NCBI GenBank assembly: GCA_019428815.1
Contig: JAHYJW010000005.1
Location: forward strand, 1 to 51,847
Length of the DNA: 51,847 bases
Direction: 5' to 3'
DNA from: Patescibacteria group bacterium
GTDB lineage: Archaea; Nanobdellota; Nanobdellia; Pacearchaeales; GW2011-AR1
Below, one piece after another: positions 1 through 51,847 of the stretch. The translations under genes were made by a program, and so were the position numbers. Within the stretch, counting starts at the first letter, position 1. Every line of letters begins with the position of its first letter. Under the pieces are notes generated by a model that saw only the letters and a program-made list of their open reading frames with translations, was not told where the DNA came from and ran no database searches.

Positions 1-2327
1 AAAACTACAACAGCAATATTCTTTTTTAATGCCTCCTCAACAAAAACCTGGGCAGAGATACTTTTACCTCCTCCTGTTGCTCCCGCAACAACCATGTGTG
101 TTGTAAGATCGTCCATATTGTAATAAGCATCAACATTTGTTTCAGCAATTTTTCCTATTTTTAAGGCTCTTTCTCCCTCTTTAGGCAAAGAAGAAAAATC
201 TCTAGAAATTTTGTATCTCTTCTTTTTGTCCATATGTAATTTATATGCAAAAAGATTAAGGCTTACAAAACTCAAAAAAACAACGCCCACAAGGATAGTC
301 CATAAGGGTATTCCAAAAAAGGTATTTAGATAAAAGGGTTTTACAACTTTGAAGGGGGCTATTGCAGTTGAAAAAAGGTTAGAATATCTTGCGTCTGTAA
401 CCAGTATATAATCACCTTCGGGAAGGGGGTTTTCAAAAATTAAAGATTTTAATAAAGTAACAGAAGAAATTAATTCTACTTCTTCAGAATCCGAGGCATA
501 AACTTCAGTGTTATTACTATCTAAGATTCTGTAAGTTAAAGAAACCTTATAACTCTGATCTGTCAATAAATTTTGTAAATTAACTCTAAACCTTAGTTCT
601 TCGTTGGGTTGAATAACGTCCTTTAAGAGATTTAATTCAACCAGTAATGTTTCAATATTCAATCTACGATCCACAATCTCGATTCTGATAGGAATCGTAA
701 CATTAAGATTTCCTGAAATTTCTAAGGTTCCGGTATAGACTCCTAAAGGTTCTGTTGCGTAAATTGCATATTCTAAAAGTTGGGAGTTATTGGAGGATAT
801 TTCTAAAAAATTTTCAGAAAGCCTCATCAAATTTGCGGCATCTCCACTCAAATAAAAGAATAGCCTCATAGGATCTGAACGAAAGTTGTAAATTTTTAAA
901 GAGTCTCTAATGAAGGTGTTTTGTCTAATCTGTTTTTTGATTTCATCTGGAAGGATCATATAATCTTTTCCTTCTATTAAGATTTCTTTTTCTATAGGAA
1001 TTTCAGTATACGGCCCTGTCAAAAAAGGATTTGCTACTTCCATAGTTATATTATGTTCTAAGAAGGTAACAGAGGAGTTGAAATCTAAAAGATGGTAATA
1101 GTTATCGTAATTCTGTTTAAATGCTACAAGGGGATTTTCACCAACTATCACGGTAGGGGTCATAGAATAATATCCCTCTGAGTTTGAAACAGTTGAAGAA
1201 TCTCCCAAGTATACAATTACACTTGAAAGGGGGGTTCCTCCCCCATCAGAGACCCAGCCATAAACTTGTGGTTGAATTGATTCTCCTTCGGTTTCGGGTG
1301 GAAGAGTAATATTTTTTTCGATTAAGTAATTTGTGAAATTAACTCCAATGGTGTCAACAAAAAGGCCATACCCCGGTTTAGATGAAACAAGGTGGTATTC
1401 TCCTGGAACAACTAAAAAAGAAAGATTATAAAATCCTTCCAAATCACTTTCTGTGGGATATCCTGCAACGTTTATAGATGCATTTTCTAGAGGATTTCCG
1501 TATATGTCCCTTACATAACCATACGCAGTTGCGAGCAATGTAACTCCCACTCCCCCCTGCGGACAAAAATCATAGGGATTTGAAAAAAAGTAATACCTAA
1601 CAGTCGTTCCCTCAGGCATAGGTAATATCATTTGATAATTAATGGTAAGATCAGGGTCATATCCTGATTGAAATTCTGTTGAAACATGACTTACAAAAAC
1701 AAGCTCCCCCGAAATATTAAGTGCCCCAATATCAAATACCTCATTATTTCCATCATACTTGTAAGTATAAGTATAAAGAACGTTTTCAATAATTTCCTCT
1801 CCGATAGTAAAGTTCTTTTGGAGGACAAAGGTATCTTCTGAACAAACAACTGCATCTTCGGGACATTCCATAAAATCGTTAATCATTTCGTGGGTTGCAG
1901 GTTGGATATTCTCAATATTATCAAAGTTAAGCGTGGGAGAAGTAGCTGCAAAAATTAAAGGACCATCTGGAAGATCGTGTTGAATACAATCAAAGAATAA
2001 ATCAACTCTCTCGATACTCCCACCGGGGATATCCCTATAAATTTGTTCCATAAAATCCGGGACCCTTAAAGCAAGCCCATAAATGCCCCCCCAACTAAAG
2101 GTCTGTTTTTTATAGGTAAGATTAATGTAGGTGATATATCCTGCTTTGCTATCTAAATATGTTGAATACCCTGTAGGATAAACATGTTGAATAAAGATTA
2201 CCCAAGTTAGATAAACCGAGGAAAAAAGAAAAAGAATTATTAAAAAGCTGTAAATAATCCTCTCTTTTTTACTTTTAAGAACTTCATTTCTGATAGTAGT
2301 CATAAAAGAATCCTTTTTTTTACGCAT
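1..2327 (-). CDS. Partial (runs off left edge) membrane protein: N-terminal TM, long extracytoplasmic region with carboxypeptidase-regulatory-like/Ig-like segments, second TM, then HerA/VirD4-type P-loop ATPase start
   Basis: Manual translation from ATG at 2327-2325: MRKKKDSFMTTIRNEVLKSKKERIIYSFLIILFLFSSVYLTWVIF...; near the window edge ...NMDDLTTHMVVAGATGGGKSISAQVFVEEALKKNIAVVVF, with Walker A GATGGGKS at about 60-83. Not in the ORF track because it has no stop in the window. Confidence 0.8.
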   Translation of the reverse strand, partial: MRKKKDSFMTTIRNEVLKSKKERIIYSFLIILFLFSSVYLTWVIFIQHVYPTGYSTYLDSKAGYITYINLTYKKQTFSWGGIYGLALRVPDFMEQIYRDIPGGSIERVDLFFDCIQHDLPDGPLIFAATSPTLNFDNIENIQPATHEMINDFMECPEDAVVCSEDTFVLQKNFTIGEEIIENVLYTYTYKYDGNNEVFDIGALNISGELVFVSHVSTEFQSGYDPDLTINYQMILPMPEGTTVRYYFFSNPYDFCPQGGVGVTLLATAYGYVRDIYGNPLENASINVAGYPTESDLEGFYNLSFLVVPGEYHLVSSKPGYGLFVDTIGVNFTNYLIEKNITLPPETEGESIQPQVYGWVSDGGGTPLSSVIVYLGDSSTVSNSEGYYSMTPTVIVGENPLVAFKQNYDNYYHLLDFNSSVTFLEHNITMEVANPFLTGPYTEIPIEKEILIEGKDYMILPDEIKKQIRQNTFIRDSLKIYNFRSDPMRLFFYLSGDAANLMRLSENFLEISSNNSQLLEYAIYATEPLGVYTGTLEISGNLNVTIPIRIEIVDRRLNIETLLVELNLLKDVIQPNEELRFRVNLQNLLTDQSYKVSLTYRILDSNNTEVYASDSEEVELISSVTLLKSLIFENPLPEGDYILVTDARYSNLFSTAIAPFKVVKPFYLNTFFGIPLWTILVGVVFLSFVSLNLFAYKLHMDKKKRYKISRDFSSLPKEGERALKIGKIAETNVDAYYNMDDLTTHMVVAGATGGGKSISAQVFVEEALKKNIAVVV

Positions 2328-2455
2328 AATTAGAAATAATCGAGGTAATTAATAAATCTTATTATACTCTATTTAGTTTATCTTCGAGAATTTAACGTCC
2401 ATTTTAAAGGAAACTTAGACTTAGAAATATTTATAAAATATGCTCGCCCCCTTTA

Positions 2456-2485
2456 GTTACTAAAAGTTACTAAAAGTTACTAAAA
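2456..2485. repeat. Three tandem 10-bp direct repeats GTTACTAAAA
   Basis: gttactaaaa x3 at 2456-2465, 2466-2475 and 2476-2485. Confidence 0.9.
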
Positions 2486-2577
2486 ATTAAGCTTTAGTAG
2501 GAAGGATAATTAAAAGGAGGGGGTAAGAGACATTTAGAAAGATTTTATATAGTTCATTTAATGTTAAAGATGTAAAG

Positions 2578-2602
2578 GTTACTAAAAGTTACTAAAAGTT
2601 AC
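2578..2602. repeat. Second block of 10-bp repeats GTTACTAAAA (2 copies + GTTAC), ending at the start codon of the RHH gene
   Basis: gttactaaaagttactaaaagttac immediately before ATG at 2604. Confidence 0.9.
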
Positions 2603-2603
2603 C

Positions 2604-2756
2604 ATGGCAGATACTGTGAAAATTGATAGTAAAATCCTAGAAAGGGTGGAAAATCTCTTAAAAAAAGGAGAGAAAAAGATAAAATACGCAAATAAAAAAC
2701 ATTTCATTAACCTTGCGGTTTTAGAACTCTTAAAAAAGGAGGAAAAGAAAAAATGA
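2604..2756 (+). CDS. Small ribbon-helix-helix-like DNA-binding protein (50 aa)
   Basis: MADTVKIDSKILERVENLLKKGEKKIKYANKKHFINLAVLELLKKEEKKK*; below the ORF track length cutoff; ATGA overlap with the next gene. Confidence 0.7.
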   Translation: MADTVKIDSKILERVENLLKKGEKKIKYANKKHFINLAVLELLKKEEKKK

Positions 2757-4906
2757 ACCCTAGAATAAAAGAGTTTAAAAAAGATTTTTCAAATCAAAGG
2801 TGCCTGGGGGAGGGGACATATAAAAAATCTGGAGCGGGATTACTAATTATAATAACCCTCTTTTTTTTGATTATCTCTTTAATAACCCCCTCTGGAGAAG
2901 GGTCAACAAATTCCGGGGGGATTGAAATAGATATTTCAACAAATGTTTCAGTTTTAGACTTTGGGGCTGAGAGTATAAAAATAACTTGGTCTATAGAAAT
3001 TAATCAAAGTGCTAACCCCTGGGGAGAATTAGACCAGACTTTTTTTAGGGTTTTTTGTCCCGATGAAACAGTATTAATCAATGAGAGTTACAATGATCAA
3101 AGTTCGGGAGAATTAAGCTTCTCCCCCGAAGAATTAACAGTAGTGGGAATTTATGAGATTAAGATCAATGCAAATGTGACTACCGGGGAAAGTGAAGAAA
3201 AAACCATTACTTTTGAAGTTTTGGCAGAAGAAGAGGAAGAGGAGGAAGAGGAAGAAACTGAAAGCGAAGAAGAATATGAAATAGAGGTTAGTTTAATTTC
3301 TCCAAGCCAAAATTCAAGGTTCAAAGTTTCAGAAGTTAATCTCTCTTTTTTAGTTGAATCTGAAGAAGAAGTGGACAAATGCATCATTGAGATTTTTAGA
3401 TTAGAGAACATGACAGGTTCCTCTATTTCGTCAGGAAACTTATTCAAAAAAGAAGTGTTAAAAGATGTGGATGTAGACAAAACAATTACTAAAAAAATCT
3501 CCGGGTTAGTGAGGGGGAAATACTTTTGGTACGTAACATGTTCAGATGATATTAAAGAGAATAGCTCTTTAACAAAAATTTTCTATGTTGATAGTTCTTA
3601 CGAAAGGGAAGAGGAAGTAGAAGAATTATTAGAGGCTATGAATAACTTCTTAGAAAAAGAAAAAAGTTTTAATATAGAAACCAAAAAAGTTGTAAAAGAA
3701 CTAGGGATTATAGAAGAAATAAGTTCTCATAAAAAGAAACTTCTTCAAATGAGGATAGATCTAAAAAATAACTTCCAGTATATCGCCGGGGAAATAAGGA
3801 GAGAAGAAAGAAAAAAGGAGATTAATGAATTTTTAGATTATTTGATAGAAAATCTTCCTACTTCAGTCGAAGTTATTCAAAGTGAGGAATACACAAAGAA
3901 TGTTTTAAGTCAAGAAATTTCAGATGTGATAAAAGGATATATCCATGCAAAGAACATCATCTTAAATTCCAGAAGTACCAATCGATTAATTAAAGACAAT
4001 GAAGAACTTCAACATAAAATAAGTGTTTTAACTAAAACCCGAAAGGTAAAAATTGATTACTTTGATGATAATGAAAAAAGGTTTATTTTAGTAACTAAAG
4101 AGATTAGTCTAAAAGAAAATCTTACAGATTATTTGATTATTGAAAAGATTCCAAAACAAATAGATATCACAAAAGACGTGTCTTTTTTGGGAAAAAATCC
4201 AGAAATCTTAGAAGAAGAATCTTTAATCTTAATTAAAAAACAGGATTTAACGAATTCCACTTTTTCATATTCCATTGAAGATCTAGAAGACATTAAAAAA
4301 ATAGAAATGACTGAAACCGTCATATTTGCAGAAAAGATTATTGAAACGAAGGCAAGGAATATCCTCACTGGTTTTTCTTCTTTTATTGACAATTTCGGAG
4401 GTTTTGAAACTGAAGATTTTTGGTTTTATTTTAGGTGGATTTTATTTGGAGGGTTTCTCCTAGTAGCATCTATTTTTGGGTATAATGAGATAAAGTATAC
4501 TCTAATACCTAATTCTGAAGAAACAAAGAAAATAATGGGGCTTATTCAAGACGCATATCGGTCTTTAGATTCTTGTGAAAAGATAAAAGGGGCCAAGGAA
4601 AGGGAGCTAGAGATAATGAGATCTAAAAAGAACTATTATCTTGCCACAAAGATTTATCCCGAACTAGGAGAAGATTCACGAGCTTATGTTTATGATAAGA
4701 TGTTAAAACTTAGGCGGTTGATAAATGAAAAAGAGGTTTATTATACAGTAGAGGAATGTATAGAAAAATTAAGGGACGGTAAAAAAGAAGGAGCTATAGA
4801 TATTTATAAAAGAATCAAAGGATTATACCCTAAAATTTCCGAGGAAGCAAAGGAAACAATCTTTTCCAAGATAGAACCTTATCTGGATTTTTTAAAAGAA
4901 AATTAA
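2753..4906 (+). CDS. Membrane-anchored surface protein with Ig/Fn3-like ectodomain, acidic linker, second TM and cytoplasmic helical tail
   Basis: 717 aa ORF; hydrophobic segment near N-terminus (GLLIIITLFFLIISLI) and TM at WILFGGFLLVASIFGY; EEEEEEEEEE tract. Confidence 0.75.
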   Translation: MNPRIKEFKKDFSNQRCLGEGTYKKSGAGLLIIITLFFLIISLITPSGEGSTNSGGIEIDISTNVSVLDFGAESIKITWSIEINQSANPWGELDQTFFRVFCPDETVLINESYNDQSSGELSFSPEELTVVGIYEIKINANVTTGESEEKTITFEVLAEEEEEEEEEETESEEEYEIEVSLISPSQNSRFKVSEVNLSFLVESEEEVDKCIIEIFRLENMTGSSISSGNLFKKEVLKDVDVDKTITKKISGLVRGKYFWYVTCSDDIKENSSLTKIFYVDSSYEREEEVEELLEAMNNFLEKEKSFNIETKKVVKELGIIEEISSHKKKLLQMRIDLKNNFQYIAGEIRREERKKEINEFLDYLIENLPTSVEVIQSEEYTKNVLSQEISDVIKGYIHAKNIILNSRSTNRLIKDNEELQHKISVLTKTRKVKIDYFDDNEKRFILVTKEISLKENLTDYLIIEKIPKQIDITKDVSFLGKNPEILEEESLILIKKQDLTNSTFSYSIEDLEDIKKIEMTETVIFAEKIIETKARNILTGFSSFIDNFGGFETEDFWFYFRWILFGGFLLVASIFGYNEIKYTLIPNSEETKKIMGLIQDAYRSLDSCEKIKGAKERELEIMRSKKNYYLATKIYPELGEDSRAYVYDKMLKLRRLINEKEVYYTVEECIEKLRDGKKEGAIDIYKRIKGLYPKISEEAKETIFSKIEPYLDFLKEN

Positions 4907-4924
4907 TCTAATAAAAATATAAGA

Positions 4925-7597
4925 ATGAAAAAAAGACAAATAATAAGTTTATTTAAAGTAAGAAATGTTCCCCCTTTAGCCTTAACAATTGGAATAATCT
5001 TCTTAATAGGGATACTTCTTTTTTATATTAATTTTCAAAAGATGGAAAATTTTTCAGAAGAAGAAAATTTAGTGATTAAATCTGAAAAACTCTTGGAATT
5101 TAAAGGAAACCTTTCTGAAGAATTTCCAGAGGGAAATCTTGAACTAACTAATTGTGGATTCAATCTCTTCATAGAAGTCCAAAAGGCAGAACATTTAGAT
5201 TCAAAAAAGAATTTTGTTTCAGATATATATAAAGAGATTAAAGAATTAGACGGGCTATGGAGCCCAAAGATAAACAATGAAGAATACGTAAGGGTTGTCT
5301 TTAAGGAAAATCTATCTTCTTCAAATTATATAAAAGTGTATCCTAAAATAATTTCTGGGGATCCTAAAATTGATGTTTATGAAATGAATCAAGAAAATTT
5401 AATTGGAACATTAAATCAGATCAGAGACTATGGATCAAACGATATTTATTTAACAGAGTTAAAGGGGGTTCAAGATAGTTTTGATTTAAGGATACGAGAA
5501 GGCATTCTAGCATTTAATTATATTGTAGATCCTATTGCTTATCCGAATGGAAGCATAGAACTTAGAGCTAGAGAATGTGCTCTACAAAGTTTACAAGTCA
5601 ACAGAGATACCTTTGATTTGAGCTGTGGAGGGTCTTATCCTTCTTCATGTGGTACATTGGGGGATAGGGTAAGCTGCGATGACTTAGAATACGAAACCGC
5701 GCAATCTACAAGACAAGGGGGTACCAGAAATTATGGGGGGGTGAGGGTCACTTCTTATAATCCAAGCATATTAAATTGTGGAAATATCACCAGTGTTGAA
5801 ATTTGTTATAAATTTTGGGGGGCTCCTGATGGAGATAGCATATGTTATGTAGATGTTAGCAATGATAGTGGGACAACCTGGTCGAGTAATACTCTTGCAA
5901 GTTGTTATGTCTCTGAACCTACTTCAGTTGAATGTATTAATGTAACCTCTAATTTTAGTTGGCAGTGTTCTAATTTTTTTGGGTCCACAGGAACAAGAGC
6001 AATGGCAAGAACTCAGGCTTATGGTGCAAATAATCGTCAAACAAGAACCTGGTCTTTTGATGTCTTATTTTTTAATGTAAGTTATGAAGCTAGAGAATTA
6101 AATGAAGTCCTTATTGGTTTAAATTCTCCTAGTTTAGGAGATACAATAAGTTCCTATGAAGCAATCTTCAATTATACGCCTTTTTCTCTAGAGGAGATAT
6201 CTAATTGTAGTCTTTGGGATAATTCTACCGGAAACTGGCAGTTAAGTGAATCAAACCAAAGTTTAGTTATAAGTGGAGAACCAAATTATATAAACAAAAC
6301 ATACTCTCAACAAGGAGCTTACTTATGGAACATCCAGTGTTATAATAACTTAGGAGTATCTTCTTTTTCAGAGAGTAACTTAACTTTTAATCTTGAGCTT
6401 CCAATAAAAGTGTTGAGTGTTCAAACAAATTCCAGTTTGGGTTGTGGTACCGAAAATTATGTAAAAGTAACTTGCGAGATTGAAAAAGACTTTGGGGAAG
6501 TTGATGCTGTAAGAGTTCTTGCTAATGGGCCCCTATCAAACACTACTTATCCTTCAATAGAAGAGGGGGAGGGGTTTTATTATTCAAATGTTCTTTTAGA
6601 TGAAATCGGAAACTGGAGTTTTGTTTGTATTGCTAATGATACCCTTGGATATGAAGACTCTCTCCCTTCTACAACTTTGATTAATTACCCCTTATTACCA
6701 AATTTAATTCTCTCTCCCTCAAATATCTGGTTTAGTAATGAAGACCCTATTGAAAAAGAAACTGTGAATGTGAGTGTACTAATTAAGAACATGGGTTGCT
6801 ATTCTTCAGGAAATTTTTCTACAGGTCTTTTTGAGGGAGACCCCTCCGAAAACGGGAAAAATGTAGTCAATCATACCACTTCTTTAGAAGGATTAGGCGA
6901 GAAGAATATAACCCTTTTTTGGAATGCGAACATAGGGAACACCAATTTGTTTGTATATGCAAATTTTTGGGATGAAGTCCAAGAGTATAGCAAAACAGAA
7001 AATCAAATTAATAAAACAATTTCGGTGACCTCTTGGCAAGTTTTTCATGGTAACGTGAGTATAGAAAAAATTCTTTCTGATTCAGAATTAAAGAGGTTAA
7101 GTGCTTGGGAAAACGGTTCAATCTTCGGGAATATCTTTATAACAGATCAAGAATCAAATATTGATTGGTCTTCTTTAAAGGCTTTAGGGAGAAATCTTCT
7201 AGGTGAGATAAGTACAAATGATTTTTTAGAATTAGATGGAATATTGGGGATGGAGAATTTTGAAGATAATCTCACCTCAGCTTTTACCTCAAATGGAACA
7301 GAGCCTTTAGAAACTCAAACATTTCAGGTTCATAATCAAGAAATTTTTAATGTGCCAATCATAAATTCTACAATAAGTTCAAATTTTATAACGGGGATAA
7401 TGTGGGACGCATCAAAGGATACTGACGGGAAATTTGGCATGTTAGATAATGAAGAGGTAGTTTTTATAACAAAAATTGATAAATCAACCCAGGGCGGTTA
7501 TGGAATTTATGATTATGAAATAAGAATTCCCGTAAGACTGAGGGAATATCATAAAGGGAATATTCAAGATCTTTTTATTTACTTTGATATCCTTTAA
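4925..7597 (+). CDS. Large surface protein (CARDB/Ig-like segments, many N-x-S/T sequons)
   Basis: 890 aa ORF, N-terminal TM (LALTIGIIFLIGILLFYI), Ig-like extracellular composition. Confidence 0.75.
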   Translation: MKKRQIISLFKVRNVPPLALTIGIIFLIGILLFYINFQKMENFSEEENLVIKSEKLLEFKGNLSEEFPEGNLELTNCGFNLFIEVQKAEHLDSKKNFVSDIYKEIKELDGLWSPKINNEEYVRVVFKENLSSSNYIKVYPKIISGDPKIDVYEMNQENLIGTLNQIRDYGSNDIYLTELKGVQDSFDLRIREGILAFNYIVDPIAYPNGSIELRARECALQSLQVNRDTFDLSCGGSYPSSCGTLGDRVSCDDLEYETAQSTRQGGTRNYGGVRVTSYNPSILNCGNITSVEICYKFWGAPDGDSICYVDVSNDSGTTWSSNTLASCYVSEPTSVECINVTSNFSWQCSNFFGSTGTRAMARTQAYGANNRQTRTWSFDVLFFNVSYEARELNEVLIGLNSPSLGDTISSYEAIFNYTPFSLEEISNCSLWDNSTGNWQLSESNQSLVISGEPNYINKTYSQQGAYLWNIQCYNNLGVSSFSESNLTFNLELPIKVLSVQTNSSLGCGTENYVKVTCEIEKDFGEVDAVRVLANGPLSNTTYPSIEEGEGFYYSNVLLDEIGNWSFVCIANDTLGYEDSLPSTTLINYPLLPNLILSPSNIWFSNEDPIEKETVNVSVLIKNMGCYSSGNFSTGLFEGDPSENGKNVVNHTTSLEGLGEKNITLFWNANIGNTNLFVYANFWDEVQEYSKTENQINKTISVTSWQVFHGNVSIEKILSDSELKRLSAWENGSIFGNIFITDQESNIDWSSLKALGRNLLGEISTNDFLELDGILGMENFEDNLTSAFTSNGTEPLETQTFQVHNQEIFNVPIINSTISSNFITGIMWDASKDTDGKFGMLDNEEVVFITKIDKSTQGGYGIYDYEIRIPVRLREYHKGNIQDLFIYFDIL

Positions 7598-8340
7598 GAT
7601 TCAGAAGTAGATTCTGTTTTTAAATTTTCTTCGGATTTATTTTTGCCATCATCTCCTTCAGAAGGATTTGGCTTTTCGTCTATAGACTTTTTTTCCTCTA
7701 AAATCTCTTTTTTTTCAGGATTTTTTTGTTCATTATCTTGGTTTTTTTCTTTTTGATTTTTCTTTTTTTTAAGAAAAAGACCTACAATTTTCTTGAAGAT
7801 TCTTACAAAAAAGTTTATGATTAAATTTAGTTTATTTTTTGAAGATTCTCCTAATCGGACAAAGATTCTAGTTATACCTCTAGAGAACTTTCTTAAAGGA
7901 GATTTAAATTCGTCAATTGCAGATTTTAAAGAATTTTTTAATTTATAATAAACTTTGATTATTTTTTTAATGAGTAACTTTTCTTTTAGAGAATGGGTCT
8001 TGATTTTTAAATTAAATAAGAATAAGCGCAATTTTATTTTAAATTTTTTAAGGGGTGAAAGACTAAGGTCAAGAGTTTTAGATTTAAAGGGTTTTATTTT
8101 TTTCTCTTTTTTTCCCTGTTTTTTTCTTGAAAATTTATAAATTTTCTTTTTTGTGATCAAATCGGATACTTTTTTATAATAAATTTCTCTTGCATTTTTT
8201 AGTTCTTTTTTATAATTTTCTTCTAAGGATTTTTGTTTATGCTTATTTTTATTTTTCTTAGCATCTCGATTAGTTAAAAATTTATTTTTTGCATTTTCTA
8301 TCTTTTGATTATATTCTGATTCTATTTCTTCTAAGTCCAT
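7594..8340 (-). CDS. Lysine-rich hypothetical protein
   Basis: ORF extends to 8385; internal start MDLEEIESEYNQ at 8340 avoids overlap with the upstream gene; highly basic. Confidence 0.55.
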   Translation of the reverse strand: MDLEEIESEYNQKIENAKNKFLTNRDAKKNKNKHKQKSLEENYKKELKNAREIYYKKVSDLITKKKIYKFSRKKQGKKEKKIKPFKSKTLDLSLSPLKKFKIKLRLFLFNLKIKTHSLKEKLLIKKIIKVYYKLKNSLKSAIDEFKSPLRKFSRGITRIFVRLGESSKNKLNLIINFFVRIFKKIVGLFLKKKKNQKEKNQDNEQKNPEKKEILEEKKSIDEKPNPSEGDDGKNKSEENLKTESTSES

Positions 8341-8359
8341 TTTAAGGAGGGATCTTTTT

Positions 8360-8701
8360 TTATTTACATAAACAAATACAATCATTACAATTTCCCAAAT
8401 TTGATGTAAAATTAGAACTATAAAATTTTAATGACCGCACCTCACATTCTGCCATACACATACTAGCACAGTCGGATTCGGTTTCAATGGGATGGATTAA
8501 TTGACCCGCAATAAGAGAACATCTATCGATTATGTTAAATGATTGAGGGGGTTGGCCAAAATTTTTTAGAGGATTTTCCATTAAACCCATCTCTATGAAG
8601 AAAAAGAAAAGGGTTATGAAGAAAAAGAAAATTGATAAATAAACTAGAATACCCCTGATAGGTTTAGGTTTTATAAATAAAGAAAATTTTTTTTTATTCA
8701 T
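8360..8701 (-). CDS. Small single-TM protein with Cys-rich C-terminus
   Basis: MNKKKFSLFIKPKPIRGILVYLSIFFFFITLFFFF...CASMCMAECEV...CNDCICLCK. Confidence 0.6.
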   Translation of the reverse strand: MNKKKFSLFIKPKPIRGILVYLSIFFFFITLFFFFIEMGLMENPLKNFGQPPQSFNIIDRCSLIAGQLIHPIETESDCASMCMAECEVRSLKFYSSNFTSNLGNCNDCICLCK

Positions 8702-8733
8702 TTAGTAAAAATAGGCTAAACCAAATTTTGTGG

Positions 8734-9300
8734 TTATTTATTTTTTTGAGTCTTTTTCTTTGAAATTATTGGATTCTTTTTTGAAAGGTGTTGTTTACAT
8801 AATTTCACAAATTCTGAAAGCGTTTCCTTTAAACTTCCTTCCTCTTCTTTAATCTCTTGTTCTTTTTCAATAAGTTCAATGTAAATCTCTTTCCAATCTT
8901 TCTCTAATTCATGTAATTTTTCTATCTTTTCATCAAGTTCTTTTTTGAGATTCGAACCAAAATTTTTAACAATTACGTCTGGTTTTTGATTTTCCCAATA
9001 ATCTCTCATTTGAGAAACAATATCTCCGGGCTTGAATTTATTTTCATACCAATTTTCTAATTCATCAATATCTTGAATTTCATCTTGAACATTCTCTAAG
9101 ATGTTTTTAAAAAATCCAGTTTCAGATTTTAGGTTTAATCTTTCGGGTTCTTTTGTTTCTTCTACCCTGTCTTCAAAATCTCTAAGAGAATTTCTTTTCT
9201 TTTTTTTATTTGGGTAAGAATTTTCAGGAATTTCTATTGCAAGATCAGGTAAAACTTCTGGAATTTCCCTCTTTTTTTTAAAAATATTCATAAAAACCAT
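8734..9300 (-). CDS. Charged coiled-coil hypothetical protein
   Basis: 188 aa, heptad-like Glu/Lys-rich; real start may be the downstream Met (MNIFKKK). Confidence 0.55.
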   Translation of the reverse strand: MVFMNIFKKKREIPEVLPDLAIEIPENSYPNKKKKRNSLRDFEDRVEETKEPERLNLKSETGFFKNILENVQDEIQDIDELENWYENKFKPGDIVSQMRDYWENQKPDVIVKNFGSNLKKELDEKIEKLHELEKDWKEIYIELIEKEQEIKEEEGSLKETLSEFVKLCKQHLSKKNPIISKKKTQKNK

Positions 9301-9393
9301 TTTATTTTTATAGAAAGAGGATTACCTATTTAAAGCTTTTGCAAGCTCAAAAAAATTTTAATTTTTAATCATTTCTCGACGAGAAAAAGGACC

Positions 9394-12300
9394 CTAAAGC
9401 CAAGAACCTAACTTTTCTTGTTTTTCTGCCTCTTTACCAAAAACCGAGTCTATGTATCTTTTTGTTAATTCAAGGCTTTGTTTTATATAAGGGGAAAGAT
9501 GATACTTTTTTGCTAGATCTAATGCTGGTTCAAGATATTTTTTAATCCCCCCCTCATGTGTAGTGAATATTATTTTTCCCCCACATTTAGGACAGATGCC
9601 ATTCAAAGGAGGTCTCCTCATTATTTCATTACATGAAACACACCTAAAATCTTGCATAGAAAATTTTCTTAAATTTCCCCTCATATCTTTAATAAAATGT
9701 CTCTCAATTATGAGTCTAGCTGTTTCAGAAGTGTCTACAGCCCTTATTTTCTCAACAAGTTCCATTTGGTGTTGAACCTTTTCTTGCATAGTAGCTAGGA
9801 GTTTATAACTAGAACATCGAACACCCTTATTGATATCTGTTGTATCATGGGTAAATCCTACGCCTACAAAAGGGTCTTTATTTTCTTTAAGAGCTTTTCT
9901 TACATCATAAATGCCACACACTTCTGAGGAATGTTTTTTTTCTTTAGCTAATCTATAAAGTTCAAGAGGATATTCATAAGTAAGCTCAAAATCAAGTATT
10001 TGATCATCAACTTCTCCTGCACTGATTTTAGCATTTAAAACCAGGGGGGAGTCTTGAGTTCCACCCCGATGGCTAGGTAAGAATGTTCTTGAGAAGTTCA
10101 GAAGAACATCCCCCAAAAGGGTGATAGCCATTTCATCGCCATCACAATCCCTTCTAATCGCCGCATGCATATAAGGGCTTGCAAAACATCCTAAGGTATC
10201 TGAAAATCCAACAATTCTAGAGATAACACCTCCACAGTTATGGGGTGCAATACAAACAGTAAGATGTCCAACCAAATCTTCTCTCTTTTTAATATTATAA
10301 AAAGGTTTCATTTTGTAAAATCTTACAAGAACTTCATCTATAAAATTACACACCCTAATGAAAACATCATCAGCTCTATCAGCAGTTTCTGGTGAGCTAG
10401 GAAGTAAAATATCATGGGGTTTTAATTCTAATATCTGGTTTTCTTCAACAAGGTCTTTTCCATAAATATCCTTAGTGTAACCAATTTCTTTCAACTTTTC
10501 AATACTTACAAAAGCTTCTTTTGGTTTAAAAGAAACAAGAGGCATTTCAGTTGCATCATATCTCACCGTTCCGTCTTTGTTAACTTGTAAATTAAAATAA
10601 GCCCTTAAAATTCCCTTTTCAAGTCTTTCGGCAAAGTGACTTTCAGAACTAGTTCCTCTAATTCCTTTAATCAGAGGAGGCATCTTTTCATTAGAGAACC
10701 CCAACGCCTCTTTAGCTCTTTCAGTATAATGACAAATGTCTATAGGCCTATAATAAGTATCCTTAGCTCTCTGATGAACCTTACATTTATCAAAAGAGGT
10801 TTCTCCACATTCTGGACAGTAAAACATTTTCTTGGTTGGTTTATTACATGTTTCACACAAGCTGAAGATTGTTTCTTTTTTACAAAATTCACAGTAATAA
10901 ATAGGAAATTCTCCATTAACTTTTCCTACCTCATAAGCTGCTTGTAAACTTCTTAGTCTGCCCCCTTCGCTACCCACAGTAAAAAGTGCATTAGGACTCC
11001 CAGTAAGTTTTCTTAGTTTAGATTTTTCAGGACGGCCCATCCGGGCACCAATAAACTCCCCAGATTTATCTTCGATTTTGAACTGAGAAAGAAGATTAAT
11101 CATAGAGAGAATCTCATCTCCTTCAGAGATTTCTTTTTCATTTACAATAAACTCTTCAATTGCAGATTGAATAAGCATTAAAGGTTTTCTTAAAAGATTT
11201 TCTTCTTCCAAGATACTCAGGTCAACTCCAAGATTTAAAAGGAGTGCCTCACTATTAAGGGGGTTTATGACCACATTTTCAATAGTCACATCATGTTCAA
11301 TACCTAATAATTCTAAAGCCCTTTTTCCATTTTTAAAAAATTCTTGATTGGATTTATTATAAGGCAAGATTATTTTCTTATCTATTTTTGAATTTTTTAA
11401 CCATTCCAATAATCCAAAAAACTGTTCTTTAGAAATCTGGTTCCAGTAAAAGATATATGAGGGATGTAAAGGAATTCCATTTTCTTTACTTATTCTGATA
11501 GCATCTTTAAGATCAACATTAAAGGGATCTAACTCTTTTGCTAAGCTAGAGTTTTTTTCTTTTAATTCTAATTTCCAGATTTCTTCAACATAACCAGGTT
11601 TTATTAGTTTAGCGTTTCTATTTAAGACATCACTAAAAGGAAAGAGAATATCTCCCAGATAGACTATTTCTTCAACATCATTATAAATTTTTTTAGCTTC
11701 TTCTTTTGTTTTTAATTTTTTTACGCTGCCATTAAAAATTTTGACTATAGGGCCATCAACTTTATCGCAAACATTTACAATACATCCTTTAGAAGGTTTT
11801 TCTATTTTAAGTTGGGTACCTATTGCAATAAAAGAGTCTGTTATTGCCATGGTTGCGGGATGTAAAGCAACACCACTAAAACCTGAATTTCTACCTCGAC
11901 CATATCTAAATCTAAATGCCCCTGATTGAGAGGGATGGCCAAAGATAGGTCTTCCAGCAACCAGATCCTTGATATAGGTGGGAGAACTGTCTGTTTTACC
12001 AGTATTTCTTTTTTCATGTAATTCAGAGTATTCCTCTAAAAAATTAAAACCTGTAGATTCTAAACCTCTTTCTTTCATTTTGTTTAGGAGTCTCAAACCT
12101 TTGGTAGCTTTTTGAGCAAGCCCTTCTGAAAAGATTAAACACATCCCTCCTCTGATGTAATTGGTTTTTACTCTTTCCAAATTTTTATAATTTGAAACTT
12201 CGATTTTTTCTGTGGGTTCTCCATCTATTTGTATGGGCAAATTTTTAGCTAAAAACAAAATTTCTTCTTCAGTTGGCATGTATTGTAGATTGGTAACCCT

Positions 12301-12888
12301 ATCATGGTAATCTTGATTTTCAATAACGTAACGCTGAATTTCTTCAGGGGAGGGGTCGTAGCGAGCATATCCAAAAAGTTCTCTCAAGTAGTCTACCAAC
12401 ATCAATCCTAAACAAGAAGCAGTGGTTCCTGCACTTCTGATAGGTCCAGAAAAATAGGCAATAAAATATTCTTCCCCTTTTTTTGTTTTTCCGAGTTCAA
12501 TTCCTGTAAAACCTTCAATTGGAGAAGATACCACCCCAAGTGTATTATAAGCAAATCCAATTCTAATGCCGGCTTCTATTGCCTCAATTAAACTTGAAAA
12601 TTTACAAAATTTCTGTTTTGCAACTTCTTCTGCAATCTTAAATGAAACCATTGGATCTAGTTTACCATATAACTCTTCAAACTTCAGGATTCTCTTTACA
12701 ATACCGGAATTTTCCATCTGGGGATAAAGCGTAGAAATAAGACCCACAACTTTTTCAGCAAGACTTTTTGTAAGAGGGATTTCAACCTTATTTGTAGGAT
12801 CTAATCCTTTTTTTCTTGCTTCTTCTGCAAAACGATAGACTTCTTTTGTTTTCTCTTCAATTTCTTTAAAGTAATTTTGAGTGTTCAT
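9394..12888 (-). CDS. polC: DNA polymerase D large subunit DP2
   Basis: 1164 aa with DP2 signatures (GPIRSAGTTASCLGLMLVDYLRE, RRDCDGDEMAITLLGDVLLNFSRTFLPSHRGGTQDSPLV) and zinc-binding Cys clusters; no intein seen. Confidence 0.97.
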   Translation of the reverse strand: MNTQNYFKEIEEKTKEVYRFAEEARKKGLDPTNKVEIPLTKSLAEKVVGLISTLYPQMENSGIVKRILKFEELYGKLDPMVSFKIAEEVAKQKFCKFSSLIEAIEAGIRIGFAYNTLGVVSSPIEGFTGIELGKTKKGEEYFIAYFSGPIRSAGTTASCLGLMLVDYLRELFGYARYDPSPEEIQRYVIENQDYHDRVTNLQYMPTEEEILFLAKNLPIQIDGEPTEKIEVSNYKNLERVKTNYIRGGMCLIFSEGLAQKATKGLRLLNKMKERGLESTGFNFLEEYSELHEKRNTGKTDSSPTYIKDLVAGRPIFGHPSQSGAFRFRYGRGRNSGFSGVALHPATMAITDSFIAIGTQLKIEKPSKGCIVNVCDKVDGPIVKIFNGSVKKLKTKEEAKKIYNDVEEIVYLGDILFPFSDVLNRNAKLIKPGYVEEIWKLELKEKNSSLAKELDPFNVDLKDAIRISKENGIPLHPSYIFYWNQISKEQFFGLLEWLKNSKIDKKIILPYNKSNQEFFKNGKRALELLGIEHDVTIENVVINPLNSEALLLNLGVDLSILEEENLLRKPLMLIQSAIEEFIVNEKEISEGDEILSMINLLSQFKIEDKSGEFIGARMGRPEKSKLRKLTGSPNALFTVGSEGGRLRSLQAAYEVGKVNGEFPIYYCEFCKKETIFSLCETCNKPTKKMFYCPECGETSFDKCKVHQRAKDTYYRPIDICHYTERAKEALGFSNEKMPPLIKGIRGTSSESHFAERLEKGILRAYFNLQVNKDGTVRYDATEMPLVSFKPKEAFVSIEKLKEIGYTKDIYGKDLVEENQILELKPHDILLPSSPETADRADDVFIRVCNFIDEVLVRFYKMKPFYNIKKREDLVGHLTVCIAPHNCGGVISRIVGFSDTLGCFASPYMHAAIRRDCDGDEMAITLLGDVLLNFSRTFLPSHRGGTQDSPLVLNAKISAGEVDDQILDFELTYEYPLELYRLAKEKKHSSEVCGIYDVRKALKENKDPFVGVGFTHDTTDINKGVRCSSYKLLATMQEKVQHQMELVEKIRAVDTSETARLIIERHFIKDMRGNLRKFSMQDFRCVSCNEIMRRPPLNGICPKCGGKIIFTTHEGGIKKYLEPALDLAKKYHLSPYIKQSLELTKRYIDSVFGKEAEKQEKLGSWL

Positions 12889-12906
12889 TTTTTAAGGGTT
12901 TATTTT

Positions 12907-14583
12907 TTATTCAAAATCTAAAATTTTTATGGATCTTGTTTTAGTATTCAACATAGGAACTTTACAAAAATCAGGGGTATTTCCTTTTCGTTTATTATAT
13001 GAGGTTTCTTGCTCCCAAGTAGATGTAGATATAATAAGGACTCCTTTGTAAGAAGAAACTTCCATTTTGTGGGTATGACCCGAAACAAAAATATCTGGAA
13101 CTTTTTTAATTAGAAGTTCATCAATTTTATGTGGAAAATATTGAACTGAAGAATTAGTAGGTGCAAGATGTCTGTTCTTTAGTAAATAAATCATAATTTT
13201 ATCAGGTGCATTAAGTCCTTTTTCAATTAAACTGGGAATATTATTTGCATAATAAGCATAAGAAAAACCATGATAAGTCAAAACATCAAAACCAGAAAAA
13301 TTTAACCTTTTATCTGCTCCAATGTTAACATAAGAGGGGTTAGGAGTAAAAATCAGATTTTTTAAATTATAAAGTGGCCAAGCATATTTTTCGTCTAAGG
13401 GGGGTTGAGGTTCCATAAGTCTTACCCCATCATGATTTCCAGGAGAGATAATAATCTGAATATCTTTCCTAATTTTTCCTAAAAGATTTGCCAATCCCTG
13501 AAACTGCTCTTCAATATCTTCAACATAAAGATCTTTTTGTTGAGAGGGGTAGTTTCCTACGCCTGCAACTACGTCTCCTAAGATAAATAGATATTTTATT
13601 TTTTTTATTTGATCAAGGTTTGTATTAGAAACTTCTCCATTAATATACCTTATAAATTTTTTAAAATTTTCTTCCATAAAAAGTTTACTCCCATAATGTA
13701 AATCTCCAATAAAAAGAGCGTATTCTTCTATTGGAGAGTGTTTTTTTTCTAAGGGGCTGATATCTGGCAGAATTATATTATTAACAAAGAAGATATTTTG
13801 ATCTCCAAACCCACTAAATCCTAAAATCGTATCTAGAGATATTTCTTCTGCTAAAGCATAAATTTCTGGTTTGTTCTGGTTTATTATAACCTTTATTTTT
13901 CCGGTGAGATCCTCAACTTCAAACATAAGGTTCTTATTTTTAGTTACCTTCTTTTGAGAGACCATTCCAATTATAGAAACTTTTTTACTTTGGCTTGAAA
14001 GTTTATTTATTGATACCAAGTCATTTAAGTCTCTATGTTCTTGTAAGATTTCTTTCATTTCAGAGAATCTGTTTCTCAAATTTTTAACAAAATCGCCAAC
14101 TTCTATCTTTTTAATTAAAGGTTGTTTTTTAGACAAAACAATTACCTTTTTGTTTTCTTCGGATTCGATGATATCTTTTTTTCTTTCTTCTTGATGAATG
14201 ATCGAAGTATAATCGGGGGATTCTTTTGAAGAAACAAAATCTTTTGATGAGAGCAAGGGGGTGTTTTTTAAAATAATTTCTTCTGAAGGACTATTTTCTG
14301 AAATTTTCTTTGAGATCTCAATTTCGATTCCAAGTTTTATTTTTAGTTTTTCTAATTTTTCTTGGCTTTCTTTGGGTAAATCTAAAACAAGATCTTTAAC
14401 AATTTCTTTGTTATTTTCAAGTAAACTCTTAGTTATTATCCTACTTTTGGTACACTCCCGAATTTTTTCCATAACTAGCTGGACGGATTCTATATCTTTT
14501 GTATCACTTAACAAATTTAATACTTCTTTATCTATTAATAATCCTTTTTCAATACAAAATTTTAAAATCTCTTTTTGGTCCAT
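12907..14583 (-). CDS. polB: DNA polymerase D small subunit DP1 (calcineurin-like exonuclease)
   Basis: FIGDLHYGSKLF, ILGDVVAG, SPGNHDGVRLMEPQPP, FVSGHTHKM motifs; adjacent to DP2. Confidence 0.95.
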   Translation of the reverse strand: MDQKEILKFCIEKGLLIDKEVLNLLSDTKDIESVQLVMEKIRECTKSRIITKSLLENNKEIVKDLVLDLPKESQEKLEKLKIKLGIEIEISKKISENSPSEEIILKNTPLLSSKDFVSSKESPDYTSIIHQEERKKDIIESEENKKVIVLSKKQPLIKKIEVGDFVKNLRNRFSEMKEILQEHRDLNDLVSINKLSSQSKKVSIIGMVSQKKVTKNKNLMFEVEDLTGKIKVIINQNKPEIYALAEEISLDTILGFSGFGDQNIFFVNNIILPDISPLEKKHSPIEEYALFIGDLHYGSKLFMEENFKKFIRYINGEVSNTNLDQIKKIKYLFILGDVVAGVGNYPSQQKDLYVEDIEEQFQGLANLLGKIRKDIQIIISPGNHDGVRLMEPQPPLDEKYAWPLYNLKNLIFTPNPSYVNIGADKRLNFSGFDVLTYHGFSYAYYANNIPSLIEKGLNAPDKIMIYLLKNRHLAPTNSSVQYFPHKIDELLIKKVPDIFVSGHTHKMEVSSYKGVLIISTSTWEQETSYNKRKGNTPDFCKVPMLNTKTRSIKILDFE

Positions 14584-14728
14584 TTTGTTCTTTATTTTAA
14601 AAGTTTAAATTAAGGCGGCTTTTATTTTAAGATGCTCTATCTAATCTAAAATTAACTTTTTTAATATTTAGGAAATTGTTTAAATTCAAAAGGCATATCC
14701 AATACCCAGAGAGTATTTTCAAGGAAAT

Positions 14729-15937
14729 TTATTTATAATCTAATACTTCTTCAATGATGGCTTTAGATTTTTCAATCAGAGATTTTGAAATTGCAAGTTT
14801 TATTTCCCTCATTCTTCCACCCCTCCCTTTTGAAATAACTCTTACATTAATAATGCCTAACATATCAAATTCTTGAATGATATCTCCTACTCTTCTTTGG
14901 GTAAGAACTTCAGATTTATTTTTTATACAAAGTTCTTGATAATGGTTATAAACATCTCCTGTAAAAAAAGGACCCTCTTTGTGCTCTGATAGTTTAATGA
15001 TAGAATAAAGTACATATTGAAATTGTTTAGGTTCTGTTTTGATAACTTCTAAAATTTTTTCTCTTTCAATTTTAGTGTTAGATTCATCTATATGTTTTAA
15101 GAGTATTTTTTTAGAACCTTCTCTTTCCGCAATTTCTCCAGCGATTCTCAAAAGGTCTAATGCTCTTCTAGCATCACCATGTTCTCTAGCAGCAAAAGCA
15201 GCACATTTAGCTATAACTCCCTCAGCTATAGCATTTTCTTTAAAACTATCTCTAGCTCTTTGATTTAAAATTTCTTGAAGTTGTATTGCATTATAAGGTG
15301 AAAATACCACCTCTTCTTCAGATAGACTACTTCTTACTCTGGGGTCTATCCCTTCTAAAAAAGTCAAATCATTACTTATTCCCACTACACAAATTTGGGT
15401 CTGAGATAACTCTGAATTAAGTCTTGTAAGATTATAAAGAAAATCTGTAGATATTTTTTTAACAGCTTGATCTATTTCATCAAGTATAAGAATTAAGATT
15501 TGTTTTTCAGAGTCTAATATTTCTATAAATTTGTTATAAACTGTTTCAGTAGGTAAGCCTGTATTAGGTATTTCTTGGCCTAATTTTTTTATTAATTCAG
15601 CAAGAATTCTATATTCCGTATCAGATACTTTCTTTAGCTTACAATTAAGGTATTCTATTCTTAATTGGAAATCATTATCTTTTTTTACCCTTCGAAGTAA
15701 TTCATCTTTTACATAATGTATAGAAAGAGTCTTACCTGTACCTGTTTTGCCATAAAGGAAGATATTACTTGATTTTTCTCCTCTTAGAGTTGGTGCGAGA
15801 ATAGAAGCAATTTGTTTGATTTGTTCACTCCTATGAGGTATTTCATGGGGCATATAATTGGATTGTAATACAGATTTATCTTTAAAGATGTAATTATTAT
15901 CAAAAGATTCAAAAATTTTATCTAATTCTTCTCTCAT
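14729..15937 (-). CDS. cdc6: Orc1/Cdc6 family replication initiator
   Basis: Walker A FLYGKTGTGKT, Walker B ILILDEIDQ, Cdc6 winged-helix C-terminus. Confidence 0.95.
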   Translation of the reverse strand: MREELDKIFESFDNNYIFKDKSVLQSNYMPHEIPHRSEQIKQIASILAPTLRGEKSSNIFLYGKTGTGKTLSIHYVKDELLRRVKKDNDFQLRIEYLNCKLKKVSDTEYRILAELIKKLGQEIPNTGLPTETVYNKFIEILDSEKQILILILDEIDQAVKKISTDFLYNLTRLNSELSQTQICVVGISNDLTFLEGIDPRVRSSLSEEEVVFSPYNAIQLQEILNQRARDSFKENAIAEGVIAKCAAFAAREHGDARRALDLLRIAGEIAEREGSKKILLKHIDESNTKIEREKILEVIKTEPKQFQYVLYSIIKLSEHKEGPFFTGDVYNHYQELCIKNKSEVLTQRRVGDIIQEFDMLGIINVRVISKGRGGRMREIKLAISKSLIEKSKAIIEEVLDYK

Positions 15938-15959
15938 TTTTTATTTTTATTAAAGATTA

Positions 15960-16260
15960 TTAAACAATTTAAAGGTTATTAAACACACACGTCTGTTTCT
16001 TATGGAAAAAAGAAAATTTAATAAATCTCAACGAGAAAAAATTTTTTTCTTATATAAAAGGTTATGACTACTAATAAAGAAAAACACCTCTATTTCTTAT
16101 GGAAACCACTTTTTAAAAAATAAAATAATTTTATCTATATATTATATCATATTATATTATATTATATTATATTATATATATTTTTATAAATAAAAAATAA
16201 AAAATAAAAAATAAAAAATTCTTTTTTAAATATTTCTATAAGAAACAAGGGGGTGAGTAC
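15960..16260. other. oriC: Probable replication origin (ORB-like sites flanking AT-rich unwinding element)
   Basis: Three ORB-like elements (15983-16008 and 16084-16107 on minus, 16231-16256 on plus) with G-sides pointing outward around a nearly G+C-free tract; directly upstream of cdc6; divergent gene orientation. Confidence 0.8.
16111..16230. repeat. AT-rich DNA unwinding element with (ATATT)n and (TAAAAAA)n tandem repeats
   Basis: catattatattatattatattatattatatata followed by taaaaaataaaaaataaaaaataaaaaat. Confidence 0.85.
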
Positions 16261-16380
16261 CTTTATTTGAATATTCATCTTAATATCCACTAATTTAAAA
16301 ATTTGAAGTAAAAGCTACATATTGAAAAACCTATTTAATTTCATAGAAAAGTTTATATATTATTTTCTTTTGAATCAAAT

Positions 16381-16641
16381 ATGTCAGATGGAAAAAAACC
16401 CTTTAATCAAGTATTAGGAAAAATGATAGTAACTAAAGAAGGAAAAAGATTAGGTTTTGTCAAAGATATCACCTTTGAAACAAGATCTGGTGAATTAATC
16501 AATATAGTCTTAAAGGATTCAACTCCTTATACAAGAAACTTGAACTTAGAAAAGACTCATTCTAAAGAACTCCTTGTTCCATATAGTGCTATTATTGCTA
16601 TTGGGGACTTTGTGGTTGTTTCAGAAGAAGACTTAGTTTAA
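16381..16641 (+). CDS. PRC-barrel domain protein
   Basis: VLGKMIVTKEGKRLGFVKDITFETRSGELINIVLK...LLVPYSAIIAIGDFVVV. Confidence 0.8.
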   Translation: MSDGKKPFNQVLGKMIVTKEGKRLGFVKDITFETRSGELINIVLKDSTPYTRNLNLEKTHSKELLVPYSAIIAIGDFVVVSEEDLV

Positions 16642-16695
16642 TCCTAATTTAATAAAAACCAAAAGTTTAAAAATCTCTTTAAGATTTATTTAACT

Positions 16696-17121
16696 ATGAA
16701 AGTTATAGGTTTTAATTTTACTAAAATAGATGCTGAAAAAATAAAAGAAAATTCAGAGGGCTTAAAATTAAAAATTGGCACATCCATAGATATTTCTCAA
16801 ATTAAAGAAGTAAAGTTTAAGATTCTTAAAACAAAAGAACATATTTTAGGTATAGACTTTAGTTTTAATGTCAAATACGAGCCTGATATGGCTAAAGTAA
16901 GCTTACTAGGGAAACTTTTAGTTTCACTTGAACCAAAACTTGCAAAAGAAGTTCTTAATCAATGGAAAGACAAAAAAATGCCTGAAGACTTTAAATTCTT
17001 CTTATTTAATGTAATACTTAAAAAGTCTACTTTAAAGGCATTATACATCGAAGAAGACTTAAATTTACCGCTTCATATGCCTATGCCTTCTTTTAAGAAA
17101 GAAAATAAGGAAAGTAATTAA
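16696..17121 (+). CDS. Hypothetical protein, origin-proximal
   Basis: 141 aa uninterrupted ORF in tandem with the PRC-barrel and wHTH genes. Confidence 0.7.
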   Translation: MKVIGFNFTKIDAEKIKENSEGLKLKIGTSIDISQIKEVKFKILKTKEHILGIDFSFNVKYEPDMAKVSLLGKLLVSLEPKLAKEVLNQWKDKKMPEDFKFFLFNVILKKSTLKALYIEEDLNLPLHMPMPSFKKENKESN

Positions 17122-17143
17122 ACTTATTTAATTTCTTTTTTTT

Positions 17144-17419
17144 ATGAAAATTTCTGAAGGAAAAAGGACTAAAATTTCTGAACAAATACTCTCTGTTCTT
17201 TTTTCCAATATGCCTAAATCCTTATTTACATCTCATATCGCCAAAGAAATCGCAAGGGATGAAGAATTCATTAAAAATCTTTTAATTGAATTAAAAAAAC
17301 AAGATTTAATAACAGAAATTAACAAAAACCCTTTAGGTAAAAAATATCTAAGAAGATCTAGATGGAGATTAAGTGATAAGGCTTATGAAGCCTATAAAAG
17401 GATGAACAATGCCCTTTAG
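17144..17419 (+). CDS. Winged-helix DNA-binding protein
   Basis: SEQILSVLFSNMPKSLFTSHIAKEIARDEEFIKNLLIELKKQDLITEINKNPLGKKYLRRSRWRLSDKAYEAY. Confidence 0.65.
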   Translation: MKISEGKRTKISEQILSVLFSNMPKSLFTSHIAKEIARDEEFIKNLLIELKKQDLITEINKNPLGKKYLRRSRWRLSDKAYEAYKRMNNAL

Positions 17420-17491
17420 TTAATATTCCTTTTTGGATATATACTCTTACACAATCTTAAAGTTTTTATACTTTTAATATACCTTTTAAAT

Positions 17492-18328
<837 letters not shown>

Positions 18329-18519
18329 GTAGTGCATTCTATATAACTTTTTCTCTTCACCGAATATCTATTAAAAACAAAGATTCACTTTTAATTATCT
18401 CACTTTTTGACCCCTAAGGCTTTAATCTCATTAATTTTAACATTTTTGAATAAAAAACCCCCTCTTTTTATCTCACTTTTATTAATCCAGAACCTTTTTT
18501 AGCTTATCTTTACTCACTT

Positions 18520-19143
18520 TTACTCTTTTTTTTGATCTTTATTTTGGTTTTTTTCTTGTTTAACTCTCACTTTTACTCTTTTGAGCATCTTTTCTTTCAT
18601 ATTTTCAGGGATAAATACCCTCTTTTTACCATTTTTTTCAATTATTTCTTCAATCAAACCCTCACTTTTCTGTTTTATACGATTCAAATGACCTCTTACT
18701 GTTGATCTCTCTTTACCTAAAATGGCAGAGACATCTTCATAACTCAATCTCATATCTGAATTTAAAAGAATCCACACGATTGCTCTTTCTGTTACTGAAA
18801 ATTGGTCAAAATTTGGTGATTGAACAGCTGTTTGAACAGCTGTTTGAACAGCATAAACACCTGTTTGTTTATCAAACAGCTGTTTGGGTGTTTGAAATTG
18901 CCTGTTTGGTTTTAGTTCATTCATTATAGAAATCACATTTTTTAATCCCTCTATTTCTTTATTAACCGACGACAAAAGGATTTTAATGTCTTCAATATCT
19001 TTTTTTTGTAAATTTTTTTCAGAATCTAGGTGTTTAATCCAAGCACCCAAAGAGGTAATATCTTTTTTTACCGATTCAAAGCCCTTTTTTGTATCTTCTT
19101 TTAAGGCATCAACCCCCTTTTTTCTAAAAAACCAACCAAACAT
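18520..19143 (-). CDS. Coiled-coil + linker + winged-helix/HTH DNA-binding protein, same architecture as 17492-18328
   Basis: MFGWFFRKKGVDALKEDTKKGFESVKKDITSLGAWI...; linker VYAVQTAVQTAVQS; HTH FSVTERAIVWILLNSDMRLSYEDVSAILGKERSTVRGHLNRIKQ. Confidence 0.75.
   Translation of the reverse strand: MFGWFFRKKGVDALKEDTKKGFESVKKDITSLGAWIKHLDSEKNLQKKDIEDIKILLSSVNKEIEGLKNVISIMNELKPNRQFQTPKQLFDKQTGVYAVQTAVQTAVQSPNFDQFSVTERAIVWILLNSDMRLSYEDVSAILGKERSTVRGHLNRIKQKSEGLIEEIIEKNGKKRVFIPENMKEKMLKRVKVRVKQEKNQNKDQKKE
18822..18912. repeat. Cluster of AACAGCTGTTTG palindromic iterons within the CDS
   Basis: gaacagctgtttgaacagctgtttgaacagcataaacacctgtttgtttatcaaacagctgtttgggtgtttgaaattgcctgtttgg. Confidence 0.9.
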
Positions 19144-19261
19144 ATCATTATGTATCTTTTATCCTTTAAAAATCTTTTTCTTTTTCGACGACAATTCTTT
19201 AATTATACTCTTTTAATATGTTTAAAAGGGGATCCTTAATTTGACTTGATTATGTGTCGAA

Positions 19262-19285
19262 GAACCTCGATTTCTAATGGAAAAG
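19262..19285 (-). promoter_or_regulatory. ORB-like element
   Basis: Minus strand CTTTTCCATTAGAAATCGAGGTTC, close to the 15983 and 16084 elements. Confidence 0.6.
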
Positions 19286-19291
19286 GGCAAA

Positions 19292-19360
19292 TAAACACCC
19301 CCAAACAGCCTGTTTAAACACCCCCAAACAGCTGTTTAAAAAATAAACACCCTTAAAACA
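19292..19360. repeat. Iterons TAAACACCCCCAAACAGC(C)TGTT x2 plus a partial copy TAAACACCCTTAAAACA
   Basis: taaacacccccaaacagcctgtttaaacacccccaaacagctgtttaaaaaataaacacccttaaaaca. Confidence 0.9.
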
Positions 19361-19446
19361 ATGCTTAATCTTTGTTTAAAAAACTCCTTTTCACGACGAT
19401 AAGTACCAAAAAAAGGTTAAATAAGAATTTTCAAATCCTCTTTATT

Positions 19447-19467
19447 TGCACTAAGATAACCTTAGTG
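19447..19467. repeat. Inverted repeat CACTAAG-ATAAC-CTTAGTG (copy 1)
   Basis: tgcactaagataaccttagtg; 7-bp arms. Confidence 0.85.
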
Positions 19468-19805
19468 AACACCTGCCCCCCAAAAATAATGAATTTGAAA
19501 TTTTACCGCCCTATCACTAAAAATAAAGTAGACTTTTTCCTCTCTAATGTTTTAATCTTTATACTCTCATTTTTTGTTAAGATGTTCTTATTCTTCTTTT
19601 CTTGGTATTCGGGCTCTTAATTTTTTCTTAAAATTTAAAGTGCTTAGTATTTCCAAGAGGATTGATTAAAAAGAGTGTTTTTATTGTGCCCTTGGTTTAA
19701 GGAATGATAAACTCAAAAATGAACACCCCCTTTTCTTAAGTTCCTTTTTTAGATCTTAAACTTCCTTTTTGATATCAATACAATCCTCTAAAATAATTAT
19801 TCCGT

Positions 19806-19825
19806 GCACTAAGATAACCTTGGTA
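19806..19825. repeat. TGCACTAAGATAACCTTGGT (copy 2 of the inverted-repeat element)
   Basis: 19/20 match to copy 1, same orientation. Confidence 0.85.
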
Positions 19826-20069
19826 TACGGGAACCTTAAAAATTAAATTTAACAGAATTTCAAATGCTTTTTAGATGATATCCTAATGTAAAAACCCTCT
19901 AGTCTAATTTTCTGAAAAAAGAGCTTAATTTGGCTCATTTAAGACCTTTTTTTTAGAAATATCGTTAAATTTATATACTTTGGGTGCGTGTAGTGAACGT
20001 GAACCAGCAAACAAATGCCCTTAGTTCACAAGGCATTTCCGTGAGAATTACAAAAAACCTAAAGAAACA

Positions 20070-20091
20070 TGCACTTTCTACCCTAAGTGCA
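20070..20091. repeat. Inverted repeat TGCACTT-TCTACCCT-AAGTGCA just upstream of the recombinase ATG
   Basis: tgcactttctaccctaagtgca; 7-bp perfect arms. Confidence 0.8.
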
Positions 20092-20106
20092 CACCAAACC
20101 TAAAAA

Positions 20107-20928
20107 ATGGGGCAAAATTTAAGCTCAGATAAAGATAATAATCCTATAAAACCTAAAGCCGCAATTTATGTAAGGGTCTCCACTGAAGATCAAGCGAAAC
20201 ACGGAATTTCTTTAGCTGCTCAAGAAGAGGCCTTAAAAAACTATTGTAATGCTTTAGGATATGAAATTTTTGATATTTATAAGGATGAGGGAAAATCTGC
20301 GAAGAATATTATTCAAAGGCCCAGAATGAAACAGATGTTAGAAGATGCTCAATTAAGAAAATTTCAAGCAATCTTTACTTACAAATTAGATAGGTTCTCA
20401 AGAAGTTTAATGGACTTAATTACTACAATCGAAAAGCTAAAAGAGTGGGGAATTGATTTTGTTTCTTTACAAGATAAAATAGAAACAACTAGCGCAAGTG
20501 GGAAGTTGATGTTTCACATCATTAGTGCATTTGCCGAATTTGAGAGGAATGTAACAAGCGAAAGAACAAAGTTCACAATGAATAAAAAGTTTGAGGATGG
20601 GGATTTGATAACTCGTGCTCCCCTTGGATACAACGCAATCAATAAAAAGCTTGTTCCAAAAGAAGATTCTTATATAATTCAAGAGATTTATCAAACCTTT
20701 CTTAACACAGATACCTCACTAACACAACTAGCAAAAAAATATAATCTTTCTGTAAATGGGTTAAAAAAAGTACTTTCTAATGAGACCTATCTGGGAAAAA
20801 TCAAATTTGCAGGAAAAGTTGTTAAAGGTAAACATACACCCCTGATATCCCCCGAACTTTTTGAGAAGGTTCAAAAGAAATTAAAGGGGGGCATAATCTT
20901 TAAAGGGATTAATAAAGAAAATTATTAA
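20107..20928 (+). CDS. Serine recombinase (resolvase domain + compact recombinase domain)
   Basis: AAIYVRVSTEDQAKHGISLAAQ, YKLDRFSRSLMDLI, FAEFERNVTSERTK, RAPLGYNA...NGLKKVLSNETYLGKIKFAGKVVKGKHTPLIS. Confidence 0.93.
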   Translation: MGQNLSSDKDNNPIKPKAAIYVRVSTEDQAKHGISLAAQEEALKNYCNALGYEIFDIYKDEGKSAKNIIQRPRMKQMLEDAQLRKFQAIFTYKLDRFSRSLMDLITTIEKLKEWGIDFVSLQDKIETTSASGKLMFHIISAFAEFERNVTSERTKFTMNKKFEDGDLITRAPLGYNAINKKLVPKEDSYIIQEIYQTFLNTDTSLTQLAKKYNLSVNGLKKVLSNETYLGKIKFAGKVVKGKHTPLISPELFEKVQKKLKGGIIFKGINKENY

Positions 20929-20978
20929 GAAAAAAAACAAATAAAAGATTCAAAAAAGATATTTCTAGGGCGCCTTAT

Positions 20979-21449
20979 TTAATAAATACCTACGAGAGGG
21001 AGAATTCCCCCTAAAAATAGGATACTTATAAAAAAAGCAGATTTATATAACTTAAACCACTTTTTTTGTTCATGTAGGGCAACAAAAGAGTAACTTAAAT
21101 CACTTAAAATATTTACCCCAAAAAAAATTAACCCGATTTTTAATCCCCCAAAATTTCCTAGAATTGTGCCTATGACATTAATAAGAAATCCATATCCCAA
21201 AATGAATGTGAAAAAAGAATATTTGTTCCATTTATCAGGATGTTTTGAATATGCTTGTCTACTTCTGCTAAAAGCAGAACTCAAAAGGAGGGGGATAGTA
21301 ATTGTTATCTGCAAAGAGAAAAGGCCATTTTCATGAAAAAGTTCTGGACTTATATTAGCAGTAAAAATGAAAAAAGTAAAACTAGCTCCCAAAAGCCATA
21401 AAGTTATAGATGCCCTAGATGCAGATTTAAGCTTGTGGTAATCCTCCAT
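20979..21449 (-). CDS. Four-TM-type membrane protein, hypothetical
   Basis: 156 aa hydrophobic ORF. Confidence 0.6.
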   Translation of the reverse strand: MEDYHKLKSASRASITLWLLGASFTFFIFTANISPELFHENGLFSLQITITIPLLLSSAFSRSRQAYSKHPDKWNKYSFFTFILGYGFLINVIGTILGNFGGLKIGLIFFGVNILSDLSYSFVALHEQKKWFKLYKSAFFISILFLGGILPLVGIY

Positions 21450-21545
21450 CCCTTAAAAGATTAAAAGATATTTATAAAATTTCCCCTTTACTGTAAATAT
21501 CAAAAAGCATTTTAAAAATTTTTTAAAATCTGCTTAAGACAAAAT

Positions 21546-21591
21546 AAGTTTAATGGACCTAATTACTCTCCTTGAAAAGCTAAAAGGATTT
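21546..21591 (+). pseudogene. Remnant fragment of the serine recombinase gene (SLMDLITLLEKLKG)
   Basis: aagtttaatggacctaattactctccttgaaaagctaaaaggattt versus 20403 aagtttaatggacttaattactacaatcgaaaagctaaaagag. Confidence 0.75.
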
Positions 21592-21633
21592 TCCCAATAA
21601 ATTTATATTTATAGCAAAATTTAGGGTATTATT

Positions 21634-22116
21634 ATGAAAATAAGAAACGGAAAACTAACAGATAAGAAAGAATATTTGAAAACTCAAAAAGAAGCTTTTC
21701 CTAATATTAATACTAAAAGAGATTCCAAATTCTTTGAAGAAAAAATTAAGAATAAAGAAATCTTCGTTTTGGAAGAAAAGGGTGAATATGCGGGACACAT
21801 TTGTTTTGGAAAGCATTTGTTAAATCCGCCCTTTGTTGGTTCAATATTCATTGAAGAATTAGCAGTAAAAGAAAAATTTCGGGGAAAAGGATTTGGGACT
21901 AAACTAATGGAAAAGTTAGTTAAGTTTTGTAAATCTAAGAAAATCCCCACCATACATTTAGGAACAGGGGATACGGGAAATAGCAAAGTGATGAGATATT
22001 ATGAAAAGCAGGGATTTAAAAAAGTCGGTTGGCTTAAAGATATTAACCCTAATTCTGAATACAACCGCCCCCAATTTTTCTATGCAATTATGATAAAGGA
22101 TTGGAAGAAACAATAA
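21634..22116 (+). CDS. GNAT family N-acetyltransferase
   Basis: IEELAVKEKFRGKGFGTKLMEKLVKFCKSKKIPTIHLGTGDTGNSKVMRYYEKQGFKKVGW. Confidence 0.9.
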   Translation: MKIRNGKLTDKKEYLKTQKEAFPNINTKRDSKFFEEKIKNKEIFVLEEKGEYAGHICFGKHLLNPPFVGSIFIEELAVKEKFRGKGFGTKLMEKLVKFCKSKKIPTIHLGTGDTGNSKVMRYYEKQGFKKVGWLKDINPNSEYNRPQFFYAIMIKDWKKQ

Positions 22117-22211
22117 AGGGTAAGTTTGAGTAATACTACGCATAACCTCAAATTTAAGGGGGGTTTTGCTTCACAAAAAATTATTCTATACTCCTTTGTT
22201 TAATAACCAAC

Positions 22212-22760
22212 TTAAGGAGAAGAAATGTCTTTATATCTATCTAGTGTTCTTTCCAAAAAATGACTCGAATTTCTCGCAGAAAATTGGTGGGATAAACTTA
22301 CTGAGTTGAAATATCTTTGATTAAGTCTATTTAAAAAATAATCTAAGGTCATTTGAAGTGTTCTTTCCCAAATCATGGGATCATTTTTTTTACCCTGTAA
22401 AATTTTTCCATAGGGTAGGATTAATATTTCAGAAGTGTTATTTTCGTAATTTCTAAGGGGGCTATCTTTTTCAGTAATAATAACCGGACGCACAGAATTT
22501 TCCAAGGCTTTCTTTGTAATTTCAGCGCCTTCTAGAGTTTCTAACTTGTAATCAGAAAAGACAAATTGATACCAATCCCCATTATTTGAAAATTGGTCCC
22601 CCTGAATCATCTCTATGGCTTTTTTTGAATCTGATGCATAATCTACTCTTAATCCAACCCCCTCAAGATACTCCTTCGCTGCGAAAAAGTTCTCTTCAGA
22701 GGGGTCAACAATTAAAACCTTCTTCGTTTCCAATCCTGAAATTTTTTCTTTAATATCCAT
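22212..22760 (-). CDS. Response-regulator receiver-like protein
   Basis: KKVLIVDPSEENFFAAKEYLEGVGLRVDYASDSKKAIEMI...FVFSDYKLETLEGAEI. Confidence 0.6.
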   Translation of the reverse strand: MDIKEKISGLETKKVLIVDPSEENFFAAKEYLEGVGLRVDYASDSKKAIEMIQGDQFSNNGDWYQFVFSDYKLETLEGAEITKKALENSVRPVIITEKDSPLRNYENNTSEILILPYGKILQGKKNDPMIWERTLQMTLDYFLNRLNQRYFNSVSLSHQFSARNSSHFLERTLDRYKDISSP

Positions 22761-22797
22761 TTTTATTTTTTTTTAATTTTTAATTGATTATATAATT

Positions 22798-23133
22798 TTA
22801 AGCAGACCACTCCTGAATCTCTAAAAAACTTCTATCCCACTCTGGATAAAACTCATCAAATTCCTCCAATCTTTCAGGAAGACTTCCTCCAACCCCAATA
22901 ACATAACCTCCTTTTTTTCTTGTTTCTTCCGCGATAATCCTTCCTCCATAAGCTGCGTTGGGAAATTCAAGGTTTGTTATAACTAATCTATAGCAATTTT
23001 CTCCGACCTTATTAATTCCTTCTTCTAATGTTTTAGCAGAGTCTACTCTAAATGAATTACCTAAAATACGTTTTAACAAAGTTCTAGTTTTTTCATCTTT
23101 TTCAACTAAGAGTAAATCTCCCATCTCACTCAA
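22798..23133 (-). CDS. Degenerate receiver-like domain protein
   Basis: DLLLVEKDEKTRTLLKRILGNSFRVDSAKTLEEGINKVGENCYRLVITNLEFP. Confidence 0.6.
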   Translation of the reverse strand: MSEMGDLLLVEKDEKTRTLLKRILGNSFRVDSAKTLEEGINKVGENCYRLVITNLEFPNAAYGGRIIAEETRKKGGYVIGVGGSLPERLEEFDEFYPEWDRSFLEIQEWSA

Positions 23134-23354
23134 AATTTTTAAGGGTTTATAAACCTTTCGTATGTTACTACTACTAAATAACTATCAATCCTGTTAATCA
23201 ATTAAAAATACTCGAAACCTAATTTAAGCGTACTAGAAAGGCACAATTAAGAAAAAAGCGCAGAAGTATACAAAGAAAAAATAATCAAATTATTAGAAAA
23301 ATAAAAATAGAGGGGGATAAATCAAACCACCTGTATTATGGTTTAATCTTTTCT

Positions 23355-23942
23355 TTAGATAACTGAAGCACGAATAATTATTACATCCTCTAGGGGTTTA
23401 TTTTGAGAATTTGTATTTACTCGTGATATTTCATCCACAATCTCCATTCCTTCAATTACCCTCCCAAAAACAGGGTGCTTCCCATCAAGATAGTTATTAT
23501 CTACAACATTTATAAAAAATTGACTTCCACCGGTATTTGGTCCAGCATTTGCCATTGAGATCGTACCTCGATTATTTTTATCTAAACCAGTTCCAGTGAA
23601 TTCGTCTTTAATACGGTATCCGGGATTTCCAGTTCCCGTTCCTAAGGGACATCCCCCTTGTATCATAAAATTTTCAATTACCCTATGAAATATAAGCCCA
23701 TCATAAAATCCCTCACTTACTAACTTCTCAAAATTCCCTGCAGTAATTGGCATTTCTTTGTACAATTCGAGGATTATATTCCCTCTATTTGTTTCTAACA
23801 AAACTTTTGTATTTTCTCCATCTTGATTAAATATAGAATGTCCCACTATCAAAGGGCCCATTATAACATAACTTCCAAAAAGAAATCCAAGGATCAAAAT
23901 TATCCCTAAAACTAAATAAATGGTTTTCTTTTTAATTTCCAT
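23355..23942 (-). CDS. Membrane-anchored cyclophilin-type peptidyl-prolyl isomerase
   Basis: N-terminal [49 protein letters not shown]. Confidence 0.95.
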
Positions 23943-24141
23943 ATAAAGATACTTCTTTCTTAATTTTTATATTTTTTGATTTTAGTATACTCTACCGGCC
24001 CATTTAGTAAAAAAATCACCCTTTAACCCCCTTTTTAACCCCCTTTTTAACCCAATCTCGTCTCCTTTTAACAAAGCTTAAATATGGCCATTTATTTATT
24101 TAAATAATAAAATCGAATTGGAATTTTTCCAAAAAAGAAGA

Positions 24142-25329
24142 GTGAGAATACTTATGTTTGGGTGGGAACTTCCTCCCTTTAATAGCGGGGGCTTAGGAAC
24201 AGCTTGTTATGGTTTAACCAAGAGTCTTTCAAATAAAGGAATGGAAATTAGTTTTGTTTTACCAAAAAAAGTTAATCTAAACCTTGATTTTATGAAGTTA
24301 ATTTTTGGCGAAACAGATGATATGCCGATGAACCCTCTTTTTTCTAATCCTTACCTTAGTTCAAAATCTTCAAAGGAAGCCCTCAAATCAAAATCTCTTT
24401 ATTATGCTAATTCTCTGATTGGTGAAGTGCTAAGATATGCTTCTGTTGCGGGCGATATCGCAAAAAAGGAAAATTTTGATGTAATTCATGCTCACGATTG
24501 GCTTACTATGAGGGCAGGAATAGAAGCAAAAAAAGCAACAGGGAAACCACTTATTGTTCAAGTCCATGCAACAGAATTTGATAGAACTGGGGGGAATAAT
24601 AATCAATTAATTTACGAATTAGAAAAGGAAGGAATGGAAGCAGCAGATATTGTAATAACTGTTAGTAATTATACCAAAGGAAAAGTAGTAGAACATTATG
24701 GAATCAACCCCAATAAAATTCGCGTTGTTCATAACGGTGTCGATTTTGAAGATTATGGAGTTAATGAACTCTCGGAACTTAAAAGAAAAAACAAAATAGT
24801 ATTATTCTTAGGAAGGATTACACTTCAAAAAGGTCCAGATTATTTTATTTATGCCGCAAAAAAAGTTTTGGATTATATGGAAGATGTCCTTTTTATCGTC
24901 GCAGGTTCAGGAGATATGCAAGAGTTCATGATTAATAAGAGTATCGAATTGGGAATTTCCGATAAAGTTCTTTTTACTGGTTTTTTAAGGGGCGCAGATA
25001 TTGAAAAAGCATACAAAATGGCAGATGTTTATGTTGTCCCCTCTGTTTCTGAACCCTTTGGTATAACTCCTCTAGAATCAATTTCAAAAGGAACCCCTGT
25101 TATTCTTTCGAAACAATCTGGAGTTTCAGAAGTAATAAACCACTGCCTTAAAGTTGATTTTTGGGATGTGAATGAACTAGCTAACAAGATTATTTCTGTT
25201 CTGCAGTATCCCTCTTTAAAAAATTGTCTTAAGGAACACGGTTTAATGGAGGTAAAGAAAATTACATGGGATGCTCCTGCTCAAAGGTGTATTGATATCT
25301 ATAATGAACTTTTGGAGGTGAAATGTTAA
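24142..25329 (+). CDS. Glycosyltransferase family 4 (glycogen/starch synthase-like)
   Basis: GTG start proposed at 24142 (MRILMFGWELPPFNSGGLGTACYGL); track uses TTG 24118; GRITLQKGPDYFIYAAKKV, VPSVSEPFGITPLESI. Confidence 0.9.
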   Translation: MRILMFGWELPPFNSGGLGTACYGLTKSLSNKGMEISFVLPKKVNLNLDFMKLIFGETDDMPMNPLFSNPYLSSKSSKEALKSKSLYYANSLIGEVLRYASVAGDIAKKENFDVIHAHDWLTMRAGIEAKKATGKPLIVQVHATEFDRTGGNNNQLIYELEKEGMEAADIVITVSNYTKGKVVEHYGINPNKIRVVHNGVDFEDYGVNELSELKRKNKIVLFLGRITLQKGPDYFIYAAKKVLDYMEDVLFIVAGSGDMQEFMINKSIELGISDKVLFTGFLRGADIEKAYKMADVYVVPSVSEPFGITPLESISKGTPVILSKQSGVSEVINHCLKVDFWDVNELANKIISVLQYPSLKNCLKEHGLMEVKKITWDAPAQRCIDIYNELLEVKC

Positions 25330-26588
25330 TGGTTTCTGTATGTTTTTATTTTCAGGTGCATCAACCTTATAGGGTTAGAAAATACCCTGTTTTTGATATT
25401 GGAAAAAAGACAGATTATTTTTCAGATAACTCTGAGAGTAATTTAAATAATGAGAAAATTCTTAAAAAAGTCGCAACAAAATGTTATCTAAACGCAAATA
25501 AAGTTATCTTGGATTTAATTAAAAAGCATCCCCAATTTAAGGTTGCATATTCCTTCTCAGGCGTTATTCTCGATCAGTTTATTGAGTTTTATCCAGAGGT
25601 TTTAGATTCTTTTAGAGAACTTGTAAAAACAGGAAATGTGGAGATTTTATCTGAAACATATTATCATTCTTTATCTTTTTTATTCGACAAAGAAGAATTT
25701 AAAGAACAAGTCAGAGAACACAACAAAAAAATAAAAAAACTTTTTGATTACACTCCTAAAGTTTTTAGGAACACAGAACTTATTTATAATAATGACTTAG
25801 CAAAAACCGTAGAAGAAATGGGTTATGAGGGCGTAATTGCAGAAGGTGCAGACCACATACTCGGTTGGAAATCTCCTAATTTTGTTTATCAACCTCTGAA
25901 TAGTAAAATAAAATTATTATTAAAAAATTATAAACTGAGCGATGACATCGCATTTAGGTTTTCTGAGAGAAGTTGGGAATCCTGGCCCCTAACAACAGAA
26001 AAATTTTCAGAATGGGTTAACGGGCATAATGGATCTGGAGATGTAATTAATCTTTTTATGGATTACGAAACCTTGGGTGAACACCAATGGGAAGAAACAG
26101 GAATTTTTGATTTTTTAAGAGCTCTTCCTCAAAAAATTTTAGAGCATCCAGATAATAATTTCAAAACTCCTTCAGAGGTGATTAGGGATTATCCTTCCAG
26201 GGGAGAATTAGATTTTCCTTATTTTGTTTCTTGGGCAGATGTTGAAAGGGATTTAAGCGCTTGGCATAGCAATCAGATGCAACAGTCTTCTATGAACAGT
26301 CTTTATGCTTTAAAGGAAGATGTTCTAAAAACAAAAGATCCCGAGATAATTAAAACTTGGAGAAAACTTCAAACCTCAGATCATTTCTATTATATGTGTA
26401 CAAAATGGTTTGAGGATGGAGATGTTCATAAGTACTTTAATCCTTACGAAAGTCCGTATGAAGCATTTATAAATTTCATGAATGTTTTAAATGACTTAAA
26501 ATTAAGAGTATCAAAAAAAGAGATAAATGAAAATTCAGTTTTCCCAGAAGAGTTTAAAAAATATCCCGAAATAGAAGGTATTGATTAA
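25323..26588 (+). CDS. Glycoside hydrolase family 57 (alpha-amylase-like)
   Basis: VCFYFQVHQPYRVRKYPVFDIG..., FRNTELIYNNDLAKTVEEMGYEGVIAEGADHILGW, FMDYETLGEHQWEETGIFDFL. Confidence 0.93.
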   Translation: MLMVSVCFYFQVHQPYRVRKYPVFDIGKKTDYFSDNSESNLNNEKILKKVATKCYLNANKVILDLIKKHPQFKVAYSFSGVILDQFIEFYPEVLDSFRELVKTGNVEILSETYYHSLSFLFDKEEFKEQVREHNKKIKKLFDYTPKVFRNTELIYNNDLAKTVEEMGYEGVIAEGADHILGWKSPNFVYQPLNSKIKLLLKNYKLSDDIAFRFSERSWESWPLTTEKFSEWVNGHNGSGDVINLFMDYETLGEHQWEETGIFDFLRALPQKILEHPDNNFKTPSEVIRDYPSRGELDFPYFVSWADVERDLSAWHSNQMQQSSMNSLYALKEDVLKTKDPEIIKTWRKLQTSDHFYYMCTKWFEDGDVHKYFNPYESPYEAFINFMNVLNDLKLRVSKKEINENSVFPEEFKKYPEIEGID

Positions 26589-26662
26589 AAGCTTAAAGGG
26601 TCGAGATAACTGATTAATCCAATAGATTAAATTTATAATCAACACAAAACATTAACATAGAG

Positions 26663-27004
26663 TTGAAAGGAGGTGTGTGGGAAATGGAAAAAAAGATAAA
26701 AAAATCTTCAAAAACTTCTGTAAAAAAAGAAAAGAAAACAAAAAAAGGACCGATAAATGCTCCAGATGAATCTTGCTTTTGGGTCTGCAACGGCGCGGTA
26801 TTGAAAAATTTAAAAGATCTTGCAACAGCCTTAGAAGGCATGTCTGAGGAGGACTATGCTTTCCACGCAAATCCTGAAAAAAATGATTTTAGTGCTTGGG
26901 TAAGAGAGATTCTTAAAGATTCAGCTCTTGCTACATCTTTGATTAAAGCAAAGTCTAAAAAAGATGCAGTAAAGGCTGTTAAGGCTAAATTAAAGAGGTT
27001 ATAA
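26663..27004 (+). CDS. DUF5752-like protein within alpha-glucan cluster
   Basis: FWVCNGAVLKNLKDLATALEGMSEEDYAFHANPEKNDFSAWVREILKDSALATSL. Confidence 0.65.
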   Translation: MKGGVWEMEKKIKKSSKTSVKKEKKTKKGPINAPDESCFWVCNGAVLKNLKDLATALEGMSEEDYAFHANPEKNDFSAWVREILKDSALATSLIKAKSKKDAVKAVKAKLKRL

Positions 27005-27006
27005 TA

Positions 27007-28989
27007 ATGTCTAGACCTTTAGTTTTAGGGAATGGGAATGTGGTTGTTTGTATTGATAAATATGCCCAAATAAAAAATTTTTATTATCCTTATCCTGGGA
27101 AAGAGGACCATGTTAAAGGCCACCACCATAAAATAGGAGTTTGGGTTGAAGGTTCTTTTTCCTGGACAACTGCTCCAGGGTGGAATATTTCTATTAAATA
27201 TAAGAAGAACTCTCTTGTTGGAGAAACTTTCTTAACAAATAACTCTTTAGGTGTCGAATTAGTAATTAATGATATAGTTCATCCTGAAAAAAATATCTTT
27301 CTTAAAAAAATAAAAGTAAAAAACCTTTCAAACCAGAAAAAAAATGTAAGGCTTTTTTTAAACCAACATTTTAATATTGCAGGAGAGAACATTGGGGATA
27401 CTGTTTTTTTTCATCCCTATACCAATTCCCTTGTGAGTTATCAAGGAAAAAGATATTTTTTAATAAATGGCTTTTATAAGAAACAAGGATTTTTTCAATA
27501 CGCAACTGGAGCTGCAAGAGAGGGATCCAAAGAAGGGACATTTCGAGATGCAGAAAATGGGTGGTTAAGTGGTAACCCTATTGAACATGGTTCTGTAGAT
27601 TCAACTGTTTCATTTGATTTAAATTTATTTCCAGGAAAGGAAGAAACACTATTCTTTTGGATTACAATCGGTAAGAATTTAGAAGAAGTCAAAACCCTGA
27701 ATCGTTTTACTTTAAGAAAAACCCCTAATCAGCTTTTATTAGATACTGAAAAATACTGGCTTAAGTGGATTAAAAGAATAAATTTAGATTTCTTAAATTT
27801 AGACAAATCAATTGTAGACCTTTTTAAAAAATCTCTCCTAATTATTAAAACACACACAAGTCCTAATGGGGCAATTATTGCTTCTTTAGATACCGAGTCT
27901 ATGGGGTTAAAGAAAGATAATTATTCTTATATGTGGCCAAGAGATGGAGCTATGATTTCTAGGGCATTGGATAAAACAGGATACACAGAAATAACTGACG
28001 CTTTTTTTAATTTTTGTAAAGACGTTATAAGCAAAGACGGATTTCTTTATCATAAATATCTGCCTGATAAGTCTATTGGTAGTTCTTGGCACCCTTGGTT
28101 AAAAGGAGACAAAATTCAACTGCCTATCCAAGAAGATGAAACAGCGCTTATTTTAAGATCTCTTTGGAAGGGATATAAACAAAATAAAAGGAGAAAAATG
28201 TTGAAAGAACTTTATGCTCCTTTGATTAGAAAAGCAGCAAATTTTTTAGTAGACTTTAGAGATAAATCAACAAATCTTCCAAAAGAGAGTTATAATCTTT
28301 GGGAAGATAAATTGGGGGTTCACACTTTTACTTCTTGTACAGTTTATGCTGGATTAATGTCTGCACATTATTTTGCTAAAGAAATGAACAAGGTTCGAGA
28401 TGCTGGCAAATACCTCAAGGCCGCAAAAGAAGTCAAAGAAGCAATTTTAAAATATCTCTATGACAGAGACAAAGGCATTTTTGTTAATAGAATCTATCAG
28501 GATGAAAAGGGTAAGTGGAATATTGACCACACTGCAGATATCAGCACTGTTTACGGACTTTTTAAATATCGAGTTTTAGATGTTCATGATGAAAGATTGA
28601 CAAGGACTATGGAAACAGTTCTCTCTAAACTTTCTTGTCCTCACCATTCTAAAGGGTTTTTAAGATTTGAAAATGATAATTATTTCCGTATTAATAACTC
28701 TTATTCTGGGAATCCCTGGTTTATAGCTAGTCATTGGGTGGCGGAGTATTATATAATCAAAGCAAAAAAATTAGATGATCTAAAACCTGCTTTAGAGATC
28801 TTTGATTGGACAGTTAAACATGCTTTACCAAGTGGGATTTTATCTGAACAACTAGACCCCTTCACTGGAAATTCTCTTTCTTATACGCCACTTATGTGGA
28901 GTCATGCAAGTTTTGTAGTTGCTGTGATAGAGTATCTCAAAAAGAAAAAAGAACTTGAAAGAAATAAAAGAACCAGAAAAAGAGTTTAA
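27007..28989 (+). CDS. Glycoside hydrolase family 15 (glucoamylase-like)
   Basis: YSYMWPRDGAMISRALDKTGY, YNLWEDKLGVHTFTSCTVYAGL, ALPSGILSEQLDPFTGNSLSYTPLMWSHASFV. Confidence 0.95.
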   Translation: MSRPLVLGNGNVVVCIDKYAQIKNFYYPYPGKEDHVKGHHHKIGVWVEGSFSWTTAPGWNISIKYKKNSLVGETFLTNNSLGVELVINDIVHPEKNIFLKKIKVKNLSNQKKNVRLFLNQHFNIAGENIGDTVFFHPYTNSLVSYQGKRYFLINGFYKKQGFFQYATGAAREGSKEGTFRDAENGWLSGNPIEHGSVDSTVSFDLNLFPGKEETLFFWITIGKNLEEVKTLNRFTLRKTPNQLLLDTEKYWLKWIKRINLDFLNLDKSIVDLFKKSLLIIKTHTSPNGAIIASLDTESMGLKKDNYSYMWPRDGAMISRALDKTGYTEITDAFFNFCKDVISKDGFLYHKYLPDKSIGSSWHPWLKGDKIQLPIQEDETALILRSLWKGYKQNKRRKMLKELYAPLIRKAANFLVDFRDKSTNLPKESYNLWEDKLGVHTFTSCTVYAGLMSAHYFAKEMNKVRDAGKYLKAAKEVKEAILKYLYDRDKGIFVNRIYQDEKGKWNIDHTADISTVYGLFKYRVLDVHDERLTRTMETVLSKLSCPHHSKGFLRFENDNYFRINNSYSGNPWFIASHWVAEYYIIKAKKLDDLKPALEIFDWTVKHALPSGILSEQLDPFTGNSLSYTPLMWSHASFVVAVIEYLKKKKELERNKRTRKRV

Positions 28990-29020
28990 GTTTTTTAAGG
29001 ATAAATAACTCTAATTTAAA

Positions 29021-29608
29021 ATGGTATCCAAAAAGAATAAAATAAATAAAAGAGAAAAATTAAAAATCTTTGACGATAAATTCAAAGAAATTTTTTCTTC
29101 GCAGCTCTTTGTTATTGCAGGGGGATTAATCTCTGGGATTATTCTAGCAATGTACTCTGATAAAATTTTTATAATCCCCGGAATGTTCATAATTCTTCCT
29201 GGTTTTATGGCAATGAGGGGGGGAGTAAGCGGTTCTTTTGCTTCAAGACTAGCATCTGGCCTTTTTCTCAAAGTTATAAATCCCCAAAAGATAAATAACC
29301 CGATAGTGCGAGGGAATCTTGTTGCAGCATTTATCCTGAGTCTGATTATATCACTTGCTTTAGGACTTTTAGCATTTATTGTAGATTATCTTTTCATGGG
29401 AGTTATTCAACCAATGGTTATAATTCTTCCTTTTTTAGCAGGGGTTTTATCAAGCGTAATCTTAATCCCCCTCACACTTATTGTAACTTTTAAATTATTT
29501 AAAAAAGGCCATGATCCAAATAACATTATGGGGCCCTTTGTAACGACAGTAGGGGATATTGTTAGCATTTTCTCCTTATTGTTACTTTCAGTTTGGTTAG
29601 TAGTATAA
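29021..29608 (+). CDS. MgtE/SLC41-like divalent cation transporter half (1)
   Basis: GGLISGIILAMYSDKIFIIPGMFIILPGFMAMRGGVSGSFASRLASGL. Confidence 0.8.
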   Translation: MVSKKNKINKREKLKIFDDKFKEIFSSQLFVIAGGLISGIILAMYSDKIFIIPGMFIILPGFMAMRGGVSGSFASRLASGLFLKVINPQKINNPIVRGNLVAAFILSLIISLALGLLAFIVDYLFMGVIQPMVIILPFLAGVLSSVILIPLTLIVTFKLFKKGHDPNNIMGPFVTTVGDIVSIFSLLLLSVWLVV

Positions 29609-29617
29609 ATTTATAAA

Positions 29618-30325
29618 ATGAGAAATAATAAACAACAACTCTTAGAGAAGTTAAATAGACTAAAAGAAATTGAGAGAGAAAAACATCACCCTTTAATTCC
29701 TAAGGTTCATAAAAAACATAATATTTCTAAAAGAACATTATTCTATATAAAGGAATATCCTGACAGAAAGAAAACTACTAAAACAATTCTTAGAGAAAGT
29801 ATTAAAGTTCTTCTTTTTGCATCAATCATGAGTTCATTAGGCGGGATTGCCTTAGAAAGAATTGAAGAAGTTTTTCTTTCAATAGTGCCTTTAGTTATTC
29901 TTCTTCCTGCTTTAAATGATCTCGTTGGAAATTATGGAATCGTAATCTCTTCTAGATTTTCAACAATGCTTCATACAGGGAAAGTAAAAGAGAAATGGTG
30001 GAAAACGCCAGAGTTAAAAGTTTTATTCTTTCAGATATTACTTTTAACCTTAATTGCAGCTATTTTAAGTTCTTCAATAACCCTTCTTATAACATTTTTT
30101 TCTGAGGGGAGAATCTCATTTATCTTAATTCAAAAAATTATTCTGATGGTTGTAATAGACCTTTTTCTGATAATCGGGATTCTCTTTTTTATAGCTATTT
30201 TTGCAGGAATTCGAGTTTATAAAAAAAGAGAAGACCCTAATAATTTTTTAATTCCCATCACAACAGGAATTGCAGATTTTGCTAATATGGCTATTCTAGC
30301 ATTACTTGTTTTAATAATCTTTTAA
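29618..30325 (+). CDS. MgtE/SLC41-like divalent cation transporter half (2)
   Basis: VPLVILLPALNDLVGNYGIVISSRFSTMLHTG...EDPNNFLIPITTGIADFANM. Confidence 0.8.
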   Translation: MRNNKQQLLEKLNRLKEIEREKHHPLIPKVHKKHNISKRTLFYIKEYPDRKKTTKTILRESIKVLLFASIMSSLGGIALERIEEVFLSIVPLVILLPALNDLVGNYGIVISSRFSTMLHTGKVKEKWWKTPELKVLFFQILLLTLIAAILSSSITLLITFFSEGRISFILIQKIILMVVIDLFLIIGILFFIAIFAGIRVYKKREDPNNFLIPITTGIADFANMAILALLVLIIF

Positions 30326-30356
30326 ATACCCTCCTTTTGTCTTTTATAAATCAAAA

Positions 30357-31055
30357 ATGTGTAAAAATGAAGAAAAAAGTTTTAGACTCTCACCCTCTTC
30401 TCTTACACTCATGAAGGAGTGTAAGAGGTGTTTTTGGCTTACGCATCATAACATCTGGAAGAGACCAACCGGGATATTTCCTAGTTTACCTTCTGGTATG
30501 GATAAGATACTTAAAATACACTTTGATAAATTTCGAAAGGAAAATAAACTTCCCCCTGAATTGGCTGAAAGCATAGAATGTTCTGATATGAAATTATTTG
30601 AAAATGAAGAGCTTCTAAAAATTTGGCAGGATAATCGAAAGGGGATTTCTTGGATAGATAAAGAAGGAAATGAACTTCGAGGAGCGATAGATAACCTTTT
30701 GGTTAAGAACGAAAAAATTATTGTTTTAGATTATAAAACTAGAGGTTATGCACTCAAAGAGAATACTCATGAATATTATCAGATGCAAATGGATATTTAT
30801 AATTTTCTTTTTTATAAAAACAATTATCCCACAGAAAATTTTGCCTTTCTTTTATTTTATGTTCCTAAAGAAGTTTTACCTACAGGAGAAATTATCTTTG
30901 ATACAACTCTTAAAAAGATTAATACTAGTCTAGAAAATGCGGAAAGAGTCTGGAAAGATGCCTTAATGTTACTGCACGGAGATTGCCCTAAAGAAAGATG
31001 TGAGTGGTGTGAAAGAACAGAAAATATTCCCCAAAGAACAAAAACAGTTGAATAA
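30357..31055 (+). CDS. PD-(D/E)XK nuclease, Cas4/RecB-like with Cys residues at both ends
   Basis: SPSSLTLMKECKRCFWLT, RGAIDNLLVKNEKIIVLDYKTRG, QMQMDIYNFL, CPKERCEWC. Confidence 0.8.
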   Translation: MCKNEEKSFRLSPSSLTLMKECKRCFWLTHHNIWKRPTGIFPSLPSGMDKILKIHFDKFRKENKLPPELAESIECSDMKLFENEELLKIWQDNRKGISWIDKEGNELRGAIDNLLVKNEKIIVLDYKTRGYALKENTHEYYQMQMDIYNFLFYKNNYPTENFAFLLFYVPKEVLPTGEIIFDTTLKKINTSLENAERVWKDALMLLHGDCPKERCEWCERTENIPQRTKTVE

Positions 31056-31078
31056 CCCCTTCTTACTTAATTCTCCTT

Positions 31079-31564
31079 CTAATCTACCTTTGAATCTTCT
31101 AAAGATTTTTTACCTGGTTGAATATCTACAACTTTTATTTTGAAGAAAAGTTTTTCTCCTGCAAGAGGATGGTTTAAATCTAAAAGTATGTTTTCTTCAG
31201 TTACCCTATCTATTCTTGCAGGTATTCTTTCGCCATTAGGTCCTTGTAATATCAATATCATTCCAGGACTAGGCTCTTTACCCTCTGGATTTTTTGGGAG
31301 CACACTTTTTGGAATTTCTTTTTTAAGATCTTCTTTTATCTCTCCGTATCCCTCAGAAGGTTCTATAGAAAAATCTTTACTTTCCCCCTTCTCCATACCT
31401 AGAACTGCATTATCAAATCCGCCTATAACTTCCCCTGATCCTACTTTAAATTTTAAAGGTTGAGATTGCCCCTCTTTTTTAGAAGAATCAAATAGTTTAC
31501 CATCTTTAAGCCTGCCTTCATATTCTATTTCAACAATATCCCCTGGATTAATTTTTTGAGTCAT
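31079..31564 (-). CDS. FKBP/SlyD-type peptidyl-prolyl isomerase
   Basis: GDIVEIEYEGRLKDGKLFDSS, GSGEVIGGFDNAVLGMEKGE, DLNHPLAGEKLFFKIKVVDI. Confidence 0.95.
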   Translation of the reverse strand: MTQKINPGDIVEIEYEGRLKDGKLFDSSKKEGQSQPLKFKVGSGEVIGGFDNAVLGMEKGESKDFSIEPSEGYGEIKEDLKKEIPKSVLPKNPEGKEPSPGMILILQGPNGERIPARIDRVTEENILLDLNHPLAGEKLFFKIKVVDIQPGKKSLEDSKVD

Positions 31565-31676
31565 ATAAACTCCAATAAAAAAGGTTTTTTAAGTGTTCTG
31601 GTTTTTTGGTAAAAAATTTACAAAAAAGTTAAAAACTCCAAGAGTTTTATAATAAAAATCAAATCTTTAAAAGAGG

Positions 31677-32036
31677 ATGGGACCCCAAAACAGAAAACAC
31701 AGAAAAGATTTAGAGAAAATCGCATCAAGCCCTGAAAAATTTGGATTTCCAGTAAAAAATATAATCTCTGTTTCCATAGAAGAAAATCTTTTTCATAAAG
31801 GAAAATTAAGGGCCCAACCTGACATTATCATTCTCGAAAGAAAAGGAGAGAATAAACTAGTCCACATAATAGAATACAAAAGTAATGGTAATGGGGAACT
31901 TTTACAAAGAGCACAAAAGCAATTACAAAATGCAGTGGCTTGGTTTGGGAGATACAGGCCAGATATTGATTTAGAGGATATTTATACTTACATCATTTCC
32001 GGAAGCGACCAAAAATATAAAGGATTATTTAATTGA
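31677..32036 (+). CDS. Small PD-(D/E)XK nuclease-superfamily-like protein
   Basis: AQPDIIILERKGENKLVHIIEYKSNGNGELLQRAQKQLQNAV (PD...ExK pattern). Confidence 0.55.
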   Translation: MGPQNRKHRKDLEKIASSPEKFGFPVKNIISVSIEENLFHKGKLRAQPDIIILERKGENKLVHIIEYKSNGNGELLQRAQKQLQNAVAWFGRYRPDIDLEDIYTYIISGSDQKYKGLFN

Positions 32037-32103
32037 ATTTTATAATTAATCCCTTTTAATAAAATAATAAACCTTAGATAATAAAACATTTCTAAAAAAT
32101 AAA

Positions 32104-32448
32104 ATGACCCGAATGTGGAACCTGAATCCAGCATATCTTTGTACACAACATCTCTTAGGAGAGCATAAAGAGATTCATCAAGCAGTTGGAAGTATCTTAA
32201 AAGGAAGAAGTTTGAAGGGGCACCTAGAAAAAGGTCAGTTAGAGATTCATAATCTTAAAAAAAGACATGCCGAATTAGTAAGAGAAATGAAAAAAAGAAA
32301 TTTTAATCATAACTCCCCCCTCCCGGATTTTGAAGAATTTTATGCTGGAAAAATAGACCCTCAAAAAAATAAACTAGATTTAATGAAAAGGTGTAAAAAA
32401 TGTAGGGTTAGAATTAAAGATCAGGATAAGAAAGAAAAACAGACTTAA
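32104..32448 (+). CDS. Pyrimidine dimer DNA glycosylase/endonuclease V (DenV)-like protein
   Basis: MTRMWNLNPAYLCTQHLLGEHKEIHQAVGSI...KKRHAELVREMKKRNFNHNSPLP; conserved T2 and Glu at the DenV E23 position by eye. Confidence 0.7.
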   Translation: MTRMWNLNPAYLCTQHLLGEHKEIHQAVGSILKGRSLKGHLEKGQLEIHNLKKRHAELVREMKKRNFNHNSPLPDFEEFYAGKIDPQKNKLDLMKRCKKCRVRIKDQDKKEKQT

Positions 32449-32484
32449 CAAAGAATTTATAAATTTTATCAAGTTTTTTATTAA

Positions 32485-32733
32485 ATGATTCCTAAAAAAG
32501 AGAATAAGAACGTTAAGGAAAAAAAAGAAGACCCTCTTTCAAAAAATGATCCTAAATTTCCTAAGAAAGTTAAAAATAAACCAAATCTAAAAGTCACTAT
32601 CCTTTCTTTAATTGCAATAATCTTTTTGGTACTCACTTTCACAGTTCATTGGTTATTCATCATGGGCGCAATTATTATTATGCTAATAAATCAAAAAGAA
32701 TTAATCGGTAAGGAGGATAAATCTGAGATTTAG
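32485..32733 (+). CDS. Small two-TM membrane protein
   Basis: 82 aa with hydrophobic hairpin. Confidence 0.5.
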   Translation: MIPKKENKNVKEKKEDPLSKNDPKFPKKVKNKPNLKVTILSLIAIIFLVLTFTVHWLFIMGAIIIMLINQKELIGKEDKSEI

Positions 32734-33932
32734 AGATTTATCTCAAAAATTTCTTTTAGCGATTTGTTTATTATTTCTTCCATATCCAACTTTTTTAGTT
32801 CTTTTTCAAAAGTATCAATCTCTGTTTTAACACTGACCCTTTTACCTAAAAGACTACAACAATCCTTATACTCTTTTAAGCTTAAAAGATAAGTCCCAAT
32901 CTTTTCTGAGAGATTAATAATTTCTTGTTTATCATAAGTTAATAATGGGCGGAATATCGGAAGATTAATTTTAAAAGAACTGGCATTTATGTTTTCAAGT
33001 GTTTGGCTTGCAACTTGTGCGAGATTATCTCCCGTGACCAAACCTCTTAATCTTTTATGAACCTGTTCTGAATTTTTTTCAAGGGCTATCCTTTCACCTA
33101 ATTTTAGCATGTAATTTTTAAACATAACTACATCATACCTCTCGTCTATTCTCCCCTGGGACTCAAAAAAATAGATATAATATGGAATAAAGTAGACTTT
33201 AGAACTATACTGAAAATCATTTAAGATTTCAACTAGTTTTATGATTTTCCCCCCTAAAACATCCTTGTTTTCCTTATAAGTGTGAAAATGAAGGAAATCT
33301 ATTTCGCACCCCCGTTTCATCATTAACCAAGCTGCAACAATAGAGTCAATACCTCCTGAGAGTAAACAAAGAACTTTCCCGGAAGTTCCAACAGGCAATC
33401 CTCCCAATCCCTCAAATCTCTCAGTATAAACATAAATCTTGTCTGTAATTTCAATAAAAATCTTTTTTTCAGAATTTTTATAATCAACTTTTATCCCTAA
33501 ACTATTTGCAATCGAGCCAAGATTACTGTTGATCTCTACTGATGTCTTTGGAAATTTTTTATTAGCTCTTTTTGTTTTAAATGCAATTTTTTTTATCTTT
33601 TCTTTTTTTAATTGTTTTAAAATGCCCTTAACATAATCTTCAAGTTCATCTTGGTTGAGATTGATTTCCTTTACAAAAGAAAAATATTTTATTCCAAAAA
33701 CCTTTTTCAAGAGGGAAGTAACTTCCTCTGGGTTTTTAGATTCAAAATCACAAAAAATTCTTTTCTCTTTTCTTTGAATACCTCCTAATTTTATCTTAGC
33801 TCTAAAAGAAGACTTTTTTATGTTTTCTACTAATCTTCTTTCAAAAAAAGAAAAATGCCCCCCCTTTAAACCAATCTCAGCATGATGGACTAAAACTTTC
33901 ATTTCTGAAGAAGGGGGATTAATTTTTTTCAT
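32730..33932 (-). CDS. thiI: tRNA 4-thiouridine synthetase (THUMP + PP-loop)
   Basis: LVHHAEIGLKGGHFSFFERRLVENI, VLCLLSGGIDSIVAAWLMMKRG. Confidence 0.93.
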   Translation of the reverse strand: MKKINPPSSEMKVLVHHAEIGLKGGHFSFFERRLVENIKKSSFRAKIKLGGIQRKEKRIFCDFESKNPEEVTSLLKKVFGIKYFSFVKEINLNQDELEDYVKGILKQLKKEKIKKIAFKTKRANKKFPKTSVEINSNLGSIANSLGIKVDYKNSEKKIFIEITDKIYVYTERFEGLGGLPVGTSGKVLCLLSGGIDSIVAAWLMMKRGCEIDFLHFHTYKENKDVLGGKIIKLVEILNDFQYSSKVYFIPYYIYFFESQGRIDERYDVVMFKNYMLKLGERIALEKNSEQVHKRLRGLVTGDNLAQVASQTLENINASSFKINLPIFRPLLTYDKQEIINLSEKIGTYLLSLKEYKDCCSLLGKRVSVKTEIDTFEKELKKLDMEEIINKSLKEIFEINL

Positions 33933-34058
33933 TTTTAATTTAAAATTTATTAATATAAAAGTCTTAAGTTTGAATATCTTTTAAAAAATGATTTATCTTA
34001 TCTGATAAAATAAAAAAAGAGAAATAAAAAATTAAAAAAAACAAAGAAGTTTTGGTGT

Positions 34059-34526
34059 TTAGTAGCTTATATAACTAGATTTTCTTTTCTCTACTTCATC
34101 ATCCCCAAAATCTTCATCTTCATCCTCATCTGAACTCTCATCACCTGCAAAATCTTCATCTTCATCCTCATCTGAACTCTCATCCTTTATTTTTGGGATT
34201 TCTTTTTTGGGTTCTTCTTTTTTCTCCCCTCCTTTCTTTTCTTCTTTTTCTTCTTGGGGGATACTTTCTTCTTTACCTCTTGGAGGTCTTGCTTCTTTTA
34301 CAACGAGCTTTCTTCCTTCAACTTCCTTACCCTGCATTTCTTTTATTGCTTTTTCTGCTTCTGACTCGCTTTTATAGGTAACAAAACCAAAACCTCTTGA
34401 CCTTCCGGTGTATTTGTTCGCCATAACTAAAGCATCTTCAATTTTCCCGTATGGTGAAAAAAGTTCTTCGAGCTTAACTTTAGTGACACTCCAAGGCAGG
34501 TTTCCAACATAAATTCTCTTATCCAT
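34059..34526 (-). CDS. RNA recognition motif (RRM) protein with acidic repeat tail
   Basis: RNP2 RIYVGNLPW and RNP1 RSRGFGFVTY; tail DESSDEDEDEDFAGDESSDEDEDEDFGDDE. Confidence 0.93.
   Translation of the reverse strand: MDKRIYVGNLPWSVTKVKLEELFSPYGKIEDALVMANKYTGRSRGFGFVTYKSESEAEKAIKEMQGKEVEGRKLVVKEARPPRGKEESIPQEEKEEKKGGEKKEEPKKEIPKIKDESSDEDEDEDFAGDESSDEDEDEDFGDDEVEKRKSSYISY
34107..34184. repeat. Perfect 36-bp direct repeat at 42-bp period coding the acidic tail
   Basis: aaaatcttcatcttcatcctcatctgaactctcatc at 34107-34142 and 34149-34184. Confidence 0.95.
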
Positions 34527-34632
34527 TTAAGCCTCCGTTCTTTTAATTTAGTTTAGAACAAGACTAAGCCTGTCCATCTCTTTTTCTAGGAAAAAAACCA
34601 CTTTTATAAAGTTAACTATACTTTTTGGCTAT

Positions 34633-35157
34633 ATGAAGTGTGACAAATGCGGATATGAATCTAGTTTAAATAAGAATAAATGGGGTTTGATTATCTGTGA
34701 GATATGTGATATATTCTCTCCAAAAGACCAAGATTCTTTTAGAGACTATATGCTTGAAAAAATTGATGGTTCTACTCTTGAAACATTTAGAAAAAATTAT
34801 GTTTCTAACAGCGAAAAACAGAAAAAGACTATGTTAAAAAAAGCAACTCATGGTCGGCTTATGTCAAGGGCCCCCTTTGGTTATAAAATCGAGAAAGGTA
34901 ACCTTATCCCCTCTGAAAATCAAAAAGAAGTAGAAGAGATATTTGAAGAATTTCTTAACGAGGACATTAGTTTAAGAAGGCTCTCTGAAAAAAGAAACCT
35001 TTCAGTTAATGGATTAAAAAAAATTCTTAAAAATTTTACTTATATAGGAAAAGTTAAGTTTAATAATCAGATTTATCAAGGGAATCATAAACCTCTTATT
35101 TCAGCAATATTGTTCAATCGAGTTCAGGATAAATTAGAAAGAATGAAGATAAAATAA
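34633..35157 (+). CDS. Zinc ribbon + serine-recombinase DNA-binding (recombinase) domain, no resolvase catalytic domain
   Basis: MKCDKCGYESSLNKNKWGLIICEIC...LMSRAPFGYKIEKGNLIPSENQKEVEEIFEEFLNEDISLRRLSEKRNLSVNGLKKILKNFTYIGKVKFNNQIYQGNHKPLIS, clearly homologous to the C-terminal half of 20107-20928. Confidence 0.85.
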   Translation: MKCDKCGYESSLNKNKWGLIICEICDIFSPKDQDSFRDYMLEKIDGSTLETFRKNYVSNSEKQKKTMLKKATHGRLMSRAPFGYKIEKGNLIPSENQKEVEEIFEEFLNEDISLRRLSEKRNLSVNGLKKILKNFTYIGKVKFNNQIYQGNHKPLISAILFNRVQDKLERMKIK

Positions 35158-35179
35158 TCTTTTAAAAAAATTGTAACAA

Positions 35180-35584
35180 CTACCTGAAAGATTTTTGCCT
35201 TTTACGTCTAGCTTTACTATCCCCTGGTTTATAAGCTTCTTTTCTTCTAACATCTGCGACTAAAAGCCCCCTGTCATAACTAAGATAAGCTTTTTCTATT
35301 TCTTTGTTTTTAGTTGCTTCTAAAATTGCTCTTGCTAAAGCTAATCTCGCTGCCTCAATTTGTCCTTTTTCTCCTCCGCCTTTAACGGTTATTTCAAAGT
35401 CAAAACTAATTTTTTGAATTATTTCTTTAGCAATTCTTAATGGTTCTTCTATTTTAAGGCGATTTAACATTGGAAGATGTTCATAAGATTGTTTGTTTAT
35501 TGTGACTCTTCCTGTACCTTCTCTAGCAATTGCTCTTGCAACAGCAGTTTTTCTTTTCCCAGATGTGACTATTAATTTATCCAT
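35180..35584 (-). CDS. rps9: Ribosomal protein S9 (uS9)
   Basis: VTSGKRKTAVARAIAREGTGRVTIN...DVRRKEAYKPGDSKARRKRQKSFR. Confidence 0.97.
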   Translation of the reverse strand: MDKLIVTSGKRKTAVARAIAREGTGRVTINKQSYEHLPMLNRLKIEEPLRIAKEIIQKISFDFEITVKGGGEKGQIEAARLALARAILEATKNKEIEKAYLSYDRGLLVADVRRKEAYKPGDSKARRKRQKSFR

Positions 35585-35586
35585 TT

Positions 35587-35994
35587 TTAGTTTCTATACC
35601 TCTCTTTGGAAATTGACTTAACTCTTACAAATTTATCCTTTTTATCTTTTCCAAAGAATATTTTTTTTGCGTTTTCAAATTCTAAGGGTGTGTGGGTGTA
35701 ACAGTAAATTTTTTTATAAGCAATCTTTCCTCTTCCGGATCTATGATCAGGCAACATTCCCCTTATTGCTCTTTTGACAATCAAATCTGATCTTCGGGGA
35801 TGCTTTGGCCCTTTTTGCCCGCTTCCAATTTTTCTTCTCCTCTTATCAAAATTTTCTCTAATATCCTTTTTATTCCCTGTAATTATAATCTCATCACAGT
35901 TTAGTATGACCACGTCTTCTCCTTTAAGCGCTTCCTTTACTACGTAACTCCCGATCCTTCCTAAAACAGCATCTTTTCCATCTACGATAATCAT
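35587..35994 (-). CDS. rpl13: Ribosomal protein L13 (uL13)
   Basis: MIIVDGKDAVLGRIGSYVVKEALKGEDVVILNCDE; RAIRGMLPDHRSGRG. Confidence 0.97.
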   Translation of the reverse strand: MIIVDGKDAVLGRIGSYVVKEALKGEDVVILNCDEIIITGNKKDIRENFDKRRRKIGSGQKGPKHPRRSDLIVKRAIRGMLPDHRSGRGKIAYKKIYCYTHTPLEFENAKKIFFGKDKKDKFVRVKSISKERYRN

Positions 35995-36395
35995 TTTATT
36001 TTCTTTAAAACTTTGATATCCCTTGCTTCGGGATTTTGTTTAATTTCTTCAATAATACTTAGAGTAGGTACTTTTAATTTTAATAGCTTCTCTTTAGAAC
36101 TTTCTGAAAAATTAAATGCAATAATTTTTATCTTCTTTTTTATTTCCCCCTGAGAAAGAACTTTACCACAAATGACCACTGATTCTCCTTCTTTTGAAGC
36201 TTTATCAATTTCATCTAAGTTCAAGTTAATAAAGTTTTTTCTTGGACTAGCTAGCATTGAAGCAACCTGAATCCATTCAGGATATCTTTTAGCATTTTTT
36301 ATAGTTTCAACTAAATTTTCGTTGGTTTTTTTCTTAAGTTGTCTATCAATCTTAGTTTTTGATTTCATTTGTATTATATCCTCGAGTGAATCCAA
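35991..36395 (-). CDS. rpl18e: Ribosomal protein L18e
   Basis: PEWIQVASMLASPRKNFINLNLDEIDKASKEGESVVICGKVLSQGEI. Confidence 0.93.
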   Translation of the reverse strand: MDSLEDIIQMKSKTKIDRQLKKKTNENLVETIKNAKRYPEWIQVASMLASPRKNFINLNLDEIDKASKEGESVVICGKVLSQGEIKKKIKIIAFNFSESSKEKLLKLKVPTLSIIEEIKQNPEARDIKVLKKIK

Positions 36396-36591
36396 ACAGA
36401 AGAATCAAGTCTCCTGCTAACGCGATTAACTCGCAGGGTTATGAGAATCTCAGATTTATTAGGTTTATAAGTTTTTTGATATCCATGCATTGTTACCTTA
36501 GAGGTTGGTAGATCGGTTTTTAAGTTTGTAAATTATCTTTATCTCATGGGAAATAAAGAGGAATTAATTAATTTGAGTAAAGTCAAATTAC

Positions 36592-36715
36592 TGCGCAAAA
36601 TTAACTTTAATTTAATTCTTTATTGCGCATAGTTGAATTATACATAATAAGGGGCTTTTTTATCGTCGTAAATATTAAAATCCCTCATATCATTTAATAA
36701 ATTCATTATTGCGCA
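36592..36715. promoter_or_regulatory. Three TGCGCA boxes upstream of the RelA/SpoT-like gene
   Basis: TGCGCA at 36592-36597, 36624-36629 and 36710-36715; the last is next to TATA-like tttaaatac. Confidence 0.5.
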
Positions 36716-36755
36716 AAATGAATAAGTTTAAATACTATCTAAATATAAATAATTT

Positions 36756-37829
36756 ATGGCGTGGAAGATACCTAAGTATAACAAGAATGAATTGAATAAG
36801 GCAGGAGAGATATTAAAAGATGAAAATAGTCCTGAAGAAGAAACAGCGAAAGCTACAGAGATATTAAACCACTGGAGAGCAAGCCATAGTTATCCTTTAC
36901 ATATTTTTCAAATGACTCTAAAAAATGTTTCTCAAAGATATGATAAAACTTCTTTAGTTGCTCAAAGACTTAAAAGAGCAACCTCGATAATTAACAAGTT
37001 AAGAAGAAAGTATGAAGGAAGAAAAGCTACAATGAATTTGTCTCAAATGCAAGATATAGCAGGTTGTAGGGCGGTCGTTAAAGATGTTAAAATTGCAAAA
37101 GAAATTTATGATGAATATTATATTAAAGGAAATTTAAAACACAAAAGAGTTGGTAAAAAAGACTATATCACCTTTCCAAAAAAAGATGGATATAGGAGTT
37201 TACATCTTGTTTATGAATTTAAAAGTGATAAAGGTAAAAAAGAATATAATGGGCTAAAGGTTGAAGTTCAAATAAGGTCTAAATTACAGCATTTATGGGC
37301 TACTGCAGTGGAAACAGTTGATTTTTTCACAAGACAAGCGATTAAATTTAACGAGGGTAGACCTGATTGGGCAGATTTTTTTAAGCTCGTGAGTTCTGCT
37401 TTTGCCATCAATGAAAATTGCCCAATAATTGAAGGAACTACTGCAAATGAAAAAGAATTATACACTCAAATAATGAATAAAGAAAAAGAATTGGAGGTAA
37501 TACATCGTATGGAAGGATGGACTCACGCAATGAAATTTTTTAATGAAGAAGTAAAGAAAAAAATGAGGGGAAAAGTAAAATTTTTCTTATTGGAACTTGA
37601 TATTTTAGGTAATAAGTTAAGTGTTAAAGCATATACTCAAAAACAAGAAAAACAAGCAATAGAAGATTACGATAAATTAGAAAAAAGGCACAAGGGGAGA
37701 ACAGATTATGATGTTGTCCTTGTTGGTGCAGAAACAACCAAGGATTTGGAGAAAGCCTATCCAAACTATTTTGTAGATACGAGAGAATTTATTCTTGAAT
37801 TGGAAAAGATAATGAGAAAAACAAAATAA
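36756..37829 (+). CDS. RelA/SpoT-domain (alarmone synthetase-like) protein
   Basis: MQDIAGCRAVV, KKDGYRSLHLVYEF, LKVEVQIRSKLQHLWATAVE motifs. Confidence 0.9.
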   Translation: MAWKIPKYNKNELNKAGEILKDENSPEEETAKATEILNHWRASHSYPLHIFQMTLKNVSQRYDKTSLVAQRLKRATSIINKLRRKYEGRKATMNLSQMQDIAGCRAVVKDVKIAKEIYDEYYIKGNLKHKRVGKKDYITFPKKDGYRSLHLVYEFKSDKGKKEYNGLKVEVQIRSKLQHLWATAVETVDFFTRQAIKFNEGRPDWADFFKLVSSAFAINENCPIIEGTTANEKELYTQIMNKEKELEVIHRMEGWTHAMKFFNEEVKKKMRGKVKFFLLELDILGNKLSVKAYTQKQEKQAIEDYDKLEKRHKGRTDYDVVLVGAETTKDLEKAYPNYFVDTREFILELEKIMRKTK

Positions 37830-37883
37830 ATTTTTTTAGTTATTCACCAACCGATAATGTAACAACGCATGATATCCACTAAA

Positions 37884-37967
37884 TGCGGGAAGAAGGATTC
37901 GAACCCTCGCAGGCACTAAGCCAAGTGGTCCTTAGCCACTCCCGTTTGACCGCTCCGGCATTCCCGC
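37884..37967 (-). tRNA. tRNA-Leu, anticodon AAG by loop position
   Basis: Revcomp GCGGGAATGCCGGAGCGGTCAAACGGGAGTGGCTAAGGACCACTTGGCTTAGTGCCTGCGAGGGTTCGAATCCTTCTTCCCGCA; class II variable arm; loop CTAAGGA. Confidence 0.9.
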
Positions 37968-38076
37968 AAATATCTTAACGATGATAATAAAAACCTAGCA
38001 TTTTTAAAAGATATCCCTAAGTAAACTTCGTTGATAAAACTCCAATCAATAGAAGAGACCTCTAAAAAGAGTATAA

Positions 38077-38796
38077 CTAAGCTTTTTGAATGCTTTTAGA
38101 TAGAGAATTAAGATCCTTTTTTAGTTCGCTTATAGACTTATTAAAAATTTCTTCAGGAGTCATTTGACCAAAAGATTCTATTGAGATTAAAAGTCCAGGT
38201 TTTATTTCTATATTCACTTCTCCTCCTCTTCTTTTTACAATTCCCTCGCAGACATCTGCAACTTCCTTTATTTGGTTGTCCATAATTGTAATTTTATCCC
38301 CCTTTTCTTTTATTTCTGCATTTGGACATACCTTTTTAATTTCATCATAAAAATCTTTAGTAGTGGTTATTTCAGAAATATTCCTGTAGAAGATAAATCC
38401 CGGGGAAAATTTTGAATGTTCTTCTGCTTTTCCTGCCTTTATTATTGCAGTTAATTTTAATTCCCGATTATTGGAAAGTAAGGTTATGGGTATTTTTTCA
38501 TAAACAACTTCAACAGCTCCTTTTAACTCGCCAGAATAAACTACGCCTTCTTTCTTAGTCTCTAATGTTAATTTTTCAGGATTTTTTTCATCTACTTTTT
38601 TAAACTTTAATGGTACTAATCCTAACCTATGAGCAATAGTTTCATCATAAAGAGCCGAATCATTCCTAGAGATTTCTACTTCATCAATGGCTAATACGGG
38701 TATTTGATTAACATATCTTCTTATACAGTTTGCAAGAGTCTCACTTGTTTCAGCTATAAAAGAAAGCTTATTTTCCTTTTTTTCAATTTTTTTCAT
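38077..38796 (-). CDS. rpoD: RNA polymerase subunit D (Rpo3)
   Basis: SETLANCIRRYVNQIPVLAIDEVEISRNDSALYDETIAHRLGLVPL. Confidence 0.97.
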   Translation of the reverse strand: MKKIEKKENKLSFIAETSETLANCIRRYVNQIPVLAIDEVEISRNDSALYDETIAHRLGLVPLKFKKVDEKNPEKLTLETKKEGVVYSGELKGAVEVVYEKIPITLLSNNRELKLTAIIKAGKAEEHSKFSPGFIFYRNISEITTTKDFYDEIKKVCPNAEIKEKGDKITIMDNQIKEVADVCEGIVKRRGGEVNIEIKPGLLISIESFGQMTPEEIFNKSISELKKDLNSLSKSIQKA

Positions 38797-38870
38797 TTTA
38801 TTTTCTTTAAACCTTTGTATTTAAATTTAATGTTATAACACTAACATCTCAGATTAAGGGGTTTAATCTC

Positions 38871-39356
38871 TTAAGGTCTCCTTCCTCTTCTGCCCCCTTT
38901 CTTTTTTGGGCCTCCTCTAGGAAATCTAGTTGTGTCTAATATATTCAAAATTTTAAATCCTTCTCTTGAAAGACTTTTTACTACTGCATTTGCCCCTGGG
39001 CCTGGTGCAGGATTTCTTGTTTTAGCTCTTATTCTAAAATAAAGGGAACCAACACCAATTTCTTTTAATGTTTCAGAAATTCTTTTTGAAATAAACATTG
39101 CAATCGTAGGGTTTGCTTTAAGTCTCCCATGTTTTGTAACCATACCCCCTGTAACCTTTGTAAGGGTCTTACCAGACATGTCGGTAACATGAACAATAGT
39201 ATTATTAAAAGAGGTGTAAATATTAACAACAGCTTCAGCCTTTTTCTTCTCTTTTATCTTTTTTTCTTTTATTTCTTTATCTTCTTTTGAATCTGATTCC
39301 ATTTCTTTTTCTTGAACGATTCCTGTTTTTTTTAACTCTGTTTCAGTAATTGCCAT
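38871..39356 (-). CDS. rps11: Ribosomal protein S11 (uS11)
   Basis: VVNIYTSFNNTIVHVTDMSGKTLTKVTGGMVTKHGRLKANPTIAM...TRFPRGGPKKKGGRRGRRP. Confidence 0.97.
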   Translation of the reverse strand: MAITETELKKTGIVQEKEMESDSKEDKEIKEKKIKEKKKAEAVVNIYTSFNNTIVHVTDMSGKTLTKVTGGMVTKHGRLKANPTIAMFISKRISETLKEIGVGSLYFRIRAKTRNPAPGPGANAVVKSLSREGFKILNILDTTRFPRGGPKKKGGRRGRRP

Positions 39357-39365
39357 TTTATTTTC

Positions 39366-39857
39366 CTAATCTCCTTCCGCGTTTTTTGTAACGGGAACTG
39401 TTTTTTTAATTTCTTTTTTAATTAAAGATATTTTGTCCTCAAGATTTTTTGGGACAATGTAAGAAGGACTGTCTACTACTCGTCCATTCACTAGAATTTT
39501 TTTGTGAACAATAAATTGACGCGCATTTTTAGGAGTTGTCGCTAATCTTTTTTTGACCACAATTGTTTGAAGCCTTCTTTGAAGATAGTCTCTTTTTTCA
39601 AGAGATAAAACATCTGCAATAGATTTAACCTCTAATCCCATTTTTTTTAATTTTTCAAAGAACAACTCCCTATCTTTCTGCTCAGCGGGAATTAATTTTT
39701 TAGCCTTTTCTCTTATTAATTTTATCTTTGCATCTGCTCTCCAAATTTCTTTTTTATTTTTTAAACCAAACTCTTCTTTTATTTTAACCTCTTCATCAAT
39801 TCTTTCCTTATCAAAAGGTCTTTTTGGTTTAGAATATTTCTTATGTTTTCTTTTCAT
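39366..39857 (-). CDS. rps4: Ribosomal protein S4 (uS4)
   Basis: RRLQTIVVKKRLATTPKNARQFIVHKKILVNGRVVDSPSYIV. Confidence 0.97.
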   Translation of the reverse strand: MKRKHKKYSKPKRPFDKERIDEEVKIKEEFGLKNKKEIWRADAKIKLIREKAKKLIPAEQKDRELFFEKLKKMGLEVKSIADVLSLEKRDYLQRRLQTIVVKKRLATTPKNARQFIVHKKILVNGRVVDSPSYIVPKNLEDKISLIKKEIKKTVPVTKNAEGD

Positions 39858-39870
39858 TTTTTATTTTAAT

Positions 39871-40356
39871 TTATTGATTTTTTTTCGATTTCTTTTTAAT
39901 TCCTACACTTTTACTCCTATTCCTTCTGAAATTACTCTTAGTCCTTTGGCCCCTTACAGGTAATTTTGAACTATGTCTTATTCCCCGATAACTTTTTATT
40001 TTCTTGAGTCGCTTGATCTCAAATTCTGTTCCTAATTCCAAAGAAGTTCCTGTAAGGTGTTTGTCTTCTCCGGTTTCAAAATCCTGCCTCCTATTTAAGA
40101 TAAAATGTGGTACTTGGGGATTTTTAATAAATTCTGAAATTTTCCTAATTTCTTCTTCTGTCAGCGAACCAATTTTTCGATTTTTATCAATTCCTAATTT
40201 CTTACAGGTTGCATTTGAAAGGCCCCACGAGACACCCTTTATTTTTGCTAAACCCGCATAAACCTTCATCCCCCCCTCGATATCCTCAGAGAGAATTCTA
40301 ATTATCTTTTCTGAAAATACTTTTTCTTCTTTCTTATTAACATTTTCTTGATCCAT
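39871..40356 (-). CDS. rps13: Ribosomal protein S13 (uS13)
   Basis: LAKIKGVSWGLSNATCKKLGIDKNRKIGSLTEEEI...SYRGIRHSSKLPVRGQRTKSNFRR. Confidence 0.97.
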   Translation of the reverse strand: MDQENVNKKEEKVFSEKIIRILSEDIEGGMKVYAGLAKIKGVSWGLSNATCKKLGIDKNRKIGSLTEEEIRKISEFIKNPQVPHFILNRRQDFETGEDKHLTGTSLELGTEFEIKRLKKIKSYRGIRHSSKLPVRGQRTKSNFRRNRSKSVGIKKKSKKNQ

Positions 40357-40358
40357 TC

Positions 40359-40895
40359 TTAATATACAAATAACCTCAGTCTTTCACATCCCAAAAGTTC
40401 TTTAAATAACCTTCTTTCGATAGCCTTTTCCGGATCAGGTAAATTTTGGACACGTTCCTTCATTTCCTCAAAACTCTCAAAAGCCTTATCCTCCCTGGCT
40501 TTGATTATTTCCTGCATGTGTTTTTTTCCAAGTCCCGGTAAAAGTTCTATTTGGTGTATTCTTTTATTTATTGCTTCTGATTTATTGAAAAAATCAACAA
40601 ATTCTTTTTCTCTATCTTTTACTACCTTCTTTATAAATTCCTCTAATTGGATTTTACCTGGTTCAGTCACCTTTTCACAGTCGAGTCTTCCAAGGATGTA
40701 GTAAACCTTGTCTCTTTTACCACCCCCGATATAAACCTTTTCCCCAACATCCAGAGAAACGCCCCTTCGGGGAACTAGCTCTAAAAGGGTTAGATTAATC
40801 TCTCCTATAGCTTGTGCTATGGGCATTAATTTCTTCTCCAAAGGATAACCATTTGGTAGATAATCTAATATGATTGCGTACTCTTCTTTTCTCAT
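40359..40895 (-). CDS. DUF655 HhH/OB-fold protein
   Basis: EEYAIILDYLPNGYPLEKK...LLPGLGKKHMQEIIKAREDKAFESFEEMKERV. Confidence 0.9.
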   Translation of the reverse strand: MRKEEYAIILDYLPNGYPLEKKLMPIAQAIGEINLTLLELVPRRGVSLDVGEKVYIGGGKRDKVYYILGRLDCEKVTEPGKIQLEEFIKKVVKDREKEFVDFFNKSEAINKRIHQIELLPGLGKKHMQEIIKAREDKAFESFEEMKERVQNLPDPEKAIERRLFKELLGCERLRLFVY

Positions 40896-40900
40896 TTTGA

Positions 40901-41197
40901 TTATTTAGACTCTTCAATTGCTTTGAATATTTTTTTTGATTCATCTTCGTCAAGACTGACATCATTGAAAATTTTATTTAAACTTTCTTGATCTTGAGGC
41001 ATTAAATCTATAATCTTTGCTAGATGTTCGGGTTTCATTTTCATTAGCTCCAGAGCCTCAAGCTTTTTTCTTAGTTCTTTAGCCTTGGATGGACTAATTT
41101 TTACAAATTTTTTTATAAATTTTTTAACTTCTATCTCTTTATCTTTATCTCCTTTGAGATATTCAAGTGCTTCTGACATGCTTATTGGGTGCATCAT
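40901..41197 (-). CDS. rpoF: RNA polymerase Rpb4/RpoF-like subunit
   Basis: ISMSEALEYLKG...FVKISPSKAKELRKKLEALELMKMKPEHLAKIIDLMPQDQESLNKIF; between L21e and DUF655. Confidence 0.88.
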   Translation of the reverse strand: MMHPISMSEALEYLKGDKDKEIEVKKFIKKFVKISPSKAKELRKKLEALELMKMKPEHLAKIIDLMPQDQESLNKIFNDVSLDEDESKKIFKAIEESK

Positions 41198-41466
41198 TCT
41201 TGTTTTGGATTAATGTTTTTTATTTTCTTTAAATGGATTGGTTCAATTATAAATCTTTTTTCTTTGTTGTAATCCTTTATGTTTAATACACAAGATTTTC
41301 CCCTTTTTCCTTCTACAATTCCAGTTCTACCTTGCATCCTCTTAGGAAAACTAGCTTTTAATGACGGTTCCCTAACTACAGCTACAGATTCCCCGACTTC
41401 AATCTTTTGAAAATACTTTCCAAGGCTTAATTTTTTCTTTGATTTAGGTTTTTTCTTTTGAACCAT
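41194..41466 (-). CDS. rpl21e: Ribosomal protein L21e
   Basis: LGKYFQKIEVGESVAVVREPSLKASFPKRMQGRTGIVEGKRGKSCVLNI. Confidence 0.93.
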   Translation of the reverse strand: MVQKKKPKSKKKLSLGKYFQKIEVGESVAVVREPSLKASFPKRMQGRTGIVEGKRGKSCVLNIKDYNKEKRFIIEPIHLKKIKNINPKQE

Positions 41467-41580
41467 GATTTACTCAAATTTGCCCCATTTAAAAAACTAT
41501 CTTTTGGGCCAAAGAAACAAAATTTTTGAGAGTTATCTCTCTATCTTTTTTAAAATTTAGCCAATATATTTAAAACTTCA

Positions 41581-41808
41581 TCAATACCTTGGAAAATTTT
41601 CTGATTCAACTTCTGTAGAAACCTGTTTTTTAGGAGTTTCTAAGAGGTTTGTAGAAACCAAGTCTCCCTTACTCCGAGCATCTTCCATATTCTTGATTAT
41701 TGTATTAAACATCTTTTCACCCCAGACACTTTTTCCACATTTACTACAAAAATCAACGACGCATTCCTCAGAAATTTCTGCACCACAGTAAATACATTTT
41801 TTAGCCAT
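41581..41808 (-). CDS. Small zinc-ribbon protein
   Basis: MAKKCIYCGAEISEECVVDFCSKCGKSVWG. Confidence 0.8.
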   Translation of the reverse strand: MAKKCIYCGAEISEECVVDFCSKCGKSVWGEKMFNTIIKNMEDARSKGDLVSTNLLETPKKQVSTEVESENFPRY

Positions 41809-41987
41809 TTTTTCAGCTCTTTTTTATGATTATGTAATCTTTTATTAAATAAGAGTTTTTAAAGATTTGCTCCTACTTCAAAATACCCCCGAATATCTAA
41901 ATTAAATTTTTATAAGTTATAAGTCTAGGCGAAAGTTTTAAATAAGCTCCCAAAGATAAAGATTTAATCTATTTGAGAAAATTTAAG

Positions 41988-42185
41988 ATGATAATCCCAA
42001 TTCGTTGTTTTAGTTGTGGAAAACCAATTGCCCACCTGTGGGAAGAATTCAAAAAAAGAGTTTCTGAAGGAGAAAAGCCACAAAAAATTCTCGATGATTT
42101 AGGATTAGAAAGATACTGTTGTAGATCAATGTTCTTAGGTCAAGAAGATTATCTTGAATTGATAACCAAGTTTAAAAAAGCTTAA
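41988..42185 (+). CDS. rpoN: RNA polymerase subunit N (Rpo10)
   Basis: MIIPIRCFSCGKPIAHLWEEFKKRV...ERYCCRSMFLGQEDYLELITKF; ATG at 41988 preferred over track TTG. Confidence 0.96.
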   Translation: MIIPIRCFSCGKPIAHLWEEFKKRVSEGEKPQKILDDLGLERYCCRSMFLGQEDYLELITKFKKA

Positions 42186-42204
42186 ATAAGAGATACTCCA
42201 ATTG

Positions 42205-42468
42205 TTACTTAATTTTCCATCTTGAAATATACCCGCAATTATCGCAAATCACATTTTTTAGGCCTTCTCTTATTCGAATTTTGGGATTTTTATAAGGATT
42301 AAAACATTTTTTGCAAAAGGTTCTTCTTTTGTTCCCTAGTTTTATATTATTAGCCATAGCTAATCTTTTTATTTTTAAAATTTCTTTTGGACTTTTGTTT
42401 TTTATATCTTCGAAAAATCCTTCAATTTCTTTTAAAGAATCGGATTTTGATAATCTCTTTTTAACCAT
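42205..42468 (-). CDS. rnp4: RNase P protein component 4 (Rpr2/Rpp21)
   Basis: MVKKRLSKSDSLKEIEGFFED...NKRRTFCKKCFNPYKNPKIRIREGLKNVICDNCGYISRWKIK; start at internal Met. Confidence 0.85.
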   Translation of the reverse strand: MVKKRLSKSDSLKEIEGFFEDIKNKSPKEILKIKRLAMANNIKLGNKRRTFCKKCFNPYKNPKIRIREGLKNVICDNCGYISRWKIK

Positions 42469-42552
42469 CTTATTTAAAATTAAATTTATTTTATAAAACC
42501 ATTTAAAGTCGAATAACAGGTAACGAGTAATTAATCTGGGCATAAAAAATAC

Positions 42553-45500
42553 TTAATTAGATTTTTCTATGGGGTCATAAAGATTCAAAAATTCGTAAAA
42601 ATCTTTTAGTTCTTTTATCTCTGCTACTTCGTTATAAGTGATATCCTCTGAACCTTTTATAGGATATTTAATCAAAATAGCTCCTGAGGGCAAATCTTTA
42701 AAGATATCTTCTTTAGAATAAACCATCTCATTTGCATAGTAATAACCCTCTAAGACCGAATACTTCTTTTTTATTCCTAAATTATTTTTAACAGTCCAAA
42801 AAGTTCTAACTTCAGTAAAAATTTTTTTTCGATATATATCCCCTAATTTTTTTGCATTAAATGCAGAGGGATCCACATCTGGGTGAAGATTAGCTAATTC
42901 TCTATCATATGCTCTTTTGCCCCATTGTAAGTCTAATTGTGTTGGTAAACTCAAACTACAGATGGGATTATCACAAAAAACAGTATAAACTGGTGGCCAG
43001 AAGTGTGGTTGAGTATAATTATCAATATCTGATTCAGCACCAAGAACCTGTAACATCTCTTGAGCATAAACAGCCATACTACTTAAAGGATTCATAATTA
43101 CCACAGCATTGATTATTGTAGCACCATTGTATAATTCACCGTGCCCAGAATTTGTAGCAGAACGCCAGTTTATAACAATGTGCCCCGGTTCCGTAATCAG
43201 GTCAAGACATTCAACCCCATGAATAAATTTACCTGGTTGATTTAAAGGGTCAGAAAATCCATTAGTAAATTCAGGATAATAAAGTAGTGTTTGGTTTACC
43301 TTCATAAAATCAACACTCGTGGGGGTATATGTTCCTCCATAAGGATTCGTTAACCCTTGGGGATTAACACATACAATTGGTTTTTCAATCCAACGTGTTA
43401 TTACCGTTGGAACATTAGGAATAGTATTAAACCTTATAACATTATTAAAGCCAAGTTCAATATAGTCATATCCATTTTGATTTGTTTGATTAGGAATGAG
43501 CGTAAAATTTTTTATTAATTCCGAATAATCTGAAGAAATAAATCTCGAGCTGTTATAAAAACCCTCTTTTGTTATTAAAAAACTCAAATCTTGATTAACA
43601 CCTCTGAAAACGATAAAAGTGTTATTGTCATCTTTCAATCTTAAACCCCAGCCGTCAGTTATAACAGAGAAATTCATAATAGGAATTTCATTATAATGGT
43701 TACTGATCGCCCCTATTAGAGGATTTAAAACAGGGAGATAAATAATCTGTATTGTTTTTTCGATTTGTCCCCCTAAAAAAGAAACAAAAATCGTAAAATT
43801 AACAAAATTTTCTTCGTGATACAATAAATCAGCTTCTGGTATAAAATCAATAAAAATTTCTTTTGTATTGGGATTATAATTTGAATTAATCTGTAAAGGG
43901 GAGTAGGAAAATTCGACTTCAATGATTAAACTATCATTATATCCTTCAACATACTCAATATAATCCCCTAAAGAAAGATTAAATCGATGATTGTCATACT
44001 CATTAATAAAGTATAAATCCTGGAGATTAATCTGAGGAATAAATGGTTCAACTATTAATTGAACACTTGCCTCCCCAAATGTATAATTTTGGTTACCTGA
44101 AGTGTTAAAAGTGTAATTATAAATTCCTATATTAAGGATATCTAAATCTGGATTAGAAACAGCTTCCCCGTTCCGATAGAGCGTACAAAGTAAAACATCT
44201 GGACAATTAGTTCCTTCGATATTAGCAGGGTCTCCAAGAGTTATATTTAAATCTCCAGAAATATTTAAACTTGGAACTGCTTTTTCCACAATAAAAATTT
44301 GTTCATCATAAAAACTCGAGTAGTTTTCCTGATCTAATCTTAAAATTGAAAAGTTGTATGCCCCTGCACCGAGATTTTGCAATGAATCATTTTCTATGAG
44401 ACTTCCATTTCTGAGCATCTCAAAAATAGAGGAACAATTAGACCAAGTTTTAAAAGAATCAGGGAAGGTTAAGGGAGAAGTTTCATTAAAATATATTAAA
44501 CAAGGGTTATCATTCGGAGTTATATTTAAATTAAAGATGACAGAATTAGTGTTGCCTACAAAATCATTAACAAAAACTTCGATGAAGTATTCTCCAACAG
44601 CTAGATATCCTGTCCAATTTAAGAAACCATCAGAATTAATAACAAAATTCTGAGTATCGTTAATATAAAAAGATTCAACACCAGAGATATCAAATGCAGA
44701 AAAATAAGCTCCTGCCCAATCATAGTCGTACACCAGACTAAAATTATTTGGGACTGATAAAAATTCCGGGGCAATTGTATCTACAAAAAAGAAAATATGG
44801 CTTTCATTTAAGTTGCCAAAAGAGTCATTGACAGATACTTCCAAAGAATTCATGCCTTCAAAAAAATCAATAAAAAGAGGTTGGTGGTATATAGCTTCAG
44901 ACCCGTTCCAATCAAACAAGATAGTATCGATAAAATCCCCTGAGACCTGAACATCTAACAAAATCTCAGTAGTGTTATAAACAAAATTTTCCGTAGGAGA
45001 AAGGATTTCAATTATTAGTGGATTATTAAAGTTTTCAACCATGACATTAAAGTCTATTCTATCAAATGCTGCAGAATCCACATCAATAACCATTGTATAA
45101 AAACTAAAATTTCCAGGAGCATTTGGCTGCAGTATCAAAAGACTTTCATTAATAGACACCCATGCGGGGGAATTGGGATCTAAATTTAAAATAAAATCAT
45201 TGTCAATAGTTTCAGAATCAAGAAGATCATTTAAATTTAGGCTATTTAAAGAATTTGAGAATAAACTAAGGTTATACTCTTCTTGGATAAATTTAGGCTT
45301 TAAGTTAACTTCAAATAAAAACTCGTGATTAGAGTTTAAACGAAAAGCTCGAAACATTTCTAAATTCTCAAATTCCAAAGAATTTTCTTGAGAAAGAATG
45401 TTAAAAGAGAAGTTTATTATTGGAAATTGAGAATAGACGAGACGCGATGTTTCATTTATTTCAGAGGTATTCTCAAAGTTAATCTCTTTATAAAATAAAT

Positions 45501-45882
45501 TTTTATTAATGTTAATAATTCCCAAATTAAAGAGGGGCGGATATTCCTTATTTCTTAAAATAATTATTTCTTCAAGAGTAGAATTAAATTCTTCAAAATT
45601 CAAATCATCGCTTCCCCGTTCAGATTCAGTATCACAAAAAATACTGGACCACACCCCTGCATCCAATAAAAAACTAACCTTTCCATTAATATCTGTTACA
45701 TTAGAATAATTAAAATTATTACTCTGATTAGAAGATAAATTTACTAAAGCATCTTCAATAAAACTTCCTTGAAGATCTGTGATTGAGGCATTAACAAAAA
45801 CAAAGGGTCCCGCTAGGACAATAGAAACCGGTTGTAAGAGTAATACTCCCAAAAAAAGAAGGATAACTAATCTTTTTATCAT
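42553..45882 (-). CDS. Giant secreted surface protein with Ig-like repeats
   Basis: Signal peptide MIKRLVILLFLGVLLLQPVSIVLAG; repeated Ig-like segments, many N-x-S/T. Confidence 0.8.
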   Translation of the reverse strand: MIKRLVILLFLGVLLLQPVSIVLAGPFVFVNASITDLQGSFIEDALVNLSSNQSNNFNYSNVTDINGKVSFLLDAGVWSSIFCDTESERGSDDLNFEEFNSTLEEIIILRNKEYPPLFNLGIININKNLFYKEINFENTSEINETSRLVYSQFPIINFSFNILSQENSLEFENLEMFRAFRLNSNHEFLFEVNLKPKFIQEEYNLSLFSNSLNSLNLNDLLDSETIDNDFILNLDPNSPAWVSINESLLILQPNAPGNFSFYTMVIDVDSAAFDRIDFNVMVENFNNPLIIEILSPTENFVYNTTEILLDVQVSGDFIDTILFDWNGSEAIYHQPLFIDFFEGMNSLEVSVNDSFGNLNESHIFFFVDTIAPEFLSVPNNFSLVYDYDWAGAYFSAFDISGVESFYINDTQNFVINSDGFLNWTGYLAVGEYFIEVFVNDFVGNTNSVIFNLNITPNDNPCLIYFNETSPLTFPDSFKTWSNCSSIFEMLRNGSLIENDSLQNLGAGAYNFSILRLDQENYSSFYDEQIFIVEKAVPSLNISGDLNITLGDPANIEGTNCPDVLLCTLYRNGEAVSNPDLDILNIGIYNYTFNTSGNQNYTFGEASVQLIVEPFIPQINLQDLYFINEYDNHRFNLSLGDYIEYVEGYNDSLIIEVEFSYSPLQINSNYNPNTKEIFIDFIPEADLLYHEENFVNFTIFVSFLGGQIEKTIQIIYLPVLNPLIGAISNHYNEIPIMNFSVITDGWGLRLKDDNNTFIVFRGVNQDLSFLITKEGFYNSSRFISSDYSELIKNFTLIPNQTNQNGYDYIELGFNNVIRFNTIPNVPTVITRWIEKPIVCVNPQGLTNPYGGTYTPTSVDFMKVNQTLLYYPEFTNGFSDPLNQPGKFIHGVECLDLITEPGHIVINWRSATNSGHGELYNGATIINAVVIMNPLSSMAVYAQEMLQVLGAESDIDNYTQPHFWPPVYTVFCDNPICSLSLPTQLDLQWGKRAYDRELANLHPDVDPSAFNAKKLGDIYRKKIFTEVRTFWTVKNNLGIKKKYSVLEGYYYANEMVYSKEDIFKDLPSGAILIKYPIKGSEDITYNEVAEIKELKDFYEFLNLYDPIEKSN

Positions 45883-46030
45883 GATTTCTAGCCGATAAGA
45901 GTATTTATAAAATTTTCCGATTTATGATAACTTTTAAGTAACAACTAAATAAAAAATTTGTTAAAAAATACCCTTTTAAGATATCTTTTAAAAAAGAAAA
46001 CATTAAGGCGAGAAATTAAAATAATAAAAT

Positions 46031-46140
<110 letters not shown>

Positions 46141-46202
46141 AAAAAATCAAGATTTAGGTATTTTATAAATCTTTTTATAGGGCTATATTCTGATAAACTT
46201 AA

Positions 46203-46286
46203 GCAGGGATAGCGAAGTGGTCAAACGCGCGGGACTCAAGATCCCGTCTCTTAGTGAGTTCGGAGGTTCGAATCCTCTTCCCTGCA
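46203..46286 (+). tRNA. tRNA-Leu(CAA)
   Basis: GCAGGGA...CGGGACTCAAGATCCCG...GGAGGTTCGAATCCTC TTCCCTGC; loop CTCAAGA, long variable arm. Confidence 0.95.
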
Positions 46287-46318
46287 TTAAATTTTGATTT
46301 AAAGAGATTTAGAATTTC

Positions 46319-46978
46319 TTAAAAATAACTCTCAAGTTCCTTATACAAATTAAGATATCCTTTAGAAAAAAGTACAAAATAATTGTCGGTCAATTCAAAA
46401 GTTGACTTTCCAGATGAAAAAGATTCTTGAATGTAATCCTCATTATTAATCATCTTAAATATTTCTTCATAACTTGTTCTTAATGTTAAATCTGGATTAT
46501 CTATAAACCCCCTACTTACAAAAAGTTCACCTTTAGAAACTTCAATAAAATAATCTCTTTGATCAACTATTATCTGTATCTTGGGTTTTATAGAAGTGAA
46601 AGGTATTTCTTGTAGATTGTAAAGCTTTAGTTTTATTGCGGCATACTCAATAAACTCCTTTTCAAGATCTTCAAGATTTATATCTGGAAAGTTTTTTTCT
46701 AGGATAATCCTTTTATCACCCAAAAGAGTATTAACAATCAAGTCTCTTCCTACTTCCCATACATCATTCATATTCTGAAATAAAAGTCCATACTTTGTAA
46801 TTGGGTCTACAATTTCTCCAGTTGCAATCCTTTGTTCATACACTTCACTATAATCTTTAATGTTTAAGACTTGGTAAACGAATAACGAAATTAAGAGAAT
46901 AACTAAAATTACTAAGATTAAGAAAGAAATAAGAACAATACTCTTTTTTTTAGGTTCTTTTTCTGGGGGATTATTCAT
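46319..46978 (-). CDS. Membrane-anchored protein with SCP2-like region
   Basis: N-terminal TM; QIIVDQRDYFIEVSKGELFVSRGFIDNPDLTLRTSYEEIFKMI...FSKGYLNLYKEL. Confidence 0.55.
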   Translation of the reverse strand: MNNPPEKEPKKKSIVLISFLILVILVILLISLFVYQVLNIKDYSEVYEQRIATGEIVDPITKYGLLFQNMNDVWEVGRDLIVNTLLGDKRIILEKNFPDINLEDLEKEFIEYAAIKLKLYNLQEIPFTSIKPKIQIIVDQRDYFIEVSKGELFVSRGFIDNPDLTLRTSYEEIFKMINNEDYIQESFSSGKSTFELTDNYFVLFSKGYLNLYKELESYF

Positions 46979-47030
46979 ATATTTTTATTAAAATTAATAT
47001 TTATAAAGATTCTTTATAAGACTTATATAT

Positions 47031-47105
47031 GCTCTCGTAGCTCAGCTGGATTAGAGCGATTCCCTCCTAAGGAATAGGTCGCAGGTTCAAATCCTGCCGG
47101 GAGCA
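47031..47105 (+). tRNA. tRNA-Arg(CCT)
   Basis: GCTCTCGTAGCTCAGCTGGATTAGAGC...ATTCCCTCCTAAGGAAT...GCAGGTTCAAATCCTGCCGGGAGCA. Confidence 0.95.
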
Positions 47106-47150
47106 TTTTCACAAGATTTAAAATATGGTTTTTCAATATCATATAGGTAA

Positions 47151-47221
47151 GCGCTGGTGGTTTAGTGGTAGAACGTCAGCCTTCCAAGCTGAACATCCGG
47201 GTTCGATTCCCGGCCGGCGCA
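47151..47221 (+). tRNA. tRNA-Gly(TCC)
   Basis: GCGCTGGTGGTTTAGTGGTAGAAC GTCAGCCTTCCAAGCTGAAC ATCCGGGTTCGATTCCCGGCCGGCGCA. Confidence 0.96.
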
Positions 47222-47240
47222 TATAACAAGTACACCAAAA

Positions 47241-48356
47241 ATGGACGAAAAAATTGAATCAAAAGAAAAGAAAGAAGAAAAAAAGGAAGAATCAAAAGAG
47301 AACTCAAGAGAACCTCTAAAGATTAAACATAAAGTAAAATTCAAAACAAAACTTGGAAAGTTTCATGATAAAAATTATAAACTTTTACTTTTAATTCCTA
47401 TAGCAATTTTTATCTTTTCATTTATTTTTATGGGCGTCTTTTATTCAAATACTGGAGAATTTTTACATAAGGATATTTCTCTTACAGGGGGTACAAGTAT
47501 AACTATCTTTGAGAAAATTGATATAAACACAATAAAAGACGACTTATCTAATGACCTCGGAAGTTTAAACGTTCGGGAAATTTCAGATCTTATAACAAGA
47601 GAACAGATAGCTGTTGTTATTGAAACAACTACGAATTCTACAGAAGCAAAAGGGATCCTTGAGGAATATTTGGGTTACCCACTTACAGAAGAAAATAGCG
47701 GAATTGAGTTTACAGGAACAGCTTTGAGTGAAAACTTTTTTAATCAATTACTTCTGGCTCTTATCCTTGCATTCTCTTTCATGGGCTGGGTTGTTTTTTT
47801 ACTATTCGGAAAAGGGTTAAAATTCAAAATAATTACCGGGATTTTAGTTTTTACAAGCGCAATATTAAGTTTTCAAGTATTGGAAATTAGTTTAGGTTTG
47901 ATCTTTTCTTTTGGGATATTGTTAGTTACGACTGTTATCTACTTATTTCATAGCATACCTTCATTAGCAGTTATAATCTCCGCCTTTGCGAATATTTTCA
48001 TGACATTAACTTTACTAAATCTTCTTAATATCTCTATGTCAACTTCAGGGGTCGTTGCTCTCTTAATGTTAATTGGATATTCTGTTGATACAGACATTCT
48101 TATGGTTAACCGAATACTGAAAAGAAAAGAGGGTTCTTTGAACAGTCGTATTTTTTCTGCTTTTAGTACAGGTATCACTATGACTCTCACTTCTTTAGTC
48201 GCATTGATTACTGCGTTGATAATCTTAGGTTCTTTTTCTCCAGTCCTTACAACAATCTTCACAGTTCTTATAATTGGCCTTAGTTTTGACTTAATAAACA
48301 CCTGGATTACTAATGCTTCAATAATGAAGTGGTATGTTAAATCAAAAGAAGAATAA
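47241..48356 (+). CDS. secF: Protein translocase subunit SecF
   Basis: DISLTGGTSITIFEKI...LLMLIGYSVDTDILMVNRILKRKEGSLNSRIFSAFSTGITMTLTSLVAL. Confidence 0.94.
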   Translation: MDEKIESKEKKEEKKEESKENSREPLKIKHKVKFKTKLGKFHDKNYKLLLLIPIAIFIFSFIFMGVFYSNTGEFLHKDISLTGGTSITIFEKIDINTIKDDLSNDLGSLNVREISDLITREQIAVVIETTTNSTEAKGILEEYLGYPLTEENSGIEFTGTALSENFFNQLLLALILAFSFMGWVVFLLFGKGLKFKIITGILVFTSAILSFQVLEISLGLIFSFGILLVTTVIYLFHSIPSLAVIISAFANIFMTLTLLNLLNISMSTSGVVALLMLIGYSVDTDILMVNRILKRKEGSLNSRIFSAFSTGITMTLTSLVALITALIILGSFSPVLTTIFTVLIIGLSFDLINTWITNASIMKWYVKSKEE

Positions 48357-48372
48357 ATAAAAAAGAATAAAA

Positions 48373-49911
48373 ATGAAACTAAAATTAACACAAAAAATTT
48401 GGGTATTAATCATTGTTGTGATCTTTTCACTAATTTCTATATTTGGATTACCACCTGCAATATTGGATACAGGTGTTTTGATTACTAGTGTTGAACTCAA
48501 CTCAACAGCATTTGAGGTAGGGTTTAGGGAAGGCCAGATTATAAACGAGATTAATGATAACCCAATTAAAGATGCTTCAGATTTCTCAAGAATAATATTA
48601 GAGATTTTTGCTTCAAATGAAAGTCAAATTGTAAAGTTTAAAACAAAAAATTCTGAAATCATCTATTTTTCAAACGAGATACCTCAGATGACTATCTCGG
48701 ATACACCCGCTTCTAGAATTAAATTTGGTTTAGATATCATTGGGGGAGCAAGGGCATTAGTCAAGGCAGAAGATAAAGACTTAACCGCGGGAGATGTAAG
48801 GGATTTAATCTCTATAACTGAGAATAGATTAAATGAATTTGGACTTACAGACTTGCATATAAGACACGTTTCAGATTTAGAAGGAAATAACTTTATGCTT
48901 GTGGAAATTGCTGGTGCAACACCAAAAGATTTAGAAAATTTAATTGCTCAACAAGGCAAATTTGAAGCAAAAATTGGGAATGAGACTGTTTTTATCGGGG
49001 GAATAGACAATGATATCGCATCTGTTTGTAGAAGAGATAATAATTGTGCTTTTATTGAAAAATGTCAACAATCCCAAGATGGAAGTTATTTTTGTAACTT
49101 TAGGTTTGAAGTAACCTTAAGTCCCGAAGCAGCAAAAAGACATGCAGATATAACCGATACCTTAGAAGTCAATGTAACCCCCCAAGGCAAGTATCTTTCT
49201 TTACCCCTAGATCTTTATCTAGACGATGTTTTAATGGATAGCCTTTTAATTTCTGAAGGATTAAAAGGAAGAATCACAACCCAGGTAGTTGTCTCTGGCT
49301 CTGCTTCTGGAGAGACAAGAGATGTTGCAATAACCGCAGCAGAGGCTCAGATGAACCATCTTCAAACAATTTTAATAACAGGAAGCCTCCCTTTTAGTTT
49401 AGAAATCGTTAAGCTAGATACAATCTCTCCCCTTCTTGGACCAGAATTTTTAAGGATGATTTTAATTGCAGGGCTTTCAGCTATTGGAGCTGTTGCATTA
49501 GTTGTTTTTGTTAGGTATAGAAAGTTTAAAGCTTCTTTAGCACTCGTTTTAACAAGTATATCTGAGATAATTATCATTTTAGGTATTGCGGCTTTAATTG
49601 ATTGGAATCTTGATTTGCCGAGCATTGCAGGAATTTTAATTGTTGTAGGTACTGGTATAGATCAACAGATTATTATCCTAGATGAATCTCAAAGAGGTGC
49701 TTTTTTAAGTTTAAAACAGAAGATGAAAAGAGCATTTGCAATAATCATTGGAGCTTATTTCACGTCTGTTGTCGCAATGTTGCCACTTCTTTGGGCAGGT
49801 GCAGGTTTACTAAGGGGATTTGCATTTACAACAATAATTGGTATCTCTGCAGGAGTTTTGATTACTCGACCAGCATTTTCTGATATAATTAAAAGAATAG
49901 AAAAAGAATAA
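48373..49911 (+). CDS. secD: Protein translocase subunit SecD with N-terminal PDZ-like segment
   Basis: KFGLDIIGGARALVKAEDKDL, IAGILIVVGTGIDQQIIILDESQRG; PDZ-like ITSVELNSTAFEVGFREGQIINEINDNPIKDASDFSRII. Confidence 0.93.
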   Translation: MKLKLTQKIWVLIIVVIFSLISIFGLPPAILDTGVLITSVELNSTAFEVGFREGQIINEINDNPIKDASDFSRIILEIFASNESQIVKFKTKNSEIIYFSNEIPQMTISDTPASRIKFGLDIIGGARALVKAEDKDLTAGDVRDLISITENRLNEFGLTDLHIRHVSDLEGNNFMLVEIAGATPKDLENLIAQQGKFEAKIGNETVFIGGIDNDIASVCRRDNNCAFIEKCQQSQDGSYFCNFRFEVTLSPEAAKRHADITDTLEVNVTPQGKYLSLPLDLYLDDVLMDSLLISEGLKGRITTQVVVSGSASGETRDVAITAAEAQMNHLQTILITGSLPFSLEIVKLDTISPLLGPEFLRMILIAGLSAIGAVALVVFVRYRKFKASLALVLTSISEIIIILGIAALIDWNLDLPSIAGILIVVGTGIDQQIIILDESQRGAFLSLKQKMKRAFAIIIGAYFTSVVAMLPLLWAGAGLLRGFAFTTIIGISAGVLITRPAFSDIIKRIEKE

Positions 49912-50008
49912 ATCTCCTAAGCCCCAAGGTCCCAATATAACTTCTAAAAAAGATTTAATTAATATTTCTTTTCATAACTAATAAAAACACTAAAAACCTT
50001 TTTTTTAA

Positions 50009-51427
50009 ATGTTATTTTTAAAAGGGAAAAAAAACAAAAAAGTGCCTTTCAAAAAGCTTAAAGAGGAATCTATTTTTAAAGAAATCTTTGTAAGAATCAA
50101 GAAAAGAGATTTTTCTGGGAATACAGGTCTGGCAATAAAGAATTCGACATATCAATTTTTTACAACCCTTATCGCCAAAGGGGGCTCCTTTATTTTTACA
50201 GCAATAATTGCAAGACTTTTAATGCCCGAACTTTTTGGATATTACTCTTTAGCTTTGTCAACAATTCTGATTTTTTCTGCTGTTTCTGAGTTAGGACTAA
50301 ATCAAACATTAATTCGATTTGTTTCCATAGAATTTAACAAAAAAAAGAACAGCCTAAAATCTATAATTCTCTATTTTGGAAAGATTAAATCGATTTTAAT
50401 CCTCATATCCGCCTTTGTTCTTTTATTCTCTGCAAACTATCTGGCAAATAACTTCTTTCAAAAACCTGTTTTTTTAGCCCTCTTAGCTGGATTTTTATAC
50501 ATCTTCTTTGTACAGGTAACCGAATTTCTAAAATCTCTTCTTCAGGCATCTAATAAATTTTTACCCATCTTAAAGAGAGAGATTTTTTTCCAGATTTTTA
50601 GGATGATTTTTGTACCACTAGCAATAGTCTTAGCAATTGGATATTCCCTCAATCATCAAAGAATCCTAATGTGGATCATTATCTCTCTTGGTTTATCTAT
50701 GTTAATCCCTGGCCTTTTTTTGTTGTTTGATTTAAGGAAAGAGTATTCTAAAAAAATCTCTAAGAGAAATAAGATTAAACTTCCAAAAACTCAAAAGAAG
50801 ACTATAAATGGGTTTTTAATTTCAACAGCAACACTTTTCCTTTCAGGAGCCTTTTTTGGAAATATTGATAAAATAATGCTAGGGAAATTTGTTGAAGGGG
50901 AATTTATTGGATACTACTCTGCTTCTTTTTCTTTGATAAGTGCGTTAACACCTTTTGTTGGGATTTCTTCAATTGTACTTCTACCAATATTCAGCAAACT
51001 AAAAGGTAAATCTCTTAAGGTTGGGCTTAAGAAATCCCTTAAGTTCACTCTTATTTTATCAATTTTGGGATTTATAGGTACAATTTTATTTTCTGAGTTG
51101 GTTATAAAAATCGTTTACGGGGGGGGATATCTTCCATCTATTAATATCTTGAGAATTTTGGCTTTACTTTTGTTTATCACACCCTTTCTCTCACTATATC
51201 AGTCTTATTACATTTCTCAAGCAAAACCCCAAATTCCCGCAAAACTTTTAATTATCACAACGATTCTAAATTTAGTTCTTAATTATATTTTCATAACTCT
51301 CTTGTTGCCCCATGGGCCTATAAAAGCACTTTATGGTGCGGGGATAGCGACAATACTAAGCGAATTATTTTACTTAAGTAGTCTAATGTTTATTCAAAGA
51401 ATGATCTTGAGGAGGGACGATAAATAA
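50009..51427 (+). CDS. Wzx/RfbX-like polysaccharide flippase (oligosaccharyl transporter)
   Basis: 472 aa multi-TM; GGSFIFTAIIARLLMPELFGYYSLALSTILIFSAVSELGLNQTLIRF. Confidence 0.88.
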   Translation: MLFLKGKKNKKVPFKKLKEESIFKEIFVRIKKRDFSGNTGLAIKNSTYQFFTTLIAKGGSFIFTAIIARLLMPELFGYYSLALSTILIFSAVSELGLNQTLIRFVSIEFNKKKNSLKSIILYFGKIKSILILISAFVLLFSANYLANNFFQKPVFLALLAGFLYIFFVQVTEFLKSLLQASNKFLPILKREIFFQIFRMIFVPLAIVLAIGYSLNHQRILMWIIISLGLSMLIPGLFLLFDLRKEYSKKISKRNKIKLPKTQKKTINGFLISTATLFLSGAFFGNIDKIMLGKFVEGEFIGYYSASFSLISALTPFVGISSIVLLPIFSKLKGKSLKVGLKKSLKFTLILSILGFIGTILFSELVIKIVYGGGYLPSINILRILALLLFITPFLSLYQSYYISQAKPQIPAKLLIITTILNLVLNYIFITLLLPHGPIKALYGAGIATILSELFYLSSLMFIQRMILRRDDK

Positions 51428-51816
51428 TCCCCTCTTTAAGTTAAATTTTTAGGAAGTATCTTGAGAGTATATCCCAATTTAAATATGGTTTGATATTTCT
51501 TTGAATAGTTGGGGTAATTTTTCTTATTCTTTTTTAATTTCTTTATAATCCTTAAACTAATCTTATAAAAAATTAAAGAAAAGATTTATTATAGAATTTC
51601 TATTTATAAATCAATTAATAAATACCCCTCCAAGATACAGGTTTTCCTTAAAAACCCTTCCCCTAGCAATTAGTTCAGAATATTAGAAAAAGGATGTTTT
51701 TCTTTTTTTGCAATAAAAACAAGATATTGAGAAAAAAAGGGGTCTTTTGTAATTCCAATACCCTTTATTTTTTTGTTTATTTTAAAAATTTTATAGAAAA
51801 ATTTCTTTGAGTAATA

Positions 51817-51832
51817 CCCCCCCCCCCCCCCC
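51817..51832. repeat. C16 homopolymer
   Basis: gtaata(c)16ataaaaat. Confidence 0.95.
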
Positions 51833-51847
51833 ATAAAAATTTAAAAA

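Follow-up and report, generated by a model that had tools for sequence, protein, structure and literature searches.

What does a protein do that has the DNA-binding part of a serine recombinase and not its catalytic part, and which enzyme does it accompany? The question is raised by the first of two related genes in the window, i.e., the whole stretch of 51,847 nucleotides analysed here:

34633–35157, + strand: RD-only gene; residues 1–27 C4 zinc core (HNH remnant), residues 28–78 helical linker, residues ~79–174 recombinase DNA-binding domain (RD)
20107–20928, + strand: intact small serine recombinase, PF00239 plus PF07508, 273 amino acids, without the C-terminal zinc/coiled-coil domain of large integrases

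The RD-only reading frame starts with ATG and encodes 174 amino acids; the DNA upstream of it holds a divergent RRM gene. A Pfam search of the protein returned PF07508 (Recombinase) at residues 100–170 with 29.7 bits (cut-off 21.1, E 8e-7) and no match to the catalytic Resolvase domain PF00239, as had been claimed in the first-pass annotation. The close kinship with the 20107 gene, claimed there as well, was confirmed by BLASTP, with 48% identity to the 20107–20928 product over 122 amino acids (residues 47–168, E 3e-35); given this span, the likeness includes the long helix between the catalytic domain and the RD. These two genes are the only PF07508 loci of the window genome. An AlphaFold2 model built with 36 relatives (mean pLDDT 93.8) bore out the RD fold, which is preceded by two small strands and then helices. 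The best PDB matches of the model in Foldseek were the RD–DNA complexes of A118/Listeria serine integrases (4kis/6dnw, E 3e-6, probability 1.00), and 4kis was also found in a profile search with the protein (1e-9).

The N-terminal CxxC...CxxC pair (Cys 3, 6, 22 and 25) had initially been taken for a fused zinc ribbon. The pair is present; however, it is no foreign ribbon, as the four cysteines align with four that are invariant in the HNH domain of sister proteins (PF01844, E down to 5e-10). The serine recombinase of about ten genomes is directly followed by a gene, overlapping it in most, for such an HNH domain, complete or partly degraded, fused to an RD. The linker APxxxxxFxxYxxEKIDGxxLxTFRK is common to the window protein and its HNH-RD sisters, and the HNH histidine loop is kept in the sisters and deleted in the window protein, which lacks the catalytic HNH motif (E-x-H-H...N...CxxCH) and has the four structural cysteines alone left. 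The alignment contains graded stages: the HNH domain is complete in some proteins, lacks the histidine loop in others, is reduced to the C4 core (as in the window protein) or to a lone CxxC, or has a coiled coil in its stead. Cysteine alignment and graded stages together identify the ribbon as a degraded HNH domain whose structural zinc site was kept, and a path of protein evolution from HNH-RD fusion via zinc-core RD to bare RD is documented. This fused HNH is similar to the HNH of IscB (NF040563, E 7e-13), although the match is well under that family's cut-off. HNH-RD proteins whose genes overlap a serine recombinase gene were seen, for instance, at L020:5489-6100 and L025:6324-6947.

PF07508 is present in 74 of 112 genomes of one GTDB family, the named relatives being Candidatus Pacearchaeota/Nanoarchaeota MAGs. 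In a tree of 112 RD domains, 51 RD-only genes and two degenerate HNH-RD genes form one clade (93/85), apart from the RDs of the recombinases. The dN/dS of RD-only is 0.06–0.08 between close genomes, much like that of ribosomal protein S9, and this holds also between a genome with the tyrosine recombinase XerA and one with a serine recombinase; in the pair G118 (serine recombinase) and G098 (XerA), the RD-only proteins are 93% and the S9 proteins 80% identical. Low dN/dS and conservation argue for a working gene, not a remnant, and 51 genes in one supported clade under strong purifying selection argue for a stable architecture. As judged from these sequences, RD-only is an old orthologous family next to S9 in Pacearchaeota and no recent truncation. 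An intact resolvase domain at this place in relatives, named beforehand as the sign of a mere truncation, does occur in eight genomes; there, an intact recombinase lies within the slot beside S9 or close to it, and RD-only is not present as a gene of its own. These eight fit a decaying, functionless truncation of a serine recombinase; the strong purifying selection, the 51 orthologues in one clade and reading frames that are intact across many genera speak against it, and we regard it as refuted for practical purposes.

The position of the gene is as constant as its sequence is constrained, within a variable slot defined by the following features:

19144–35179, no strand: variable slot from HTH18 to S9; contains the core site, cargo, the RD gene and a recombinase, which is the serine enzyme in the window and XerA in relatives
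18520–19143, − strand: HTH18, the helix-turn-helix protein gene bordering the slot; family-wide synteny anchor, also in genomes without RD
35180–35584, − strand: ribosomal protein S9 gene, convergent with the RD-only gene; the other slot border
14729–15937, − strand: Orc1/Cdc6 gene, syntenic neighbour of the slot

In the fetched loci, gene order is nearly always Cdc6, a PRC-like gene, two small genes, HTH17, HTH18, the slot, S9, L13 and L18e, with RD-only as the slot member on the S9 side. Beside Cdc6, ORB-like repeats (TTTCTTATGGAAA, TTTCCACTGGAAATAGAGGGG) are located at window positions 15983–16260 and 17795–17818, one of them within the HTH17 gene, and this is likely a replication-origin region. 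In the single-contig genome G008, the locus beside Cdc6 lies ~38 kb from a GC-skew extreme, the ori/ter signal being ambiguous. The variable cargo between core and recombinase comprises APH-like kinases, a HAD hydrolase, a uridine-kinase-like protein and HNH proteins (L067:10230-11177, L073:9639-10637, L092:4086-4718, L086:4193-4786).

Several further observations concern other features of the window. Ten ACAG copies in the HTH17 gene (window 17822–17860), read as TDRQTDRQTD, could be a slippage (phase-variation) switch. A palindrome, AAACAGCTGTTT(G), recurs in the HTH17 and HTH18 genes and the following gap at window positions 17855, 18822, 18834, 18855, 18874, 19303 and 19326, as well as in the gaps of relatives (e.g., L119), and is a possible HTH operator. 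The common palindrome of the two convergent HTH genes had suggested invertible genes, but no long inverted repeats lie between the coding parts, and the idea was dropped. Sixteen consecutive C at the end of the contig (window 51817–51832) are probably an assembly or sequencing artefact.

Which recombinase occupies the slot differs between genomes. The genomes are MAGs, mostly 75–90% complete, and the loci were picked by RD or XerA hits, by which loci with neither enzyme were not fairly sampled. Among 56 complete loci (HTH18 and S9 both in the fetched locus), 28 contained XerA, 28 a serine recombinase and none both; given how the loci were picked, the lack of "neither" is no evidence, and the lack of "both" counts as evidence. 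On a ribosomal-protein tree, the XerA/serine state changes 19 times, at least 10 of these changes being forced by supported branches, and 10 independent genome pairs all went in opposite ways (p = 0.002). Switches occur within genera too, with XerA in G008, which belongs to the genus of the window, and in G098, G100, G038 and G167. The slot XerA passes the NCBIfam model XerA_Arch NF040815 (228.6, 257.9 and 234.8 bits; cut-off 220). No intact PF00589 tyrosine recombinase was found in the window genome, while one was present in 14 of 14 control genomes. The sole PF00589 trace in the window assembly is a short sub-threshold fragment with an internal stop (C1:151605-151835, L139).

An RD-only or HNH-RD gene is present in 26 of the 28 complete XerA loci, none of these with a serine recombinase, and in 21 of the 28 complete serine-recombinase loci. 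In 22 genomes, an RD or HNH gene follows xerA at −17 to +5 nt, abutting or overlapping, and is usually translationally linked; in some XerA loci (L113, L125, L101), the HNH domain is encoded on its own, by a gene lying upstream of the one for the RD. By these counts, the most constant partner of RD-only is XerA, not the serine recombinase. The proposal of a domesticated protein that binds DNA as a partner of the intact recombinase and occurs together with it is supported by the 21 serine loci, but a dedication to that recombinase finds no support, as the XerA loci carry the gene too.

The sites in the slot were analysed likewise. A dif-like 28-mer (11+6+11), AGTTCGCACAA-N6-TTGTGCGAACT, occurs in ~32 XerA loci, one per locus and mostly just upstream of the recombinase operon. 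A search of 105 genomes with the pattern at one mismatch gave matches in 23, exactly one site each, most beside HTH18 or xerA. Four serine loci without XerA (L062, L066, L086, L094) keep dif-like sites at the same place, which we read as relics, the probable footprint of XerA displacement. The serine recombinase of the window has a putative core of its own:

19970–20031, + strand: serine-recombinase promoter/putative core, with TATA box TTTATATA, a degenerate palindrome, and half-sites GTGAACGTGAAC and CCCTTAGTTCACA
20070–20092, + strand: further half-sites in inverted repeat, TGCACTTTCTACCCTAAGTGCAC, immediately before the recombinase start, found by inspection

Among relatives, the serine core reads TTTATATACTTAGGGCACCCTAA...GTGAAC...CCCTAAGTTCACA for recombinases with the RD type that goes with the ATT element described below, and ...CAATAAGG...TAAGGGAACCCTTATTGG... 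(TAAGGGAACCCTTA) for a clade with divergent RDs.

Besides the cores, the slot contains a second kind of element, designated ATT, a 27-bp near-palindrome (consensus TTAACTAAGCTAACCTAAGTGCACAAC, 31.6 bits) in 1–6 direct copies between HTH18 and the recombinase operon. The window has two copies:

19447–19473, + strand: ATT site 1, TGCACTAAGATAACCTTAGTGAACACC, 34 bits against the family matrix
19805–19831, + strand: weak ATT site 2, TGCACTAAGATAACCTTGGTATACGGG, 13.9 bits, direct repeat of site 1

Sixty ATT sites were counted in 61 kb of gap as opposed to four in 521 kb outside, with an orientation bias of 56:4, and the strict pattern matched in 42 of 105 genomes and in none of the controls. The preceding ATT lies 46–505 bp (median 172) from dif, adjacent to the core as accessory sites are. 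In complete loci, ATT is found in 28/28 serine loci and 25/26 XerA loci with RD, compared to 0/2 XerA loci without RD, and its base composition is near-identical in XerA and serine genomes. HTH18 was rejected as the ATT binder; it is present without ATT and RD in many genomes and is thus not a likely candidate. ATT as the XerA core was discarded as well, as XerA loci have the separate 11+6+11 dif and the RD-less ones have dif without ATT.

Seven of the 28 serine loci are without a separate RD gene, though their recombinase itself bears the ATT-type RD. Divergent-RD serine recombinases have a tandem RD partner in 10/12 cases vs 0/22 of the others (Fisher p = 5e-7). A recombinase without the ATT-type RD, be it XerA or a divergent serine enzyme, is therefore nearly always accompanied by an RD partner gene, and since the divergent-RD enzymes combine a different core (TAAGGGAACCCTTA) with this tandem partner, the ATT array follows the RD partner. 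We infer from this co-distribution that RD-only binds ATT. Once species distance was removed, no covariation of ATT with RD-only divergence was detected, in a test of low power.

The earlier suggestion that the protein acts on the same sites as the intact recombinase finds support, as the two very probably have common half-sites (CCTAAGTGCAC in the array vs CCCTAAGTTCAC in the recombinase promoter/core). These probably common half-sites, a common RD (48% identity) and co-occurrence in 21/28 serine loci would suit a directionality factor of the intact serine recombinase, or an antagonist of dominant-negative type, in line with the first proposal; equal constraint on the gene in genomes without any serine recombinase (26/28 XerA loci), however, argues against such a general role and makes it very improbable. 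ATT-type half-sites (CCCTAAGTTCACA, TTAGGGCACCCTAA) also lie directly next to the TATA box and the start of the serine-recombinase operon, where RD-only, having a DNA-binding domain and no catalysis, might repress the operon and keep recombination rare. In XerA loci, however, ATT mostly precedes dif by some tens to hundreds of base pairs and does not coincide with a TATA box, and 1–6 direct copies are unusual for a single operator, so we consider repression unlikely as the main role, while it is compatible with an accessory one.

The direct repetition of ATT also evokes an integration platform, where ATT sites would be attachment sites for cassettes or small elements and RD-only (or HNH-RD) an adaptor or directionality factor, dimer resolution not being the main role. 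Direct copies ~250–600 bp apart, with small ORFs between them that mostly share one orientation, and variable cargo between core and recombinase are in line with this. Yet the ORF after the first ATT often belongs to one family (14 members), so the segments are no random set of cassettes; at ATT borders, neither exact gain nor exact loss of a cassette was found; and one dif per genome suits resolution better. An integron-like cassette array was discarded on the first two of these grounds and survives merely within the platform reading, which we hold to be rather improbable.

We favour the reading that RD-only is a DNA-binding accessory subunit of a chromosomal site-specific resolution module with an exchangeable catalytic recombinase, and put its probability at roughly 0.6. 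Counted against it were the RD-less genomes L119 and L120, in which XerA works without RD and ATT, the seven serine loci lacking an RD gene of their own, the lack of covariation between ATT and RD-only, the fit of the direct ATT copies and the variable cargo to an integration platform, and the position of the G008 locus beside Cdc6. As a catalytically empty subunit of serine-recombinase descent, RD-only would occupy the ATT array beside the recombination core, its dimers helping to build or restrict the synaptic complex as a topology- or assembly-controlling factor. The catalytic part would be exchangeable: XerA, the ancestral enzyme, would act on a dif-like core of 28 bp, and a small serine recombinase on a different core at the same place. 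The 20107 gene would be a case in which the serine enzyme has displaced XerA, with the RD-only gene and the ATT site of the window left from the module. That the serine recombinase replaced XerA, or was swapped back, at least ten times while the catalysis-free RD protein and ATT stayed and served either enzyme is a tentative proposal, to which we give slightly less than an even chance. The module presumably resolves chromosome dimers.

To our knowledge, Xer tyrosine recombinases are considered the almost universal means of resolving chromosome dimers. The kind of system proposed here, site-specific resolution with accessory sites, is known; the unusual part is the exchange of catalytic class.

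Chromosome resolution by XerA/dif is known in archaea (Cortez et al. 2010, PMC2958812), and the slot XerA, which passes NF040815, and the dif-like 28 bp (11+6+11), one per genome among the matches, conform with it. Unlike in that system, the Pacearchaeota locus adds an RD protein and an ATT array, the site lies beside xerA and Cdc6, and a serine recombinase takes the place of XerA in roughly half of the loci analysed. In Sin and Tn3 resolution, regulatory subunits at accessory sites help to build or restrict the synaptic complex (PMC2428073, PMC9943657); core and neighbouring accessory sites, with the same DNA-binding fold acting there without catalysis, are common to both (binding being predicted here), but here the predicted accessory binder has a gene of its own, devoid of catalytic function, which is found with a tyrosine recombinase as well. 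Xer–cer plasmid resolution, with PepA and ArgR as accessory proteins (PMC5357621), likewise pairs a tyrosine recombinase of the Xer type with a stretch of accessory DNA dedicated to it next to the core, whereas the accessory protein here is of serine-recombinase descent, not a peptidase or repressor. By analogy with res, Sin or cer, an accessory role may be inferred for RD-only. RD fold and long connecting helix recall large serine integrases (Resolvase plus Recombinase; 4kis, 6dnw), from which RD-only differs in having neither the catalytic nor the C-terminal zinc/coiled-coil domain and in its N-terminal HNH-derived C4 core or coiled coil.

In the available excerpt of a review on archaeal tyrosine recombinases (PMC8371274), no RD partner is mentioned, and archaeal serine recombinases are described as seen in transposons and never fully investigated; according to this review and PMC5357621, archaeal dimer resolution is FtsK-independent and its control an open question. 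In the open-licence literature, we found no description of a serine recombinase in place of chromosomal Xer, or of an RD protein that works with XerA.

Within one archaeal family, a serine recombinase of unrelated mechanism appears to have replaced XerA many times; the slot is a single, fixed one, and relic dif sites are the footprints. If true, this would be the first case of a serine recombinase taking over the chromosomal role of Xer, and RD-only the first accessory subunit common to two unrelated recombinase classes. A dedicated recombinase-derived accessory protein and a defined DNA array would make the control of archaeal dimer resolution directly testable.
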